From Tribonema minus (Eukaryota > Sar > Xanthophyceae > Tribonematales > Tribonemataceae), in contig JAFCMP010000018.1 in the NCBI GenBank assembly GCA_017506865.1, positions 1 to 64,000 on the forward strand: a DNA stretch of 64,000 nt. Reading direction: 5' to 3'. The translations under genes were made by a program, and so were the position numbers. Within the stretch, counting starts at the first letter, position 1. Every line of letters begins with the position of its first letter. The notes beneath the pieces were generated by a model, which did no database searches, was not told the DNA's origin, and was given only the letters and a program-made list of their open reading frames with translations. This document shows, one piece after another, positions 1-64,000 of this stretch.

Positions 1-976
1 AAGACAGTCCCTTACCTCGTGCTAACCCCGCCCGCAAGGGCAGCAGCGTGGTGATCGCTGTTCAATGTATCACTGCTCGAATCGTGTCAAAGCCTTTCGA
101 GGACCCAGATTACGTAAAGCAATACGTAAAGAACAGCCGTGGGAAGCGAGTTAAACGTTAATCACGCTAGGTTCCTGCACTAGAATGCTTATGACGGGGC
201 GGCGTAGTGGTGCACCGCTACGTCGTGACCCGCCCCCTTGATGTCAACGACGCAGTGCGTGCTGCACGGGTCTGAGCAGCAATGAACATGCAACTTCATT
301 TAGCTGGCCTTATTCTGCGGCTCATCTGTGGTTGATGACCGTGGTCACGTGGACCCATATAGGGCATCGAGGGTAGACCCGTGCGGTAGCGCGCTGTGTA
401 CACCAGCTTGCGCGCCGTACACTATCACGTCACGAACGCACCAGAGTCTCCCGGGAGAACGCGCGGAGATCCTTTAGGGGGGACACGTGATAGCTTGTGT
501 ATCAGAAGTCACAGAAACGGTAGTGACTTGTCATAAACAGTGTTAAGTGGTTGCACTCGAGAAGTCTCGAGAAAAAGCGCACAAAGGGGCATGCGCTGCC
601 ACTTCTCTGGCTGTAACGGTTGCCTATGACTAGAATAAAAACCCTACCGCATGCTCTTCCTTAGTAATTTGCTCTAAAGCTGATATGACTAGCTTTTTGC
701 AAAGAAGGGGGAGAGGAGTCTAGCTTAAGAGCAAAGCGATGCAATTTTGCTTCATGATTGTACGGCCGCAATTGTGTTGCAGAATTGACAACGCGGTCGA
801 TCTGTACAACTGCTATGTCAAACTGGCTGGCTTGCAGTTCAGAGTGCCCTAGTAGCATCAGACCTCGTGCAGAGGCGTGCGGGGCATAGACGGCTCGTGC
901 GCTGACAATTTAAAATCATGGTTTTGTCGTCGCACTCAGCTTCATGCGCGTGAATCGTGTGCAGGATACACCATAA
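1..976. other. Sequence before the first retroelement ORF (leader or flank)
   Basis: No convincing ORF. It is probably the untranslated leader of the element and/or flanking DNA. An AATAAAA-like stretch lies near 633. I see neither a repeat of the 3' flank nor a clear tRNA-complementary primer site. Confidence 0.35.
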
Positions 977-2758
977 ATGGTCAAGACTGACCATGGCTCC
1001 AAGAAGCCAACGAGTGGGTCAAGCCGCAGCGGAGGTGTTAGTGGCGGTGCTAGGCCTGCTGGCAGCACTGCTGCTAAGAGCAACAAGGGCGGTCAGCGCT
1101 CCGCTACGCGCCCCGCACCAAGCTCGGGTGACAAGCCGTCACGCCCCCCTCCCCGGCCCGCGGCAGCGTCCGCACAACCCAGCCAGGTCGGTGCCAGCGC
1201 GCCCGACACGTCTGCCTCGGTACGGTCCACAGAATCAGTAGTCACTGGTGCCGCACCTCCTTTTATACGTAATTTCGCTGAGTCCAGCGACGAGCCCGGC
1301 GGTGGCGGCTCAGAAGCCGAAGCCATAGTGGCAAGGCAGTTACGTTTGAGGCAGAAAAGAGAACAGCTTGCAGCAATGGGCATTATGCTTAGCGAAGCCC
1401 AGGTAGCAGAAGGCGAAGAAGCTTTTGCACGTGCAGCTGTTGAGAAAAAACTCGCACCAACGAAAAGCCCACGCAAGACACCGCGTGCAGCTGCAACAAC
1501 CGCGCCAGTTGTGCCGGTAGCCGCGCCAGCTGTGCCGGCAGCGCCCGCGAAGTCTGCGGCGCCAGCACCTGCAAAGTCCACAGTGCCAGTTGCAGCACTG
1601 GTTGCGCCCGCGGTGGCCCCACCTAAGGTCGCGCGCAGTCAGCCGGCCAAGACGTCGGTTACGCGCGGTGCACGGGTCCCAGTTGCGGCGCCTGAAGTAG
1701 CACCGGCGGCTCCGACGCCTCAGAGCTCCAAGCCATCAGCTAGGCTAGTGGCTCCCACATACTATACTGCACCAGCGAGGGCCCCTGAAGCCTCAGATAA
1801 ATCGCCTGTGACGCAGCCGCGTCGGGGTGAAAGTGGTAAGGCGCGGCGTGTGCCAGTTGTGCCACGTAGCGTGCCAGTCGTGCAAAGTTCGCCAGTTGTG
1901 CCACGTAGCGCGCCCGTCATACCGCGAAAGCCAGTTGAGCAACAAGCGGCAGAGCGACGGAGGGCAGTTAGGCAACTGCTCGAGTCTTCTGAGTCATCTG
2001 GTGATGAGGGTGGTGTGCCCTTTGATCCTGAGGGCACAGATGAGGCTTATGACCAGTGGCGTGAGGGCATCGAAGCTCGCGTCGAGGCACATAAGCGAGC
2101 TGCCAAGGCCGCCAAAACGGCTGCAACGTTCGCCGAAATTCACGAGCGTGCCCTTTACGAACGCCTTGGCGAGCTCCAGCTTCGCGTCACCAGAGCTCCC
2201 AGTGAGAGCAAGAACATGGTGAAGAACTCACTGCTGCCGATGGCGCGGACGTTCGCTGCGGAGCAGGCCGAAGAGGTGCGCAAGCATAATGTTGCACTTC
2301 TGGAAAAACGTGGTCATGACTTCAAAGCTAGCCAGTTCGGCGAGCTGCTGACCATAGGTAAACACCGTAAGCGGTCCAATAGTTGGCATCGCTTCGCCTT
2401 CGGCACAGGCGACGGTGAGGAGGCGGAACTCTGGCGAATGCTAAGGGAGTTCGAGAACACGCCTCTGGTCACCGAGGAGGCGCGCCTAGCTGCGGACACT
2501 TACCCGCGCAGCTTGGTGACGCACCCGTTCCTCAACACTGACGGGCACTCCGACACGTCGGACGACGACGCAGCCGGCGCAGCTGCGAGTCCGCGTGAAG
2601 ATGGCGCAGTGGCCGGCGTAGCCACCAGCGCATCGGCTCTAGGTGAGAGCATTAGGACTGCGGGGGCAGTAGAACCCTCGTACTCCTCAGTTGCCATGAC
2701 GGCGCGGAAACCCAAAGTTGACTTGAGGGTTTCGGCGGCACTGGCGTCGTCATTGTAA
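977..2758 (+). CDS. Retroelement ORF1, Gag-like N-terminal protein
   Basis: 593 codons starting at ATG 977. The first ~330 residues are low complexity, rich in Ala, Pro, Ser, Lys and Arg, with repeated short V-P-V-A/V-V-P blocks; a basic N-terminus could bind nucleic acid. From about residue 335 the chain becomes charged and helical (an acidic SSESSGDEGG stretch, then long E/A/R/K helices), as expected of a structural or assembly protein. It has no recognisable enzyme domain. Its stop (2756-2758) lies inside the next ORF, which is open from 2722 in the -1 frame, so ORF2 could be reached by -1 frameshifting. I infer a Gag role from position only; no known domain is visible. Confidence 0.7.
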   Translation: MVKTDHGSKKPTSGSSRSGGVSGGARPAGSTAAKSNKGGQRSATRPAPSSGDKPSRPPPRPAAASAQPSQVGASAPDTSASVRSTESVVTGAAPPFIRNFAESSDEPGGGGSEAEAIVARQLRLRQKREQLAAMGIMLSEAQVAEGEEAFARAAVEKKLAPTKSPRKTPRAAATTAPVVPVAAPAVPAAPAKSAAPAPAKSTVPVAALVAPAVAPPKVARSQPAKTSVTRGARVPVAAPEVAPAAPTPQSSKPSARLVAPTYYTAPARAPEASDKSPVTQPRRGESGKARRVPVVPRSVPVVQSSPVVPRSAPVIPRKPVEQQAAERRRAVRQLLESSESSGDEGGVPFDPEGTDEAYDQWREGIEARVEAHKRAAKAAKTAATFAEIHERALYERLGELQLRVTRAPSESKNMVKNSLLPMARTFAAEQAEEVRKHNVALLEKRGHDFKASQFGELLTIGKHRKRSNSWHRFAFGTGDGEEAELWRMLREFENTPLVTEEARLAADTYPRSLVTHPFLNTDGHSDTSDDDAAGAAASPREDGAVAGVATSASALGESIRTAGAVEPSYSSVAMTARKPKVDLRVSAALASSL

Positions 2759-4848
2759 CGCAAGTAGGCAGGCTTGAAGCTTCCATTAGAGCTTTTGAGC
2801 GTAGCTGCGACACGCGTGGCGTGCCCAAGTCGGCCTACTCAGAAGCGCTGTTGCAGAGTCTGACCAAGAGTCAGTACGCTGATCTGACCAGCGCAGTCAC
2901 CAATGAGCGCACGGGAATGCTAGAAACTCGTGCGTTTAGTGATTTGTCTTATGAGCAGATGGTGCAATGCCTTACGGCAGCGTACGATAGCACATCTGCC
3001 AGGCAAATAGCACTTCAAAAGTATCATGAACTCACGCGTACCTCCGGTACCAGCCCCGAAGTGTGGGGCAGGGAGGTAGTTGCAGCCGCGCACGACGCCG
3101 GCTGCGCGGACAACCAGCAAATTGTTCGTATGAAGTTCGTTCATGAACTGCCATTATGCTGCCGTCAAGAAGTAAACGGCATGTATGAGACCTGGGATCT
3201 AAAGAACACCGCTTTTCCCAAGGTCGTGGCAACTGCCCAGCAAAAGTGGCAGGCAGCGCCTATTGACGAGCGCGAGACTCGAAATGTTGTGTCTGCAATG
3301 GCCGCGGCACACATCTCAACCCCCCCCTACTCTGACACAGGCAAGCGCCCTGCCAAGGATGGGTGGAGCGTGGTCAGTAACGACCATCGCTATAAAAAGA
3401 AGAATAAGCTTTCGGCTGTTCGCGCTGTGTTGGCGGGGCTGAGCGCTAACGAGCGTCGCCAGCTTGGAGTGAGCGACCGCGCGCCGCAGGGCAAGGCTAG
3501 CTCCGCAGGCGATAATGGCGGCGGCGGAGCCAAGCCCCAGAGCAACTTCAAGTGTCTTGGCTGCAGAGTGAACCAGGGAGACTGGGACACACTTATGCGG
3601 CACAAGACTACCTGCCCTCAGTGCATTGCTCACCGAAAGAGGATGGCAGAAAAGCACCGCCAAGGTGAATCACACTTGCAGTTGTCTGCTGCCTTGGTAG
3701 GAAGTGACTTGCCTGCTGCAAGTTCAGCATCAGCAATCAGTGAATTGCCTGGTGTAGTTAGAGCAGATGCATGTTCGGCACAGGTAGCTGAGCATGCCAC
3801 TGACGCTGTTTACGATGTCTCTTTGCGCGCACAGATGGCGGCAATTGAGGGTGGGCCAGAGCCACCACCCAGAGTTATCAAACACGCGTCTATCTGCTGT
3901 GGGGCGCTAGGAGGCGCCATAGCTGGGGGTAAGTTGACCTCTAGAGCAGGTTTTGTAACACGCACAGTGCTTGCAGTTGACAAGAATGTCAAGGCAATTG
4001 AGGCTCTGCATGAAGTTCATCCAGAAGTGCCCACAATGACTGCATGCATGACTGATGCGAAGGTTGTTGCACGTCTTCTTGACGAGAAACCTGACATCAC
4101 CACCATCTCCCCGCCCTGCACAGATTTTTCGGCAGAGGGCAAGAAGGTCGAGGGCGAAGCTGCCGAGTGCACGGTCCATGCCGCACGGCTCATCGTGCGG
4201 GCCAAGCTTCGGGTGGTGTTGTATGACAATGTGCCAGGAGTGCTAGTGTCACGCGCGTTTGCACGCGCAGTACGCATTCTCAAGTCGGCTGGTTACATGC
4301 TGTACATTGCCAAGTTAAAGGCTTCTGAGTTTGAAGTACCTTGCAGGAGGCAGAGGGTGTACATTGTCATAGTACCAGCAGGGGTGGCCTCACGTGAGGC
4401 GCTCCAGAGGTTCAGTGCGGTAATAAATACCAAGCGTTTACACAGCAGACCCACATCTGTTCGCTCTCGCTTGCGCTGCCCCGAACGCACATTCTTCTTG
4501 CAACCACGCAGTGCTCAGCACCCTGGTGTTTTGGATGCTGATGGCTTGTTGCCTAGCCCAGTGCGCAGACTGCCTGGTAGGCCCACTGCGAGTTATGTTG
4601 CACATGCAAAGGACGCTGGCCCAGTGGCATCTGCCCGCTTGCTGTCGCTTGCGGAAATGGCGGTGCTCATGACGTATTATCATGAATTACCAGCGAGTGC
4701 ATGCAGTAGTGATGTACGGCGTTACATTGCAGACTTGTTCATCCCAGAGATGGCACATTTCACTTGTTCGTGGCAATTGAGGCCTCAGGCCTGTGCACAC
4801 TGCCAGAGCAACAGGTACGTTTGCCGCGTAGGTCAGACTCTACGTTGA
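2722..4848 (+). CDS. Retroelement ORF2: capsid-like domain, zinc finger, cytosine-C5 DNA methyltransferase
   Basis: Residues are counted from a GTG at 2821; the frame is open from 2722 and lacks an early ATG. Residues ~1-160 form a helical capsid-like segment. Residues 245-271 form a zinc finger, C245-x2-C-x12-H-x3-C-x2-C-x2-H271. Residues ~355-650 form a C5-methyltransferase: motif I (SICCGALGG, ~357), motif IV PPC with the catalytic Cys433, motif VI as DNVPG (Asp469 where Glu is usual), motif VIII VPCRRQR (~506-512), and a C-terminal segment like motifs IX/X. The family transfers a methyl group from S-adenosylmethionine to cytosine C5. Cys433 is intact, so activity is plausible; the E-to-D change could lower it. 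The last 136 nt overlap Pol in the -1 frame. The methyltransferase call is firm; the capsid call is weaker. Confidence 0.85.
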   Translation, partial: LEGFGGTGVVIVTQVGRLEASIRAFERSCDTRGVPKSAYSEALLQSLTKSQYADLTSAVTNERTGMLETRAFSDLSYEQMVQCLTAAYDSTSARQIALQKYHELTRTSGTSPEVWGREVVAAAHDAGCADNQQIVRMKFVHELPLCCRQEVNGMYETWDLKNTAFPKVVATAQQKWQAAPIDERETRNVVSAMAAAHISTPPYSDTGKRPAKDGWSVVSNDHRYKKKNKLSAVRAVLAGLSANERRQLGVSDRAPQGKASSAGDNGGGGAKPQSNFKCLGCRVNQGDWDTLMRHKTTCPQCIAHRKRMAEKHRQGESHLQLSAALVGSDLPAASSASAISELPGVVRADACSAQVAEHATDAVYDVSLRAQMAAIEGGPEPPPRVIKHASICCGALGGAIAGGKLTSRAGFVTRTVLAVDKNVKAIEALHEVHPEVPTMTACMTDAKVVARLLDEKPDITTISPPCTDFSAEGKKVEGEAAECTVHAARLIVRAKLRVVLYDNVPGVLVSRAFARAVRILKSAGYMLYIAKLKASEFEVPCRRQRVYIVIVPAGVASREALQRFSAVINTKRLHSRPTSVRSRLRCPERTFFLQPRSAQHPGVLDADGLLPSPVRRLPGRPTASYVAHAKDAGPVASARLLSLAEMAVLMTYYHELPASACSSDVRRYIADLFIPEMAHFTCSWQLRPQACAHCQSNRYVCRVGQTLR

Positions 4849-7800
4849 GGCATTCAGTTGACTGCCCGCCCCCATCTTGGTTGGCTGGTCAGAGTGGTTC
4901 GCTGGTGCAGGCCGCTACCGCGGTACACGCAGCGCCCTCGTCAAGTGCACACTGCTCAGCAGCAGTGGCGCGTAGCATACATGCAAAGGCGCATGATGCA
5001 GGGTATGCAGAGGTACCCATAATTCCGATGCGCAGTGCATGGGAAGAGCCAGAGGTAGACTTGGCTGTGGTGCAGCCCGGCATGGCTGACATCGTGGAAG
5101 TCGATGACTCTGACTCAGGGTCTGACTCTGAGTGGGACTCACAGTCAGTTATGAGCGTTTGCAGTAGCGCAGACGACATGGACATTGACACAGAAATCAG
5201 TGCTCCACCCATTGCGGCCGCAGCGGCACGCAAGAAGCTCGGCGGCGGTACAGACCCGCGCCTTGCCCCAGGTGAGTTGAAGGCAGCGCTCAGGCGCGCT
5301 GGCCTTGATGCTCAGTCTCTAGGCATATTAGACCATGTGCCAGGTGTCAGCAAGTTAGACACAGCCCCACCAGTGAGTGTGGCAGAGACAATTAAGAATC
5401 TCACAGAAGAGATCACAAAACCGAAGGAACCAGTCAAGTTACCTCATGTAGGCCTTGCAGTAGGGTCCCCTGAGCCTAGCTCGGTAGAGCGCTCCAAGTC
5501 GGAGGCTCCAGTGGAGTACATACGCCCAGTAGCCGGTGTTGTACCTCCAGGGCAGATGTTTGTGTCCGCGTCGTTACGCGTACAAAGCAACTCTCAGACG
5601 CCCAAAGAACTCTATGTGCGCGCCATGGTAGACTGCGGTGCGACCGTAACCATCATGGGCAAGCGCATTGCAGACAAGCTCCCCAACAGCTATGTATGTA
5701 CACCTCAGCAAGGTGACTACACTGAGATCCTCTTGGCAGACGGCAAGACGTCGCTGCAGATCAGTGGTGTGGTCAATGCATGGCTGCGGTTTAAGAACAA
5801 GATGTTCTTGCACAAGTTCTATGTGGTGAACGCACCCATGGACGTGCTCTTAGGTACGGATTTCTTTGCCCCGCATGGCTCAGTCATCTCGTATCACGGC
5901 GGTAGCCCAGCCTTCTTCCCAGGGGGACTAAAAGGTGTGGCCATACGCCCCATGCACGACAAGAATCGCGCAGACAACGCGAACGCGCATGCGGCAGCAC
6001 TAGCCAGTTGCAAGGGCAATGGCAGCGCTGAGAGCACTGAGGCACCAGACAAGCCTCAGCAGTGCTCAGCTAGGATGGCATATAACACTGTACTGGCACC
6101 ATCGTCGGAGACGATTGTGGAACTCACGCTGCTACCAAAGCCAAAGCGCGTGCAGCCCTATGAGGCATTGCTCATGCCACAAGAAACAGTAACTACAGAA
6201 ATGATGAGAGGCAAAGGTGTTAAGGCAAATATCACCGCTCTCACTGTAAATGCCAGCGGCACGATATACGCTACATTGAGCAACACTTCAATGTACCCGA
6301 TTTACGTGCGTCGCAACACGTATTGGGGAAAAGTGACTCCAATTAAGGCTGATGATCTGCTAGAAGTGCAGACAGCTACTCAGCAGGCTCTAGAAGCCAA
6401 ACTGCTAGTAATAGCGGCCAAAAGGCACTCTGAAAATGCTAAGTTAGTGGCAGAATTAGCTGCTAGCATAGGCAAGACTGCCAAAGAGGTTGCACAAGAA
6501 GTGCAACGGCTGGCAGACCTTAGCCAGCGCCACAATGACCAGCTAGAAAACTGCACGGATGCAGAGCTGGAGGAAATCCTTGTGAAAGATGGCAGGCTTG
6601 CGCCTCATTTGCAAGAAAGGGGGAAAGATGGGGTACTTTTAAAAACAAAAGCACTTGACATGCTAAAAAAGCACAGGAATGTCTTTGCTAAGGACCCTAA
6701 AAACCCTCGAGTCACTCAGCATTTTGAGATTGATGTTGACACTCAGACGGCCGAGCCGGTGGCGGACAAGGCACGCCATTGGGCTTTCAAAGAAGCCGAG
6801 TACATCATGAAACAGATTCAGATGATGGCAAAGCGCCAACAGATTGAGCCATCAGCTAGTGCGTGGGCAAGCAACCCAGTACTAGTGGTTCAAGGCGACA
6901 AGATCCGCTTCTGCATAGACTTCAGGAAGTTGAATGCGGTCACGAAGCGTGATAGTCATGGCTTAGGCAACATAGATGACATGATGCGGGCTGTGCAAGG
7001 TGCCAGGATTTTATCTTCGTTAGATCTGGCAGCGGGTTACCATCAGATCCCGCTGGCGAAGACGGCTAAGGCCAAGACGGCCTTCAGAGCCCCAGACGGC
7101 TCGTTGTGGCACTACAAGGTGGCGCCATTCGGGCTGGTGAACTTGCCAGCGCAGTTCACGAGATTGATGCACCAAGTGCTGGGAGATGCCTTAGGCTCCC
7201 ACGCGCTAGTGTACATAGATGACGTGTTGGTGTATGGCACGGACATCGAGGAGCACATCGAGCAGTTAGATGATGTTCTTGGCCGCATAGGCGCGGCGGG
7301 CATGAGTGTATCTCGCCCAAAGTGTCAGCTGTTTCAAGCTGAAGTCAAGTTCTTAGGCCATATAGTTGGCGCCGCTGGAACAAGACCAGACCCTGACAAG
7401 GTCAAGGCCATGCTTGACATGAGCCCCCCACTGAAAGGCGGGGTACCAGACAAGCAGTTGGTACAAGTGGTTATGGGAGTGTTTAACTATTACAGGCGAT
7501 ATGTACCCAACTTTGGGGCGATATCAGAGCCTATAGTAGCCCTGACCAAGAACAAAGCAGTCATGGTTTGGGGGTCTGCGCAGGAGCGGGCTTTCAAGCG
7601 GCTGAAGAGTGCCATGTGCGACAGTCGCATAGTGATGCACCCAGATTTCAGTTTGCCTTTCGTATTGTACACCAACGCCTCCAAGACGGCGACGGCAGGT
7701 GTGCTTACACAGTTCAGACCTGTGAGTGAGGTCGAAAGGGCAACAGCGGGACAGCCATATGCTCACACGGGCAGGCGCCGCATAGCTGAAGGCGAGGAGG

Positions 7801-10800
7801 TCAGAGAAGTAGTCGTTGGCTACTTCAGCAAGCTGAACTCTGAACCCGACGCGAAGTTAGGAGCGACGGCAGTAGAGTGTCTGGCAGTAGTGCTGGCGCT
7901 CAACCACTTCAGGCCTTACATTTGGGGTAACCCCGTTACAGTGGTCACAGATGCCGCTGCGCTCAGGTGGCTGTTGACGTTGCAAGACTACAACGGCAAG
8001 CTACTAAGATGGGCCATGCGCATACAGGAGTATGACGTTACCATTCAGCACAGGCCTGGCAAAAGGAATGCCAATGCTGATGCCCCATCCAGGCTGCCAC
8101 AGCAGGCAGAGTTAGATGCTGAGCGCTCTACGGAGCCAGCAGACGAACAGTGGCCAGACGCAGTCCCGAGCATGGACGCACCGCCGTCAGGTGTGCGCTT
8201 TGCGGACGAGGCCACGAGAACGCACAAGGTGGCCGACGTGAACAGCTGTCGTGGGTACACGGCGGATGCACGTTACGGGCCAGCGTTCAAGTTCAACGAG
8301 GCCGTCGCCATATCAGGCGTAGTGGCCGCTAGGTTAGCCGCTCTGACAGCTGTGGAGCTAGCACAGTTGTTGGACAGAAGGCTAGATGACTCCACGGTGG
8401 AGGAAGCTGAGGTTGATGAAGTTGAGATCAACACAGCGTACGCAGAGCCAGTCAATAAGTACACCGGCTCGTGGGAGCATTCCCAAGCGCAGCGACTCTT
8501 AAGGCAGATCGCATGCGACAGGCGACGCAGCATCAGCTCAAAGAGGGCCAAGTGCAGCGTCACCACGGCTCAACCGGCGGCAGACTCCTTGGAAGAAGGA
8601 GAAATTCCAAAGGTAGAAGCTGCTGCTGATGCAGATGAGGCAGACGAGCCGCCGGATGGCGAAGCTGTTTTAGGCAAGCGCAAGAAGACGCTGCCAAGGC
8701 CAGAAGTAGTGCAGTTGCTGAAACGGGTGGCCGAGGGAGACTCGCCTGCCACGCCAGCAATGCTCAGCAGAGCCGCATTTCTTGAAGTTCAGAAAGCGGA
8801 CGGTTTCTGTCAAGCAGTGAGCAAGATGCTCATTGAGGGTGACATACCCGAAGGCGCGGAGCTAGCCGCTCACGTCTTAGCACAGAGAGAGCAGTATACC
8901 ATCGAGGAAGATGGCCTCTTAGTGCACAGTTCAACAAGCCACCCCAAGAGAGGTATGGTGTTGTTGCAGTGGGTCGTGCCAGTGGTGCTACGAACCCTAG
9001 TCATGCGTTTAGGGCATGATGACGCGAGCGCTATGCATTGCGGCATAGGCGCTACGCACACGCGTATATTCGAGAGGTATTTCTGGCCTGGTATGGGCGC
9101 AGACATACGAACGTACGTGCAGAGTTGTATGACGTGCCTAGAACGCAAGCGCGCCAGCTCCACTCAATATAAGCAGTGGTTGGCTGAGCCAGTGCGCATG
9201 TGGCAACGTCTCAACATTGATATCACAGAGCCTGGTATCCAGTCCGCAGCGGGGCATAAATATGTTCTGACTATTGTGGAGACGAGGTCCGGTTTTGTAT
9301 GGCTAGCCGCTATGCATGGCCAGGGTACTAAAGATGTAACCCCGCACCTCATGACAGTGTTCCTAGAGGTTGGAGCATTAGTGGAGGAACTATGCTCAGA
9401 CAAGGGCAAAGTCTTCCTTGGCAATGTGGTCAGTGACCTTTGCAGAGCGTTTAAAGTTAAACGCATAGAGACCAGTGCATACCACCCACAGACCAATGGT
9501 GTGGCAGAACATGCAAATGGTCGTGCTAAGAAGGCACTAGCATCTTGGGTCAGCGCTCAGCAGACAAACTGGCACGAAGGCTTAGAGCTCGTACAGTTTG
9601 TGTTGAGGACAACTCCCCGAGATGAAACAGGTTTAACACCCTTTTTCTGTGTGTACGGTCGGGAGGCTTCACTGCCACATGATGCGTTTATGCACGAGGA
9701 TGGCAGCAGGAAGTTGGACCTGCACGAGGAGATTGAGCACAAGCTAGATATGCTTGAGCTTGCAGACAAAGTGGTGTCAAAGGCGCTGCAAGTGCGCGCC
9801 CAGAAGATCACCAAGCGCAATGAAGCTATTAAGCGCGCGGTGAAGTTCGCCGTCGGTGACTATGTCATGATACGGCTGCCCAGGCAAAGAGACAGGTCGG
9901 CTGCTCTTGATGCCAGGTATGTGGGGCCTTGGCAAATCGAGGCTCGCACAGGCGAATCAGGTCTCTCATTCATCTGCAGGATGATGGGCAGAAGAGTTAG
10001 ACACACCACAGCTCATGTTGAGAACATGAAGCCCTTCCACATGAGGCCTAGTGCCATGTTGGAGCCAGGTGTGCACGCCATGCTGAGCCCCCGACAAGTG
10101 GAGGAGCTAGCAGATGGTGAGAAGTTATACAGAGTTCTGGACCGCCAAGCGGGCCCCAATGGCTCGTGGCAGTACAAATGGCAGTCCATAGATGGCAAGT
10201 CACATGCGTGGGTGTCAGAGGATGACATGCTGCAAGAAGTGACGCCATGGACCTTAGACGCTTTTCACGCGCTCTATGAGCTGCGCAACGAAGGAAGGTT
10301 GCCGGCATATGCCATCAGGCCCACACCTAAGGAGGATGCTGGCATGCGCCGAGAGAGCGCGCTGCAACTCTATCCCATCGGCACAGCGCTGGTCAGGGAG
10401 CACAGAACGGTAGTGGGCGGCCCGATCACTTACGTGTGGGGGGCCGTTAAGAACTTTGTGTCACCATACTGGAGGATCAGATATGAGGATGGTGAGTGGG
10501 AACAGATGACCCGTACACAGGTCAAGTCTGCCATACAGTTGGCAGAGGCAGTGCGTGACAAAGCCAAGAGGTTGCAGGCGCAAAGCGCGCCGGACAGCGC
10601 GAGTAGTGCAAGTCCCAACTCTCAGGTCACGCGAGGTCTGCCATCTTCCCAAACTAGTTCTGAGGCAAGCTCAGCCCAAAATTCTGCTCAGCCGCAGATC
10701 TCGCTGGTAAGGCTGCCCAAACTGCCATCTGATTTCGGATCAGACTTTGAGGGTGAAGTGATCTGGTATCACTTTCCAACAGGCTGGAGCCGCGGCGTCC

Positions 10801-10979
10801 TGGGTGAGTTTTACCCCGCCAGGTCGCAGTTCACGTTTGATGTACTATTCGACGGTGAGAAGACTGTCAGACGTATGCGCTTACGTCCGGGTGACTACCG
10901 CACGCCAAAAGACAGCCCATACTCATCATGGAACGTGCTCGCCGCTCGCAGTGTATCCTCAGAGGAGAGTGCGAAGTAG
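4713..10979 (+). CDS. Retroelement ORF3: Pol (protease, RT, RNase H, integrase, chromo/Tudor-like tail)
   Basis: About 2,070 codons, numbered from a TTG at 4764; the frame opens at 4713 with no early ATG, so a -1 shift from ORF2 is likely. Aspartic protease: DCGAT (D290) and LLGTDF (~361). Reverse transcriptase: LDLAAGYHQ (D754), PFGLVNLPAQF, YIDD (D819/D820). RNase H: E1038, D1063 and D1106 present, but the first acidic residue is Asn971 (TNAS instead of TDAS). Integrase: zinc site H1418-x6-H-x29-C1455-x2-C1458 and catalytic D1486, D1546, E1582, an exact D-x59-D-x35-E. After it come a GPY/F-like module, a chromodomain-like segment (YRVLDRQ...WQYKWQ...W) and two Tudor-like segments (YEDGEWEQM; W...GVLGEFYP...DGE). 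Apart from N971 the enzyme set looks functional. Confidence 0.92.
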   Translation, partial: CTALHCRLVHPRDGTFHLFVAIEASGLCTLPEQQVRLPRRSDSTLRHSVDCPPPSWLAGQSGSLVQAATAVHAAPSSSAHCSAAVARSIHAKAHDAGYAEVPIIPMRSAWEEPEVDLAVVQPGMADIVEVDDSDSGSDSEWDSQSVMSVCSSADDMDIDTEISAPPIAAAAARKKLGGGTDPRLAPGELKAALRRAGLDAQSLGILDHVPGVSKLDTAPPVSVAETIKNLTEEITKPKEPVKLPHVGLAVGSPEPSSVERSKSEAPVEYIRPVAGVVPPGQMFVSASLRVQSNSQTPKELYVRAMVDCGATVTIMGKRIADKLPNSYVCTPQQGDYTEILLADGKTSLQISGVVNAWLRFKNKMFLHKFYVVNAPMDVLLGTDFFAPHGSVISYHGGSPAFFPGGLKGVAIRPMHDKNRADNANAHAAALASCKGNGSAESTEAPDKPQQCSARMAYNTVLAPSSETIVELTLLPKPKRVQPYEALLMPQETVTTEMMRGKGVKANITALTVNASGTIYATLSNTSMYPIYVRRNTYWGKVTPIKADDLLEVQTATQQALEAKLLVIAAKRHSENAKLVAELAASIGKTAKEVAQEVQRLADLSQRHNDQLENCTDAELEEILVKDGRLAPHLQERGKDGVLLKTKALDMLKKHRNVFAKDPKNPRVTQHFEIDVDTQTAEPVADKARHWAFKEAEYIMKQIQMMAKRQQIEPSASAWASNPVLVVQGDKIRFCIDFRKLNAVTKRDSHGLGNIDDMMRAVQGARILSSLDLAAGYHQIPLAKTAKAKTAFRAPDGSLWHYKVAPFGLVNLPAQFTRLMHQVLGDALGSHALVYIDDVLVYGTDIEEHIEQLDDVLGRIGAAGMSVSRPKCQLFQAEVKFLGHIVGAAGTRPDPDKVKAMLDMSPPLKGGVPDKQLVQVVMGVFNYYRRYVPNFGAISEPIVALTKNKAVMVWGSAQERAFKRLKSAMCDSRIVMHPDFSLPFVLYTNASKTATAGVLTQFRPVSEVERATAGQPYAHTGRRRIAEGEEVREVVVGYFSKLNSEPDAKLGATAVECLAVVLALNHFRPYIWGNPVTVVTDAAALRWLLTLQDYNGKLLRWAMRIQEYDVTIQHRPGKRNANADAPSRLPQQAELDAERSTEPADEQWPDAVPSMDAPPSGVRFADEATRTHKVADVNSCRGYTADARYGPAFKFNEAVAISGVVAARLAALTAVELAQLLDRRLDDSTVEEAEVDEVEINTAYAEPVNKYTGSWEHSQAQRLLRQIACDRRRSISSKRAKCSVTTAQPAADSLEEGEIPKVEAAADADEADEPPDGEAVLGKRKKTLPRPEVVQLLKRVAEGDSPATPAMLSRAAFLEVQKADGFCQAVSKMLIEGDIPEGAELAAHVLAQREQYTIEEDGLLVHSSTSHPKRGMVLLQWVVPVVLRTLVMRLGHDDASAMHCGIGATHTRIFERYFWPGMGADIRTYVQSCMTCLERKRASSTQYKQWLAEPVRMWQRLNIDITEPGIQSAAGHKYVLTIVETRSGFVWLAAMHGQGTKDVTPHLMTVFLEVGALVEELCSDKGKVFLGNVVSDLCRAFKVKRIETSAYHPQTNGVAEHANGRAKKALASWVSAQQTNWHEGLELVQFVLRTTPRDETGLTPFFCVYGREASLPHDAFMHEDGSRKLDLHEEIEHKLDMLELADKVVSKALQVRAQKITKRNEAIKRAVKFAVGDYVMIRLPRQRDRSAALDARYVGPWQIEARTGESGLSFICRMMGRRVRHTTAHVENMKPFHMRPSAMLEPGVHAMLSPRQVEELADGEKLYRVLDRQAGPNGSWQYKWQSIDGKSHAWVSEDDMLQEVTPWTLDAFHALYELRNEGRLPAYAIRPTPKEDAGMRRESALQLYPIGTALVREHRTVVGGPITYVWGAVKNFVSPYWRIRYEDGEWEQMTRTQVKSAIQLAEAVRDKAKRLQAQSAPDSASSASPNSQVTRGLPSSQTSSEASSAQNSAQPQISLVRLPKLPSDFGSDFEGEVIWYHFPTGWSRGVLGEFYPARSQFTFDVLFDGEKTVRRMRLRPGDYRTPKDSPYSSWNVLAARSVSSEESAK

Positions 10980-11207
10980 TTGTGGGGACTCAAGTTGAGT
11001 CAAAGCTGAGGCCGGCGACTCCCTTTTCCTGCAGAGAGGATTTCCCTGACTAGCAGGTTTGCCTCCCAGGTTTTTAATGGGGTTTCCAACCAGTTCTATA
11101 TTGGCCTCCATGCTTAGTAGTGCACTTAGTGCGAGCATGCTGCAATTACACTAGGGACCGCGATCTGCTGCTTCGAGTTCAAGTCCGCATCGAGGGCGAT
11201 GCTCAGC

Positions 11208-11219
11208 AAAGAAGGGGGA
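11208..11219 (+). other. Candidate polypurine tract of the retroelement
   Basis: AAAGAAGGGGGA followed by TCTGATACGG, about 230 nt after the Pol stop, is where plus-strand priming and the start of a 3' LTR (possibly TGATACGG at 11222) would be expected. No matching 5' LTR is seen in the window. Confidence 0.45.
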
Positions 11220-11221
11220 TC

Positions 11222-12849
11222 TGATACGGCTTGGGGGTGTATTCAAACAGTTACAGGCAGTTACACCTCACAGGTTGGCACAGGTCTAAGTAGACCTGTG
11301 TAGTCGGTGTAGACCTTGACATGTGATTGAGAGCTGGCCTGACCTTAGTTGAAGGCAGGTGCAACTAGTTGGGTCACATGCCAAAGGGCGCATCAAAGTA
11401 GTATGCACAGCATCAGAACCTCCCCTGCAAGCAGCAAGCCCGAACCTTGCTGTGCCAGCCATCGTCCAGCCCCAAGCCTTCCGTCTCTCAGCAGCAGAAT
11501 AAAATATCCGGTAAGCGCATCGCGTTTCCTTTCGCATAACATTTCATTTGAGTTCTCTGAAGCGTGTCTACTTGTTTTGCTCTTCCAGCTTGCTTGTTTG
11601 CATTCATGACAGCATCACAAGGTAAGCCGCTTCAAAAGCACCATCGATGGCTGTACCCTCAAATATAAATATGCACACCCTTGGCGAGTGCGCGGCGCGC
11701 ACTTGTAGCGCGGGCCATGCCCAGAACGGTATGCGCTTTTCGGTGCCCGCTGGAGCATGCAACTGAAGTCCCACGATTTACCATGCCACAATCTTGTACT
11801 ACACATGTGTGTATGTATGGTCGGCTCGAACATTGCTGTTTCAACCACTGCCACCCACTGATGCACAAGATCCACGCTTGCAGTCACTGCCGCAGGCGTG
11901 CTGCACGCGCCCAGCCGCGGACCGTGCGCGGAACGGTCTGCACTGCACGGACCTGTCCGAAGACGGCCGCCTTGATGCTGACACGCATTCACGGTGCTCG
12001 CACAGGCGTACTCATGACGCTCCACGCACAAGAGGCAACCCCAATCACTTGAAGTGAAGACGCAGCGTGCAGACGGACACCTGTGAATCCTTTTGGAGCA
12101 GCATGAGCGTAACCTGGCATGCATCGACACTCAGGCTGTAAGGGAACATCAGCTTCAAGTGTACACAGCACCGTGTTCGGGCGGACCGCCGTTGCATTGT
12201 GTGCCAGCGTAGTCTAGAGTACTCGACAACAAGGCGCTGTGAACACTGCACGGTCCTTGCATGCTGCTGTTTGCTGCATGTGCACGTCCTCTTTGGTGTG
12301 CGCTTTGGTACCAGCATTTGTACTATCCAAGACGCTGCCACCTCATTTACAACTGCACCAAGGCGCCGATGCACCATATAAAAAGCAAGTGCTCAGCACC
12401 ACTGCTCAACAGGATGAACTGGCAGAAAGTCCACCTATGTACATGAGGCTGTGCTATAATGCATACCCCATAGTCTGACTTGTACAGTGCCTGCGCACAC
12501 AGCAGCGCATTTGCCAAGTTGTTGCAAGCAAGGATGCTGGTGTTTGGGGAACATGCCCCGCGAGACCTGTAGCATAAGAAGCCGCTTCTGCGCTGCAAAC
12601 CAGCACAATCAAGAAAACCTGGCTTGACACTCCAACCGTAGTGACTGCGTACATGTGGCTGTGCTCATGGTGTTTGCATGTAAGATATCACTGGAACACC
12701 CAGTACCAATACACCAGTACGTACTCGTTGACGCAGCAGCGGTTCCTGCTGTTCAAGTTGTGAGAATCGCAGGCAAGAGTGCAATTATGATGTTGTGCGG
12801 GCACTTGCAGAACTCCCTGCCGCTGAGCCATGCTGCACACCACGCGTCA
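11222..12849. other. No gene recognised; possible 3' LTR start, then intergenic
   Basis: Only short overlapping ORFs. An AATAAAATA near 11500 could be a polyadenylation signal of a 3' LTR, but its end cannot be placed. Nothing else is supported. Confidence 0.4.
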
Positions 12850-15800
12850 GGAGAAGTCAACTGTGCTTGGCGTACATGCATGGCGCAACAAAGCTCGCCA
12901 CATGCACCGACATTGCTGATACGCGCAAGCCTTAGGGAGCGCATCTGTAGAGCGCCGACCTTGAGGAGCAGCAGTGCTCAGAGAGCAAATGGTCATAGCT
13001 CCGATTGGTGTGCAGTAAAGATGCAGTTCACGAAGAAGTTGTGATAATATGCAGACACGTGCTGCAATAAAACAACAATCAAACATGGTCCATGCTTTTT
13101 TGCTGTTGCGCACCCTCCCTTTCACTCACACTGTTTTTTGTCTTGCGCCAAAATCAACATGCAACTACGCACCACTGGCTGTCAACTGTTTGCGGCAGTG
13201 CTGTCAGATGGCATGCCGCTCTAGAGCCGCTTACTTTAAAGACATTGTGATCAAGCGGGCTGGGCAAGATACTGGAAGGAGGTGTTCCGACCACATTCGG
13301 GACACATGCCTTGACACCGCAGCGCTGTGTGCAAGACAACCAATCATATGTTGCACGGAATTGAATTGAGACCCTTGTGTGTACGCAAGCTTAGGTGCAC
13401 ACAAAGCCACGACATGCGCCACCAACTTGAATGTTTCATTAACGCAGCCTCTCCAGGCAGCCACTTCTCCCCCCACTGGCAATTCCTGCCGTCATTGATG
13501 AATTCCCTAGAGCTCTCAGCCCGCATCACTATTTCATACAATGTAATGCTGAAGGTGCTCTGGGGAAGCCGGTTCAGTGGCTCTCAACGATTCCTGCCAC
13601 TCCTGTCCAATTGCTCGATGTTTCCGAGAGCGCATCGAGCACTGACTTTGAGTGTTCTTCAATTTTGACTTCAGTGGCCGCCCGCCACCTGCCGATGGCT
13701 GGCTGCTTGCGTCGCTCCGCTTGTAAAGTGCAGCCGCAGCCGCTGTGCGCACATGCCTATAAATCGCGGACTTCACTCAGCACTGCGGCTTGACGGTCTT
13801 CAGTAGTTGTGAACCTATAGCTGCTTGCCTCCCGTCAACCCCCGGCCAGCTGGTGTCTGCATGCATGGAAACCTGCCCTACATGTGGCGCTTGGCGGAGA
13901 CTAGGGCTTGGCGCTGTCCCACCCCCTGCGCCACGGCTGCACACGCTGCCCCGTGTAACCGCATTCTGAGATGTCCTTAGCACAGTTGCGCCTGCCGGCA
14001 CAAAGTGCAATCGGCGTGCTTGAGCGAGCCTTGAAGTGATGCTTCATTGCTTGACGTACTCGGTCCAAAAAACCAGATACTCAGGGCATTTAAGCTCAAT
14101 GCATGCAGCTGTTGGCTGCAACTACTCAACCACAAAATGAAAAAAGTGGCGCTCTTTGTCTAGGAATCCCAACAAGCACGTTAGACTAGCCTCAGGCTAA
14201 GGGTCGTCTGCATTTCACCTGACATTTCAAGATGCTCAGCCGACAAGCTGAATATAAATGCATGATTACAATTTGACCGGGCTGAGCAGCTGCACCAATA
14301 CCATGACCGCACGGTCAAACCACTGTTGCTCAATGCGCAGCAACATGTGAGCTACTGGTTGCATCAGGCCACCACAAAGACTAAGCTTGAGCAGCAGATG
14401 TAATGTCACTTGTTCAACAAAGTTCCTCTGGATGTATGACCTCTGCGAATGGATTGCTGCTGTTACTGCTGTAGCTTCAGGAACGCCCGAAGCTCTGCCT
14501 TCATGGTGAACTTCTTTCAAGTAATTGGACAGAGCTACGCAGACTTACCTGAATGTGTTGGCTGCCAGCACGGCGCGCTGCACATCAGCGGGGGTGTCCT
14601 TCCCGAAGAACGCGCCCCACGCGTTGTCTTCCAATGTGCACCCGCGCATGCTCAGAAATCCCTTGCTCGATGAAGGGCCTTCATCGCGAACCACAGCGGC
14701 TGCGTATACACAAGCACAGGCGCCACATGAGCCATGTGCTGCAGGGGGGTAAGACTTAGCGTGCCATCCAGCGAATGGCACGGAAACAGGGGGGTTTGCC
14801 TCAGGCTGCGGGGAGGGGGGAGGCGGGGCTAGAAAGCACCAAGCTTGATGTTTCCATTGTGATAAGGCTGCGTGAACAGTTTCATGACGAACTGCAAGAG
14901 CCGGTAAGGGCTGCAACAGGCAAAGCTTGCATTGTGTCGGCATTCTACCCTGACACCAGCCCCAGAGGCGCAGGAGATGAAGGAAAGAACGATGACTGCA
15001 ATGGGACCAAACAACTTTCTTGTATGATGAAGCAATCAGCCATGTGCCAGGTGTGACACTTGACAACATATTACATGCACGCGCACGAGGACGCACAGTT
15101 TTGTAAATCAAAGTGCTCATGAAGTTTTGAATTGGGTGAGGGGCTCACAGCGGTCGCTTGATGAGCTGTCACCGTAATGCATGCGGAAATGCGCACATCA
15201 GCGTCGCAATGTCACATGTCACAGAGGTGCTGCCTGTGCATTGCGTGCACTTGCAAATCATGCTCCAGAGGGGGCATGCACACGTGACAAAGCTCACCAA
15301 CGCCGCTGCGCATCACCACGCAATCCTCTGCGACGATCCCACTGCTGAATGCCGTTAGCGCCGTGCCCTGTACATTGCGCGGCAGAACACGAACAAAATG
15401 GCTTCATCAGTGCTCTGCACAGGTTGCAATCAGTACAGCAGGTGGTACAGCGAATGATGTGGTACTGGCAGCATGTATACTTGGTGCGCATGACGGAGGC
15501 TGCTGCTGCATGCATGAGCACCCGGGCTACCAAGCTTACGGCTCCTCTTGCAAGGTGCCGTTCACTCTAGATTCGCTTTTGTACAATGATGCAGTGGTCG
15601 GCAAAAGCGATCAGGTCTCACAAAGAAGGAGGTGATGCAGCAGCGCCGCAGCAGTGCTCCACACGAGCCGTTCGCCTCCACCGCCGGGACTACTCGACTT
15701 GGATTGTACCAGCCATCTTCCCCCGCTATGATATCCAGCCCTCCACCATGGCATTGGCCGCCAGCACCGTGTCCCTGCTCATGGTGATGCGTGGCCTACG

Positions 15801-17150
15801 CCCATTGCTGGCGCCGACGGGCGCACCCCGCAGGCGGCAGCCCGCGATTCCCAGGCGCATTTCCACATTTGTCGGCGGTGATAAGGATGCAGTCGCCAAA
15901 GTCGCAGTCATCCATCTGCTGCTGCAGGTCGGAGGCGCTGCGGACACAGGGACAACGCACGCGCATGTGCATTAAGAAAAGACCAATCATGGAGGCACGG
16001 AGCTTTTGATGAGCACTGCACAAGGGCACACTGTATGATTCATACAACACGCTCTGGCCACGGCAGGTTCAGAGGCTGCCTATAGCCTGCGCTTGTCAGC
16101 ACCAGTGATCCCATGCTCGACGACTGTGTGATCATTCTACTGCTGACGAGTTTCAGAGACTGCGGCACCCAAGAGTCAATGTAAGCACGTCAGCTCTCTT
16201 CAGGTGAATTTGAAGGTGCAGCAGGCCATCATCCTGCCAGCCAATGCTTCTGCCAGAGGCAGATTTATGGAGTACTCTGAAGCGTTTTGTCACCAGCTGC
16301 GACTGACGGCAGTGATCAAACATGCATGGTTCTTCATGTCACTACCGTGCAGTGCGCTCGGGACCCACCTGCTGACGGTGTAACTGGGCTTGGTGTCATA
16401 GAGGTATTCATTGATCAGCGGTTGAACATCTGCGTTGGGCTTGTGATCGCTGCAAGTCCGCAGCATTGTTGCTGCACTGAAGAACTGTCCCTTCTGCGAG
16501 CAGCGTTGAGAGAACTGGCAGCGGGGGTTGCCCAGGCGACATGCCAGCTCCAGCCATCCGCCAGGCAGCCGGCCAGCCGCCTTAGAACGAGCACCAGCAG
16601 CAGCAGCAGCAAACATGGTCATTGGTGAAATCTGGACTCGATTAGCAGAAGGCAACACAGACATGTCGGCATTTCAGTTTTTTTGAACTCCGGGCTTGAA
16701 AACAGCATGATTTTCTTATGCGGCTGCCTTTTTTAATGCACTTGCTGTCAGCAAGACTTTCGGCTGCACCAGCTTCACGACTCGCAAGCCAGCACAGCAC
16801 AGCAGTTGCCTGCGACGTAAATGCTGTGTAACAGTTCCTTTGACCAACACGTGCACCTGGATGACTCCTGCGGGGCCCAGGACAGCAAATGGATCCAGCT
16901 CCCACATGGCGGTGGTCCGCGAGAGAGAGTGGCGGGCAATGGCAGCTCTCCAGCGCCTGCAAGCCAGAGCGGCTCTCAATACGGACCGCACGGGCAAAAA
17001 AGATGATACTCCGGCTACCACCTCGTCTGGCACGAACAATTCGGCCTCAGCCGCACGACGACGGGTGTGACGCATTTGTATGACTGAACTACGGGAAGGC
17101 CACCGCAAGTAAAGCTGCAGCACTCACACGACGCAAGAGGGCGTGTGTAG
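12850..17150. repeat. Segmental duplication, copy A
   Basis: Shares a long run of matched blocks, in the same order and orientation, with 19150-24350. Examples: 12950-13060 with 19260-19370, 14520-14650 with 20510-20640, 16370-16630 with 23484-23850, and 16857-17075 with 24077-24304. Matches are strongest in the F-box gene exons and weaker in introns, so the duplication is old. Confidence 0.75.
13901..17075 (-). pseudogene. F-box plus right-handed beta-helix protein, copy A (disrupted)
   Basis: Seven phase-compatible exons: 17075-16857, 16631-16369, 15937-15622, 15367-15298, 14944-14840, 14699-14549, 13991-13901 (stop 13903-13901). Exon 1 encodes an F-box (VPDEVVAGVSSFLPVRSVLR...CRRWR), which in this family binds Skp1 in ubiquitin ligases. 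Later exons carry turn-rich segments (FGDCILITAD; RLRGAPVGA; MRGCTLEDNAWGAFFG) like the beta-helix of FBXO10/11-type proteins. Exon 3 is broken: the frame must move after ITAD and again after MVEG, and stop codons lie in the naive frame. The two indels cancel over the exon. Assembly indels are the alternative explanation. Copy B shares every splice site, which supports the model. Confidence 0.65.
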
Positions 17151-17649
17151 TGGATCACTTTTCCGCGACTTGAAGTTACAGTTGAGTTATTTTGAATCCC
17201 AGATCGGTGCGCCTGAGTGCTCGCTATCATCAGTTTGCAGACCTAGTGCGGCATCCACTGTGCAACACATATCAGAGGCAAGCATAACTAGCCAGCGGAG
17301 GCATTGAGGCAATGACTGGGTGTGTTCGGGCGCAAACACCCCCGCAGTTTCACAATCATTAGGCACTGTGTCACAGCACCTCAAATGATCTAGATTCAAA
17401 ATTCGACCACATTACCTCACCACTTCAGGACCGGGGGGGGGGGGGGGGGGGGGACCTGAAGCGACTCAGGGCATGCCCACTCAGAGATGGTGGACTTTGC
17501 AGTGCGTCAGGTAATCGTGCCAACGACTTTGATGACATTATAGTTGCATGCACAGCATTCTCCAGCCCAGGCAGCATACCAGACGATGATGTGCCCCCGC
17601 TGCGCTATATGATGTACGACACAATCAAGTACAAGTATTGCAGATGCCG
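17151..17649. other. Spacer with a long poly-G run
   Basis: Contains about 21 consecutive G at 17433-17453. No gene seen. Confidence 0.5.
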
Positions 17650-18545
17650 TCGCTACCGAGATTGCAGATAAAGTGGAGGCGGACCTGCAACAGCTGCCGC
17701 AGGGCACGCAACGCACGCAAGCACTTGCTCGATTCCGGTCGCAGCGCCACATGCACTCGATCGGCATGGCATTCCTCAACGAGCCCATGTACTCCACAAC
17801 GGCTTCGTTCGATGGCCTGTCCTGGCAGCTGGCCGTCAAACGCGCCATCGGAGTAGAGGAGCAGACGGCAGGCTGCAAGCTGTGCGGGAAGTCGCCGGGC
17901 GGCACCCTGCATGCACGTCTGTGTCAAGCGCCACGCGTCAAGGCGCACGAAACCATCGTCCACAATAGCGTCAAGAGGGCCACGCAGCGCATCCTGCGGC
18001 AATACCTCGGGACTGGTGGACGAGGACTACACGCCGTTTCTGGGATCCGCCGGGCCGCCGGAGTCGCAGGATGGACATCGTGCTGCCTGCCGACGCCTTC
18101 CCGGTGACCGGCTACGACGACCCGACACGTCACCTACCGCACATGGTGGACGTCACCTGCTTCGAGGCACAGGTGGCGTCGCGGGCGGCGAAGACTGCAG
18201 CAGACCCCGAGCGCTGCTGCCGCGACCAAGAGGCCGCCAAATTATCCCACTATTCTGGTCATTATGACCAGAATGATGACCAGAATTGCTACAAACTTGC
18301 CACTTTGGCAATCGGGTCTTTTGGCAGCATCGGATAGCAGGGGCGGAAGCTGCTGGAGGCTGTGGCGACGGAGTATGCCAGCAGGATGTCAGTGCCCGGA
18401 GGAGCGCGCCCTAAACCTCTTAAGGGCATCGCCCTGGTGCGCTTACGCTCAGCACTGTCGGCAGCGCTCCACATGGCGTACTCTGGCCGTGTCATGACAC
18501 ACATGGCAGAATCCAGGGGGGGGGGCACATGGAGGAGGACGTAGG
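17650..18545 (+). pseudogene. Fragment of a non-LTR (LINE-type) retrotransposon C-terminus
   Basis: The coding signal moves through three frames: about 17673-18010 (LCGKSPGGTLHARLCQ, zinc-binding-like), then GLVDEDYTPF, then from 18071 MDIVLP...MVDVTCFEAQVASRAA...KLATLAIGSFGSIG, followed after an in-frame TAG (18335-18337) by LLEAVATEYASRMSV. The order (MDIV block, VDVT...QAAS block, LTT-A-ESFGRLG-like block) resembles the C-termini of algal and protist LINE reverse-transcriptase proteins as I know them. RT itself is absent. Frameshifts and a stop show it is dead. It sits exactly between the two F-box gene copies. Confidence 0.6.
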
Positions 18546-19149
18546 GGAGGATCCCGAGATGCCATTTGGCGGCGGCGTTTGAGTGGTTGTCATTGAGACT
18601 CTTTCAAAAGTCACACGACATGCAGATTCCGTACAGCAGCATCAAGTTAGACCATCATCTGGGCTTTTTCGCGCCCTGAGCGAGAATTAATAAAAAGTAC
18701 AAGTATTTATTTGAGACCAAATGCGATTTCATCACTTCAAGGATATCAATTTCTACACACTGCAGGCCCGGAGATCGCTCGAGCGCTGCTGCTAGCTGCA
18801 GCAACCCATGTTGAAGTTTATTTGTCGCGATAAACACAATTCTTGCTTTCTTCATAGCTTTGCCACTGCGACCAGGTACGTGGTACGACTGGGTTGAAGG
18901 GTGGACATGGTGAGACAGATGCGATCTACCATTGTTGAATAGCAAGCTGTTACAGATTTGGAGCCAAGGGGTGACAAATGTGCATGGTTGACAGGGGAGC
19001 TGAGGCATGCCGTGTGATGGCAAAGCACCCCATATTTTTGTCTCTCATTTGGAGAGCAGCCGAAATCCTGCGAACTCCGTGAAGCGGCAGTGCTCACTTG
19101 AAAACTTCATTGACAGCTGTCATTTCAAACAGGGCTGGGCGTGCCCTTG
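18546..19149. other. Intergenic, nothing recognised
   Basis: No supported gene or repeat. Confidence 0.4.
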
Positions 19150-22100
19150 GCGGGCGGGCAGCGCATGCAGGTCACGAACCACGTGCACAACAGTCTGCGC
19201 CGCACACGCCCACTGGAGCACGCACTGCAATTGCTGAGACATGCAAGGGACCACATCTGTAGAGCGCCGACCTTGAGAAGCAGCAGTGGTCAGAAGGCGA
19301 TGATCATAGTGCTCCAATTGGTGTGCAGTAAAGATGCAGTTCCACGAAGAAGTTGTGAGAATCGTGCACAGGTGCTGCAGCACAAAAAATCAGCACACAC
19401 GGTCCATGCTATTTTGCTGTTGCGCGCCCTGCCCCTCTCATCATTCTGTCGCTGCATCAGCATGATGAAGCTATGCGCCTCTAGTTGATGACCAGTTGCG
19501 CCAGCGCTGCCTGATGCCATGCCTGTTTGGAGCCGTTGTTATGGCGCCCTGCCCCTCATTATTTTGTCGCTGCATCAGCATGAAGCTATGCGCCACTAGT
19601 TGATGACCAGTTGCGCCAGTGCTGCCTGATCATGATGCCATGCCTCTCTGGAGCCGTTGTGATGGAGCAGGCTGGGCCAGATACTCGGAGAAGCTATTCC
19701 AACCACAGTCGGGACACGTGCCTTGCAGCGCAGTGCGCAAGACTAACAACATGGTGTAAGGACTGAGATGCTCGTGGGTACGCAAGCTTACATAGGTGCA
19801 TATAAGGCCACGCCACTAGCCATCAATGCTTCGTTGACACAGCCTATCCTAGCTACGAGCAATAACTTGAAGTAGGGCTCAGCGGAGACTAGGGCTTGGC
19901 ACTGTCCCAGCCCCTGCGCCACGGCTGCACGCGCTGCCCCGTGTGCGGGTACATGTCCGTGATGTCCTCAGCAGAGTTGCGCCTGCAAGCACAGAATGCG
20001 ATAGTCACATGATTCACAGCTTGCACTCTATATGCAAAGCCGTGAAGCGATGACTCCTTGAATGGCGCACATGACACTGACTCGTGAACTAGCGCACTTG
20101 ACTCTAGCAAGAAATTAGTCAGGACTATAGTTCTCAGTGCAAGCACTTACTCGCTGCATCTGCTCGATTTGTATGTCAAAAGCGGCGCTCGCTGAAGGCA
20201 TCCTGTAAAGCATGCTAGCTCAGCGTATGGTGAGCTCGGACTTGAACAGGCTTTCAAAATTCCTAGCTAACAACACTTATGCATGAATTGACCAGTTGAA
20301 CCGGTCGCAACACTTCTGTGAGCGCACGGTGATCAAATGCACCGTTACTCACAGGCTGAGCCACAGAACATCAACATGTGAGCTACTGCGCCTGCCATCA
20401 TGAAGAGGATGTTTTAGCAGCATAGAAATGTCACATTTTCCCGCTAAGTGTATTATTTGATTGCCTGATGTTTGCAGTTGAAGTGCTTCCTTAGACTTGA
20501 AGTTCTTTCAGCCAATTGGACAGCTCGCAGACTTACCTGAATGTGTTTGCCGCTAGCACGGCGCGCTTCACTTCAGCGGGGGTGTCTGTCCCCAAGAATG
20601 CCCCCCACCCATTGTTTTCCACTGTGCACCCCCGCATGCTCAGAAACCCGGGGCCAGATGAAGCTTCGCGATTGCGAACCATAGCACCTGTGCGTGTAAT
20701 GTCACAGGCACTACATGAGCCATGTGCTGCAGAAAAATTGTGCCACCCAGCGTATCGCACAAAAAACAGGGGGGTTTAACTCAGGCTGCGGGGGGGGGGG
20801 GAGCCTTCAGAGCACCCCGCTTGATGTTCTTCATCGCGATAGCGTTAAGTACACACCACAATGATGCATTCTCTACTTCTACATAGAAGTGAAAGCAAAT
20901 CGGTTTCCCACACAGATTGTTGTTTAATTTGTTGGCACAATGAAGTAAATTTGTTAGATGATCATTTAGTGGATATTTTATTGGATTCAGCAGCTTCTGG
21001 TTGGAATACAGTAGAACGTGAAGACACAGCAACACGCCATCCAGCTAAATTGACAATGGGAGTTTCAGTGGGAAAGGCCTGCATTAGTCAGATGCCCGCC
21101 CGCCGGTAGCGACGAGGGTAATGAGCACTGGTGCTGGCATAGACGACTGAGCTTCGCACTCAGACCTCGGCTGCAGGCCAGGAAAAGGTCTGCACAATAT
21201 GCAGGTGCGTTTGCGATACTTCTACCTGTTTCAATACCTGACAGAACGAGCGGTGGTGATGCAGAGGCACCAGGGCAGATGAAGCCCTTGAAGTAATGAC
21301 GGTCAAAACTGGTGTCAGACCACTTCATGCAGACATGCGCGACTTGAGCCAGTCAATTGTTGAGTGAGTTGACAGGGCATTAAAAGTGCATTTGTCAAAC
21401 ATTCCGTATAGCTGTAATTATTGACCAGAACAAGAGCGAACTGGTACGCTACACAATTGGACACTTGAACATACTTGTATGCTCGATTCATAACGCGCTT
21501 CGTTCTGTGACATAAATTACATTGCGCACTACTTGACGGAGAGAGTGGCCAGAACAGGTGCTTTGCCGCAGCAAGACATTATTCTGAGCTATTTATCGCT
21601 TTTGGAGTCAAAGTGGCCAGGAGAGGTAGTTGTTATAGCCAACGACTGTTGCAAAGACCACGCTATTTCTTGCTTTTTTTTGTTTTTTTTTTCACCGCAG
21701 CTCAACAAGCTTTCACCTCAGTAGTGAAGCATAATCATATGGCAGTCACGTGCTCTTGACAGATTCCATGCTTGATGTGGATCATCAGTCACACTTGGCG
21801 GTAGACAGGGTACACTACATGCACTTGCAGCAGCAGACGGCCGGCGCCAGTTTGCATGCTTGACGGTTACGGCAGTTACACTCGCCGGTAGACAGACTAC
21901 AATACATTCACATTCACTTCTGACAGCACATGACTAATGTTGGTCTTCTGTTTTGCACACGACGCCTTGATGTTTACCCGGTGAGTTGCATGCACTCCCA
22001 TTTCATGATCCACAAAAGCCATGCGCGTGAGATGAGGCTTACCAAGGCAGTAGCCGTTGCTCGACACCACGCAATCCGCTGCAACAATCCAACCGCTGCC

Positions 22101-22232
22101 TGCCATCAGCGTCGTGCCCTGTGGGTTGTGCAGCAAAACATGAGTAAGAAGGCATCATCATTGCTGTACGCAATTTGCGTACAGTGTGGCAGGTACTGGC
22201 AGCATGTAGACTTGGTCCACACGATGATGGCT

Positions 22233-22318
22233 GTGTGTGCCCAGGTGTTGGTGATGTAATGCGTCTCGGTACCTGTACGACACTAGGGTGCGCTGTATCG
22301 ACAACACCCGGGCCTACG
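22233..22318. mobile_element. Degenerate copy of a small hairpin element
   Basis: Diverged version of the element at 22484-22555: a GTGTGCCCAGGTGTTG arm, a GGTACCTGTACG loop, and a TGTATCGACAACACC arm. Confidence 0.45.
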
Positions 22319-22483
22319 GCTGCTGCTGCAAGAGCAATCATACCAACAGGCCTACGCAGCTGGCTCCACTTGCAAGGTGCTGACCAGTGACTATTGGCTC
22401 CATAACGCGAAATGATGCAAGGAGTGGAGCAACCGAGCCAGCATGCCTATGTAGCTAGCTGGCTCCACTTTCAAGGTGCTGTC

Positions 22484-22555
22484 TGTGCGCCCAGGTGTTG
22501 TCGATACAACGCACAGGTACCGAGTTGCATTGTATCGACAACACCTGGGCGCACA
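22484..22555. mobile_element. Small hairpin (MITE-like) element, perfect 26-bp arms
   Basis: Arms 22484-22509 and 22530-22555 are exact reverse complements over 26 bases, with a 20-nt loop containing GGTACCGAG. Related copies occur at 22233-22318 and 46173-46256, so it is dispersed and not a local accident. It is too short to code and could be a non-autonomous element. No target-site duplication is obvious. Confidence 0.6.
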
Positions 22556-23712
22556 AGCCCAGTACCTCTGGGCTCGTTTCGTACCCAAGCAAGGAGCGGC
22601 AGGCAACAGCAACGAGGCCTGACCTGGCAGGAGGTGATGCAGCAGCGTTGCAGCAGCGCTCCGAACGTGCCGCTCGCCTGCACCCCCGGGAAACCCTCAT
22701 CATCCGACCTGCACAACTCCTCGCCCCCCGCCGTGAGGTTCGCCCCCTCCACCATGGCATTGGTCACGATCAACGGGCCGCTGCCCGTGGTGATGCGCGG
22801 CGTGCGCGCATTGCCGGCGCAAAGGGGCGCGCCCTGTAGGCGGAAGCCCTCGACGATCAGGTGCCTTTTTAATGGATGTCGGCGGTGAGGAGGATGCAGT
22901 CGCCAAAGGCGCAGTCTTCTATCGCCCGCTACAGGGCGGAGGCGCTGCGCAGGGACAACGCACACACAAGACAACGCACGCGCAAGCTATTTTATAGGCT
23001 TATTTATTATAGGTTGCTGAGGCTAGTTGGTGTGTACTGTTCACATTGTGGTTCTTGTAGGAGTGGAACTCGTGCCACAGTGTACAAGGCCTTGTCAGCC
23101 CCACAACTGCTCAGCTCAAGAAACACTATGCTGTCAGGCTTACCTATGTGCATCAGTGAAGATAGTCATGAAACGCACAGAGCCTTTGTTGAGCATTGCC
23201 AAGATCATACGCTGCGCGTTTTCCATGAAAGGTTCCAAGGCTACCGACGGCGTGCTTTGCAAGCGCCGGTGAACCCATGCTTTTACTTCTTGAAGGCTGC
23301 ATACATAATTATCCAGCTGACGAGCCAGAGAGGCGGCAGCACCCAAGAGCAAGCGAATTGTGTCAGCTATTTCTTCTCGTTGTGGGACGCCTCTGACGCA
23401 TCTTTGCCACAGGAGCAGCAGCTAACAGCAGTGATCAAGCACGATTCTTCACGACACTACTGCACTGCAAGAGTGTGACCAACCTGTCGACGGTGTAGCT
23501 GGGCTTGGTGTCATAGAGGAACTCGTTGAACAGTTCTTGGTCCTTGTCATTGGGAGTGTGGTCGCTGCAGGTGCGCAGCATTGTTGCTTCATCGAAGAAC
23601 GGTCCCTTCCGAGAGCAGCGCTGGGAGTGCTGGCACTGAGGGTTGCCCAGGCGACGTGCCAGCTCCAGCCACCCACCAGGAAGTCGGCCAGCAGCCTTAA
23701 GAGAAGCATTGT

Positions 23713-23796
<84 letters not shown>
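23713..23796. repeat. CAG/CTG trinucleotide tract (~28 units)
   Basis: About 28 CAG triplets with one CAA interruption, inside exon 2 of the F-box copy B. Copy A has about 5 units at the same place (16594-16610). The coding frame differs on the two sides of the tract. Confidence 0.9.
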
Positions 23797-23798
<2 letters not shown>

Positions 23799-24304
23799 CA
23801 GCACCAGCACCAGCACCAGCAGCGGCAGCAAGCGTGGTCGTTGGTGAAATCTGGGCTTGATCAGCAGACAATGCAGACATTTCGGCATTGCAGTTTTGCA
23901 TCTAAGGAATTCAAAGTCCGACCAAGACCGAAGAGGCATTGCAATGCAGCTGGATGCTTATACTGCATTTGGTGTCAGCCAAGCTTTCTGCTGCACCAGT
24001 TCTACGACTCGCAAGCCAGCACAGCAGTTGCGGCGTAAAGCTCTGTTGGAACTTTTCCTTCGACGAACATGCGCACCTGAATGACCCCGGCCGGGCCCAG
24101 GACAGCGAATGGATCCAGCTCCCACATGGCGGTGGTCCATGAGAGAGAGCGACGGGCAATGACAGCTCTCCAGCGCCTGCACGTCAGAGCGGCTCTCAGT
24201 ACGGACCGCACGGGCAAAAAAGATGATACTCTGGCTACCACCTCGTCTGGCAGGAAGAATTTGGCCTCAGCCAGAAGCTGCGAGTGACGACGGGTATGAC
24301 GCAT

Positions 24305-25189
24305 GCGTGCGATTGTGGCACGCTAAGGCCAGCTGCACACACACGACCAAAAGTGTCTCTCTTTTTTCGAACCCGACTTCGCGCGCTTTTGAACTTGAAG
24401 CTTTCACTCTCCAACATTATAACCTTATAGTCCTTCGTGCCCAGACAAGTGTGACTCCACAACATCAAGAGGGCAGCATAGCATAGCTGCAGCCAAGGCA
24501 AATAGATGGGGTCGTATCAACTGTGCAGGGCGTAAAAATCTTCCTCAGACCTTCAAATACGTCACGTTTCTGCCTTCAAGCTGCAAGGGAATGTATTTTG
24601 TAGAGTCAGCATTCGCGGGGAGAGCCTTAGGCTGATTGTGCACTGATGTTAAGCACCGTCAGCCTCCTTCATAGTGATGATGATCAACTCTTTGCTTCGT
24701 CGCACAGCATGGTGGCGAGTCATGGTGTGACACTGTCATATGCACCGCGCCAGGCCACCAAGATGTCAGAACATCCACATGCGACAAACACCGGCTCTGA
24801 GTGGCATCAGCAAACATGACTATTAGTATAGAATCTCGTGTGCATTTGCAGCGCGGCATCCGCAGCTCGTCACAGCTCAGAGACGAGCACCAAACCGCTG
24901 CTCTTGCCCACATACGCACACCGCTTTATCAAAAACATTAATGAACGCCACCGTAGGCAGCTGTCAGAATCGACCGGGCCTTGGCAGCATTACACGTGCG
25001 GCGTCTGACCAGGCAGTGTCGCCAAGGCGTGCCCGGTAATCAAAGTCGCCGCGCCCAGGCTCGAAGGCCTCTGTGCCTCAAATTTATTCCGGCCTTCACC
25101 GCAAGGAGACACTGCAGCTCCGCAATCAAGCACAGCATGGCTCTCTACTAGAGCGCCGCAGCGACTGTGTTCCAAGCTCTGCCCTAGGG
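24305..25189. other. Intergenic, nothing recognised
   Basis: Holds the presumed upstream region of the F-box copy B and the 3' side of the C5orf34-like gene. No supported gene. Confidence 0.4.
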
Positions 25190-28100
25190 CTACCACACGG
25201 ACACGCGCTCAGCAGTGCTCAACGTTAACGGCTGCTGCGACAGTGGCGCTGCGGCGGCGCCGGCGCGCCGCGCACGTTTCAGGTCGTCGCCGGGCGCGGC
25301 GCGGCAGTGCCGCATGGAGTTGAGCGCTGCCGTGTTGTCGCGCAGGACGCGCTCCACAAAAACTTGCCTGCGCGGGGCCACGTGCGACGGACGGCGCGCG
25401 GAACTGTTGTCGGAATAATGTCCATCTCGCCCGCGCCATGCGCCACCAAATTGACGTCTTGCGTGCACAGCTTGGGAGTGCGCAGAAGCCGCGGCAGCGG
25501 CAGCGCTCCGGCACAAAGCCCGCATACATACACACGACGTGCACACGCACATATATATAGAGACATCCGCGCGTCGCAGCAGCGCACAGGGCGCACGCGC
25601 GGCAACGCATCAGAATGGCAGACACAAAAGTACGCATGCGTACTCATACCAGCAAGGCTGTCCCCCGAAGGCAAAGCGACATTCTGCTGCCGGCAACTTC
25701 ACCTGCTCGCAACAGCCCCGATGGTTGCTGCGCTGCCGCACGCCAATGAGGGCTCGCTGATCCCCACACAGCTGCCGCCGCCGCTGCCGCCACTGCTGCT
25801 GCCGCCGCCGCAGCTGCCGCCACTGCCGCTCAGCGCCGCCGCCAGCACGCAGTGCGCGCGGCTGCCGCGCACGGCGGCGGCGACGCTGCGGCAGAGGGCG
25901 GAGCGCTGCTGCGCGGCGGCGACGCGCTCGCTCAGCGAGGCGAAGGCCCACGCCGCAAAGGCGCGCGCTGCCGCGGCGTGCGCGCCCAGGCCGTGGTGCG
26001 TCACTTCAGAAGCTGGCAGCGCGAGGCGCGCGCCGTCCGGCAGTATGCAGTGCAGGAGCGATCTGCCCGGGGGGGGGGGGGGGGGTTGTGGAGATCAGAG
26101 ATGTGATATGCGCGAGCGCAATTTGCACCACACTTATGCAGCCCTGAAGTCAGTTGATGGGTATTCCTGCAGATTGTTCATATCCTGCTGATGGATATAT
26201 TCATGTGTTGTAGCAAAAAGGAATTAGATGCCCTTGTTTCTTTTGCTTGCGGTCATGGGTAAGTCACATCATGCCTCATCCATCTCACTCTAATTTGCAG
26301 CGCTGATGAAAACTTGCGACCTTAGTGTTGCGCACCGGTGGCGTGCACGTCGAGAGCAGTGATGGCGGAATGCAGGCGTTAGGCAGCGTGCAGGCATGCG
26401 AGCGTTTTTGAAGGTGAAATATGGATGGCACAGCAAGCCCTACACCTCAACCCTAAAACCTGAGGCCCGGGCTGGCGTTAATGCTACAGCGCCCAGTGCT
26501 CCCTGCCGCAACGGTAGTGTGCAATGTTTCCGCTTTGCAGCCAGGCGCTGTCGACGCAGTTGCACGCATATTGTGCGCCCGCCTTGCAGATCCGTACCAG
26601 GATGCATGGCGTCAACGACTGTCGAACCATAGGGGCGCAACACATTCATGATCATTGCGAAGGCTCGGTGCAGCAACTCCGTGCATGGACAGCCTCAGTG
26701 TCGATCGGGGCAGGCGCGCAAACAGCACGCCGGCGTACCATTCTAATCCTAACCCTAAACCTAACCTTGGCGCATTGGCGCATACGCACAGGCGATTCGG
26801 CGCTGTGCACTAACGAGCTCTTTGCGGAGGCAGAGCTCATGGCAAGCTTGCAGGGTCAGGGTTAGCACAGCATGTGCGTCCGTGCTGCCCGAAGCCGGAG
26901 CGTACGGGGGACGCCCTGAGTTTGCACTGCTAGGGGTTGGGACAAGTGTGTTGCGTTCAAGCTCTGCCGTCGAGCGCACAGGCTAGGCACGGACGCAGTA
27001 GTACAGCCTAACCCCAACCCAGAACCCAAGCACGCAACAGTTTTTCAGGGCCAGACACCCTCGGCGACCTCGCGTTCTGTAGGGATGGAGCTGTGTTTAG
27101 CGTTAAGTGTGTAGTCTCGGCATCGCCCTCGACACTGAATATAAGTACATCCACACCTAGATGCGTCTAGCAGGAATTCTGCATTTGGGCGACAGACAGT
27201 GGCCGCAATAAGCTTTCAGGGCCAGACAACAGTATACCTACTGCAGGGTTTAAGCTTTGGTTAGGGTCCAGTGTCAGGCTGAACTTGATCAGTGTCACCA
27301 AGGTACCTACATACCTGGTTGCGTCCAGCGTGAGGATGACGCGGTCCGGGAACACCGCGCTCACCTGCGTACATGAACACGGGCGCGGCAGTGCTCAGAC
27401 TGATGAATTCATGAATGAAGGCATGAACAACAATGTATATTGAGGTCCGGGAACACCACGCTCACCTGCGCACATGAACACGGGCGCGGCAGTGCTCATA
27501 CTGATTATATTATAAATGAATGAAAGCATGAAGAATGCATCTTGAGGATACCTGACGCAAGCTGACCTGCGCAGGTACACGCGATTGCGGCAGTGCTCAG
27601 ATTGGTTCATGAATGAAGATGGAAACAGAATGCCGCGCTCGCCTGCGCAGGGACGCCGTGAGTACGGCTGAATTCATGATGGCATGAGTGACAAAGGCAT
27701 GAAGCACAATTTGTATCCAGGTATAGGGCAGGAACGCTGCACTCGCGTGCACGCACAAACGCGCAAGTGAGACGTGATGAATTCAGGGCTGAAGGCATGA
27801 ACAGGCGCGCGAGCGTGTCAGTGCTCAATGTGATGACTACGAAGGCTTGTGGGGGTGACGGTGCAGGACTTATTGGACCCGCGAGTGACAGTGCTCAGAC
27901 GAATGACTTCAAGGTCGAAGGCATCGACCGGCATGCAAGCGTCTCAGTGCTCAAAGTGATGACCATGGAGACTCAGAAGCCCGTGAGTGCACAGAGACAG
28001 AGCGGTCGCGATTTCAACTCCTGAACAGCTGGCAAGGGCCAGCAAGACTTATGATGACACCCGATACCATGAAGACGATATCATGTGGTCACGTGGTGGC

Positions 28101-31100
28101 AATGAAAAGCCCGTGCTGCGGGCACAGCTCACAGATGCACCCGATGCCGCAAGGACCCATGCCACAAGTGCAGTGCGTGGAGATGAAAATAAAAACAAAC
28201 AAGCGCATGGCTACCACGCCAAAGTGAAGCACCCTGCTTAGGTAGGTTTAGGGCAGGGTTAGGGTTAGGGCTAAGTTAGAGCTCAGCGCAAGACGTGGAC
28301 ATCGGGCAGGGCAGCATAAGAGGCCGCGCCATCCTACAGTGCATACTCTTCGACAAAACAACTTGGGTAGATAATGTCGAGCAGTGCCCATATCGAGCAG
28401 CTACACACATGCGCGCGAGCCTCACTGCAACAGCCAAACGGGGCGCACACGCGCGCTCTCACCCTGCCGTCGGCAACGGTTCGCTGCAACAGCCAAACGG
28501 GGTGCGCGCGCTCTTAAAGGTGCATGAGAGTACACGACTGTCAAGTAGCTGTCCATACCAAGCAGCCACACACACGCGCGCGCGCGCACGAGGGTCACTG
28601 CAACAGCCGCAGGGGGCGCACGCGCGCTCTCACCCTGCCGTCGGCAAACGCCGTGAAGCGCGCGCCGTCGCGCGAGCGCTGCTGCACCACCACCTCCGCG
28701 CTCAGCGCACACCCTCCCCCCCAACGCCCCACCCCCCCCCAGCCCCCCCGCCGCCACCGCCGCCGCCTCCACGCCACCAGCACCAGGCGCCGCCGCTGCC
28801 GCCGCCGCCGCTGCTGCGCAGCGCGCCGCCCACGCCTCATACTGCGTGCGCAGTGCCACGGCGCGGCGCGCAACGGCGGCGAGAAGCGAGGCGTCGGCGT
28901 CGCCGCACGTTGCCGCGCCCATGTGCGCCGCGGCGTCGATGTAGATCACGCGTGGGCGGCGGCGGCGGCAGTGCTGCTGCCCGTCGCCGCGGCGATGCTG
29001 CGTGAGGAACTGCGCACACGAGGCGGCGGCGGTGGCGGTGTGAGCGCCGATTGCCGCAATCCGCGCGTGCGGGCGCCAAACATCAGAATAGTGCATGCAT
29101 CGACGCACACACATCAGACTGAGTGCGCGCTTGCAGCATGAATCACATTGTGCGCAACACCTCCGGTTGCTGCTTCGGTGGGCCCGTGGGGAGGTGGTAG
29201 TCAGAACGCAGACTGCCGCCTGCTCAGCGCCCTCCCTCCCGTGGCACCTCGCAGCTCTCCAAGAAGGAGTACGCAGTGCACAACATACCTACGGTATATG
29301 TTGATGCTCCGCTGACTACACGATGCCCCCGGACGCCAGCAGCACCACACGACAAGTCCCCTCAACATAAAAATATTGAGCGCTGCGCCTTACCCCCCAT
29401 ACCTACGGTATGCATCAGTGCTCCCTCCAGTACACATTACAATGCGTGTAGACAGTATGCGACACGCCCGCGTGCGCACTGTGCTGAGCGCTGTGACTTG
29501 CCTCGCCCGACAGGACGATCACGCAGCTGCCACAGTGGGGCTGCACCACAACCTCCACGCCGCTGCCGTCGCCGCTGCCCCCGCCGCCGCCGCCTCCGCC
29601 GCTGCCGCCGCTGCTGCCGCGTTCCAGTGTGTGTCGCCTCCACCGGATGTGGTATGATGCCTCATCCGTTTCCTCTGCCACCACGCTCAGCGGACCATAG
29701 TATCCTGGTGGGAGGGCGCAGCAGAGAGGATGGCTGCAGGTCACATTTGCGGTGACCGCGCGCAGGCGGGGGCGCGGCGCGTTGCGGCGCATGCCCGCAG
29801 CCGCTGCCGCCTTCACGTCAGCCACTGGCATGACAAGGTTACGCGGATAACAATGAGCTCTGCAGAATACATGCGACGCGCGCTACCGACTTCGCGGGCT
29901 ATTGCAATGTGTGGTAACATTTCACTCGCCCCCCCCCCCCCCCCCCCCACACACCCCACACTAACTAGCACAAGCGTCTGCTGCGCGGAGGCTTCAAGAA
30001 GCAGAGGCGCGTGCCGCCGTGCGCCACGCTTGGTGCCACACCAAGCGTGCGCAGCCGCAGCAGCAGCGGCAGCAATGCGCTGCATTGGGGGCAGCACGGC
30101 GGCGCCCATGCTGCATGCAACTCCGGCAGAACATTACCGTGATGCAGGGTACTGAGTTGGGAGAAGCGAGGCAACATACAATCGTAATCACTCGTGTGCA
30201 AACGCGTTTGCAGCCGCTTACCATCACCAAGCGCCATCTGCAGCACGTCATACGGCAGCAGCGCGTCGCCACCGCCGCTGCCGCCGCTGCTGCTGCCGCC
30301 ATCTGTCCAGCCGCCGCCGCCGCCCGACGCCACAGAGCCCCACTGCGGACACTCGGTGGCTGGCTTGCAGCGCGGCAACCGTGTCTGCACATAGTCGCCG
30401 TGCCCCGCAGCAGCGCTCGACTGCTGCTGGCACGGCGGCGCATGTTCATGCGGTGTGGGCACCAGACGCGCCGCTGCCGCTGCCGCCGCCGCTGATGCGC
30501 AACCTGCGCCGCTGCCACGTGGCAGCGGCGCCCTCACGCCGAGCGCGCGTTCCGCCGCCACGCATGGACGCTGCTGCTGGTGCTGCTGCTGCTGCAGCGG
30601 CGGCGGCGAGTTCTCGTCGACAAAGTGCCCTGATGCTGGTGCTGCCGTCGCTGCCACTGCTACTCCGTCCCACGCGCTGCCGCCGCTGTTGTCGCGCTGC
30701 TGCAGCAGCTGCTGCGCCAGGCGCAGCGGGTGACGCCAGCACGCAGGGACAGCATGCAGGGGATGGACTTGGGTGATGCGCACGTAGTTGCCGCCGCCGC
30801 TGCCGCCGTTATTGGTCGTGCTGCGAGTCGCGCAGCGCGTTGACATTGCGGAGCTCTGCCATGGGTCCGTCTCATCTGCATGGCAGCGCAAGAGAGCGGG
30901 CGGTGAGATGGTAAGTATGGGGCAGGTGGGGCAGCTTGCCGCGCAGTTCGAATCAATGTGGCCACAGCAGCAGCGCTCAAGCGGCGGCCGACGATGTGCG
31001 CCAGCGGCGGTGCGCCCGGTAGATCGCAAGCTGCGATCCTTTGCCGCGTTTGGGCAGCGGCTGGGCACTGTGCACCAGCAGCGCTCAAAGCGTGCAGCAG

Positions 31101-33261
31101 CAGCAGCAGCTCGCCACATCAGACATGAGTCGCAAGCGCGCTGAGCACTGCAGCGGGAGACGCCCTTGTCTGCGCGTGCGGGACCCCACCGCACGCATAG
31201 ACGTGCTGCTCTCGCAAAGAGAATCTGCAGGCTCGACTGGGGCCGCGCAGATTCAGACTGCAAAACACGCGCGCCACCCGTGGTGCACATTGTGGTGTGC
31301 GGCGGAGTCGCCGAAATGCACGAGCGCGCTGCCAATGGCCATACGCCTGCACTGAATGCAGCGGTACCGGCCCCTTCAGGTTCTCGTCACTTTGCAGCCT
31401 GAGCCTGAGCACACACTCTCACAGGCCGCACAGCCCGCCGCATGGTCCAGCTCCACGTGTGTGCAGAGCATGCAGCGCCGAATTCGTCCGCCGTGCGCAG
31501 AGGGAACGACGCCGTCACGGTGCAACTCATGCCTGGACACACGCTCACGCAGGCCCCACAGCCCCCTGCATGCCCCAGCTCTACAGGGCTGTTTGTGCCC
31601 GCGGCGGCTGCGACGGCAGCAGCGGCGCGGCAGCAGCAGCGGCGGCGGATCAGGCAGCACCCACCTTCGTCTGCCGCTTGCACGTCACAGTGCAGTCCAT
31701 GCCTGAGCAGACACGTACTCATACATACATGCGCGCCAGCCCTCGTGTGTCTGAGCAATGTAGCACCCACCTTCGTCCGCTGTGCGCACGGGGAACGTCA
31801 CCGTCACAATGCAAAACATGCCTGAGCACGCCCTCACACACGCCCTACAGCGCCCCCCGCATGCTCCAGCTCCACAGGCGGCAGCAGCAGCGGCGTGGCA
31901 GCAGCAGCGGTGCGGCAGCAGCAGCGGCGGCGGACCACACAGCACCCACCTTCGTCCGCCGCGCGCATGGGAAAGGTGACCGTCACTGTCCTGCACAGCG
32001 CATCCAGTACCAGCTGAGCACTGCCGTCGACGGCATCGACGCGCACGCCGTCGGGCGTCAGCGACGCGAACGCAGGGTCCAGCGCCGCACTCCACAGCGC
32101 TGTTCCCGTCGCCGCCGCAACTGCTGCAGTTTTGACGCCGCCGCCGCCGCCGCCAGTGCTGCCGCCGCCGCCGCCACCAGCGCAGCCGTCGCCGCCGCGC
32201 CTACCCTTACAGGCTGCGTTGTCAGCAGTCTGACAGAGCAAGGATCCGGCACCGCTGCTGCCGCTGCCGCTGCTGCCGCCGCCGCCGCCGCCGCCGCAGC
32301 CACTGCTGCTGCCGTGTGCAGGAGGGGCAGTGCACAAGAGGCGTGCACAGACATACGGCTGTGGCGCGTGCGCGTTGCGGAGGCGCAGCGCCGCGGCGAC
32401 CTTGGCGCGGTCCGCTGTCGCGGCGAAGCGCGTGAGCTGGCGTCGCGCGCCGCCGCCCTCTGTCACGTGCGTCATGCACCTGGCAGGGGGGGGGGGGGGG
32501 GGGGGCGTGAGCAGCACGATGTGCACACAGCGTTTCACAGGGGAAAAAATCGCATTGACTCAATCAACACGTGCACGGTTGAGTTGACGGATCGGGGTCA
32601 AAAAGGGCGGCCTGTGGCAGCAAGTGCCTCAGCTGGCGTGCTGCGTCGCGTACAGTTGCTCTACCGCAGATTCGTCGTAGCGGTGAGCGCGATGCGAAAG
32701 GGGGTTACATATTGAGAGCAATTGGCATGATGGTGCCAGTTCGCTGTTGCATCTGCGGTAGTGAGCGGTGATGTGGGTGTGTGATGTGTGGAGTTGCGGG
32801 CATGTGATGCGTGAAAACAAGCATAGATTGCACGTGCAAATTCAAAAAGCGCTGCAACGACAGCCGTGCACGAATCTTATGATCCTGTGGATGCGGCTTG
32901 TCCTGACGACACTTTGTCTATTGCATATGCACATCCTCTTAGGGCGCTGAGCGCATGCATGCACTCAGTCAGCTCATGTTACTTCACTGGCAGCTGTCGT
33001 CGCACAAACAGTTTTTGTACGAGCTCCTGCCCACAATTCAGCGCGCAGAAGGCCATGCTGATCACGAGAGCGAGCGCACTCTCATGATCAGTGAAGGACG
33101 AGAAAACCCGAGTGGCCAGGGTCATCATTTTGAGGAGCGTGCATGATGTTCACCTTCCGTCGGGTTCCAGCACGAAAGCTTCTCCTTCGAGGCTCCTTCC
33201 TCCAAAGCTGGGCTTTGCAAAGCAGGCGATCACCTGGCCCCCCGTGCAGTACATGAGGCGT
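25190..33261 (-). CDS. C5orf34: C5orf34-like protein, eight exons found, first exon(s) missing
   Basis: Exons: 33261-33154, 32479-31950, 30875-30222, 29704-29502, 29009-28634, 27364-27315, 26062-25703, 25367-25190 (stop 25192-25190). Phases agree at every junction. Compared with the human C5orf34 family as I remember it, exon 1 (YCTGGQVIACFAK...FVLEPDG) fits the N-terminal domain, exon 2 the RTHFVISTYRE-like helix (LTRFAATADRAKVAAAL), exon 3 the Y...CW-HPLRLA block, exon 5 the helix plus ARFTAFADGR, exon 6 AVFPDRVILTLD, and exon 7 CILPDGARLAL. The family's function is not well known. Gly/Ala-rich inserts from trinucleotide repeats enlarge it. Exon 5 is one nt out of frame at a poly-C tract (28720-28750), either a sequencing slip or a lesion. 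Exon 4 uses a GC donor. Confidence 0.65.
27420..27660. repeat. Tandem copies of the start of C5orf34-like exon 6
   Basis: The acceptor plus exon start around 27345-27395 (GGTCCGGGAACACC...CTCACCTGCG...ACATGAACACGGGCGCGGC) recurs at about 27447-27500, and more weakly near 27560 and 27640, inside the intron just upstream (minus strand) of the real exon. Confidence 0.65.
28415..28655. repeat. Tandem copies of the 3' end of C5orf34-like exon 5
   Basis: The block CTCACCCTGCCGTCGGC, with flanking GCACACGCGCGCT and CACTGCAACAGCC, occurs at the true exon end (28629-28646) and again at about 28459-28476. The exon edge and its donor have therefore been copied into the intron. Confidence 0.65.
31470..31960. 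repeat. Tandem copies of the 3' end of C5orf34-like exon 2
   Basis: The exon end that reads VTFP-R-ADE plus donor GTGGGT on the minus strand (31950-31985) recurs at about 31765-31805, 31660-31695 (weaker) and 31485-31525. Each copy is followed by the same intron-like sequence with GCATG(C)CTGAGCA on the plus strand. Confidence 0.65.
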
Positions 33262-34559
33262 CTGCGGCAGCAGCGACGCTGCTGAGGAGTCATTGGCTGC
33301 AGCGCTGCCACCTGCTGAGAGGCCATTTGGGGGGAGTATCGATAGCAACGAGAGCAATGTGGGACTTCAAGTCCAACTCCAACTGTCACTTTTTAAAGCT
33401 CAAAAACCCTGGTCAGGGGGGGCTTTTCAGTTCGTGTAGTCGCTCCGTTTTCTTATCCCTATATGCATGCGCGCACTCACCGTTACCGGTGCTTTCTTGC
33501 AGCAGCACAACGCAGTGCGCATATGGATCGCCACCTCGCGCGCCATGCGTCTCAGCATTGCAGCCTCTTTGCCTCTTGGCCTCGATGTCTAGTCAGCTGA
33601 GTGCAATTCATGCTTAGGGTAAGAAACAATACCGCCAAAGGTGTATGTTTCCGCCAGGGAAAACGCCAGCAGGTGGTTAGGTGGATTGGGGTGGGGCTTC
33701 CGCACGCAGCAAAGGGGGGTTCTGATGCCATGACGTGGTGCGTGCCAGATTATCATGAGACAACACAAGCACAGATGCAGCTAGCTGAGCAATGCTGCCT
33801 TTGAAATTGAGGTGCTCACGGCCACCATAAATACAAGTCCGTAAGGACGGACACCAACTCTCCAATTGAGCCCTGGTGGCCACCTCAAGGCGCGTTACGC
33901 ATACAGATGCAGCTGAGCACTGCTTGCCATTCAAATTGAGGTGACTGTTGACAAATACACGCAGAGCTCATCAGTTGAGCCCCGCCCAAGGCGTGTTTCA
34001 CGTGCTGCCAACACACATCTATCATCCTGATGCACGCTGATGTGCCGCTTCACGACAGATGACACAATGGGATTGCCTGCTACCACCGGCGCATACATGC
34101 CAAAAGCCGCTGAGCTGATTGCTCTGGTATTGATTAGCTGTACGCCATTCGACTTGAATCAGCATGGGCCAAGGGGCCTGGCTAAAACCTGAATGATGAG
34201 CACTGACTCCAGGCAAACAGAGTTCGATAAGGTGAACAGAGCCAGATTATGCACCTGAACATTTGAATGCACGTACAGCTGGAGCACCAACTGCAAGCTG
34301 GGTGCATGTTGGCCAACTGCAATGCGCTTTGAAGAAGGCATGCTGATCAGGGGGGCATCTGAGCACCAAAAACCGCACAGGCACAACCTCCCCCCATTAC
34401 ACGTATTCGCCGCAGATCATGTTAACAGACGCAAGCTTCATTGTGCTTGCACCTTGTACCTATCACCAACAAGTCGCCTTCTGCATGCAACTCCAGAGAG
34501 GGCCATGTTCACACACACTTAAACACATGTGGCAGAGCTCAACTTGCTTGAAGCACAGA
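33262..34559. other. No gene recognised
   Basis: Should contain the missing first exon and promoter of the C5orf34-like gene, but I cannot identify them. 33800-33990 holds two diverged copies of a ~120-bp block (AGCTGAGCA...TTGAGGTG...GAGCCC). Confidence 0.4.
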
Positions 34560-34980
34560 ATCTTCAATACACTCCCAGCCCCCGGCGCACGCGCAGGAGC
34601 AGACCCGCAGCCAGCTGCGCAATGCGCAACCACGTGCGCGCACGCTGCTCTGCCCGCGGCATCACTAATCCCCTCTGGCTCACAGCAACGAACCGTCTAC
34701 GCACCCTCGGGCAGCACACAGGTCACAATGTGGCGGAGCTCAACTTTCTCGAATCTCAGAATCATTGCGCACGCGCAGGAGCAGACCCGCAGCCAGCTGT
34801 ACAGCGCGCGGCCGCGTGCAGCACGTGCACGCGCACGCTGCTATGCCCCCCGCGGCATCACCAACTCCCCTCTGGCTTGCAGCAACGAACCGTCTACGCG
34901 TCAAGACTGCGCGCGGCCGCATGCAACGCGTGCTCGCTGTCACGCCAGCCGATCCGCTTCGGCTCAACGCGAAAAGTCGC
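34560..34980. repeat. Tandem copies of the 3' end of the ankyrin-like gene (left arm)
   Basis: The end-of-gene block (GCACGCGCAGGAGCAG..., CCCCTCTGGCT..AGCAACG, AACCGTCTACGC) is present at about 34595-34705 and 34765-34905, and in part up to 34985. It equals the terminal codons plus 3' flank of the adjacent minus-strand gene. The right arm has related copies at 41415-41480 and 41565-41640. Confidence 0.6.
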
Positions 34981-35080
34981 CTACGCGCCCTCGCGCCGCG
35001 CGCACGCGCACGGGCAGCCCAGCGCGTGCAGCTGCTGCATCCAGCGCTGCGCGTCCGCCGCCGCCGCCCCCTCCTCTGAG

Positions 35081-35123
<43 letters not shown>

Positions 35124-36297
35124 GGCCGCGCACAAGCGCGCACTCCGCCGACGTCCACCGCCCCCACGGGCACGCGAAATCCGACACTATACGCACCACG
35201 ACAGAGGCATCCGCGTGCGTGCGTGAGCGCACGATGTGCGCGGCGCCGCCAACGGGCCACTCCGCTCCCGCGTCCCTCAGCAGCCACCGGACCCGGGCCC
35301 GGACCACAGGGTGCGCATACTGAGGGAGCTTCGTGAACCCCACGGCAGTATACGCGACGAGGGCGTTCAGGTTGTGCTGCGCCAGTGCCTCAAACGCGGC
35401 GATGCTGCGGAGCCACGTAAGCTTTTCGAGCGCGCCGCGCTCTGCGGCGGCGGCGGCAGCGCCCGGCAGCGCATCGCTGCAACCGTGCAAGCTGAACTTG
35501 ATGATGGTCGCGGCGCGGAACGGGTACGCGGGGTGCGCGTGCAGCCACTGCAGCAGACGGCAGCTCCCCTTTGTGGCGGCGAGTGCAGCACTGCAGTTTG
35601 AGAAGCACGATAGGGGGGGGGGGATGCCGGAGCCGGCGAGCGCTTCCACGAACGCCGCCTGCCCGTACCAGATGGCATGATCCATGAGGCTGATTGTGTG
35701 TGTTGCCGGTTCATGCGTCGGCCTGATGAACAATACCTCGTCGGCACATGTCACGGCACGGCACGGCGCAACGACCTGCTTGTCGAATGCCTTCAGGTCC
35801 GCCCAGCAGAGCCGCTCCGCAATGTCCTGTCCCGTTAGCTGCCGCCCCCTGGCGTGCAGCCAGCGGAACGTCTCGAAGTGGCCGGCCCGTGCGCACTTGA
35901 AGGCCAGCACCGTGAGCAGCAGCGGCGGCAGCCGCACCTCCCCCGCCGCCGTTCCCGCCACAACGCTCCCCTCCGGGCTCGCGGCATCGAACACCCACCG
36001 CAGCACCCTGATGGCTTCCGGGCGCTCGCATTCGCCTATTGCGCGCAGCGCCGCCGCCGGCAGCGCCCACGCGCGCTGCGCGCGCCACGACGCGCGGTAC
36101 GAGAGGCACAGGCACCACTGGTCGAGCGCTGCCACGCAGCCGCGCTCCGCAGCGCCGAGCAGCACGTGCGCATCGACCATGAGCTGCGCGGCCATGGCTT
36201 CTTGGATGGCGACGCAGGAGAGTGCTGCGCGGCCGAGTGCGACCTTGGCGCGCGCGCTGCTGCTGAGCAGTAGCGCGAGGGCGCCGTCCTGAGGCAT
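34981..36297 (-). CDS. Ankyrin-like repeat protein, left-arm copy (intact)
   Basis: 438 codons from the ATG at 36297 (MPQDGALALLL). Degenerate ankyrin-type helix pairs: HVLLGAAERGCVAALDQW (~40), AIRVLRWVFDAA (~85), VLAFKCARAGHFETFRWLHA (~115), MDHAIWYGQAAFVEAL (~185), CRLLQWLHAHP (~225). A Gln tract (14 Q) and an Ala-rich stretch lie near the C-terminus, which ends CARREGA. The ATG is embedded in a splice-acceptor-like context (poly-C, then GCCTCAG), so the true start could be in an upstream exon. Such proteins usually bind partners; no enzyme signature. The right-arm copy is ~85% alike in protein by eye but has a stop. Confidence 0.6.
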
Positions 36298-36520
36298 ACG
36301 TACATACCTAGGGGGGGGTGGGGGGGGAGGGGGGGTTTTGTGCGGGGAATGAGCGCTGCTGCTGCCATGTGACTGAAAAGGCTGCCACGTTTGTGACGGC
36401 CTGAGGCATGCGTACATGCAGGGGGGGGGCGTGAGACAGGCCGTGTGGCACGCGTTGAATGAGCACTGCTGCTGCCACGTGATCGATGAGAGCTGCCACG
36501 TTTGCAACGCCGATGGCGTT
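36298..36520. repeat. Tandem units upstream of the ankyrin-like gene, left arm
   Basis: Two to three units of roughly 100-115 bp, each with a C-run, a TACATGCATG/TACGTATGCCTCAG-type end and a CTGCCACGT...GAGC(A/G)CTGCTGCTGCCA core. Mirrored at 39840-40140. Confidence 0.55.
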
Positions 36521-36655
36521 AGCGGCCTAGCGAGGACACTTGATGTTCACACGTGATCCGCTGCTGCTGCAGCGTCATGCGCGCACGTCACAACCCTTCA
36601 GGTGGACGCCGTAATGATGAATCGCCCTGTTGACAACGTCCACACCGCTGTATGG

Positions 36656-38037
36656 TCAAAACATGTTGCGAGGGACGTCCTCATCGGTGAACGCAAACAC
36701 CTGTTCCTTGTAGCTGTCGCTTCCAGGCGGCGTCCAGGACAGCACCACAATTTCCTGCGTTCAGCTTATTAGTGAGCGTGCTCGCGCGCAGTAATTACTC
36801 GAGTGAGCGGCACCTTCCCCCAACCCTAATCCTAGAGGCGATACTTCAACATCGTGTAGCAGCGGCAGCGCAGGGGCGGGGTCACCGCCTACATACGGTA
36901 CCTAGTACGCTGGGAAGCTGCAACCAGTGGGGGGGATAGCTGACTGGTGAGAGGACCGCCGCACTCACGTGGATCTTCCTTCACTCAACCATAACCCTAA
37001 CCCTACTGTAGGTGGCACTCACGTGGATCCTCCCGTAAGCCGGCGATGTGGTCATGGCGGCCAGAATGGGGTCCGGCGCACCAGCGCGAATGTCCAGGGC
37101 CATGCGGAAAGTCGAGTCCGACTGCAGCGCAGCGCTGACGGTCGTACGAGACCGCCACTTCAAGTTGCAGTTGGGGCCGCCACCGCCGCCGCCAGACAGC
37201 AGCTCCCGCGTGTAGGCTGCGCGCACGCCGCGGCTGACGCTCGCCACGGTCAGCCAGTGTCCGTGTCCCAGCATCTGCCACACCCCCTGGGCCGATTCAG
37301 AGCCGAGCGTGGCAATGGCGGTGGCGGCAGGGGCGGCCACGCGCTGGCGCTGCACGGAGCCTCTGGGCATGCCATGCGGATCCTGCGCAGTCTCAGCCGT
37401 AGGCTGGCCGTGCTCCTGTGTGTGCCTTTCAGCCAGCGCGCTGTCATGGCGCCTGATGCAGGCCTTGATACTGATCACTGCAATTTGTGCAGCCTTTAGC
37501 TCTAGCCCTAGCCTCTCCGCAATTCGTCGCTGGTCGGGCGGCGAGGTCAAACGTGCATGCGCGGCCCTCAGTGCTCTCAGGATCTGGTCTGCATTGTCCA
37601 GTTCCGCTGACACGTGAAATGGCAGTGCCTGGTGCTGCGCGCTGGGGTCGAAGTCTGCGGTTGCAGACGGGTGCAGGAATGGACTTTACAGGTGAAGAGT
37701 GCGTCAAAGCTCGTGTGGGGCACAGGTGTAAATCAGGCAGCACAGAGCGTTGCGTGTGCTGCAGGCTGCAGAAATCATGCCGCATACCCAACTCGAGGCA
37801 GACTTATCGCCGTGTTGCAGAGTAGGCGTGCCCAATCTCAGTTACCCCTAGTCTTGGTTGCTCCAACTCATTTCGTAACCTTAGAGGACACGAGGTGTCC
37901 TTGTTTGCTTGCTTACCTTGAGGCAACTCGCCTAGCCAGGGATGCTGCTCTAGCAATCTGTTGATGCCGGTGGCTACCATCACAAGCAGGTGGCGGATTC
38001 GATCCACTTCGCACGATGCATCTTTCACTGAACTCAT
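36656..38037 (-). CDS. F-box-like protein, left-arm copy (intact, three exons)
   Basis: Exons 38037-37917 (donor GTAAGC), 37606-37023 (donor GTGAGT), 36754-36656 (stop TGA), phases 1 and 0; 267 residues. Exon 1: MSSVKDAS...DRIRHLLVMVATGINRLLEQ. Exon 2 starts with a predicted helix/coiled-coil region (ADQILRALRAAHARL...KAAQIAVISIKACIRR), then an F-box-like motif (VWQMLGHGHWLTVASVSRGV) and FRMALDIRAGAP. Exon 3: EIVVLSWTPPGSD. I do not recognise the family beyond the F-box-like segment. It lies just upstream of, and on the same strand as, the ankyrin-like gene, and could once have formed one F-box/ankyrin gene with it; here it ends in its own stop. Confidence 0.6.
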
Positions 38038-38284
38038 CCTTGCAATTGGCAAGCCTGCGTACTGTTGCTTGCTTGCATTGCACAAAAAACGGTTGAAAAC
38101 GTTGAAGTTAGAGTGTTGCAGTTGGCGGTTTGTTTGGCACAGTGACGATGCGAGCATGTCACAGACCACACACACTGTTGACGTGAATTCCAAGATTGTG
38201 TTGCAAGTTGGCTGTCATAGCCGAACGCACGAACTTCGGGAAACAGATCTGGAGGCAGGCAAGCAGGGCAAGCCAAAGCCGAGG
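38038..38284. promoter_or_regulatory. Unique spacer between divergent gene copies, probable bidirectional promoter
   Basis: About 250 nt separating the start codons of the two divergent F-box-like genes. The two halves do not match each other by eye. Promoter function is inferred from position only. Confidence 0.4.
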
Positions 38285-39667
38285 ATGACTCCAGTGAACG
38301 ATGCAACATGCGATATGGATCGAATCCGCCACCTGCTTGTGTTGGTCGTCACCGGCACTAACAGATTGTCAGAGCAGCATCCCTGGCTCGGCGAGCTGCA
38401 CGGTATGACTACAGTCCTTCAGTTTGAGGAACGAGCTCGAACACTGGAAGACTAGGTTTGAACCAGTTTCAGCACGCCTATTCTGCACCATAGCAGAGGA
38501 CTTGCCTCGACTTAGGCACGCGGCATCGATTTCTGCAGCCCGCAGCTCCGCGTGCGCCTCGCATGGACTGCCTGTTGTATAGCTGCGCCCCACACGAGTT
38601 TGACGCTGCCTTTGCTCGCAATTTTTTCTCTGCAACTGTCTTCAACTGCAGACTTTGATCCCAGCGCGCAGCACCAGACACTGCCATTTCACGTGTCAAC
38701 GGAGCTGGACAATGCAGACCAGATCTTGGGAGCACTGAAGGCCACGAACAAATCTTTGACCTCGCCGCCCGACCAGCGACGAATGGCGGAGAGGCTGGGG
38801 CTAGAGCTGGATGCTGCGCACGCGGCAGTGGTCAGCATCAAGGCCTGCGTCAGGCGCCACGAGAGCGCACTGGCCGAAAGGAATGCAAAGGGACAGCACC
38901 CGCTGCAGCAGCAGCACGGGCAGCCTACAGCTGAGACTGCGCAGGATCCGCATGACGTCACCAGAGGCTCTGCGCAGCGCCAACGCGTGGCTGCCCCCGC
39001 CCCCTATGCCACCGCCAGTGCCACGCTCGCCTCTGAACCGGCCCGGGGTGTGTGGCAGATGCTGGGACACGGACACTGGCTGACCGTGGCGAGTGTCAGC
39101 CGTGCCGTGCGCGCAGCCTACACGCGGGAGCTGCTGTCCATTGGCGGCGGCAGTGGCCCCAACTGCAACTTGAAGTGGCTGACTCGGACGGCCATCAGCG
39201 CCGCGCTGCAGTCGGACGCGGCCTTCCGTATGGCCCTGGACATTCGTGCTGGTGCGCCGGACTCCCATTCTGGCTGGCGTAAACGCGTCCCTGGCTTACG
39301 GGAGGATCCACGTGAGTGCCACCTAGGATAGGGTCAGGGTTGGGATTGGGTGAAGGAGGATTGATGTGATTGCGGCAGTCCTCCCACCAGTCAACTATCC
39401 CCCCGGTGGTTGCACCTTCCCAGCGTACTAGGTACTGTATGTAGGCGGTGATCCCGCCCTTGCGCCGCCGTTGCTACGCGATGTTGAAGTATTGCCTCTA
39501 GGGTTAGGGTTGGGTAAAGGTGCCGCTCAAGTGATTGCTGCTCGCGAGCACGCTCACTCATGAGCTAAGCACAGGGTATCGTGGTCCTGCGCTGGACGGC
39601 CACCTCGAACAAGCGATTAGGTACATCGGAACAGGTTTTCACTTTCCCCAATGAGGACGCTCTTTGA
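38285..39667 (+). pseudogene. F-box-like protein, right-arm copy (damaged)
   Basis: Expected exons 38285-38402 (donor GTATGA), 38700-39311, 39575-39667. Exon 2's acceptor reads TCAA where the left arm has TCAG (38696-38699), and one extra T near 39262 shifts the frame before GVNASLAYGRIH. MTPVNDAT...DRIRHLLVLVV and VWQMLGHGHWLTVASVSRAV are otherwise well kept. It ends with GIVVLRWTA...EDAL and a stop. Two separate lesions argue for a pseudogene; an alternative acceptor could partly rescue it. Confidence 0.6.
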
Positions 39668-39839
39668 AATGCGTTTGGACCAGGGAGCCTTGTGGACCTT
39701 GTCGGTAAGTCGTTGTTGCGGTTTCATTGTTACGGCGTGCATCTGAAGAGTCGTGACGTGCGTGCATACCGTTACAGCAGCGGCTTACGTGTACACATCA
39801 AATGTCAGCGCTACACTAACGCCATTGGCCTCGCAAGCG

Positions 39840-40140
39840 CGGCAGCGCTCGTCAGTCATGTGGCAGCAGTAGTGCTCATGCATCGCGCGCCGCACGCCTC
39901 GACCCCCCCCCCCCGTATGTGCGTATGCCGCAGGATGTCGCAAACGTGGCAGCCCTCGTCAGTCACGTGGCGGCAGCAGCACTCATTCGACACGTGCCGA
40001 ACGCCTTGCCCCCCCCTCCCCCCCCCACCTGTATGTATGTACATATGCCTCAGGACGGCGCCCTCGCGCTACTGCTCAGCAGTCACGTGGCAGCAGCAGT
40101 GCTCATTTGACCCCCCCCCCCCCTCCCCCGGTATGTACGT
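39840..40140. repeat. ~100-bp tandem units upstream of the right ankyrin-like copy
   Basis: Three units (about 39843-39945, 39950-40062, 40065-40155). Each has GTCA(G)TCA(C/T)GTGGC(A/G)GCAG..., a C-run and a TATGTACGTATGCCTCAG-type end followed by GACGGCGCCCTCGCG in two cases. The last unit leads into the ORF, so the start of the gene itself has been copied. Confidence 0.65.
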
Positions 40141-41436
40141 ATGCCTCAGGACGGCGCCCTCGCGGTGCTCCTCAGCAGCAGCGCGCGCGCCAGGGTCGCG
40201 CTGGGGCGCGCAGCACTCTCCTGCGTCACCATCCAGGAGGCCATGGCCGCGCAGCTCATGGTCGACGGCCACGTGCTGCTCGGCGCTGCTGAGCGCGGCT
40301 GCGTGGCAGCGCTCGACCAGTGGTGCCTGTGCCTCTCGTACCGCGCGTCGTGGCGCGTGCAGCGCACGTGGGCGCTGCCGGCGGCGGCGCTGCGCGCAAT
40401 AGGCGAATGCGAGCGCCCGGAAGCCATCAGGGTGCTGCGGTGGGTGTTCGATGCCGCGAGCCCGGAGGGGAGCGTTGTGGCGGGAACGGCGGCGGGGGAG
40501 GTGCGGCTGCCGCCGCTGCTGCTCACGGTGCTGGCCTTCCAGTGCACACGGGCCGGCCACTTCGAGACGTTCCGCTGGCTGAGCACGAGGGGCAGGCATG
40601 TAACGGGGCAGGACATCGCGCCTCGCGTCTCCGCGGCAGACTTGGAAGCGTTCGACAAGCAGGTCGTGACGCCGCGCGGCGCTGCGGCGCGCGCCGACGA
40701 GATGTCGTTCATGAAGCTGCCGAATGCCCGCGCCACGCACACATTGACCCTCATGGATCACGCCATCTTGTATGGGCAGGCGGGATTCGTCGAAGCGCTC
40801 GCCGGCTTCAGCATTGCCCCCGCCCTGTCGTGCTTCTCGAACGATAGTGCCAGACTTGCCGCCTCCAAGGCCAGCTGCCGTCTGCTGCAGTGGCTGCACG
40901 CGCAGCCCGCGTGCCCGTTTGATGCCGTGTCCATCATCCAGATGAGCTTGACGAGTTGCATTGACGCGCCGCCGGGCGCCGCCGTCGACGCCGGCGCGCT
41001 CGAGAAGCCCACGTGGCTCCGCAGCATCGGCGCGTTTGAGGCGCTGGCGCAGCACGACCTGAACTATCTCGTTGCGTTTGCTGCCGTGGGGTTCACGGAG
41101 CTCCCTCGGTACGCGCACCCGGTGGTCCGGGCCAGGGTGCGGTGGCTGCTGCAAGACATGGGAGCGGAGTAGCCAGGCGGCAGCGCCGCGCACGTCGTGC
41201 GCGTGTGCACTTTCACGGATGCGTCCGTCGTGGTGCGCATGGTGTCAGAGTTCGCGTGCCCTTGGGGGCGGTGGACGTCGGCGGAGTGCGCGCTCGTGCG
41301 CGGCCGGCAGCAGCAGCGGCGGCAGCAGCAGCAGCAGCGGCAGCAGCAGCAGCACTCAGAGGATGAGCAGCGCTGCATGCAGCAGCTGCACGCGCTGGGC
41401 TGCCCGTGCGCGTGCGCGCGGACCGAGGGCGCGTAG
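40141..41436 (+). pseudogene. Ankyrin-like repeat protein, right-arm copy (nonsense mutation)
   Basis: The same protein as 34981-36297, one reading frame, interrupted only by TAG at 41170-41172, where the left arm has TGG (Trp) in the sequence AEW. Reading continues in frame to a stop at 41434-41436 (CARTEGA). A shortened 343-residue product without the Gln tract could still be made, so it may be a truncated gene rather than a dead one. Confidence 0.65.
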
Positions 41437-41650
41437 ACGGTTCGCGTCGCTGCTGCGAGCCAGAGGGGATTTGTGAAGTATAAGTTTATAACTTATACTC
41501 CAATTTGATGGTGCCGCGGGCACAGCAGCGTGCGCGTCAGGGTGCTGCACGCAGAGCAGCTGTGTGCGCGGACCGAGGGCGCGTAGACGGTTCGCTGCTG
41601 AGAGGCGAGGGGGATCGGCTGGCGTAGCAGCGCGTGTGCGTTGCACGCGG

Positions 41651-43366
41651 TTGCGAGGAGCTGATTACGGGGGCGCTGCGTGCGCGCGTCTGCTGGTGCG
41701 CCGTGCGGGAGGGAGCTCTGACTGCCTTGATAAGCGGTTTGTCCAGCTAGTATGTTCCGCCACACGAGACCAAGCGTGTGCGACAACATGACAGTCGGCC
41801 CTAGAGAATTGTGCGGAAGGCACCTTGATGTTGGAACACATGAGGTGCAAGCAAAAATCAAGCTTGCGTGTGCAACATGTTATGCAGTAAATCTTCGCGG
41901 TGGGATCTTAATGCTCATACATACGATTTCTGGTGCCAACATGTCCCCGTGCAGCGTGCCTCGGTCACAGCGCCTTGCAATTGACCAACAGGTGATGAGC
42001 GTTTTTGTGTTTGTGCTTTTGCTTGTACCTGAATTTATACGTTTACAAGACAATACATCCTGCAGCGTTCCCTTGATATATTCAGAATGCCTTCAGTGCT
42101 GCAATGAACTCTCTCCAGCATTCCTTTGGTGTGTTGCGAAGTGTGTATATTCTACTCAAGCTATGCTGATGAGATATCATCACTGCAGCCTGAACTGTAC
42201 TGTACGAACTCCATCACTTGGACGTCTTCTGGTTGCTGGCCTTCAAGCTGTTTTTGCAACTGGAATTGTGTCAGGTCTTTGCTACGGGCATCACATTTGC
42301 TTACAATTGTGTTTGCGGGCGTTTTGCAGACGACTGTAGTGTACAGTTTCGAAGTTCAAAGAATTATCTGGCTTCAGCCAATATGATATAGAGGCAAAAA
42401 ACAAAGCTACGCCAGTACGCTACACCTGAAAATGTTACTGTTGACATCAAAAGAAATGAATCGTAACAGCCAAAGCAATATTGCGACAACAATCAGTTCA
42501 ACACAATACAAAAGATATCACTTGTGCCTGAAACTTCACGCATTTTGTATGCAGTCTGTGCTTTTACCTGCAGCATATGCCGAACACCTCTATGCATTGA
42601 GCAACACATTGAAACTGTCACCGGCACTCACTTGGCAAGCACCTCCAGCGCTGTCACCTCATCTTACGCATTCGCTGTTCTCACTCAACTGGAGCACACA
42701 GTACTGCATCTTCACTTCATCAACCTCACGTTAGCACCTCAAGCGCTCGACAGACGCTGCCTCAAGAGTGCCTCGAGCACCTGTAACTGAGGATACTGAT
42801 ATTATCTGCGCGATGATGCTGACTCAAGCGAGTGCCTTCCGGACAGCAGTACGCGCCGCTCAATGAACTTGTTGTGAGCTCTTCAAAAAGCGATACCACC
42901 TCTGCCGACCTGTGCAATGTGTTGGCGAAAGCTCTTCGCGGTGTTGCAATCGAAGCTGCAGCAGTTGCCGGCAACGTGCCACAGCGCAAATGTGAGTGCT
43001 ATGATGGTTGCTGTCAGCCTCTGAGCTGACGCGGCCTCAGGCCAAGGCTGGTGCTGCCTTTGCTTCGACTGCTGTTTTAAACGCCTTTCAAACGCTTAAA
43101 AAATGCTGCAGGTCAGCAACGGTTGAAGTGACACTTGAAGTCTTAGCGAAGTAAACACATTTCACATACGGTCAATCTGAAGGTGAGGCAGGCGAAGTCA
43201 GGGCGTTTCGTCCCTCCGGTGCCTCTTCTTGCACTCAACCTTGAAAAAAACATTCACGCCAACAAGTCAAATACGCTTTTGAAACTGAAACGCCTGAAAC
43301 GACTACCGCGCAGCGGCTGCTGGTATGGGAGCCGGCAGTAGCTGCACAATCATTCACGCCTGATGC
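41651..43366. other. No gene recognised
   Basis: Lower GC than its surroundings. The longest ORF (41752-42339) has no recognisable motif and an unlikely Cys/His-rich composition, so I do not call it. Confidence 0.4.
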
Positions 43367-43995
43367 CACGCTCGGAGAGGCTTCAAAGGTAATCCTTATA
43401 CAAACGTCGTGGCACACCGATCATGAAGAAAAATACATGCACCATGACGCCAGAGCGGCTGCCACAGAGCCAGAGGGCAGCAAACGGTACTGCCGTAACC
43501 CTCTGAGCGCCAACAGGCAGAACTCTGAGACCTCCGCCAACGAGCAGCTCCAGAAGCTGAAGTTTGAAACCGCAGCAGAGCGGTTAAGGGCAGCCAAACT
43601 GTACTGCCGTAACCCTCTGAGCGCCAACAGGCAGAACTCTGAGACCTCCGCCAGCGAGCAAAAAAACCTCTTTGTGCCAGAAGCTGAAGTTTGAAACCGC
43701 AGCAGAGCGGTTACTGGCGCAAGAGGGTTTCTGCTCGTTGGCGGAGGTCTCAGAGTTCTGCCTGTTGGCGCTCAGAGGGTTGCGGCAGTACAGTTTGGCT
43801 GCCCTCTGGCTCAGTGGCAGCCGCTCTGGCGTCATGGTGCATGTATTTTTCTTCGTGATCGATGTGCCACAACGTTTGTATAAGGATTACCTCTGAAGCC
43901 TCCACCAACGAGCAGAAACCAGAAGCTGAAGTTTGAAACCGCAGCAGAGCGGTTATGTGTGATGCCACGCTCGGTGAGGCTTCAGAGGTAATCCT
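43367..43995. repeat. Local inverted and direct repeats
   Basis: 43377-43540 (GAGGCTTC...GGTAATCCTTATACAAACG...; CTCTGAGCGCCAACAGGCAG) returns in reverse complement at about 43730-43905. A direct partial copy lies at 43550-43700, and a further GCCACGCTCGG-GAGGCTTC copy at 43970-43992. The whole could fold into a ~500-nt hairpin. No gene. Confidence 0.65.
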
Positions 43996-45102
43996 TATCA
44001 TGACTAAGTGTGGGGATCTGGCTCTGTTTACCTGCATTTCTGCGCCTGGAGCATGTTTTCTGCTGCGCCGAGTGCGCATCATTAGGTATTGAGCCAGGCC
44101 CCCATGGCTTCATGCGGAATCAAGTTGAAGGGTGTGCACCCCAATCAATGCAAGCGCACCGTGGTCTCAGCAAACTCTCAACGAATGTTACATCAAGCGT
44201 CTATGCGAGCCTTTACATGGAAAGCCATGCATACGTACGCTGTACGACTCAGCCCTCGTCTCAAAAAGTGCAAAGCGCGACAAGCCTTGTTGAATCTTCT
44301 GTGAGACCAACGCACCCCGTGTGCGCACCACAATCACAGAAGCACCAAGGAGTCACGCAAAGCGTTCACAAGCCGCACAATGCACATGTATATTCATATT
44401 CCACGGGCTGACAAGCTGAATGGCACTAAGCGGTGGGCGCAGGGGGTGTGTGTGCTCGCCAGCAGCATGCTGCTGCCCCCCCTCCCCCAGCATGCTATGT
44501 ACATATATGGCAGGCCAGAACTGTACACACTCACTAGAAAGCGCAAATTCCCCCCCCCCCCCCCCCCTCCCGCGGGGCCTGCGGCTTCTGGCAGGCACGA
44601 GGCCACAAGACCCAGATACCCCCCCCCCCCTCTCCCACCAGTCTGGCTGTGGTGGATTGTGGTGAGGTAAGGCACAGGCGTCGAACACCACCTTCTTGCT
44701 GCTGCTGCTGCAAGGGGGTGAAGAAGGGTTTGCTGCGACGTCTGCTGCTGCGCGTAGCAAGGATATGCACGGCTTGGCGGGTGCATCCTGGCGGGGGTAG
44801 GTACGTCCGCGTTCGGCGCCACCCCCCGCTGCGCGCTCTACTGCTGCACTGCCGCAGGCGATGTGCCCGCGCAGAGCCCCCCCTATGCCGGCGCATGGTC
44901 GTGATGGCGGGGTCTGCCTGCATCAGTGCCCAACCCCTACTTCACACTCGCACGACATGGGTGGGGGGGGGGGGGGGGCAGCAGTGCCCACCCTCCTACA
45001 GCGACAGCGGGTTGTGCTCACCCTACAGCGACAGCGGGTTGTGGTCACCCAAAGTGGGGGGGGGGGGGGGGGGGGGGTAGGGGGTTAGCAGTGCTCACCC
45101 TC
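43996..45102. other. Downstream region of ATG101, no gene recognised
   Basis: Contains several C/G homopolymers (44550-44568, 44960-44978, 45055-45077). Two copies of a CCTACAGCG(A)CAGCGGGTT block at 44995-45050 duplicate the ATG101 stop-codon region. Confidence 0.45.
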
Positions 45103-48100
45103 CTACAGCGCCAGCGGGTTGGGCGCCTGCATGACGCGGCTGTACATGGAGTCGCGGCGCTCGCCGCGCTGCGCGCACGCGATCTCAAACTCGTACATGA
45201 CGGGCGGCATGTGGTCGATGGGGCCGTTGGCAAAGCTGCACAGCAGGGGGACAGGGGGACAGAAGGCATGTATCAGATTGCAGGATAAGTAGCAGCGCGT
45301 GATTTGGATTGGGCAGGGGGCTCCTATTGTGTCCTGTGTGAAAAACTGCAACGCAGGCGGCATGTGGTCGATGGGGCCGTTGGCAAAGCTGCGCGGCGCA
45401 GGCAACAGGGGAAAGAGACAGGTAGCCGTAGGTATGTTGCATACTTCGAAATCTGAGATTGCAGGGGAAATAGCGTGTGTTTCGGACTACTTGGTAGGCA
45501 GCGTGCTCATATTGTGTGTGTCGTCAAAAACTGCACAACGCAGGCGGCATGTGGTTGATGGGGTCGTTGGCAAAGCTGCGGGGGGGAGGGGAGGGACAGG
45601 GACCATAGGTATGTATCAGATTGCAGGATAAAGAGCGTGTGTTTCGGACTGGGCAGCGGGCTCATATTGTGCTGTGTTGTTTACAACTGCACAACGCATA
45701 CGGCATACAATTGATGGGGCCGTTGGCAAAGCTGCGGGGCGCGGACGACAGGGGGACAGGAATCGCAGGAGTGTTATCGCTTTTCATCACATTGCAAGGT
45801 GAAGAGCGTGCGATTGTGAGGGGTTGTCGGTCTCGTTGCGCTGTGTCCCACAATGCAGTCCCGCACCTCACAACGTTATTCATGCGCGCGCACTGTAGCC
45901 CAAAAAGGCCACGATTTTGGGAAGGACGTCTCCAATGCGCGTGCAGTGTAGCCCCAAAATGGCCATCACTTGAAGCATTTACCTTCACAATGACGTCCTG
46001 AATAAGCGTGCATCAAAGCCCACACAGGCCATGATGTCCAAAAATCTGTTGACTTTTTCAAGCGTGCACTGTAGGCTCAACCAGGCCATAATTAGGAGCG
46101 TCACCTGACAACGTCATCAATGCGCGTGCCCCAAGAAGGCCACAGTTGAAGTGATTCGAAGCACTTTCCTGACCACGTTGTGCGCCCAACTGTTGTCAAT
46201 AGGTGTCGCACACGTACCGAGATGCATTGTATTGACAACACCTGGGCGTACAACGTCTGCAATACAACGCGCGTGCAGTGTAGCTTTCAAAGGGCCATAA
46301 TCAACAGCATTTACCTGACAACATCCTCAATGCGCGCCGCCAGCGCCTCCTCCGTATGCTCCTTAAGCCGCTGCCGCGCGAGCTCTGAGGCTTCATCTGC
46401 GCCCGTCGGCAGCGGCGCCCCGCTTACGAGCACCGGCACGACCCACTGCTCCCACGCTATCTTCTCTTCGTTGCTGCGGCGGGGCAGGCAGCGGCAGCAG
46501 TGCTCAAGTGTTAGCTCGTTGCGGCGGCAGCGCAGGCAGAGGCAGCAGTGCTCAAGTGTTAGCTCGTTGCTGCAGCGGCGCAGGCAGCAGCGCTCAAATG
46601 TCAGCTCGTTGCTGCGGCGGCGGAAGCAGCAGCGCTCAAGTGTTAGCTCGTTGCTGAGGCGGCATAGGCAGCAGCGCTCAAGTTTACCTCGTTGCTGCGG
46701 CGGCATAGGCACCAAGCAAGCTCGATGCTGCGGCGGCGTGGGCACCAAGCAGCGCTCGAGTGTTGGCTGTAAACTGTCAGGCCTGGCCTCGATTGCGGCA
46801 GAGTACGTGGTCAGGGTCTGAGTTCAACCGCCGGTGCTTGCTTGTTCTGCGCAAGCGCGCTACGCCGTTCTGCCTGCGTGCGGCACACGCTAACGCTAGC
46901 CCTAACCCTAACCCTAATCCTCAGCGTCGCGCGAGGTGCGGGGACTGCTTTCATGCATGTTGACAGCAGCGGCACGCCGTGCGCACACGACGGCAGGGCA
47001 GCAGTGCTCGGCGCAGGCGTGCTGGGTGTATCAGTGCTCGGGACAACAGCGCTCAGCGGAAGACCTCGTGACATTGCTCAGCAGCAGCGCTCAGCAGCGC
47101 TCCCACAAGCCAGCCCCAGATACAAACCCCCAGCCTGAAGTGCACAGTGACAGCGCTCAGCGGCTGAGCTCAGTAACAGTGCTCAGTAGCAGCACTCCGC
47201 AACAGTGCTCAACGACAACGCTCCGCAGCATTCCACAACAGCACTCAACAACAATGCTCAGCGACAGCGCTCAACAACAACGCGCTAAGCAGCACTCAGC
47301 GGCTGATAGCGCTCAGCGAAACAGTGCGTAGCGCCAGCAATCAACGGCAGCAGCAGCAATGCTCAACAGCCATGCTCAGCGGCAGCGCTGAGCAGCTGAC
47401 AGTGCTCAGCGACAACGCTCAGCGGCAGCGCTCAACACACAGCAGCACAGCGCTCAGCGGCTGACAGCGCGCAGCAGCAGCAATCAGCGCCAGCGCTCAA
47501 CAACAGCGCTCAGCAACGGAGCTCATGACAGTGCTCAGCAGCAGCGCTCAGCAGCAGCGCTCCAACCACAATGCAGCCCTAAGCGTGCAGTGACAGCGGT
47601 CAGCGGCTCACAGTGCTCAGTGACAGTGCTCAATGACAAAGCTCACTGACAGTGCTGAATGACAGTGCTCAGCAGCAGCAGCAGCAGCAGCGCTCACCTC
47701 ATCAGACCGAACATGGTCTTCTTGATGCGCCGCTCAAAGAAGCTCAGCGTCACCCAGCCTTTTGATAGGTCCGGCCCTGCAATATTAAAGCAGCAGGGTG
47801 GGATTGGGGGATGTTAAAGAGACGTTCCTGGCAGCGACACGAGCGATTTGCCAGCGCAAGTGCATTTGGTGCAGACGCTCCCTAACCCTAACCGTACCCC
47901 TACTGCTAAAAATTGTACTGGGAGAGCGTGCAAAGCAGGCACTGAAATCCCGGCAGCGCAGCGCTGTCGTGGCTGCCGTGGCTGCAGCCTACCAGCGAGC
48001 AGAACAGGGGCCATGCACAAAGAGAGCGAGCTCCACAGCGCAAATCAGCAGCAGTTTGCGCGGACAGTTGAGCATCGTCACCGCGGTGAATTTGTCAGTC

Positions 48101-51100
48101 GGCAACTGCCCGTGACTGCCTGTAACTGCCTTTAACTGCCGGTGAGCTCAACGGGCGCCGTCGCAAGGGGGTTCGGTAGGGACTCCGGGGGCGGCATTGG
48201 TGGTACCCTTTCACCGCCAGCAGGAGCAGCAGGGACGACTAGACCTATGAGTAAAGCGGCACAAAGGTCACTGTTGCATCTAGCACAGTCAAGCGTACAT
48301 CACTTCAAGCGCTAATGCAACCAATGTTGGTATACCGTTTGTGGATTCTCGCTCAAGGCGCAAAAAAGCCCAGATGGTTGATGTCAAAAGCTTAGCTTGC
48401 TGCCAGAAGCTTGATGTGCCTTGTGGCAAGTGTCTCAATTCGCACAGGTGATCACTTCACTTCAAAACGGCCGTGCCAAGTGACACCTCCCCCCCGCGCT
48501 TTCACTGGTTTCACCACACAGTCCAATGTCATCAAGAGATGTTTTCACGGCAATAATTCACTCGCCTGCGGGGTTGAGCGACTGCCACAGGCTCGCCACG
48601 GCTCTGTCATGCAAGCATTGGCGGTGTGCTTTTGTTCATGTATAATGTGCAAAAGAGTTGTTGTAAGGCAATTGTTCACTCACCTGCAGGCTCTCAACGT
48701 GATGCATGCAATCAGCATTGGTGTACATGTTATCACTACAGAGAATACTTCAGAATTGTTTTTCATGGCAATTGTTCACTTGCCTGCGGGGTCAACCGAC
48801 TGCCACAGGCTCGCCACGGCGCCGCCATGCAATCAATGATGGTGTACATACATGATGGTGTACATACATGTACATACATGTGGTCATTCATGATGTGTGG
48901 TTCAGATATGTTTCCCTGCGGGGTTGAGTGACTGCCACAGGTTCTCCACGGCGATGTCATGCTCTCGATATTGGTGTACATGTGCTTGAAAGTATTTAGA
49001 TCATAGTGTGCTCCAGAGTTGTTTCGTACTGCAATTAGTCACTTGCCTGCGGGGTTGAGCGACTGCCACAGGCTCTCCACGGCGCCGTCGATCATCTTGT
49101 TCACTACCTACATTTATAAATTATAACATACCTCAAGGTACTCAGAAGTACTTTATAAAGTAGTTTTTCACAGCAGTTCACTCGCCTGCAGGGTTGAGCG
49201 ACTGCCACAGGCTCTCCACGGCACCGTCAACCATCTTGTCAACGTCAGCCACGCCACACCTGCCATTCGAGATGCGTGCACGCATGGGGACAATACGCAT
49301 GCACGGTCAGCATCGCGTTCATGCAGCACACAAAGGTCGAGGTCTTGTCGACACACCGCATCTGCCATTTGAAAAGCGCGCGCACGGGCAACGCACATAC
49401 ACGTACGATCAGCCTGGTGGTTAGGGCGCACGGACAACACATGACGACAAACCAAATGCACGATCAGCCTCTTGTCTACGCAGCACACGAGTGAGGGTCT
49501 CGTTTGCTTATTGTGCAGTGCCTTTCGTCTATGCAGCACAGACTTGAAGGTCTCATTGTTGCTGGCGAGTGCGTCTACTGTTACGGTTGGCGGCAGCTGC
49601 TGCTGCGATCAGCCCTGTGTCTATACAGCACACAAGTAAGGGTCATCATGGCGACTTGTTGTTGTATGTGGCTTGCGGTGCAGAGCGCGTTTACTCGTGC
49701 GGTCGGCGGCAGCTGCCAATTTCTGTCAGATACGCGCACACGCATGCTCGCGTGACGCGTCAGTCGGCATTCAAAAGGCTGTGAGCACGGGGGGGAAGCA
49801 GGTGCTCAAGTTGATGTTCAGATTTGCAGTTGAAAACTGGGGGGTGAGGCAGGCCTTCTATGGTACTCAGCGCCGTGGATTGCACGCCAGTTTGTGAGTG
49901 GACGCGGGTTGCACTGTGCAAGTAAACAAGGTGGGCGCATTTTAACATCCAGCACCAAGATTGAGTGCTTTGCGCTTCGCTCCTGTTGTGCGGGGCGCCA
50001 CGGCGCGCGAAGTTCTACCGTCACCGACTGCTTCAGTGTCACGCTTGAAGTTGGCCACATTTTGAGGCTGTCAACCGCCACCTGCCCGCCGATAGCTACC
50101 GCGTCCCCACAGTCCTTGTGGTGCCCGCTCACAACGCACAACATCAGCCTCTCAATGCCCTGGTGAAGGATGTGTTTGGCAGCCTGCTTGCCGACCAGAG
50201 TCCGCGTGTACTGTAGTTTTCCAGCAACTGCTCGCCCGCACCTCCAAAGTCACTCTGCGTTCTGCATCCGGCGGTACCGACCGCATTCCCCTCAACCAAG
50301 CCGGCACTCAAGCACTGCGCGTAGAGCGGGTGCCAAACAGGCCTGAAGAGTGTGAAGTTTTTGCAAAGAGGACTGGGATAGGCAGCAGCATGTGCATTGC
50401 CAGAAGGAAGATACTGGCGACGGCACCGGTGTCTGGCACCCAGTGCTTCAGTGTCGACTTCGTTCAGGACAACGCGGTGGGTATCGTCGGATGCAGATGG
50501 CTGATTTGACTTCGAAGGTGCGGGTGAGCAGTTGCTGGAAGAATTACAGCAGGCTGCCAACAGGTCCTTCACCAGGGGTTTGAGGGGCTGGTGCTGTGGG
50601 TCGTGAGCGCGCACCACCAGCACTGTGAGGACGCGGTTGCTGTCGGTGGGCAGGTGGCGGTTCTAAGCACACACGCGCAGGTCCTTCACCAGGGGTTTGA
50701 GGGGCTGGTGCTGTGGGTCGTGAGCGCGCACCACCAGCACTGTGAGGACGCGGTTGCTGTCGGTGGGCAGGTGGCGGTTCTAAGCACACACGCGCACGGT
50801 ATATAGTGGTGTATGCAGGAGGGGGGGGGAGAGTATGTAGACACGCAGCCCTCTTGACCCCCCCCCCCCCCCCGGCTGCACGTCCCCCCCTGAAGGCCCG
50901 TCGCCTTCGCGATACGCTAGCCTCGCGTATTGAGCTCACACGAGCAGTACGCCACAGTAGTATACGCCACGCTTGAGAGCACATAGCGCACAATGCAGTG
51001 CGCAGTCGACACGCAGAGCGCAGAGGCGCCTTCGACAGACACACCCGCAAGCTGCGCCACGCTGATAAATTGACAGTCATCAAATGAGACGTCGCCTGAT

Positions 51101-53363
51101 GACAGTTTTCCCTCCCTGCTCTTCGCGCACTGGATGCTTTCGGAAGCGCAAGCGCACACGTGTGCCATCTCAACCCACGTCGGCGCGTACCTGGCGTATG
51201 TGAGGTCGAAGTAGTCGCAGTGCGCCTGCGCGGCAGTGAACAGCGCGCAAGCAAGCGTCGCGCGCTTTAGCATGGGTCAGGCGCGCCCGATTCTCACGAC
51301 AAGAATCGACCATCAGCATACGCAAAGAGATAGAAGTATTTATGTTTAAAAAAACTTGAAATGACTGGTGGTTTTATTTATTTAAACAAAGTTGAAAAAT
51401 ACAATATTGGTGGATTTATTTCACCGTTTCAGACAGGATACAAGTATACTCGATACCGCGTGTGATGAGCAACAGCATCATGGCTGCTTGTTCAGCGCAG
51501 ACAACTCACAAAGTGGGACGAACGTCGCGCGTGCTGTTGCAGTCACAGGTTCAAATCCTGCACCGCTATTATTTTAAGATGTGAAGAGCGGTGCGTCGCA
51601 GCATGGGCGCCAGCACGCTGGGCTTGCGCTAACCCTAAACCTAACCCTAACCTTAACCCACATAACCCACCTAACCCGTACCCTGCCCCCTAGCCCAGTT
51701 GTCTGAACGCAGAATTGCATGGCATCGTGTTTAGGTGCAGCATGGAGTTAGGGTTAGCCAACCCTAACATCTAACCTAAATCTAACCCTAACCCTAAATG
51801 ACAGCTGCAGCATACCTACCCCCAGCGGGGTGGCCTTGTGCGCATCTGCGCCGCTGCTGTGCACGGGCACGAGACCACTAACCCTAGCGTTAACCCTAAC
51901 CCTAACAATAAATGGGCGCAGCACGCTGTGATGCGTCAACACACCGAGATGAGCGCTGCGTGCTAATGCGGTTTTGTGGAAACGAATCAATCGCCGAGCT
52001 CTAGGTGTCAAGGTGTGGTTAGCTGTCAAATTGAGTGCCTTCTACCAATAACTGTGATTGCTGCTCTGCGGCAGTTGGCAATGAGCCAAACAGTGCCACC
52101 ATATCCACCGAGATCAAAAAGACTTCTGTGTGCAAGCTTATTAATCAGTTGAGTGATTCATGAAACGTGTGCTAATGCGGTTTTGTGGAAACGAATCAAT
52201 CGTCGAGCTCTAGGTGTCAAGGTGTGGTTAGCCGTCAAATTGAGTGCCTTCTACCAATAACCGTGATTGCTGCTCTGCGGCAATTGGCAACGAGCCAAAC
52301 AGTGCCACCATATCCACCGAGATCAAAAAGACTTCTGTGTGCAAGCTTATTAATCACTTGAGTGATTCATGAAACGGTTTTTGACCATTTGCTGAGCGCT
52401 GGCTCACCTCCCTGGGCCGCAGCGGGCCCGGCGCCCGCACAAAGAGGATCGTGTGCAGCAGGCACTGCAGCGCATCCCTGACGTGAGACTCGTGCAGCTC
52501 CTGGCGAGGGGGGGGGGGGGGGGGGGGGCAGGTGTGGCACATCTCAGAAAAGTTCAATTTTTCATGCAATAGCAGCCTTAAGGTGGACATTCTTAGTGAC
52601 TACATGCATAAATTCACAATTGGACACACCCTTGGGGCGTGTGTTGCAGGCTTGAATAGGGGGCAGACAACGGCGGCGCCAACACTGAGCCACACCTATC
52701 TCAGCCAATGTCTCCATCTTGGAGCAAAAACACACCCACGCCATCATCAATGCCATCTGCACGTGCTTCCGCACCTCTAACTGCTACTGGGCCTACATGG
52801 TTGGGAACTGAAGTACTGTGTGGAGCACTTGAAACCACAAGCTTCAACTTGAAGTGGACTGTGAGTTTGAAGTTGAAGTATACCGCCTGCAATCCTGCGG
52901 AATTGTGCATACGCAGCTTCTAGGGCGCGCGCAAGACTGGGGCATCTATAGTAGTGCTTATCAGATCATTCATCAGCGTCTTAAGGAGGATGTGATTTCG
53001 GCAGAACCTGTTAAACGAGGTTGACAATGCACGACGCCAATGACGGGTGGAGTGCGCAGAACCAAACTACCACAAGAATTTTTGGCTTCACCCATGCAGA
53101 TCTGCTGCAGAGACAGGCAACACTGACAGAGCACAGTGCAACAGGTTGCCATCATGAGCCTCCGGCCCAAATCAACAACTGCCGAAGGAAGCCCAGTTCA
53201 ATTCAGTGCAACAGCAGAATCGCTACCTGCGGGTAGAACTGCCATGGCACAACAGGTGGTACTGAGTGTCACTGAGTGGGCCCCAAACAAAGCTGAACTG
53301 CAAGTACATAATGAAGTGCACGTAGCTCACCACTTCTTCCAGCACGTGCTCCTTCAGGTTCAT
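45103..53363 (-). CDS. ATG101: ATG101, autophagy-initiation (Atg1/ULK complex) HORMA protein
   Basis: Seven exons: 53363-53331, 52500-52408, 51225-51191, 49259-49186, 47776-47698, 46473-46315, 45235-45103. Phases fit at all six junctions and give 201 residues, close to the family's ~218. Landmarks in order: MNLKEHVLEEV, then a CLLHTILFVRA-type helix, YFDLTYARCG, VTLSFFERR, AWEQWVVPVLV, and IDHMPPVMYEFEI, matching animal and plant ATG101. ATG101 is a HORMA-fold partner of ATG13 at autophagosome initiation in the cytoplasm. The WF-finger position reads TMF, so the usual Trp is Met. Exon 4 has a GC donor (GCGAGT). The introns hold many copies of neighbouring exon edges. Confidence 0.85.
45340..45760. 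repeat. Three intronic copies of the start of ATG101 exon 7
   Basis: The real exon start plus acceptor (45205-45240: GGCGGCATGTGGTCGATGG, GGCCGTTGGCAAAGCTGC) recurs at about 45355-45397, 45541-45580 and 45698-45738. Similarity fades with distance, and the spacing is ~160-180 bp. Confidence 0.8.
46173..46256. mobile_element. Third copy of the small hairpin element
   Basis: Imperfect inverted arms (TGCGCCCAACTGTTGTCAAT and ATTGACAACACCTGGGCG) around a loop with CGTACCGAGATGCA, matching 22484-22555 in arms and loop. It lies in ATG101 intron 6. Confidence 0.55.
46474..46760 (-). repeat. Array of branch-point/3'-splice-site cassettes before ATG101 exon 6
   Basis: About six units of 40-57 bp. Read on the minus strand, each has CGAGCTAACA (branch-point-like CTAAC), TTGAGC(G/A)CTGCTGCC, a pyrimidine/GC stretch and GC(A)GCAACGA, the same CAG|CAACGA that forms the real acceptor at 46473/46474. 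CTAAC lies ~37 nt before the real CAG. Confidence 0.75.
46995..47697. repeat. Degenerate array of a ~10-nt donor-like motif (TGAGCRCTG / CAGYGCTCA)
   Basis: Dozens of CAG(C/T)GCTCA(A/G) words, spaced roughly 8-20 nt, on the plus strand; on the minus strand they read (C)TGAGC(A/G)CTG. The array starts exactly at the donor of ATG101 exon 5, GTGAGCGCTGCTG (47697 downwards). Confidence 0.8.
48555..49110. repeat. Four intronic copies of the 3' end of ATG101 exon 4
   Basis: The exon end plus donor (true copy 49180-49245; TTGAGCGACTGCCACAGGCT, preceded by ACTCGCCTGC) recurs at about 49040-49105, 48915-48960, 48775-48835 and 48550-48615. A partial copy of the donor only (TTCACTCACCTGCAGG) is near 48678. 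The nearest copy also keeps GTCGATCATCTTGTT, so it could act as an alternative exon. Confidence 0.8.
50040..50300 (+). repeat. Exon-like unit, plus-strand copy of a local inverted repeat
   Basis: Reads NRHLPADSYRVPTVLVVPAH and then NALVKDV...RVL with a stop at 50217. The same block occurs in reverse complement at 50430-50794. It looks like a coding exon (balanced changes), but I do not recognise the protein. It lies in ATG101 intron 3. Confidence 0.5.
50430..50794 (-). repeat. Exon-like unit, minus-strand copies with a 117-bp tandem duplication
   Basis: 50561-50677 and 50678-50794 are near-identical 117-bp tandem copies. On the minus strand each reads NRHLPTDSNRVLTVLVVRAH preceded by an acceptor-like GTGTGCTTAG. 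The stretch 50430-50560 continues the similarity to 50170-50300 in reverse. Confidence 0.65.
51620..51915. repeat. Interstitial telomere-like CCCTAA tracts
   Basis: Clusters of CCCTAA/CCTAAC words at 51630-51680, 51750-51795 and 51875-51910, inside ATG101 intron 2. Similar short tracts occur at 26748-26765, 28245-28275, 36990-37010, 46895-46920, 47880-47895, 61125-61145, 61218-61270 and 61682-61720. Confidence 0.8.
51960..52376. repeat. 209-bp tandem duplication
   Basis: 51960-52168 and 52169-52376 match almost base for base (unit begins GTGCTAATGCGGTTTTGTGG). In ATG101 intron 2, non-coding. Confidence 0.9.
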
Positions 53364-54295
53364 CAGGGCAAGGGCCCTCCCCTACAGAAGGGCCTCGCCA
53401 CGCCTGCTGCGTTCCGTCCCCTCGCCGCCCGCGCTTCGCTCTCACCACTCAGCTTTGCTCTGCCTGCTGATTTGCAAGTGACCTGCCCGACAGCTGAGCA
53501 AGAATCTTGAGCCGGTAGTACTCGAGAGTTTTCGATTCAAGGAAGCTGTGCAATGTGCTACCTAGTCAATAGTCAAGACCTGCTAGCTTGCAAGCCTGGA
53601 ACACAGAAAACGATGCACTGTTGAAGTTTAGGGCAAACTTCAAAGCTAGGCAACTTCAAAACTAGGTTGAAGTCAAAATCGAAAGAGCGCGAAACAACCT
53701 CGGGCTTAAAACACACAAAGGATGAAGACGTATGGCAAGCCGAGCAGCGGCGTCAGAAAAGATTGGGAAAATCGCAGCAGACTGCTGCCTGATCCTGCAG
53801 CAGCAGCCGCCAGCGGAGCAAAATCACCTCTGGGCGCTTCTGGAACCTCTGACGCTGGTGCCCTCAGCGCCTCGGTGCAGCGTTGCCCACTGGCCACGCT
53901 GCCGGAGGCCCAGAGGCAGCAGCGACGGAACTCTCTTTCTCTGCTGCAGCACTCTTCCGGTCGCAAGAGGCCGAGAGAAGGGGCCACGCCAGTGTCAGGG
54001 CTGAAATCCCATCGCGTTCCAGGCAAGAGCGATCCCTGTGTTCTGCTTGCCGTCCTCACAAAGCAGCACTGAGCACTCGCGACGTCGAGAGCGGTGCTCG
54101 ACTGGTGTCAGGTGCTTCAGCTGACGGATTAGGGGCTGCTGCGAGTGCACAAGTCCGAACTATCATGATGCCATTCTGAATTTCGCTGCGAGTGGCTTGA
54201 TTTCATTCAACAACACTCGTGCTGGCAACCTTGTCGGGTAAGCACCCGCTCAATATGATGTCCGGAATCGCTATTCAGGTCATCCTGCGCTCGTA
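53364..54295. other. Divergent intergenic region between ATG101 and ECO1; possible extra ECO1 exon
   Basis: Shared upstream region of two divergent genes. A plus-strand ORF 53722-54072 starts MKTYGKPSSG and continues with basic, Ser-rich sequence (SGRKRPREG) that could be a disordered N-terminus of the acetyltransferase, but I cannot place a convincing donor. Treated as tentative. Confidence 0.35.
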
Positions 54296-57022
54296 ATGTT
54301 GCACAATTCTATACCCACCTCACAAGCTCAACTCTCAGCTCTCGCCCGTGATCCCATACCCCACGTTCTACACACGGCAGGCGCGGGCATCCACGCGGCG
54401 GCGGAGGGCGCGACGCCCACCCCGCGCAAGCACCAGATGTGCCTGGACCTCGGCCAGCGCGACTTCGGCCGCCGCTCGCAGTGCGCGCGCTGCGGCATGC
54501 TGTGGCTGCCCAGCGACCCCGGCGACGCGGAGGCGCACGCGCGCCACTGCGCCGCGCACGCCGCCGGCGTTGCGTTCGCGGGCTGGAAGCACGAGCGCGT
54601 GCAGGCGACGTTCCACGGCGGCGGCGACGGCGGCGGCGGCAGCAGGGCGCGGCGCAGCGGCGGCAGCAGCGGCGGCAGCAGCGCGGGGAAGGGGGCGCGG
54701 GTGGTGGAGATTCGGAGTGGGGATCCCGCAGCGCATGTGGCAAAGCTCAGCGAGGTGAAGGCGCTCATGGACGAGGACATGGGGTTCGCGCACGCGCCCA
54801 TGAAGGTGAGGGGCCTGCGCGCGCGATTTCTGTAGGAATGTGGGGGTATTACTGGTAGTGCAGGAGGAGCTCAGGATTCTTCTGCAGGTTGCTCTTGGAA
54901 GCGCTCGTTCAACCCTTCAAAAAGCTGGTTCTCGAACTCGCAGCCATTTCGACTAGCAGAGGTGCATAGCTTGGGCGGCTGGTAGTTGACGGCAGGGACC
55001 ACGCAGCGTCGCTAATGCCGCGCGCTGTGAGGCGCGCGAGGCGGCAGGCGCGCAGTGCTCAGCTTGGCGCCTGCATCAGTTTATCGTTCAGCGCTTGTGC
55101 GCAGGGTTGCGCCTGTACTGCAAGTGTTCAGGGCTCTGTTTCCAGCACCAACAGCAACTTCACCGAAGACGATGTTTGTGCCACAGGACGAAGAGTTTAG
55201 GAGTTTTCGTTTGTGCTTGTGTGCCGCTACACTGCAATCGTCATCTACAGACGCGCGGCTTTGCGCTGAAACCGGGCTCGTTTGTGCCAGATCTGTTGCA
55301 CGACTTTTCGGCAGTCATTGCTGCGCCTGCTTCGGTTGTTCTTCGTGCGGGCTTGCAACAGCGCTGTGTGCCCAGCGGTCTGTCTGCACACCATTGAGAT
55401 AGACCCTGGCGATGCCACCAGTCATCACTACTGTAACTGCTGCTGCAGTTCGCCCAAGCCAAATGCGTACACGACAGACAGTATAGTACAGTACAGTACA
55501 GTACAGTACAGTAAAGTACAGAGTGCACGAGCGTCACCACCAGAGCCCTTGGCCCCTTCCTGTCGTGCTGCGACACACCGCTCAGCACGTGCTGCCGCCG
55601 CCGCTGCGCCGCCGCCGTCGCCGCAGGCCGGACGCCGTGCGTTCCTATACATCACCGCCAACAAGGTCGCCGGCTGCGTCATCGTGGAGCCCATCACGGA
55701 GGGTCGCCACGTGAAGTTCATAGGTGAGCTTCCGCGCAGCAAGGCGGTGGTCGTGCCCATTTCTTCAGCGGATGCCAATGTCGCTGAGCTCTGGTGACCG
55801 TGATGTGCCGGATGCACGTGTGCTCTGCGAGGGAGATCCGGCCAAAGGTGATGCGCTGCGTGAGCGTGTGCTCTGCGAGGAAGAGACCATACAGAAGGGG
55901 GCAATTCGTCAGCGCTGCTGGCAGTCGGAGCGGAGAAATGCTTTATTTGCTGAGCGCTGACACCGCAGCAGCGACTTGCGAGGCCCCCGGGACAACCCGC
56001 CGCCGCCCTTTTGCCCCCTTCGACGTTAGAAGCTGCGTCCGGTCTCGTCAATGTTATGCGCCGGCGTCGCTGTCATCGCATCAGCGAGGAGAATATGTAT
56101 GCAGCGCTCTAGTCAAAACAGAAGTCTCTATCCGCGCACGCACTGACTGCTGCGTGCTGCTCTTGGCCGCGCGTCACATGACCACATCACCCATCCGCCC
56201 CGTGCGTTGCCTGCTACCGTGCTTTGCCATCACAACAGAGGAACCGGCGCTGGCGGCGACTACACCATCACCGGGTGCGGAGGACAAAAACGCTGACGGC
56301 ACCGCTCAAAAGGCCTCCGTCTTTGACCTTGAGCCAACGCCACCGGAGCCGGCGGCGCCGCCGGCGCAGTGCATGCAGTTTGATGGGCCGCCGGCACCGG
56401 CGATGGTCGGCGTGCACCAGATGTGGACGCACCGCGCGCACCGCAAGTGAGTGACGCCTGATTTCTGTCAATTTCAAGAGTTGACATGCCACGTGGCTGT
56501 TCTAAGCATCTTCAACAATCGTGCCTGCTGACTTGGTTGTCGTCTCCGTTCTGAGAAGCGTGATGACGCGTATGCCGGACACGCGTGCGTGACATACCCT
56601 TACATGTACATATATACCGTATGCACTCGTGGTGTGTTTTAAGGCGCACTCCAGCACGTGGGGCGGTTGCACGTGCCACCGCCCAATGTGCCCTCCCCCC
56701 CGGCCTGCACTCGATGCTGACCTGCTGACCTTGCTGCTCTCTCGCGACTCCGACTCCTCTCAGGAAGGGCGTGATGACGCGCCTGCTGGACACGGTGCGG
56801 GAGCGCATGATGTTCCCGCTGCGCGTCGACCGCTCCGCCGTCGCCTTCAGCCAGCCCACACAGGACGGCTATGCGTTCGCGTGTGCGTACGTCGCGGGCG
56901 ACAGCGGCGGCGGCAGCAGCGGCGGCGGCAGCGGCAGTGCTGGCAGCGGCGGCGGCGGCGGCGGCAGCGCTGGCAGCAGCAGCGCTCGGCCTCTGGTCTA
57001 TGACATCCAGCGCGATGAGTGA
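54296..57022 (+). CDS. ECO1: Eco1/ESCO-type cohesin N-acetyltransferase
   Basis: Exons 54296-54805, 55627-55723, 56239-56446, 56764-57022; phases 0, 1, 2 agree; 357 residues. Exon 1 has the family zinc finger (HQMCLDLGQRDFG, then C-x2-C...H, WKHERV at ~45-105), a Gly/Ser/Arg-rich linker, and VVEIRSGDPAAHVAKLSEV...LMDEDMGF. Exon 2 begins AGRRAFLYITANKVAGCVIV, the first GNAT strands. Exon 3 ends GVHQMWTHRAHR and exon 4 begins KGVMTRLLDTVRE, the acetyl-CoA-binding turn (HRKKGV), then VAFSQPTQDGYAFACAYV, the conserved C-terminus. The enzyme acetylates Smc3 in the nucleus to establish sister-chromatid cohesion in S phase. A Gly/Ser-rich tail (~30 residues) follows. The start is the first in-frame ATG; an upstream exon is possible. 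Confidence 0.88.
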
Positions 57023-58590
57023 TGGCGCAAGAAAGGGCAGCGCTGATGTCCTTACGCAATTCTGGCGCGCTCGTGTGTCCGTGGAAAGCGGCGGCGACGG
57101 CGGCGGCGGCGGCGGCGCAGCAGCGGCGGCAGCGACTGCGCGGTGGTGGCGGTGATGGCGCGGTGGAGGCGACGTCGCAGCGGCGGCAGCTGCGGCGCAG
57201 CAGCAGCAGCGGCCGCACAAACCAGCGGCGCTGGCCCTATGCTGAGGATGCAGCATGCAGCCCACACAATGCCGATGGTGTGGAGAGCGAGAGAGTCGTC
57301 TCCACAATGCAGCGCACATGCTGTGCACATGACTGAGACACCAACGAGCCTGACAGCTGGCGCCAGCGGGGGCAGACAGCGCTGGCGCAGTGTGAGCCTA
57401 TCACCGTGCAGGGTGCGGCGCTCCGCTTGGAGCGATCTTTCTGGGGGAATCAAGACAGCGGCTGCTGCGGCATACATAGGAGCGCCTGCAGACGGTGGCG
57501 CTGGCGCTTGACGCAGGGGGGCGAGGGGGAGGGGGCGAGGCGATGCGGCAGAGGGCTGCAGAATGCAAAAGCAGAGTGATCAAATGTTCATGCAGAAGAG
57601 TGAGCGCAACTCCGTTTCAGGGGGGCTGGTGGGGCGCAGATGTGCCTTTGGTGAGGGGGTGGAGTTTCGCTGTCGCAAGGCTTTTGCTCAACTTGAAGTA
57701 CCGCCACACAGTGACAAGTGCCACACGCGGCTGATGCTGCGTACGTGAGCAAGAAAGTGCCGCACTGCTGCTGAGAGGCTCCGGGATCCGGCCTGTGCAT
57801 CAGAGGTTTTTGTGTTTATACTGTTTAGGCAGTGACGCAGATGTCAGCGACGCACTACAGCGTGGCGTGCAAGGCACGTGGATGTCATCGTGTGGCTACG
57901 TGGAAAACGTTGTACATACAGAGCACAAAACCATGCAGAAATGTGTGTGAACAGATTGCAACACACGCAGTTTCCTGCAGTTATTCTTGGTCTAATAAGC
58001 GTAAGTGTGCATGCTCTGGCAAAGCAACCACCGCCGACGTCTTGTCAAGCCAGGCAGAGCAGGCATGCGCTGACTGAGCACTGCGCACCTCAGTGCCTCA
58101 TTGCTCAGCTCAGCTGCCAGAGGTTTCGGCTAGTCGCGATACGTAACTGAAAAACTGTTCTTGTCGACATGTGCCTGACATGAGCACTGCACCCACTGCC
58201 CCCGTGCTCAGCGGCCGGAGTGGTGTCGGCCGAATCGCGATCGTAACTGTGCGTGTGAAACTGTTCGTCTCCTCGGCCTCTGCGTGACATCAGGACACGC
58301 TCCGCTGCCTGCAAGTCGCAGCACACCTGGCGCAAGCAGATACCATCACTTGTAGGTCTAATGGACGACGGTTGAGGGGTCTTGAAACTTCCTTCCCCTA
58401 AGGCGAGATAGCTGCGCAACTGAGTGGGCCCAAGGCTGGGCTGGCGGAAGCCCCAGCAGTGGCAGCAGCGATGGTCAGAGTGCCTGTGCCACTGCTGCAG
58501 TAAAAGGAACGCGACGGTGGCGGCGTGGGCAGTCAGGCACTGGCGGGAGCGGTGGGGGGTACTCGTCGCAGTGGGTCAGTGAGGTGAAGC
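57023..58590. other. Intergenic, 3' flank of ECO1 and 5' region of the ankyrin gene
   Basis: GC-rich with GGC/GCA repeats up to ~57230. Several short ORFs on both strands, none convincing. Confidence 0.4.
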
Positions 58591-61500
58591 ATGCCTACGG
58601 ACACTGAGCTGCACAAGGCGGCGCACAATGGCGACTTGGCAAAATGCAAAGAGGTGGGTCATCATCAAACAAAGTACAGTGTGCAGCGTAGTGGGGCATT
58701 CAAGTGTGGTGTGTCCATCTCGTGTGACGACTTGCAATCGCAATTTTCTTCGATGTCTCGTTAAAGCCCAAGCCAATGTATTGCAGTGAGTATGTGCTAC
58801 CCTTATTTACGGCAACCAAAATCATCTCACAAAGTCTTGTAATCCCTGAAGCATGAGCCGTATCAAAATGCCAAGCCCTCTGGGTATCACTTGCGGCCAC
58901 AGAGGGCTCTGCCTTTCGAGTTTGTTTGCGTTCAAAGTTGAAGTTTGCAGTGCACGCAGCTAATGATATGCAGCACACCAACGGAGGGTCAGGTACTGGC
59001 AGTGCCAACCCGACGCGACCGCCACCCTCATCAAAATGTTGAGGTTTGATATCACTGTATGCAGCCTGATTCAATTTCAACTCACTGGGGCGTGATGGCA
59101 GTGCAGGCACAGCGCCAGGAGCGCTTGTTGAACTTTAACCTCAAGCAACGTTGTCCACTTCAAAGGCTGAAACCTATCAATGATATCTATAAATCCGAAG
59201 TACTCGTCAATAGGTAAATACTTCAAAGTACATATATATATGCATGTATGTATGAATCTGCGAGCCAGAATGCTTCACAGACGGGAGGTGAATAACAGAT
59301 TTCTGGAATCAGCAGCATCACCGCGCCCGTTGATAGAGTACATCTGGACACAGAAGCTCGCGAGCACATTCCAAACCCCATTTTCTTATGTGTATGTTGG
59401 CGGTGACCCTAAACCGTAACCCCAACCCCTCCAACGCTCACAAACTTTGCACATCTGGGCTTAGCAACCATGCAAGTGCACGCCAACTGATGGCCTGCGT
59501 GCTAGTGATTGCAGCACATCATTCTGGTCCCTCCCAAGCGCGCGGATACGTGCGTCAGACTCGGATTTGGACTCTCGAGACGGTGCAAGTCTCGCGGTGC
59601 TTGCGCCACCAGGTGCTGCGAGCTGAGCGCGATGACTCTAGAGTCTGAGTATGACTCTGTCAGCAGCAGCGCGGTGCGCGCGGGCACTCCCCTGTCAAAT
59701 GCCAACATCCTGACAATGGCAGCATTGCAATCTGGTCACCGCACAACTTCAAGTTGAAGTTTCAACGCTGATGATAAGGGTGGATCTGGACCCCCGCAAC
59801 TGTGCGAGCATTCGCATCACAAATGCCAACACGACAACGGTGGTGCTGGATGTGTACAATAGTTGCTGTTCATCTTACGGTAGTGGACAGGCTTGAGCTC
59901 TCATCTTGGGGTAAGGGACAGGCTTGAGCTCGGGCGCCGCTGGATCGTCGAGACCTGAGCAATGACTCCAGAGTCTGAGTACAAGTCTGTCAGCAGCAGC
60001 AGCTGCTGCAACAGGCCTTTCAAACTTGAACACATGAAAAGAAAGAGGTGAAGTGATTTTCGATGCGCATCGTGACACTTTGCCATGAGGTGCATGTACG
60101 CTCTGGTAGCAAACTCGACGTCAGCCGTCTGGGCGTTTCCGCGCCCTCAGCCAGAGTATGCGCTGAGCGCTGACTACTGTACCTGCATACCTACCCCTGA
60201 AGTGTGATCGGCTTAGCGTTGACTACCGCACCTGCATACCTGCCCCTTGTTTATCACACTTGAAAAGGCACCACTGAGAGCCTTTGTCGTTACACCTGCA
60301 AGACTGCACACCATTCTGATTTATTCTGGTTTGCTGTATGATAGGCTGTGTCGGTGGTGCTGGCTGCGAGAAATGGCCACATGGACAACTTGCAGCCAAA
60401 ACCTCACTGCTCCCCTGCAAACCCTACCCCTAAACCTAGCCCTTGGAGCGGCGGTGGGGCCGGCGCAAGGGCTCCCTGCCGTTTCCAAAGCCTCTTCTCG
60501 GGCTCCTTCTTCAAACAGAAGTCATATACGCTCTGCACCACTGATCTCATGCACACGCGTGAAGCAAACATACTGTTGCAGCATAGCTTTGCGGCCAGCG
60601 CATGCAGCCATCAGCGGTGTGCGCCCACGCCAACGACACTGCCTCTGCCATTTTTATACGCGTTGGCGCCCGCGTCATCGACTGACGTGAAAATTTCTCT
60701 TCTTGCCCCCCGCTACAACTGCCGCAGCTGATTGAGGGCGGCGTGCGGAGGTCCGCCGTGAATTACAGTATTATGCACTTGTATGAAGAAATCATACTGT
60801 TCCAGCTAGCTTCGCAGCAAGTGCATGCAGCCATGTACAGGGTGCGCCCATGCCTACCGCGCCGCCGCTGCCAATTTTGACATGCACTGGCGCCAGCATC
60901 GCCAATTGACGCGAAAATATATCTCTCTCATGTTGCGCGCCACAACGCCAGTGCCGGCAGCATCAACTAATGCAATAATGTATATCTCTCTCATGTTGCG
61001 TCCTGCAATCGTCGCAGCTGATTGAGGGCGGCGGCGCGGAGGTCAACGAGCCGGGGGCGTCGGACAGGAGAGCCCTGCACAGGTCAGAACTAGGGGTCAC
61101 ATCCTCTTGTGGTGATTGAGCGTGACCCTGAACCCTAACCCTAGCGCTAAGCATTGCGCAGCATCGGCGGCGCCGAGCGCGTGATTGCGCGCGGAAAGCG
61201 TCGTGCAGGGCCGCCGTGACCCTAACCCTGGCCCTGACCCAAACTCTAACCTCAACGCTAACCCTACGCCTGGGTACACAAAGCCGGCGCGATGTGGCAG
61301 CGTCACAGCGCTGCGGCTCCTGCCGCACGTACTGAATTCTGAGTTCTGGCATGCTGGACGCTGAGCCCAGGGACTGCTGCTGGGCAGACCATGCTGCCGC
61401 TGCTGCCGCCGCCGCCGGCGCCGCCGCGCTGCGTAGGGCTGTTGCGGTACTACCGGTACATGATCGCTTTGCGCAGTGAGGTCTGGGTCGAGTACTCGTG

Positions 61501-64000
61501 CACTTGGGGATTACCAGCCCAGGGAAGTAGACTGCGCTGCCGCCGCCGCGGCCGCCGCCGCTGCTGCCGCTGCCGCCGATGCCATTGTGCGTAGGGCTCA
61601 CGCAAGCAGCAAGCACAGCGCGGCAGCACCGGTACATTGGCGATGTGTGCAGCGAGGTAGGGGTCGAGTACTCGTGCGCATGAACCTAACCCTAACCCTG
61701 AACCCTAACCCTAACCCTAGGCTGTGAAGGCCCCTAAGCGTGCGGCACAAGTGCAGCCGGAGCGCACGATAAGCACAGCGTGGCAGCATTGGTACATGCG
61801 CTTCGGAGAAGGAGTGTTGCATTGAGTGCACATCCAAAGAGAGGGCTTTTCGCGCCCCTTGCGAAACGAAATTAATAAAAGTACATGCGCTATATGCGCA
61901 GCGAGGTAACAGTCGACTACACTTTGGCTCGTTGTGTAGCTGGAGCGCAAAACGCAGCCGCTGCGCACATAGCAGTCGAGCTGTGCTCCAAAGTCGCTGT
62001 GCAGGTGGCATCGCGCGCAGCACCATGAGTCACTCACTCACTCACTCTGAGTGAGCGGCGACCTGAGTCACTCCCTCCCGTCGCTCTGTCGTGTCATTGC
62101 CCGGCTGCTCTCTCTCGGGCATAAATGGCACAACACGAGGCGACCGCGACCAGCATACATACCCCCACTACCTAACCTCTCTGCTGCTTGAGCGTTTCAA
62201 CGCATGATATTTGACAATAGTATTTGTGTGTCAACATCTATACTTCGGAGTACTTCGGTGTGTACTATATACTTCGAAGTATATAATTGCCGCAGCAGTT
62301 GCAACCATGGTTATTGGCAGAAGGCATTCAATTTGTTGGCTAACCGCACCTTTTTGCTAAGTAGAGCTCAACGGTCTTTTGATTCGTCTTTAACAATAGA
62401 TAGGCAAAGTGCACACAGTGATCAAGCCGCGCTCGACATGCTCTCTCTCTCCGCGGGTAACACACTGCAGCAGACCAGGTCGCTCACTTTCGGTGTCCAG
62501 CTTGTTGCTGCCTATCATTTCAGCTTCAACCCTTGCTCTTTCCAAACCTGACTCTTGCACGCCAGAGCTGTGGGGAGTAATCATGCAACGGCGATAGCCT
62601 ACCTGCTGTACAAGGGGTTCTCGCCCATGCAAATTCCCAACCCTCGCTGTAACCCTCACCCCACTTTCTAACCCTGACCGCAACGCTTGCGTACCTGGGC
62701 TGCGGGCGGCAACAACGTGGCAGTGGTAGAGCACCTCCCAGACCCCCTAGCCCTACTCATTACAACTCCAGACCTTGACTTAGTCGCTAACCCTGGCCCT
62801 AATCTTAGCTCAAATTCTAACTGTCGCACGCCAGGGCTGCCAGCGGCAACCACGTGGCGGTGATAGAGTAGCCGCTGTCCAAGCCCTCCAAAATCACATC
62901 CCCATTCCTCGAACTAATTGTTACCCTACCTCTGAGTTTATCCCAACCCACACCCTAACTGCCTTGCACCAGAGCTGCGGGCGGCAACCACGTGGCGGTG
63001 ATAGAGTACCTGCTCTCCAAGGGCGCACCCGTGGATCAGGCAGACAAGTCGGGACGGACCGCGCTGCACTGGGCCGCCATCAGCGGGCACCTGGAGGCGA
63101 CACAGGTAGGTTTTGAAGTAGGGTTTGGAGTGAACGGCACTGGGCCGCCATCAGTGAGCACTGGAAGCAACACAGGCAGGGTTTGAAGTAGGGTTTGAAG
63201 GTTTGCTCAGTCGGGCTGGACCGCATCGCACTGGGCCGCCATCGCAGATAGGACTTGAAGTATGACAATGTTAAAGCAGGGTTTGAAGGCTTTCCAATTA
63301 TGTCACGCCGCACTGCACTGGGCGGGCACCTGGAGGCGACACAGGCAGGGTTTGAAGTAAACTTGGAATTTTTCTTTCTCATTGCCGTCCCCGGACGCGC
63401 CGTGCAGATGCTGCTTGATTCCCACATGTTAGTATTCGGAAGTATCAATATTACATACTTCAAGTAAAATGAGTCACTCAGTACATGACTGAAACCTCTT
63501 TATAGAAGTATGTGTTTTTTGTGCTGACATCCTCACGCGTCGCGCCGCGCAGCTGCTGCTCGACAAGGGCAGCGCGATGATGGCAAAAACGGGCAGCGGC
63601 TCCAAGGCGTTTCACCTGGCAATAGAAGTATCATTTTACATGTAGTTACAGATGAACCCTTTTTTTTTTACATTCAAGAGCATGAGTTTGGTCGCTAATT
63701 GCCGTCCCCAAACGCGCGCTCGCAGCTGCTGCTTGACAAGGGCAGTGCGATGATGGCAAAAAAAGGCACCCCGTGCCCCATCCTGCCATGCTCCTACACA
63801 ATCAGTAGTACAAGTGTCGCCATGTGTAGTTTATATACGTTGTTTTTGCTGATCAATTTCCTCATGTGTGTCGCGCAGCTGCTGCTTGACAAGGGCAGTG
63901 CAATGATGGCAAAAACGGGCAGCGGCTCCACGGCCTTTCACCTGGCGGCGGAGGGGGGTCGCGTGGACGTGGTGCGGCTGTTCATGGAGCGCGCGACCGC
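58591..64000 (+). CDS. Ankyrin-repeat protein, 5' part (runs off the window)
   Basis: Exons with matching phases: 58591-58653 (MPTDTELHKAAHNGDLAKCK), 61018-61082 (LIEGGGAEVNEPGASDRRAL), 62973-63105 (AAGGNHVAVIEYLLSKGA, GRTALHWAAISGHLEATQ), 63879-64000 onwards (LLLDKGSAMMAKTG, TAFHLAAEGGRVDVVRLFM). Joined, these give regular ankyrin repeats (ALHRAAGG-H--VIEYLL, TALHWAAISGHLEA, TAFHLAAEGGRVDVVRLF). Ankyrin repeats mediate protein binding; no other domain is visible before the window ends. Donors are GTGGGT, GTCAGA, GTAGGT. Introns contain extra, partly broken copies of exons 2, 3 and 4. Confidence 0.8.
60346..60400 (+). other. Stray ankyrin-like segment
   Basis: Reads VSVVLAARNGHMDNLQ, an ankyrin helix pattern, within intron 1 of the ankyrin gene. 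No clean splice sites on both sides, so it may be a decayed exon. Confidence 0.4.
60717..60760 (+). repeat. Truncated copy of ankyrin exon 2
   Basis: CCGCAG followed by CTGATTGAGGGCGGCG, as at the true exon start 61012-61033. The copy then diverges. The ~200 bp upstream (60560-60716) is also a diverged copy of 60780-60930. Confidence 0.65.
62695..62880 (+). repeat. Two decayed copies of ankyrin exon 3 start
   Basis: GCTGC(G/C)(G)GCGGCAAC-ACGTGGC occurs at 62699-62735 and 62833-62882. The second has an in-frame TAG where the real exon (62973-63105) has TAC. Confidence 0.7.
63106..63350 (+). repeat. Tandem copies of the 3' end of ankyrin exon 3
   Basis: CACTGGGCCGCCATC(AG) and GCAGGGTTTGAAGTA words recur at about 63139-63195, 63225-63260 and 63310-63358, after the true exon end 63069-63105. 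Confidence 0.75.
63553..63878 (+). repeat. Two extra copies of ankyrin exon 4 start
   Basis: CAG|CTGCTGCT(C/T)GACAAGGGC begins at 63553 and 63727 as well as at the full-length exon 63879. The first copy reaches a stop after HLAIEV; the second diverges after MMAKKGT. Confidence 0.8.

Follow-up and report, generated by a model that had tools for sequence, protein, structure and literature searches.

Cytosine methylation usually silences retrotransposons, and the locus described here raises the question of why such an element would carry the enzyme that makes this mark, a question that becomes testable in one genome. The window that we analysed (contig C18 of Tribonema minus, positions 1-64000, 64,000 nucleotides) opens with a retroelement in which a C5-cytosine methyltransferase (MTase) is encoded between Gag and Pol. 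Fragments of host genes tentatively suggest an ochrophyte alga: by our count a 53-residue psaA fragment shares 49 residues with kelp 9YGV and 50 with 9M4F, one antenna exon is closest to FCPs of the diatom type, and a second aligns with the repeated LHC chains of 9vfj in many weak stretches only. Our reading, held with moderate confidence, is that this is a damaged copy of a Gag-zinc finger-MTase-Pol family, that the MTase was captured once long ago, and that the enzyme would methylate the element's own cDNA.

The frame at 2722-4848 on the forward strand is open over 708 amino acids, with a GTG at 2821 as its first start codon. PF00145 (DNA_methylase) is the sole Pfam family in it (E 4e-16, 59.8 bits against a cut-off of 22). 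By motif scan, CCGALGG (motif I) lies at 3895-3915, PPC (motif IV) at 4111-4119, DNVPG (motif VI) at 4225-4239, RRQRV (motif VIII) at 4345-4359, LSLAEM (IX-like) at 4642-4659 and IADLF (X-like) at 4726-4740; I, IV, VI, VIII, IX and X are the numbers that we take these motifs to bear, and the catalytic cysteine of PPC is Cys433 when numbered from the GTG. The AlphaFold model of the frame has a mean pLDDT of 76.6, with residues 191-256 almost all below 50. All of the first 50 Foldseek matches listed are titled as C5 MTases (best E 3.8e-12, TMq 0.43-0.59); among the matches listed, two Dnmt2 chains have the lowest E-values, and the prophage MTase 3g7u, DNMT1, HaeIII and HhaI score almost equally. 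Profile match, motifs and fold together identify positions 3865-4761, which hold motifs I-IX and the beginning of X, as coding for a C5-cytosine MTase. The initial annotation had proposed this identity from motifs and had named a profile search as the test that could refute it; the search matched the family.

The domain order in the window likewise agrees with the position originally assigned to the MTase, between a zinc-finger region and the protease of a Ty3/gypsy-type element. On the forward strand, a 5' untranslated leader (1-976; 41 genome matches including the window, 33 of full or near-full extent) is followed in the ORF list by an N-terminal part of Gag (977-2758, 593 aa), the first half of which is Pro/Ala-rich and of low complexity. 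The C-terminal part of Gag (2759-3864, from translation and motif scan) contains a stretch that by eye is capsid-like and helical, and a zinc-finger-like motif, CX2C...HX5C..C, at 3553-3624; Pfam found no family over either Gag part. Beyond the MTase, the Pol ORF (4764-10979, 2071 aa from a TTG; ORF list and Pfam) encodes a spacer, protease, reverse transcriptase (RT), RNase H, integrase and a C-terminal tail, in that order. Its aspartyl protease-like domain (5616-5867; PF13975, E 1.5e-4) and integrase core (rve, 9204-9488; PF00665, E 4.3e-6, 27.4 bits against 32.6) fall under their curated cut-offs; the other matches are to RT (6897-7367; PF00078, E 5.6e-27, with YIDD at 7212-7223 by motif scan), RNase H (7644-8033; PF17917, E 2.4e-21) and the integrase H2C2 zinc-binding domain (8976-9152; PF17921, E 1.4e-16). 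A polypurine tract (11208-11221), the same purine run as ahead of the LTR in the fetched 3' copies, precedes a 413-bp 3' LTR of the form TG...CA (11222-11634). The region 10980-11700 has 40 genomic matches, the window included, most of which stop at the 3' LTR end while two begin at the LTR start.

Other copies give the arrangement of the family in its undamaged form. In these, Gag, MTase, protease, RT, RNase H and integrase form a single open frame of up to ~3,330 aa; in copy L045 the Gag N-terminal part runs unbroken into the C-terminal part, and one frame of 2971 aa spans all domains, free of stops as far as the fetched piece reaches. The copy on contig C516 has paired TG..CA LTRs, a primer-binding site, a polypurine tract and a target-site duplication; its LTRs are identical across 413 bp and flanked by a 4-bp repeat (TTCG), and another LTR pair has 1 differing site. 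Most of the other displayed copies have TGGCACCC..., taken as the primer-binding site, 3 nt past their LTR. By domain order and LTRs we class the element as a Ty3/gypsy-type LTR retrotransposon. The family has been recently active.

Because other copies have one frame, the split into separate ORFs in the window is damage, as are the limits of these ORFs at 2722-2758 and 4764-4848; the MTase ORF that had been described as a separate unit belongs, in other copies, to a longer frame. The two frame breaks of the window copy lie at the end of the Gag N-terminal part and in MTase motif X, near 4.76 kb. Window base 1 corresponds to position 25333 of contig C251, directly past an LTR that ends at 25321, which places it in the area of the primer-binding site, ~12 nt into the internal region. 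The 5' LTR was therefore lost at the contig end, and only the polypurine tract and 3' LTR are kept of the LTR hallmarks. Motif VI reads DNV in this copy against ENV in 21 of 21 other genomic MTases read (L031-L046, L048-L051 and L056, several of them near-copies of one another) and in the metagenome proteins P0002-P0004. In the whole-genome match the window MTase is 96% identical to residues 1-299 of the 353 of L045, and in the whole-genome scan the C18 and C251 copies have an equal score and the same shortened MTase range. The element cannot, then, be called otherwise complete, as it had been, and the window copy is very probably inactive.

The arrangement itself is common in this genome. Three scans of the 158 Mb found 209 MTase places of the non-stand-alone kind. 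RT candidates numbered 639; of the 92 loci that scored best, 80 are preceded by a same-strand MTase at a distance below 6 kb. One MTase lies downstream and one on the opposite strand, and C450 and C55, two of the 12 RT loci left without an MTase, sit less than 3 kb from a contig start. A pol like that of the window lies downstream in 15 of the 16 fetched loci of this non-stand-alone kind, L031-L046 (L035, the exception, is cut by its contig end). PF00145 is present in seven further MTase-bearing proteins scanned with Pfam (L045, L037, L032, L043, L044, L033 and P0002), and the MTase of the L056 family was identified by its motifs and by BLAST similarity to this set (best E 1e-50). Two scans, which had left 25 of the 92 RT loci without an MTase, raised the suspicion of MTase loss in a family with 69% RT identity (C117, C290 and others); the reading of L056 and the third scan ruled this out. 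The absence of other copies with the same fusion had been named as a second refutation, and many copies share the Gag-MTase-protease arrangement. That the window holds a chance chimera or an assembly artefact, as its place at a contig end and its frame breaks might suggest, is refuted by these copies on many contigs and by the related MTases in metagenome proteins, and we give it practically no weight.

The MTase has been conserved over long divergence. The motif IV cysteine and motif VI ENV are present in all 21 other genomic MTases read, in lineages down to ~20% identity, with motif IV departing from PPC in some (APC in L048, SSC in L049, TPC in L056 and P0002). MTase-domain dN/dS is 0.09-0.25 in six of six pairs, four of which have dS >1, and the MTase thus looks to be under selection in recently moving elements. 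In trees of 12-13 genomic and three metagenome sequences, the MTases of the retroelements group with those from metagenomes in a single clade, supported at 99/96 and 99/95 (first tree: 93/86). For 12 loci, the RT tree is congruent with the MTase tree wherever both are resolved; the RT tree is made of MTase-bearing loci only, and therefore cannot reveal MTase-free relatives. Domain order, copy number, the kept Cys and ENV, the single clade, the matching trees and the low dN/dS together make it most likely that the MTase was acquired in one ancient capture and has been a fixed component of the element since then. These sequence comparisons point to retention of the MTase by the entire retroelement clade, chromodomain-bearing members among them.

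A Dnmt3 origin is rejected: the AU test excludes a grouping of the retroelement MTases with DNMT3A (p 0.026 and 0.036, with one long-branched human reference), and motif IV is PPC in the window MTase as against SPC in DNMT3A. A human DNMT3A query had no match in the genome, a result that carries no weight for want of a positive control. For a DNMT1 origin the AU test is borderline (p 0.049 and 0.074), and a grouping with HhaI is not rejected (p 0.10). The trees, whose references do not extend to DNMT5, DNMT6, CMT and DRM, can point to a candidate source only. Their 15 comparison proteins were chosen among matches to the retroelement MTase profile, a choice that favours closeness; five (P0019, P0021, P0026, P0072 and P0121) carry a bacterial name, and the label "bact" for the other ten is an assumption. 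The rows nearest to the clade in this sample are stand-alone MTases, perhaps prokaryotic; P0006 and P0033 are the closest outside it, with weak support. Two retroelement MTases and one stand-alone MTase had no relative in viral_contigs by single-protein scans, which detect close relatives only, and the L045 frame, used as a protein query, gave no match. A phage match, MT837117 (26.7%), has two MTase ORFs and McrBC-like genes by reading, and was set aside as unrelated.

The likeliest role of the enzyme would be methylation of the element's own cDNA. The MTase would be translated within Gag-Pol and packed into the virus-like particle alongside RNA and RT, and the protease would release it or it would stay in the polyprotein. 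It would then act on the double-stranded cDNA of its own element, methylating cytosines before integration or as it takes place, so that the new copy might pass for methylated DNA of the host instead of looking foreign, or be kept quiet after landing. A rather unlikely alternative is that the enzyme works on DNA already in the chromosomes, be it integrated copies or host genes, silencing sister copies as a form of copy-number control or shaping the host methylome. The 209 MTase places fit such a role, and a similar spill-over has been proposed for Symbiodinium (PMC5890265). CpG transitions between copies, at 1.4-2.8 times other C:G transitions (in non-independent pairs, with no MTase-free control), fit it as well as they fit methylation of the cDNA; the excess is compatible with methylated CpG but does not identify the enzyme responsible. 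A point against cDNA methylation is that CpG is only slightly depleted (0.81 in the element, 0.90 in the remainder of the window). However, the MTase lies inside the Gag-Pol frame, which would favour particle packaging over nuclear action, and the recent copies with identical LTRs suggest loose copy control.

That the MTase modifies RNA, such as the primer tRNA or genomic RNA, as Dnmt2 does, is improbable: the two top Foldseek matches by E-value are Dnmt2 chains and the domain follows a zinc-finger region of a nucleic-acid-binding kind, but the DNA enzymes named above score almost as high, and in the tree the clade stands apart from the host's Dnmt2-like exon (AU p 0.021, with the exon row 41% filled). 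A catalytically dead domain, which would bind nucleic acid or have a structural role within Gag, would accord with the altered residues around the motif IV cysteine in some lineages and with the DNV and broken motif X of the window copy, and yet the Cys and ENV, kept in all 21 other genomic MTases read, and the low dN/dS make this very improbable. A broader form of the cDNA proposal, which we hold only tentatively and think less likely than not, is that throughout a Ty3/gypsy-type clade, whether or not its members have chromodomains, a non-Dnmt3 C5 MTase is an obligate core enzyme that marks the element's cDNA independently of host Dnmt families, and that it may set part of the host methylome; here the MTase in 80 of 92 scored RT relatives is what would argue for a self-marking system.

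Retrotransposon C5 MTases are already known, and have been described as taken over from the host in two lineages of algae. Like the Tribonema element, KnitGypsy-Dnmt3 of Klebsormidium nitens (de Mendoza et al. 2018, PMC5890265) combines gypsy domains with an encoded C5 MTase, has this MTase under purifying selection, and exists in intronless copies. Its MTase, however, is Dnmt3-related and lies in the Pol polyprotein ORF of an element with DIRS-like repeats, whereas the Tribonema MTase does not resemble Dnmt3 in trees, is placed after the zinc finger of Gag and ahead of the protease, and belongs to an element with ordinary direct LTRs. In yeast no activity of the KnitGypsy-Dnmt3 MTase was seen, a result its authors call inconclusive, and two SymbioDIRS MTases carried out de novo CG methylation (PMC5890265). 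SymbioDIRS-Dnmt3 and SymbioLINE-Dnmt of Symbiodinium, present in hundreds of copies, are a DIRS element with a tyrosine recombinase and a LINE; in contrast, the Tribonema element has LTRs and an H2C2/rve integrase, with neither tyrosine recombinase nor LINE endonuclease architecture. Several groups, Stramenopiles named among them, have been noted to carry DAM- or DCM-type methylases in their Ty3/Gypsy and DIRS elements (Morozov et al. 2019, PMC6338049), and a survey of Ectocarpus describes an N4/N6-type methylase in a Sola DNA transposon (PMC12477816); the consulted parts of these two papers describe no Gag-MTase-protease element and do not specify which groups have the C5 type in Ty3/Gypsy.

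Stand-alone C5 MTases (3g7u from an E. coli prophage, M.HaeIII, M.HhaI, P0006 and P0033) share fold and motif order with the element MTase but are separate enzymes; the aligned database proteins are ~18-28% identical to the MTase of the window. Much closer are the JGI metagenome proteins P0002, P0004 and P0005, at 57-62% to the window MTase, and P0003, at 78% to L050; P0002-P0005 are partial proteins, and P0002 and P0005 share the LGGG.DPRLAPGEL spacer that comes after the window MTase. The expectation of another lineage or arrangement than those of Symbiodinium and Klebsormidium is thus borne out by MTase type, Gag/protease position and LTR architecture. What appears new, as judged from sequence comparison, is a non-Dnmt3 MTase that forms one clade and has descended together with RT through strongly diverged families (MTase identities to ~20%), of chromodomain and other types.

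The open frame at 2722-4848 of the window, which the initial annotation took for a cytosine DNA methyltransferase (MTase) carried by a retrotransposon, is indeed present there and contains C5-MTase motifs I, IV, VI and VIII in the claimed order, followed by IX-like and X-like motifs in our motif scan. Its membership of the C5-methyltransferase family is confirmed by Pfam, with PF00145 matching residues 391-550 (E 4e-16). The AlphaFold model of the frame has a mean pLDDT of 76.6, being poor over residues 191-256, and all of the best 50 Foldseek matches listed for it carry C5-MTase titles. In the Pol frame that follows (4764-10979), RT, RNase H and H2C2 score above the Pfam cut-offs, and protease and rve below theirs. 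The frame of this copy is broken twice, at about 2.73-2.76 kb and again, within motif X, at about 4.76 kb, and its motif VI reads DNV versus ENV in all 21 other genomic sequences read. The enzyme encoded by this copy is very probably inactive.

The related copy on contig C89 (L045) has no stop from 840 to 9752, and along this single frame Pfam finds, in this order, MTase, protease, RT, RNase H, H2C2 and rve, with protease and rve scoring below cut-off. A genome search found open frames of 3333, 3332, 3306 and 3376 aa in the copies on C89, C537, C34 and C64. Genome scans also established that the fusion has other copies, so that the MTase-pol arrangement is not a one-off. The PF00145 scan gave 123 scored matches (the best of 378 candidates), the scan with the L045 MTase domain 117 rows (115 scored of 449 candidates) and the scan with the L056 MTase 150 scored of 377 candidates. 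Merged, the three scans mark at least 213 places, or at least 209 once four stand-alone MTases are removed, a lower bound from the best candidates scored, which includes fragments and would count mutually duplicate contigs twice. Window-like pol lies downstream of the MTase in 15 of the 16 loci L031-L046, L035 running off its contig end. Starting from RT, 92 loci were scored as the best of 639 candidates (93 rows, as C64 contributes two pieces); 80 of them have an MTase on the same strand within 6 kb upstream, one has it downstream and one on the other strand.

The element ends were placed by DNA searches with window 10980-11700, which has 40 genome matches (window included), most ending at ~11634 and two starting at the LTR start, and with window 1-976, which has 41 (window itself counted). 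The 3' LTR (11222-11634) is 413 bp long, has TG...CA ends and directly follows a purine tract; TGGCACCC... stands 3 nt past the LTR in most other copies shown. As the window begins ~12 nt into the element, the 5' LTR of this copy is lost. In the copy on C516 the two LTRs are identical (413/413) and flanked by a 4-bp repeat, and a C89 pair has 1 difference in 413; the window-type family has moved recently. Between the window and L045, dS is 0.004 in Gag (977-2716), 0.072 in the MTase (3859-4755) and 0.056 in Pol (4758-9557), and this difference may reflect a mosaic origin of the window copy from two sister copies. A second purine run resembling a polypurine tract (AAAGAAGGGGGAGAGG) occupies 701-716 of the window, within the 5' leader, and two Tudor-like stretches, discerned by eye and lacking a Pfam match, occur in the C-terminal tail of Pol (~10300-10960). 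On C89 (L012, L015) and C64 (L024) an LTR has element sequence on either side, that is, tandem elements with one LTR in common; the open frame of 6208 aa on C311 is perhaps likewise two elements in a row.

The readable families fall into two groups with ~20% MTase identity between them: the window type, L032/L041, L040/L042/L043, L048, L049 and L056 in one, and L031/L033/L039, L044, L034-L038 and L050/L051 in the other. A further family (C69, C157, C8 and others), whose MTase resembles that of the window at ~50%, comes from the L045-domain scan only and is absent from the trees. L037 carries a chromodomain after the integrase (residues 2661-2716 of frame 654-9062; PF00385 E 1e-6), and the MTase trait therefore spans chromodomain and other element types. 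In the L037 polyprotein, a domain that reads silencing marks, the chromodomain, is joined to one that writes them, the MTase.

Retroelement and metagenome MTases form one clade, with support of 93/86 for 8 genomic and 3 metagenome sequences in the first tree, 99/96 for 12 and 3, and 99/95 for 13 and 3 when the stand-alone genes were left out; human DNMT3A, DNMT1, M.HhaI and 15 database proteins (five with bacterial names, ten without a name) fall outside. AU tests rejected DNMT3A within the clade (p 0.026 and 0.036), were borderline for DNMT1 (p 0.049 and 0.074) and did not reject HhaI (p 0.10), trees and tests being limited by long branches and by the choice of comparison rows, from which DNMT5, DNMT6, CMT and DRM are absent. 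The MTase and RT trees of the same 12 loci are concordant wherever both are resolved, some RT rows being partial and all RTs MTase-bearing. The simplest reading is one MTase capture, then descent together with RT.

Over the six pairs computed, MTase-domain dN/dS is 0.088 in a pair with dS 0.42, 0.24 in a pair with dS 0.14, and 0.18-0.25 in four more, where dS exceeds 1 and is unreliable. All 21 of the other genomic sequences read, several being near-copies, retain both ENV and the Cys of motif IV. The Pro residues before this Cys are variable in L048, L049 and L056, where motif IV is APC, SSC and TPC, respectively, in place of PPC, with Cys and ENV kept; many copies of these families have long open frames, and their catalysis is possibly altered.

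As part of one Gag-Pol frame, the MTase would be carried into particles alongside RT, and methylation of the element's own cDNA is its likeliest role. Less likely alternatives are that the enzyme acts in the nucleus, methylates RNA or has a structural role. The observed/expected CpG ratio is 0.81 for the element versus 0.90 for the remainder of the window, and between copies CpG transitions are 2.2, 1.4 and 2.8 times as frequent as other C:G transitions in three sets; because the copy pairs are non-independent and there is no MTase-free control, this excess is at most compatible with methylated CpG. In the brown alga Ectocarpus, 5mC is negligible according to PMC12477816.

Three stand-alone C5 MTase genes without introns, their open frames 367-390 aa long (L027, L028 and L029 on C223 and C181, ~3877-4935) are the genome's best PF00145 matches (E to 1.7e-35) and are unlike the retroelement clade; one scan of viral_contigs found no relative of L028. 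The phage-labelled fecal contig MT837117 (L047, 1892-7589) holds two adjoining C5 MTases with apparent McrB-/McrC-like genes, by reading a putative restriction cassette. Elsewhere in the window, weak sub-cut-off Pfam matches occur on the minus strand at 29968-31335 (C5orf34 second domain, E 4.3e-5) and 34984-36507 (ankyrin, E 0.0015). Plastid psaA/psaB fragments lie inside long, presumably nuclear contigs (C168, C490, C107 and others; L052), and the genome also holds an FCP-like antenna exon. Together they indicate an algal host whose plastid is of the red lineage, likely an ochrophyte; the psaA piece is closest to kelp 9YGV and to 9M4F, and a second antenna exon matched LHC chains of 9vfj only in scattered weak stretches.

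No description of the Gag-MTase-protease-RT arrangement was found in the literature searched, subscription papers being mostly outside its reach. Morozov et al. (PMC6338049) mention Ty3/Gypsy and DIRS elements with methylases, Stramenopiles being among the listed groups, and a 2025 paper (PMC12344493) mentions DNMT3 members within retrotransposons. De Mendoza et al. 2018 (PMC5890265) described SymbioLINE, SymbioDIRS-Dnmt3 and KnitGypsy-Dnmt3, showed that SymbioDIRS MTases methylate CG sites in yeast and suggested cDNA self-methylation.
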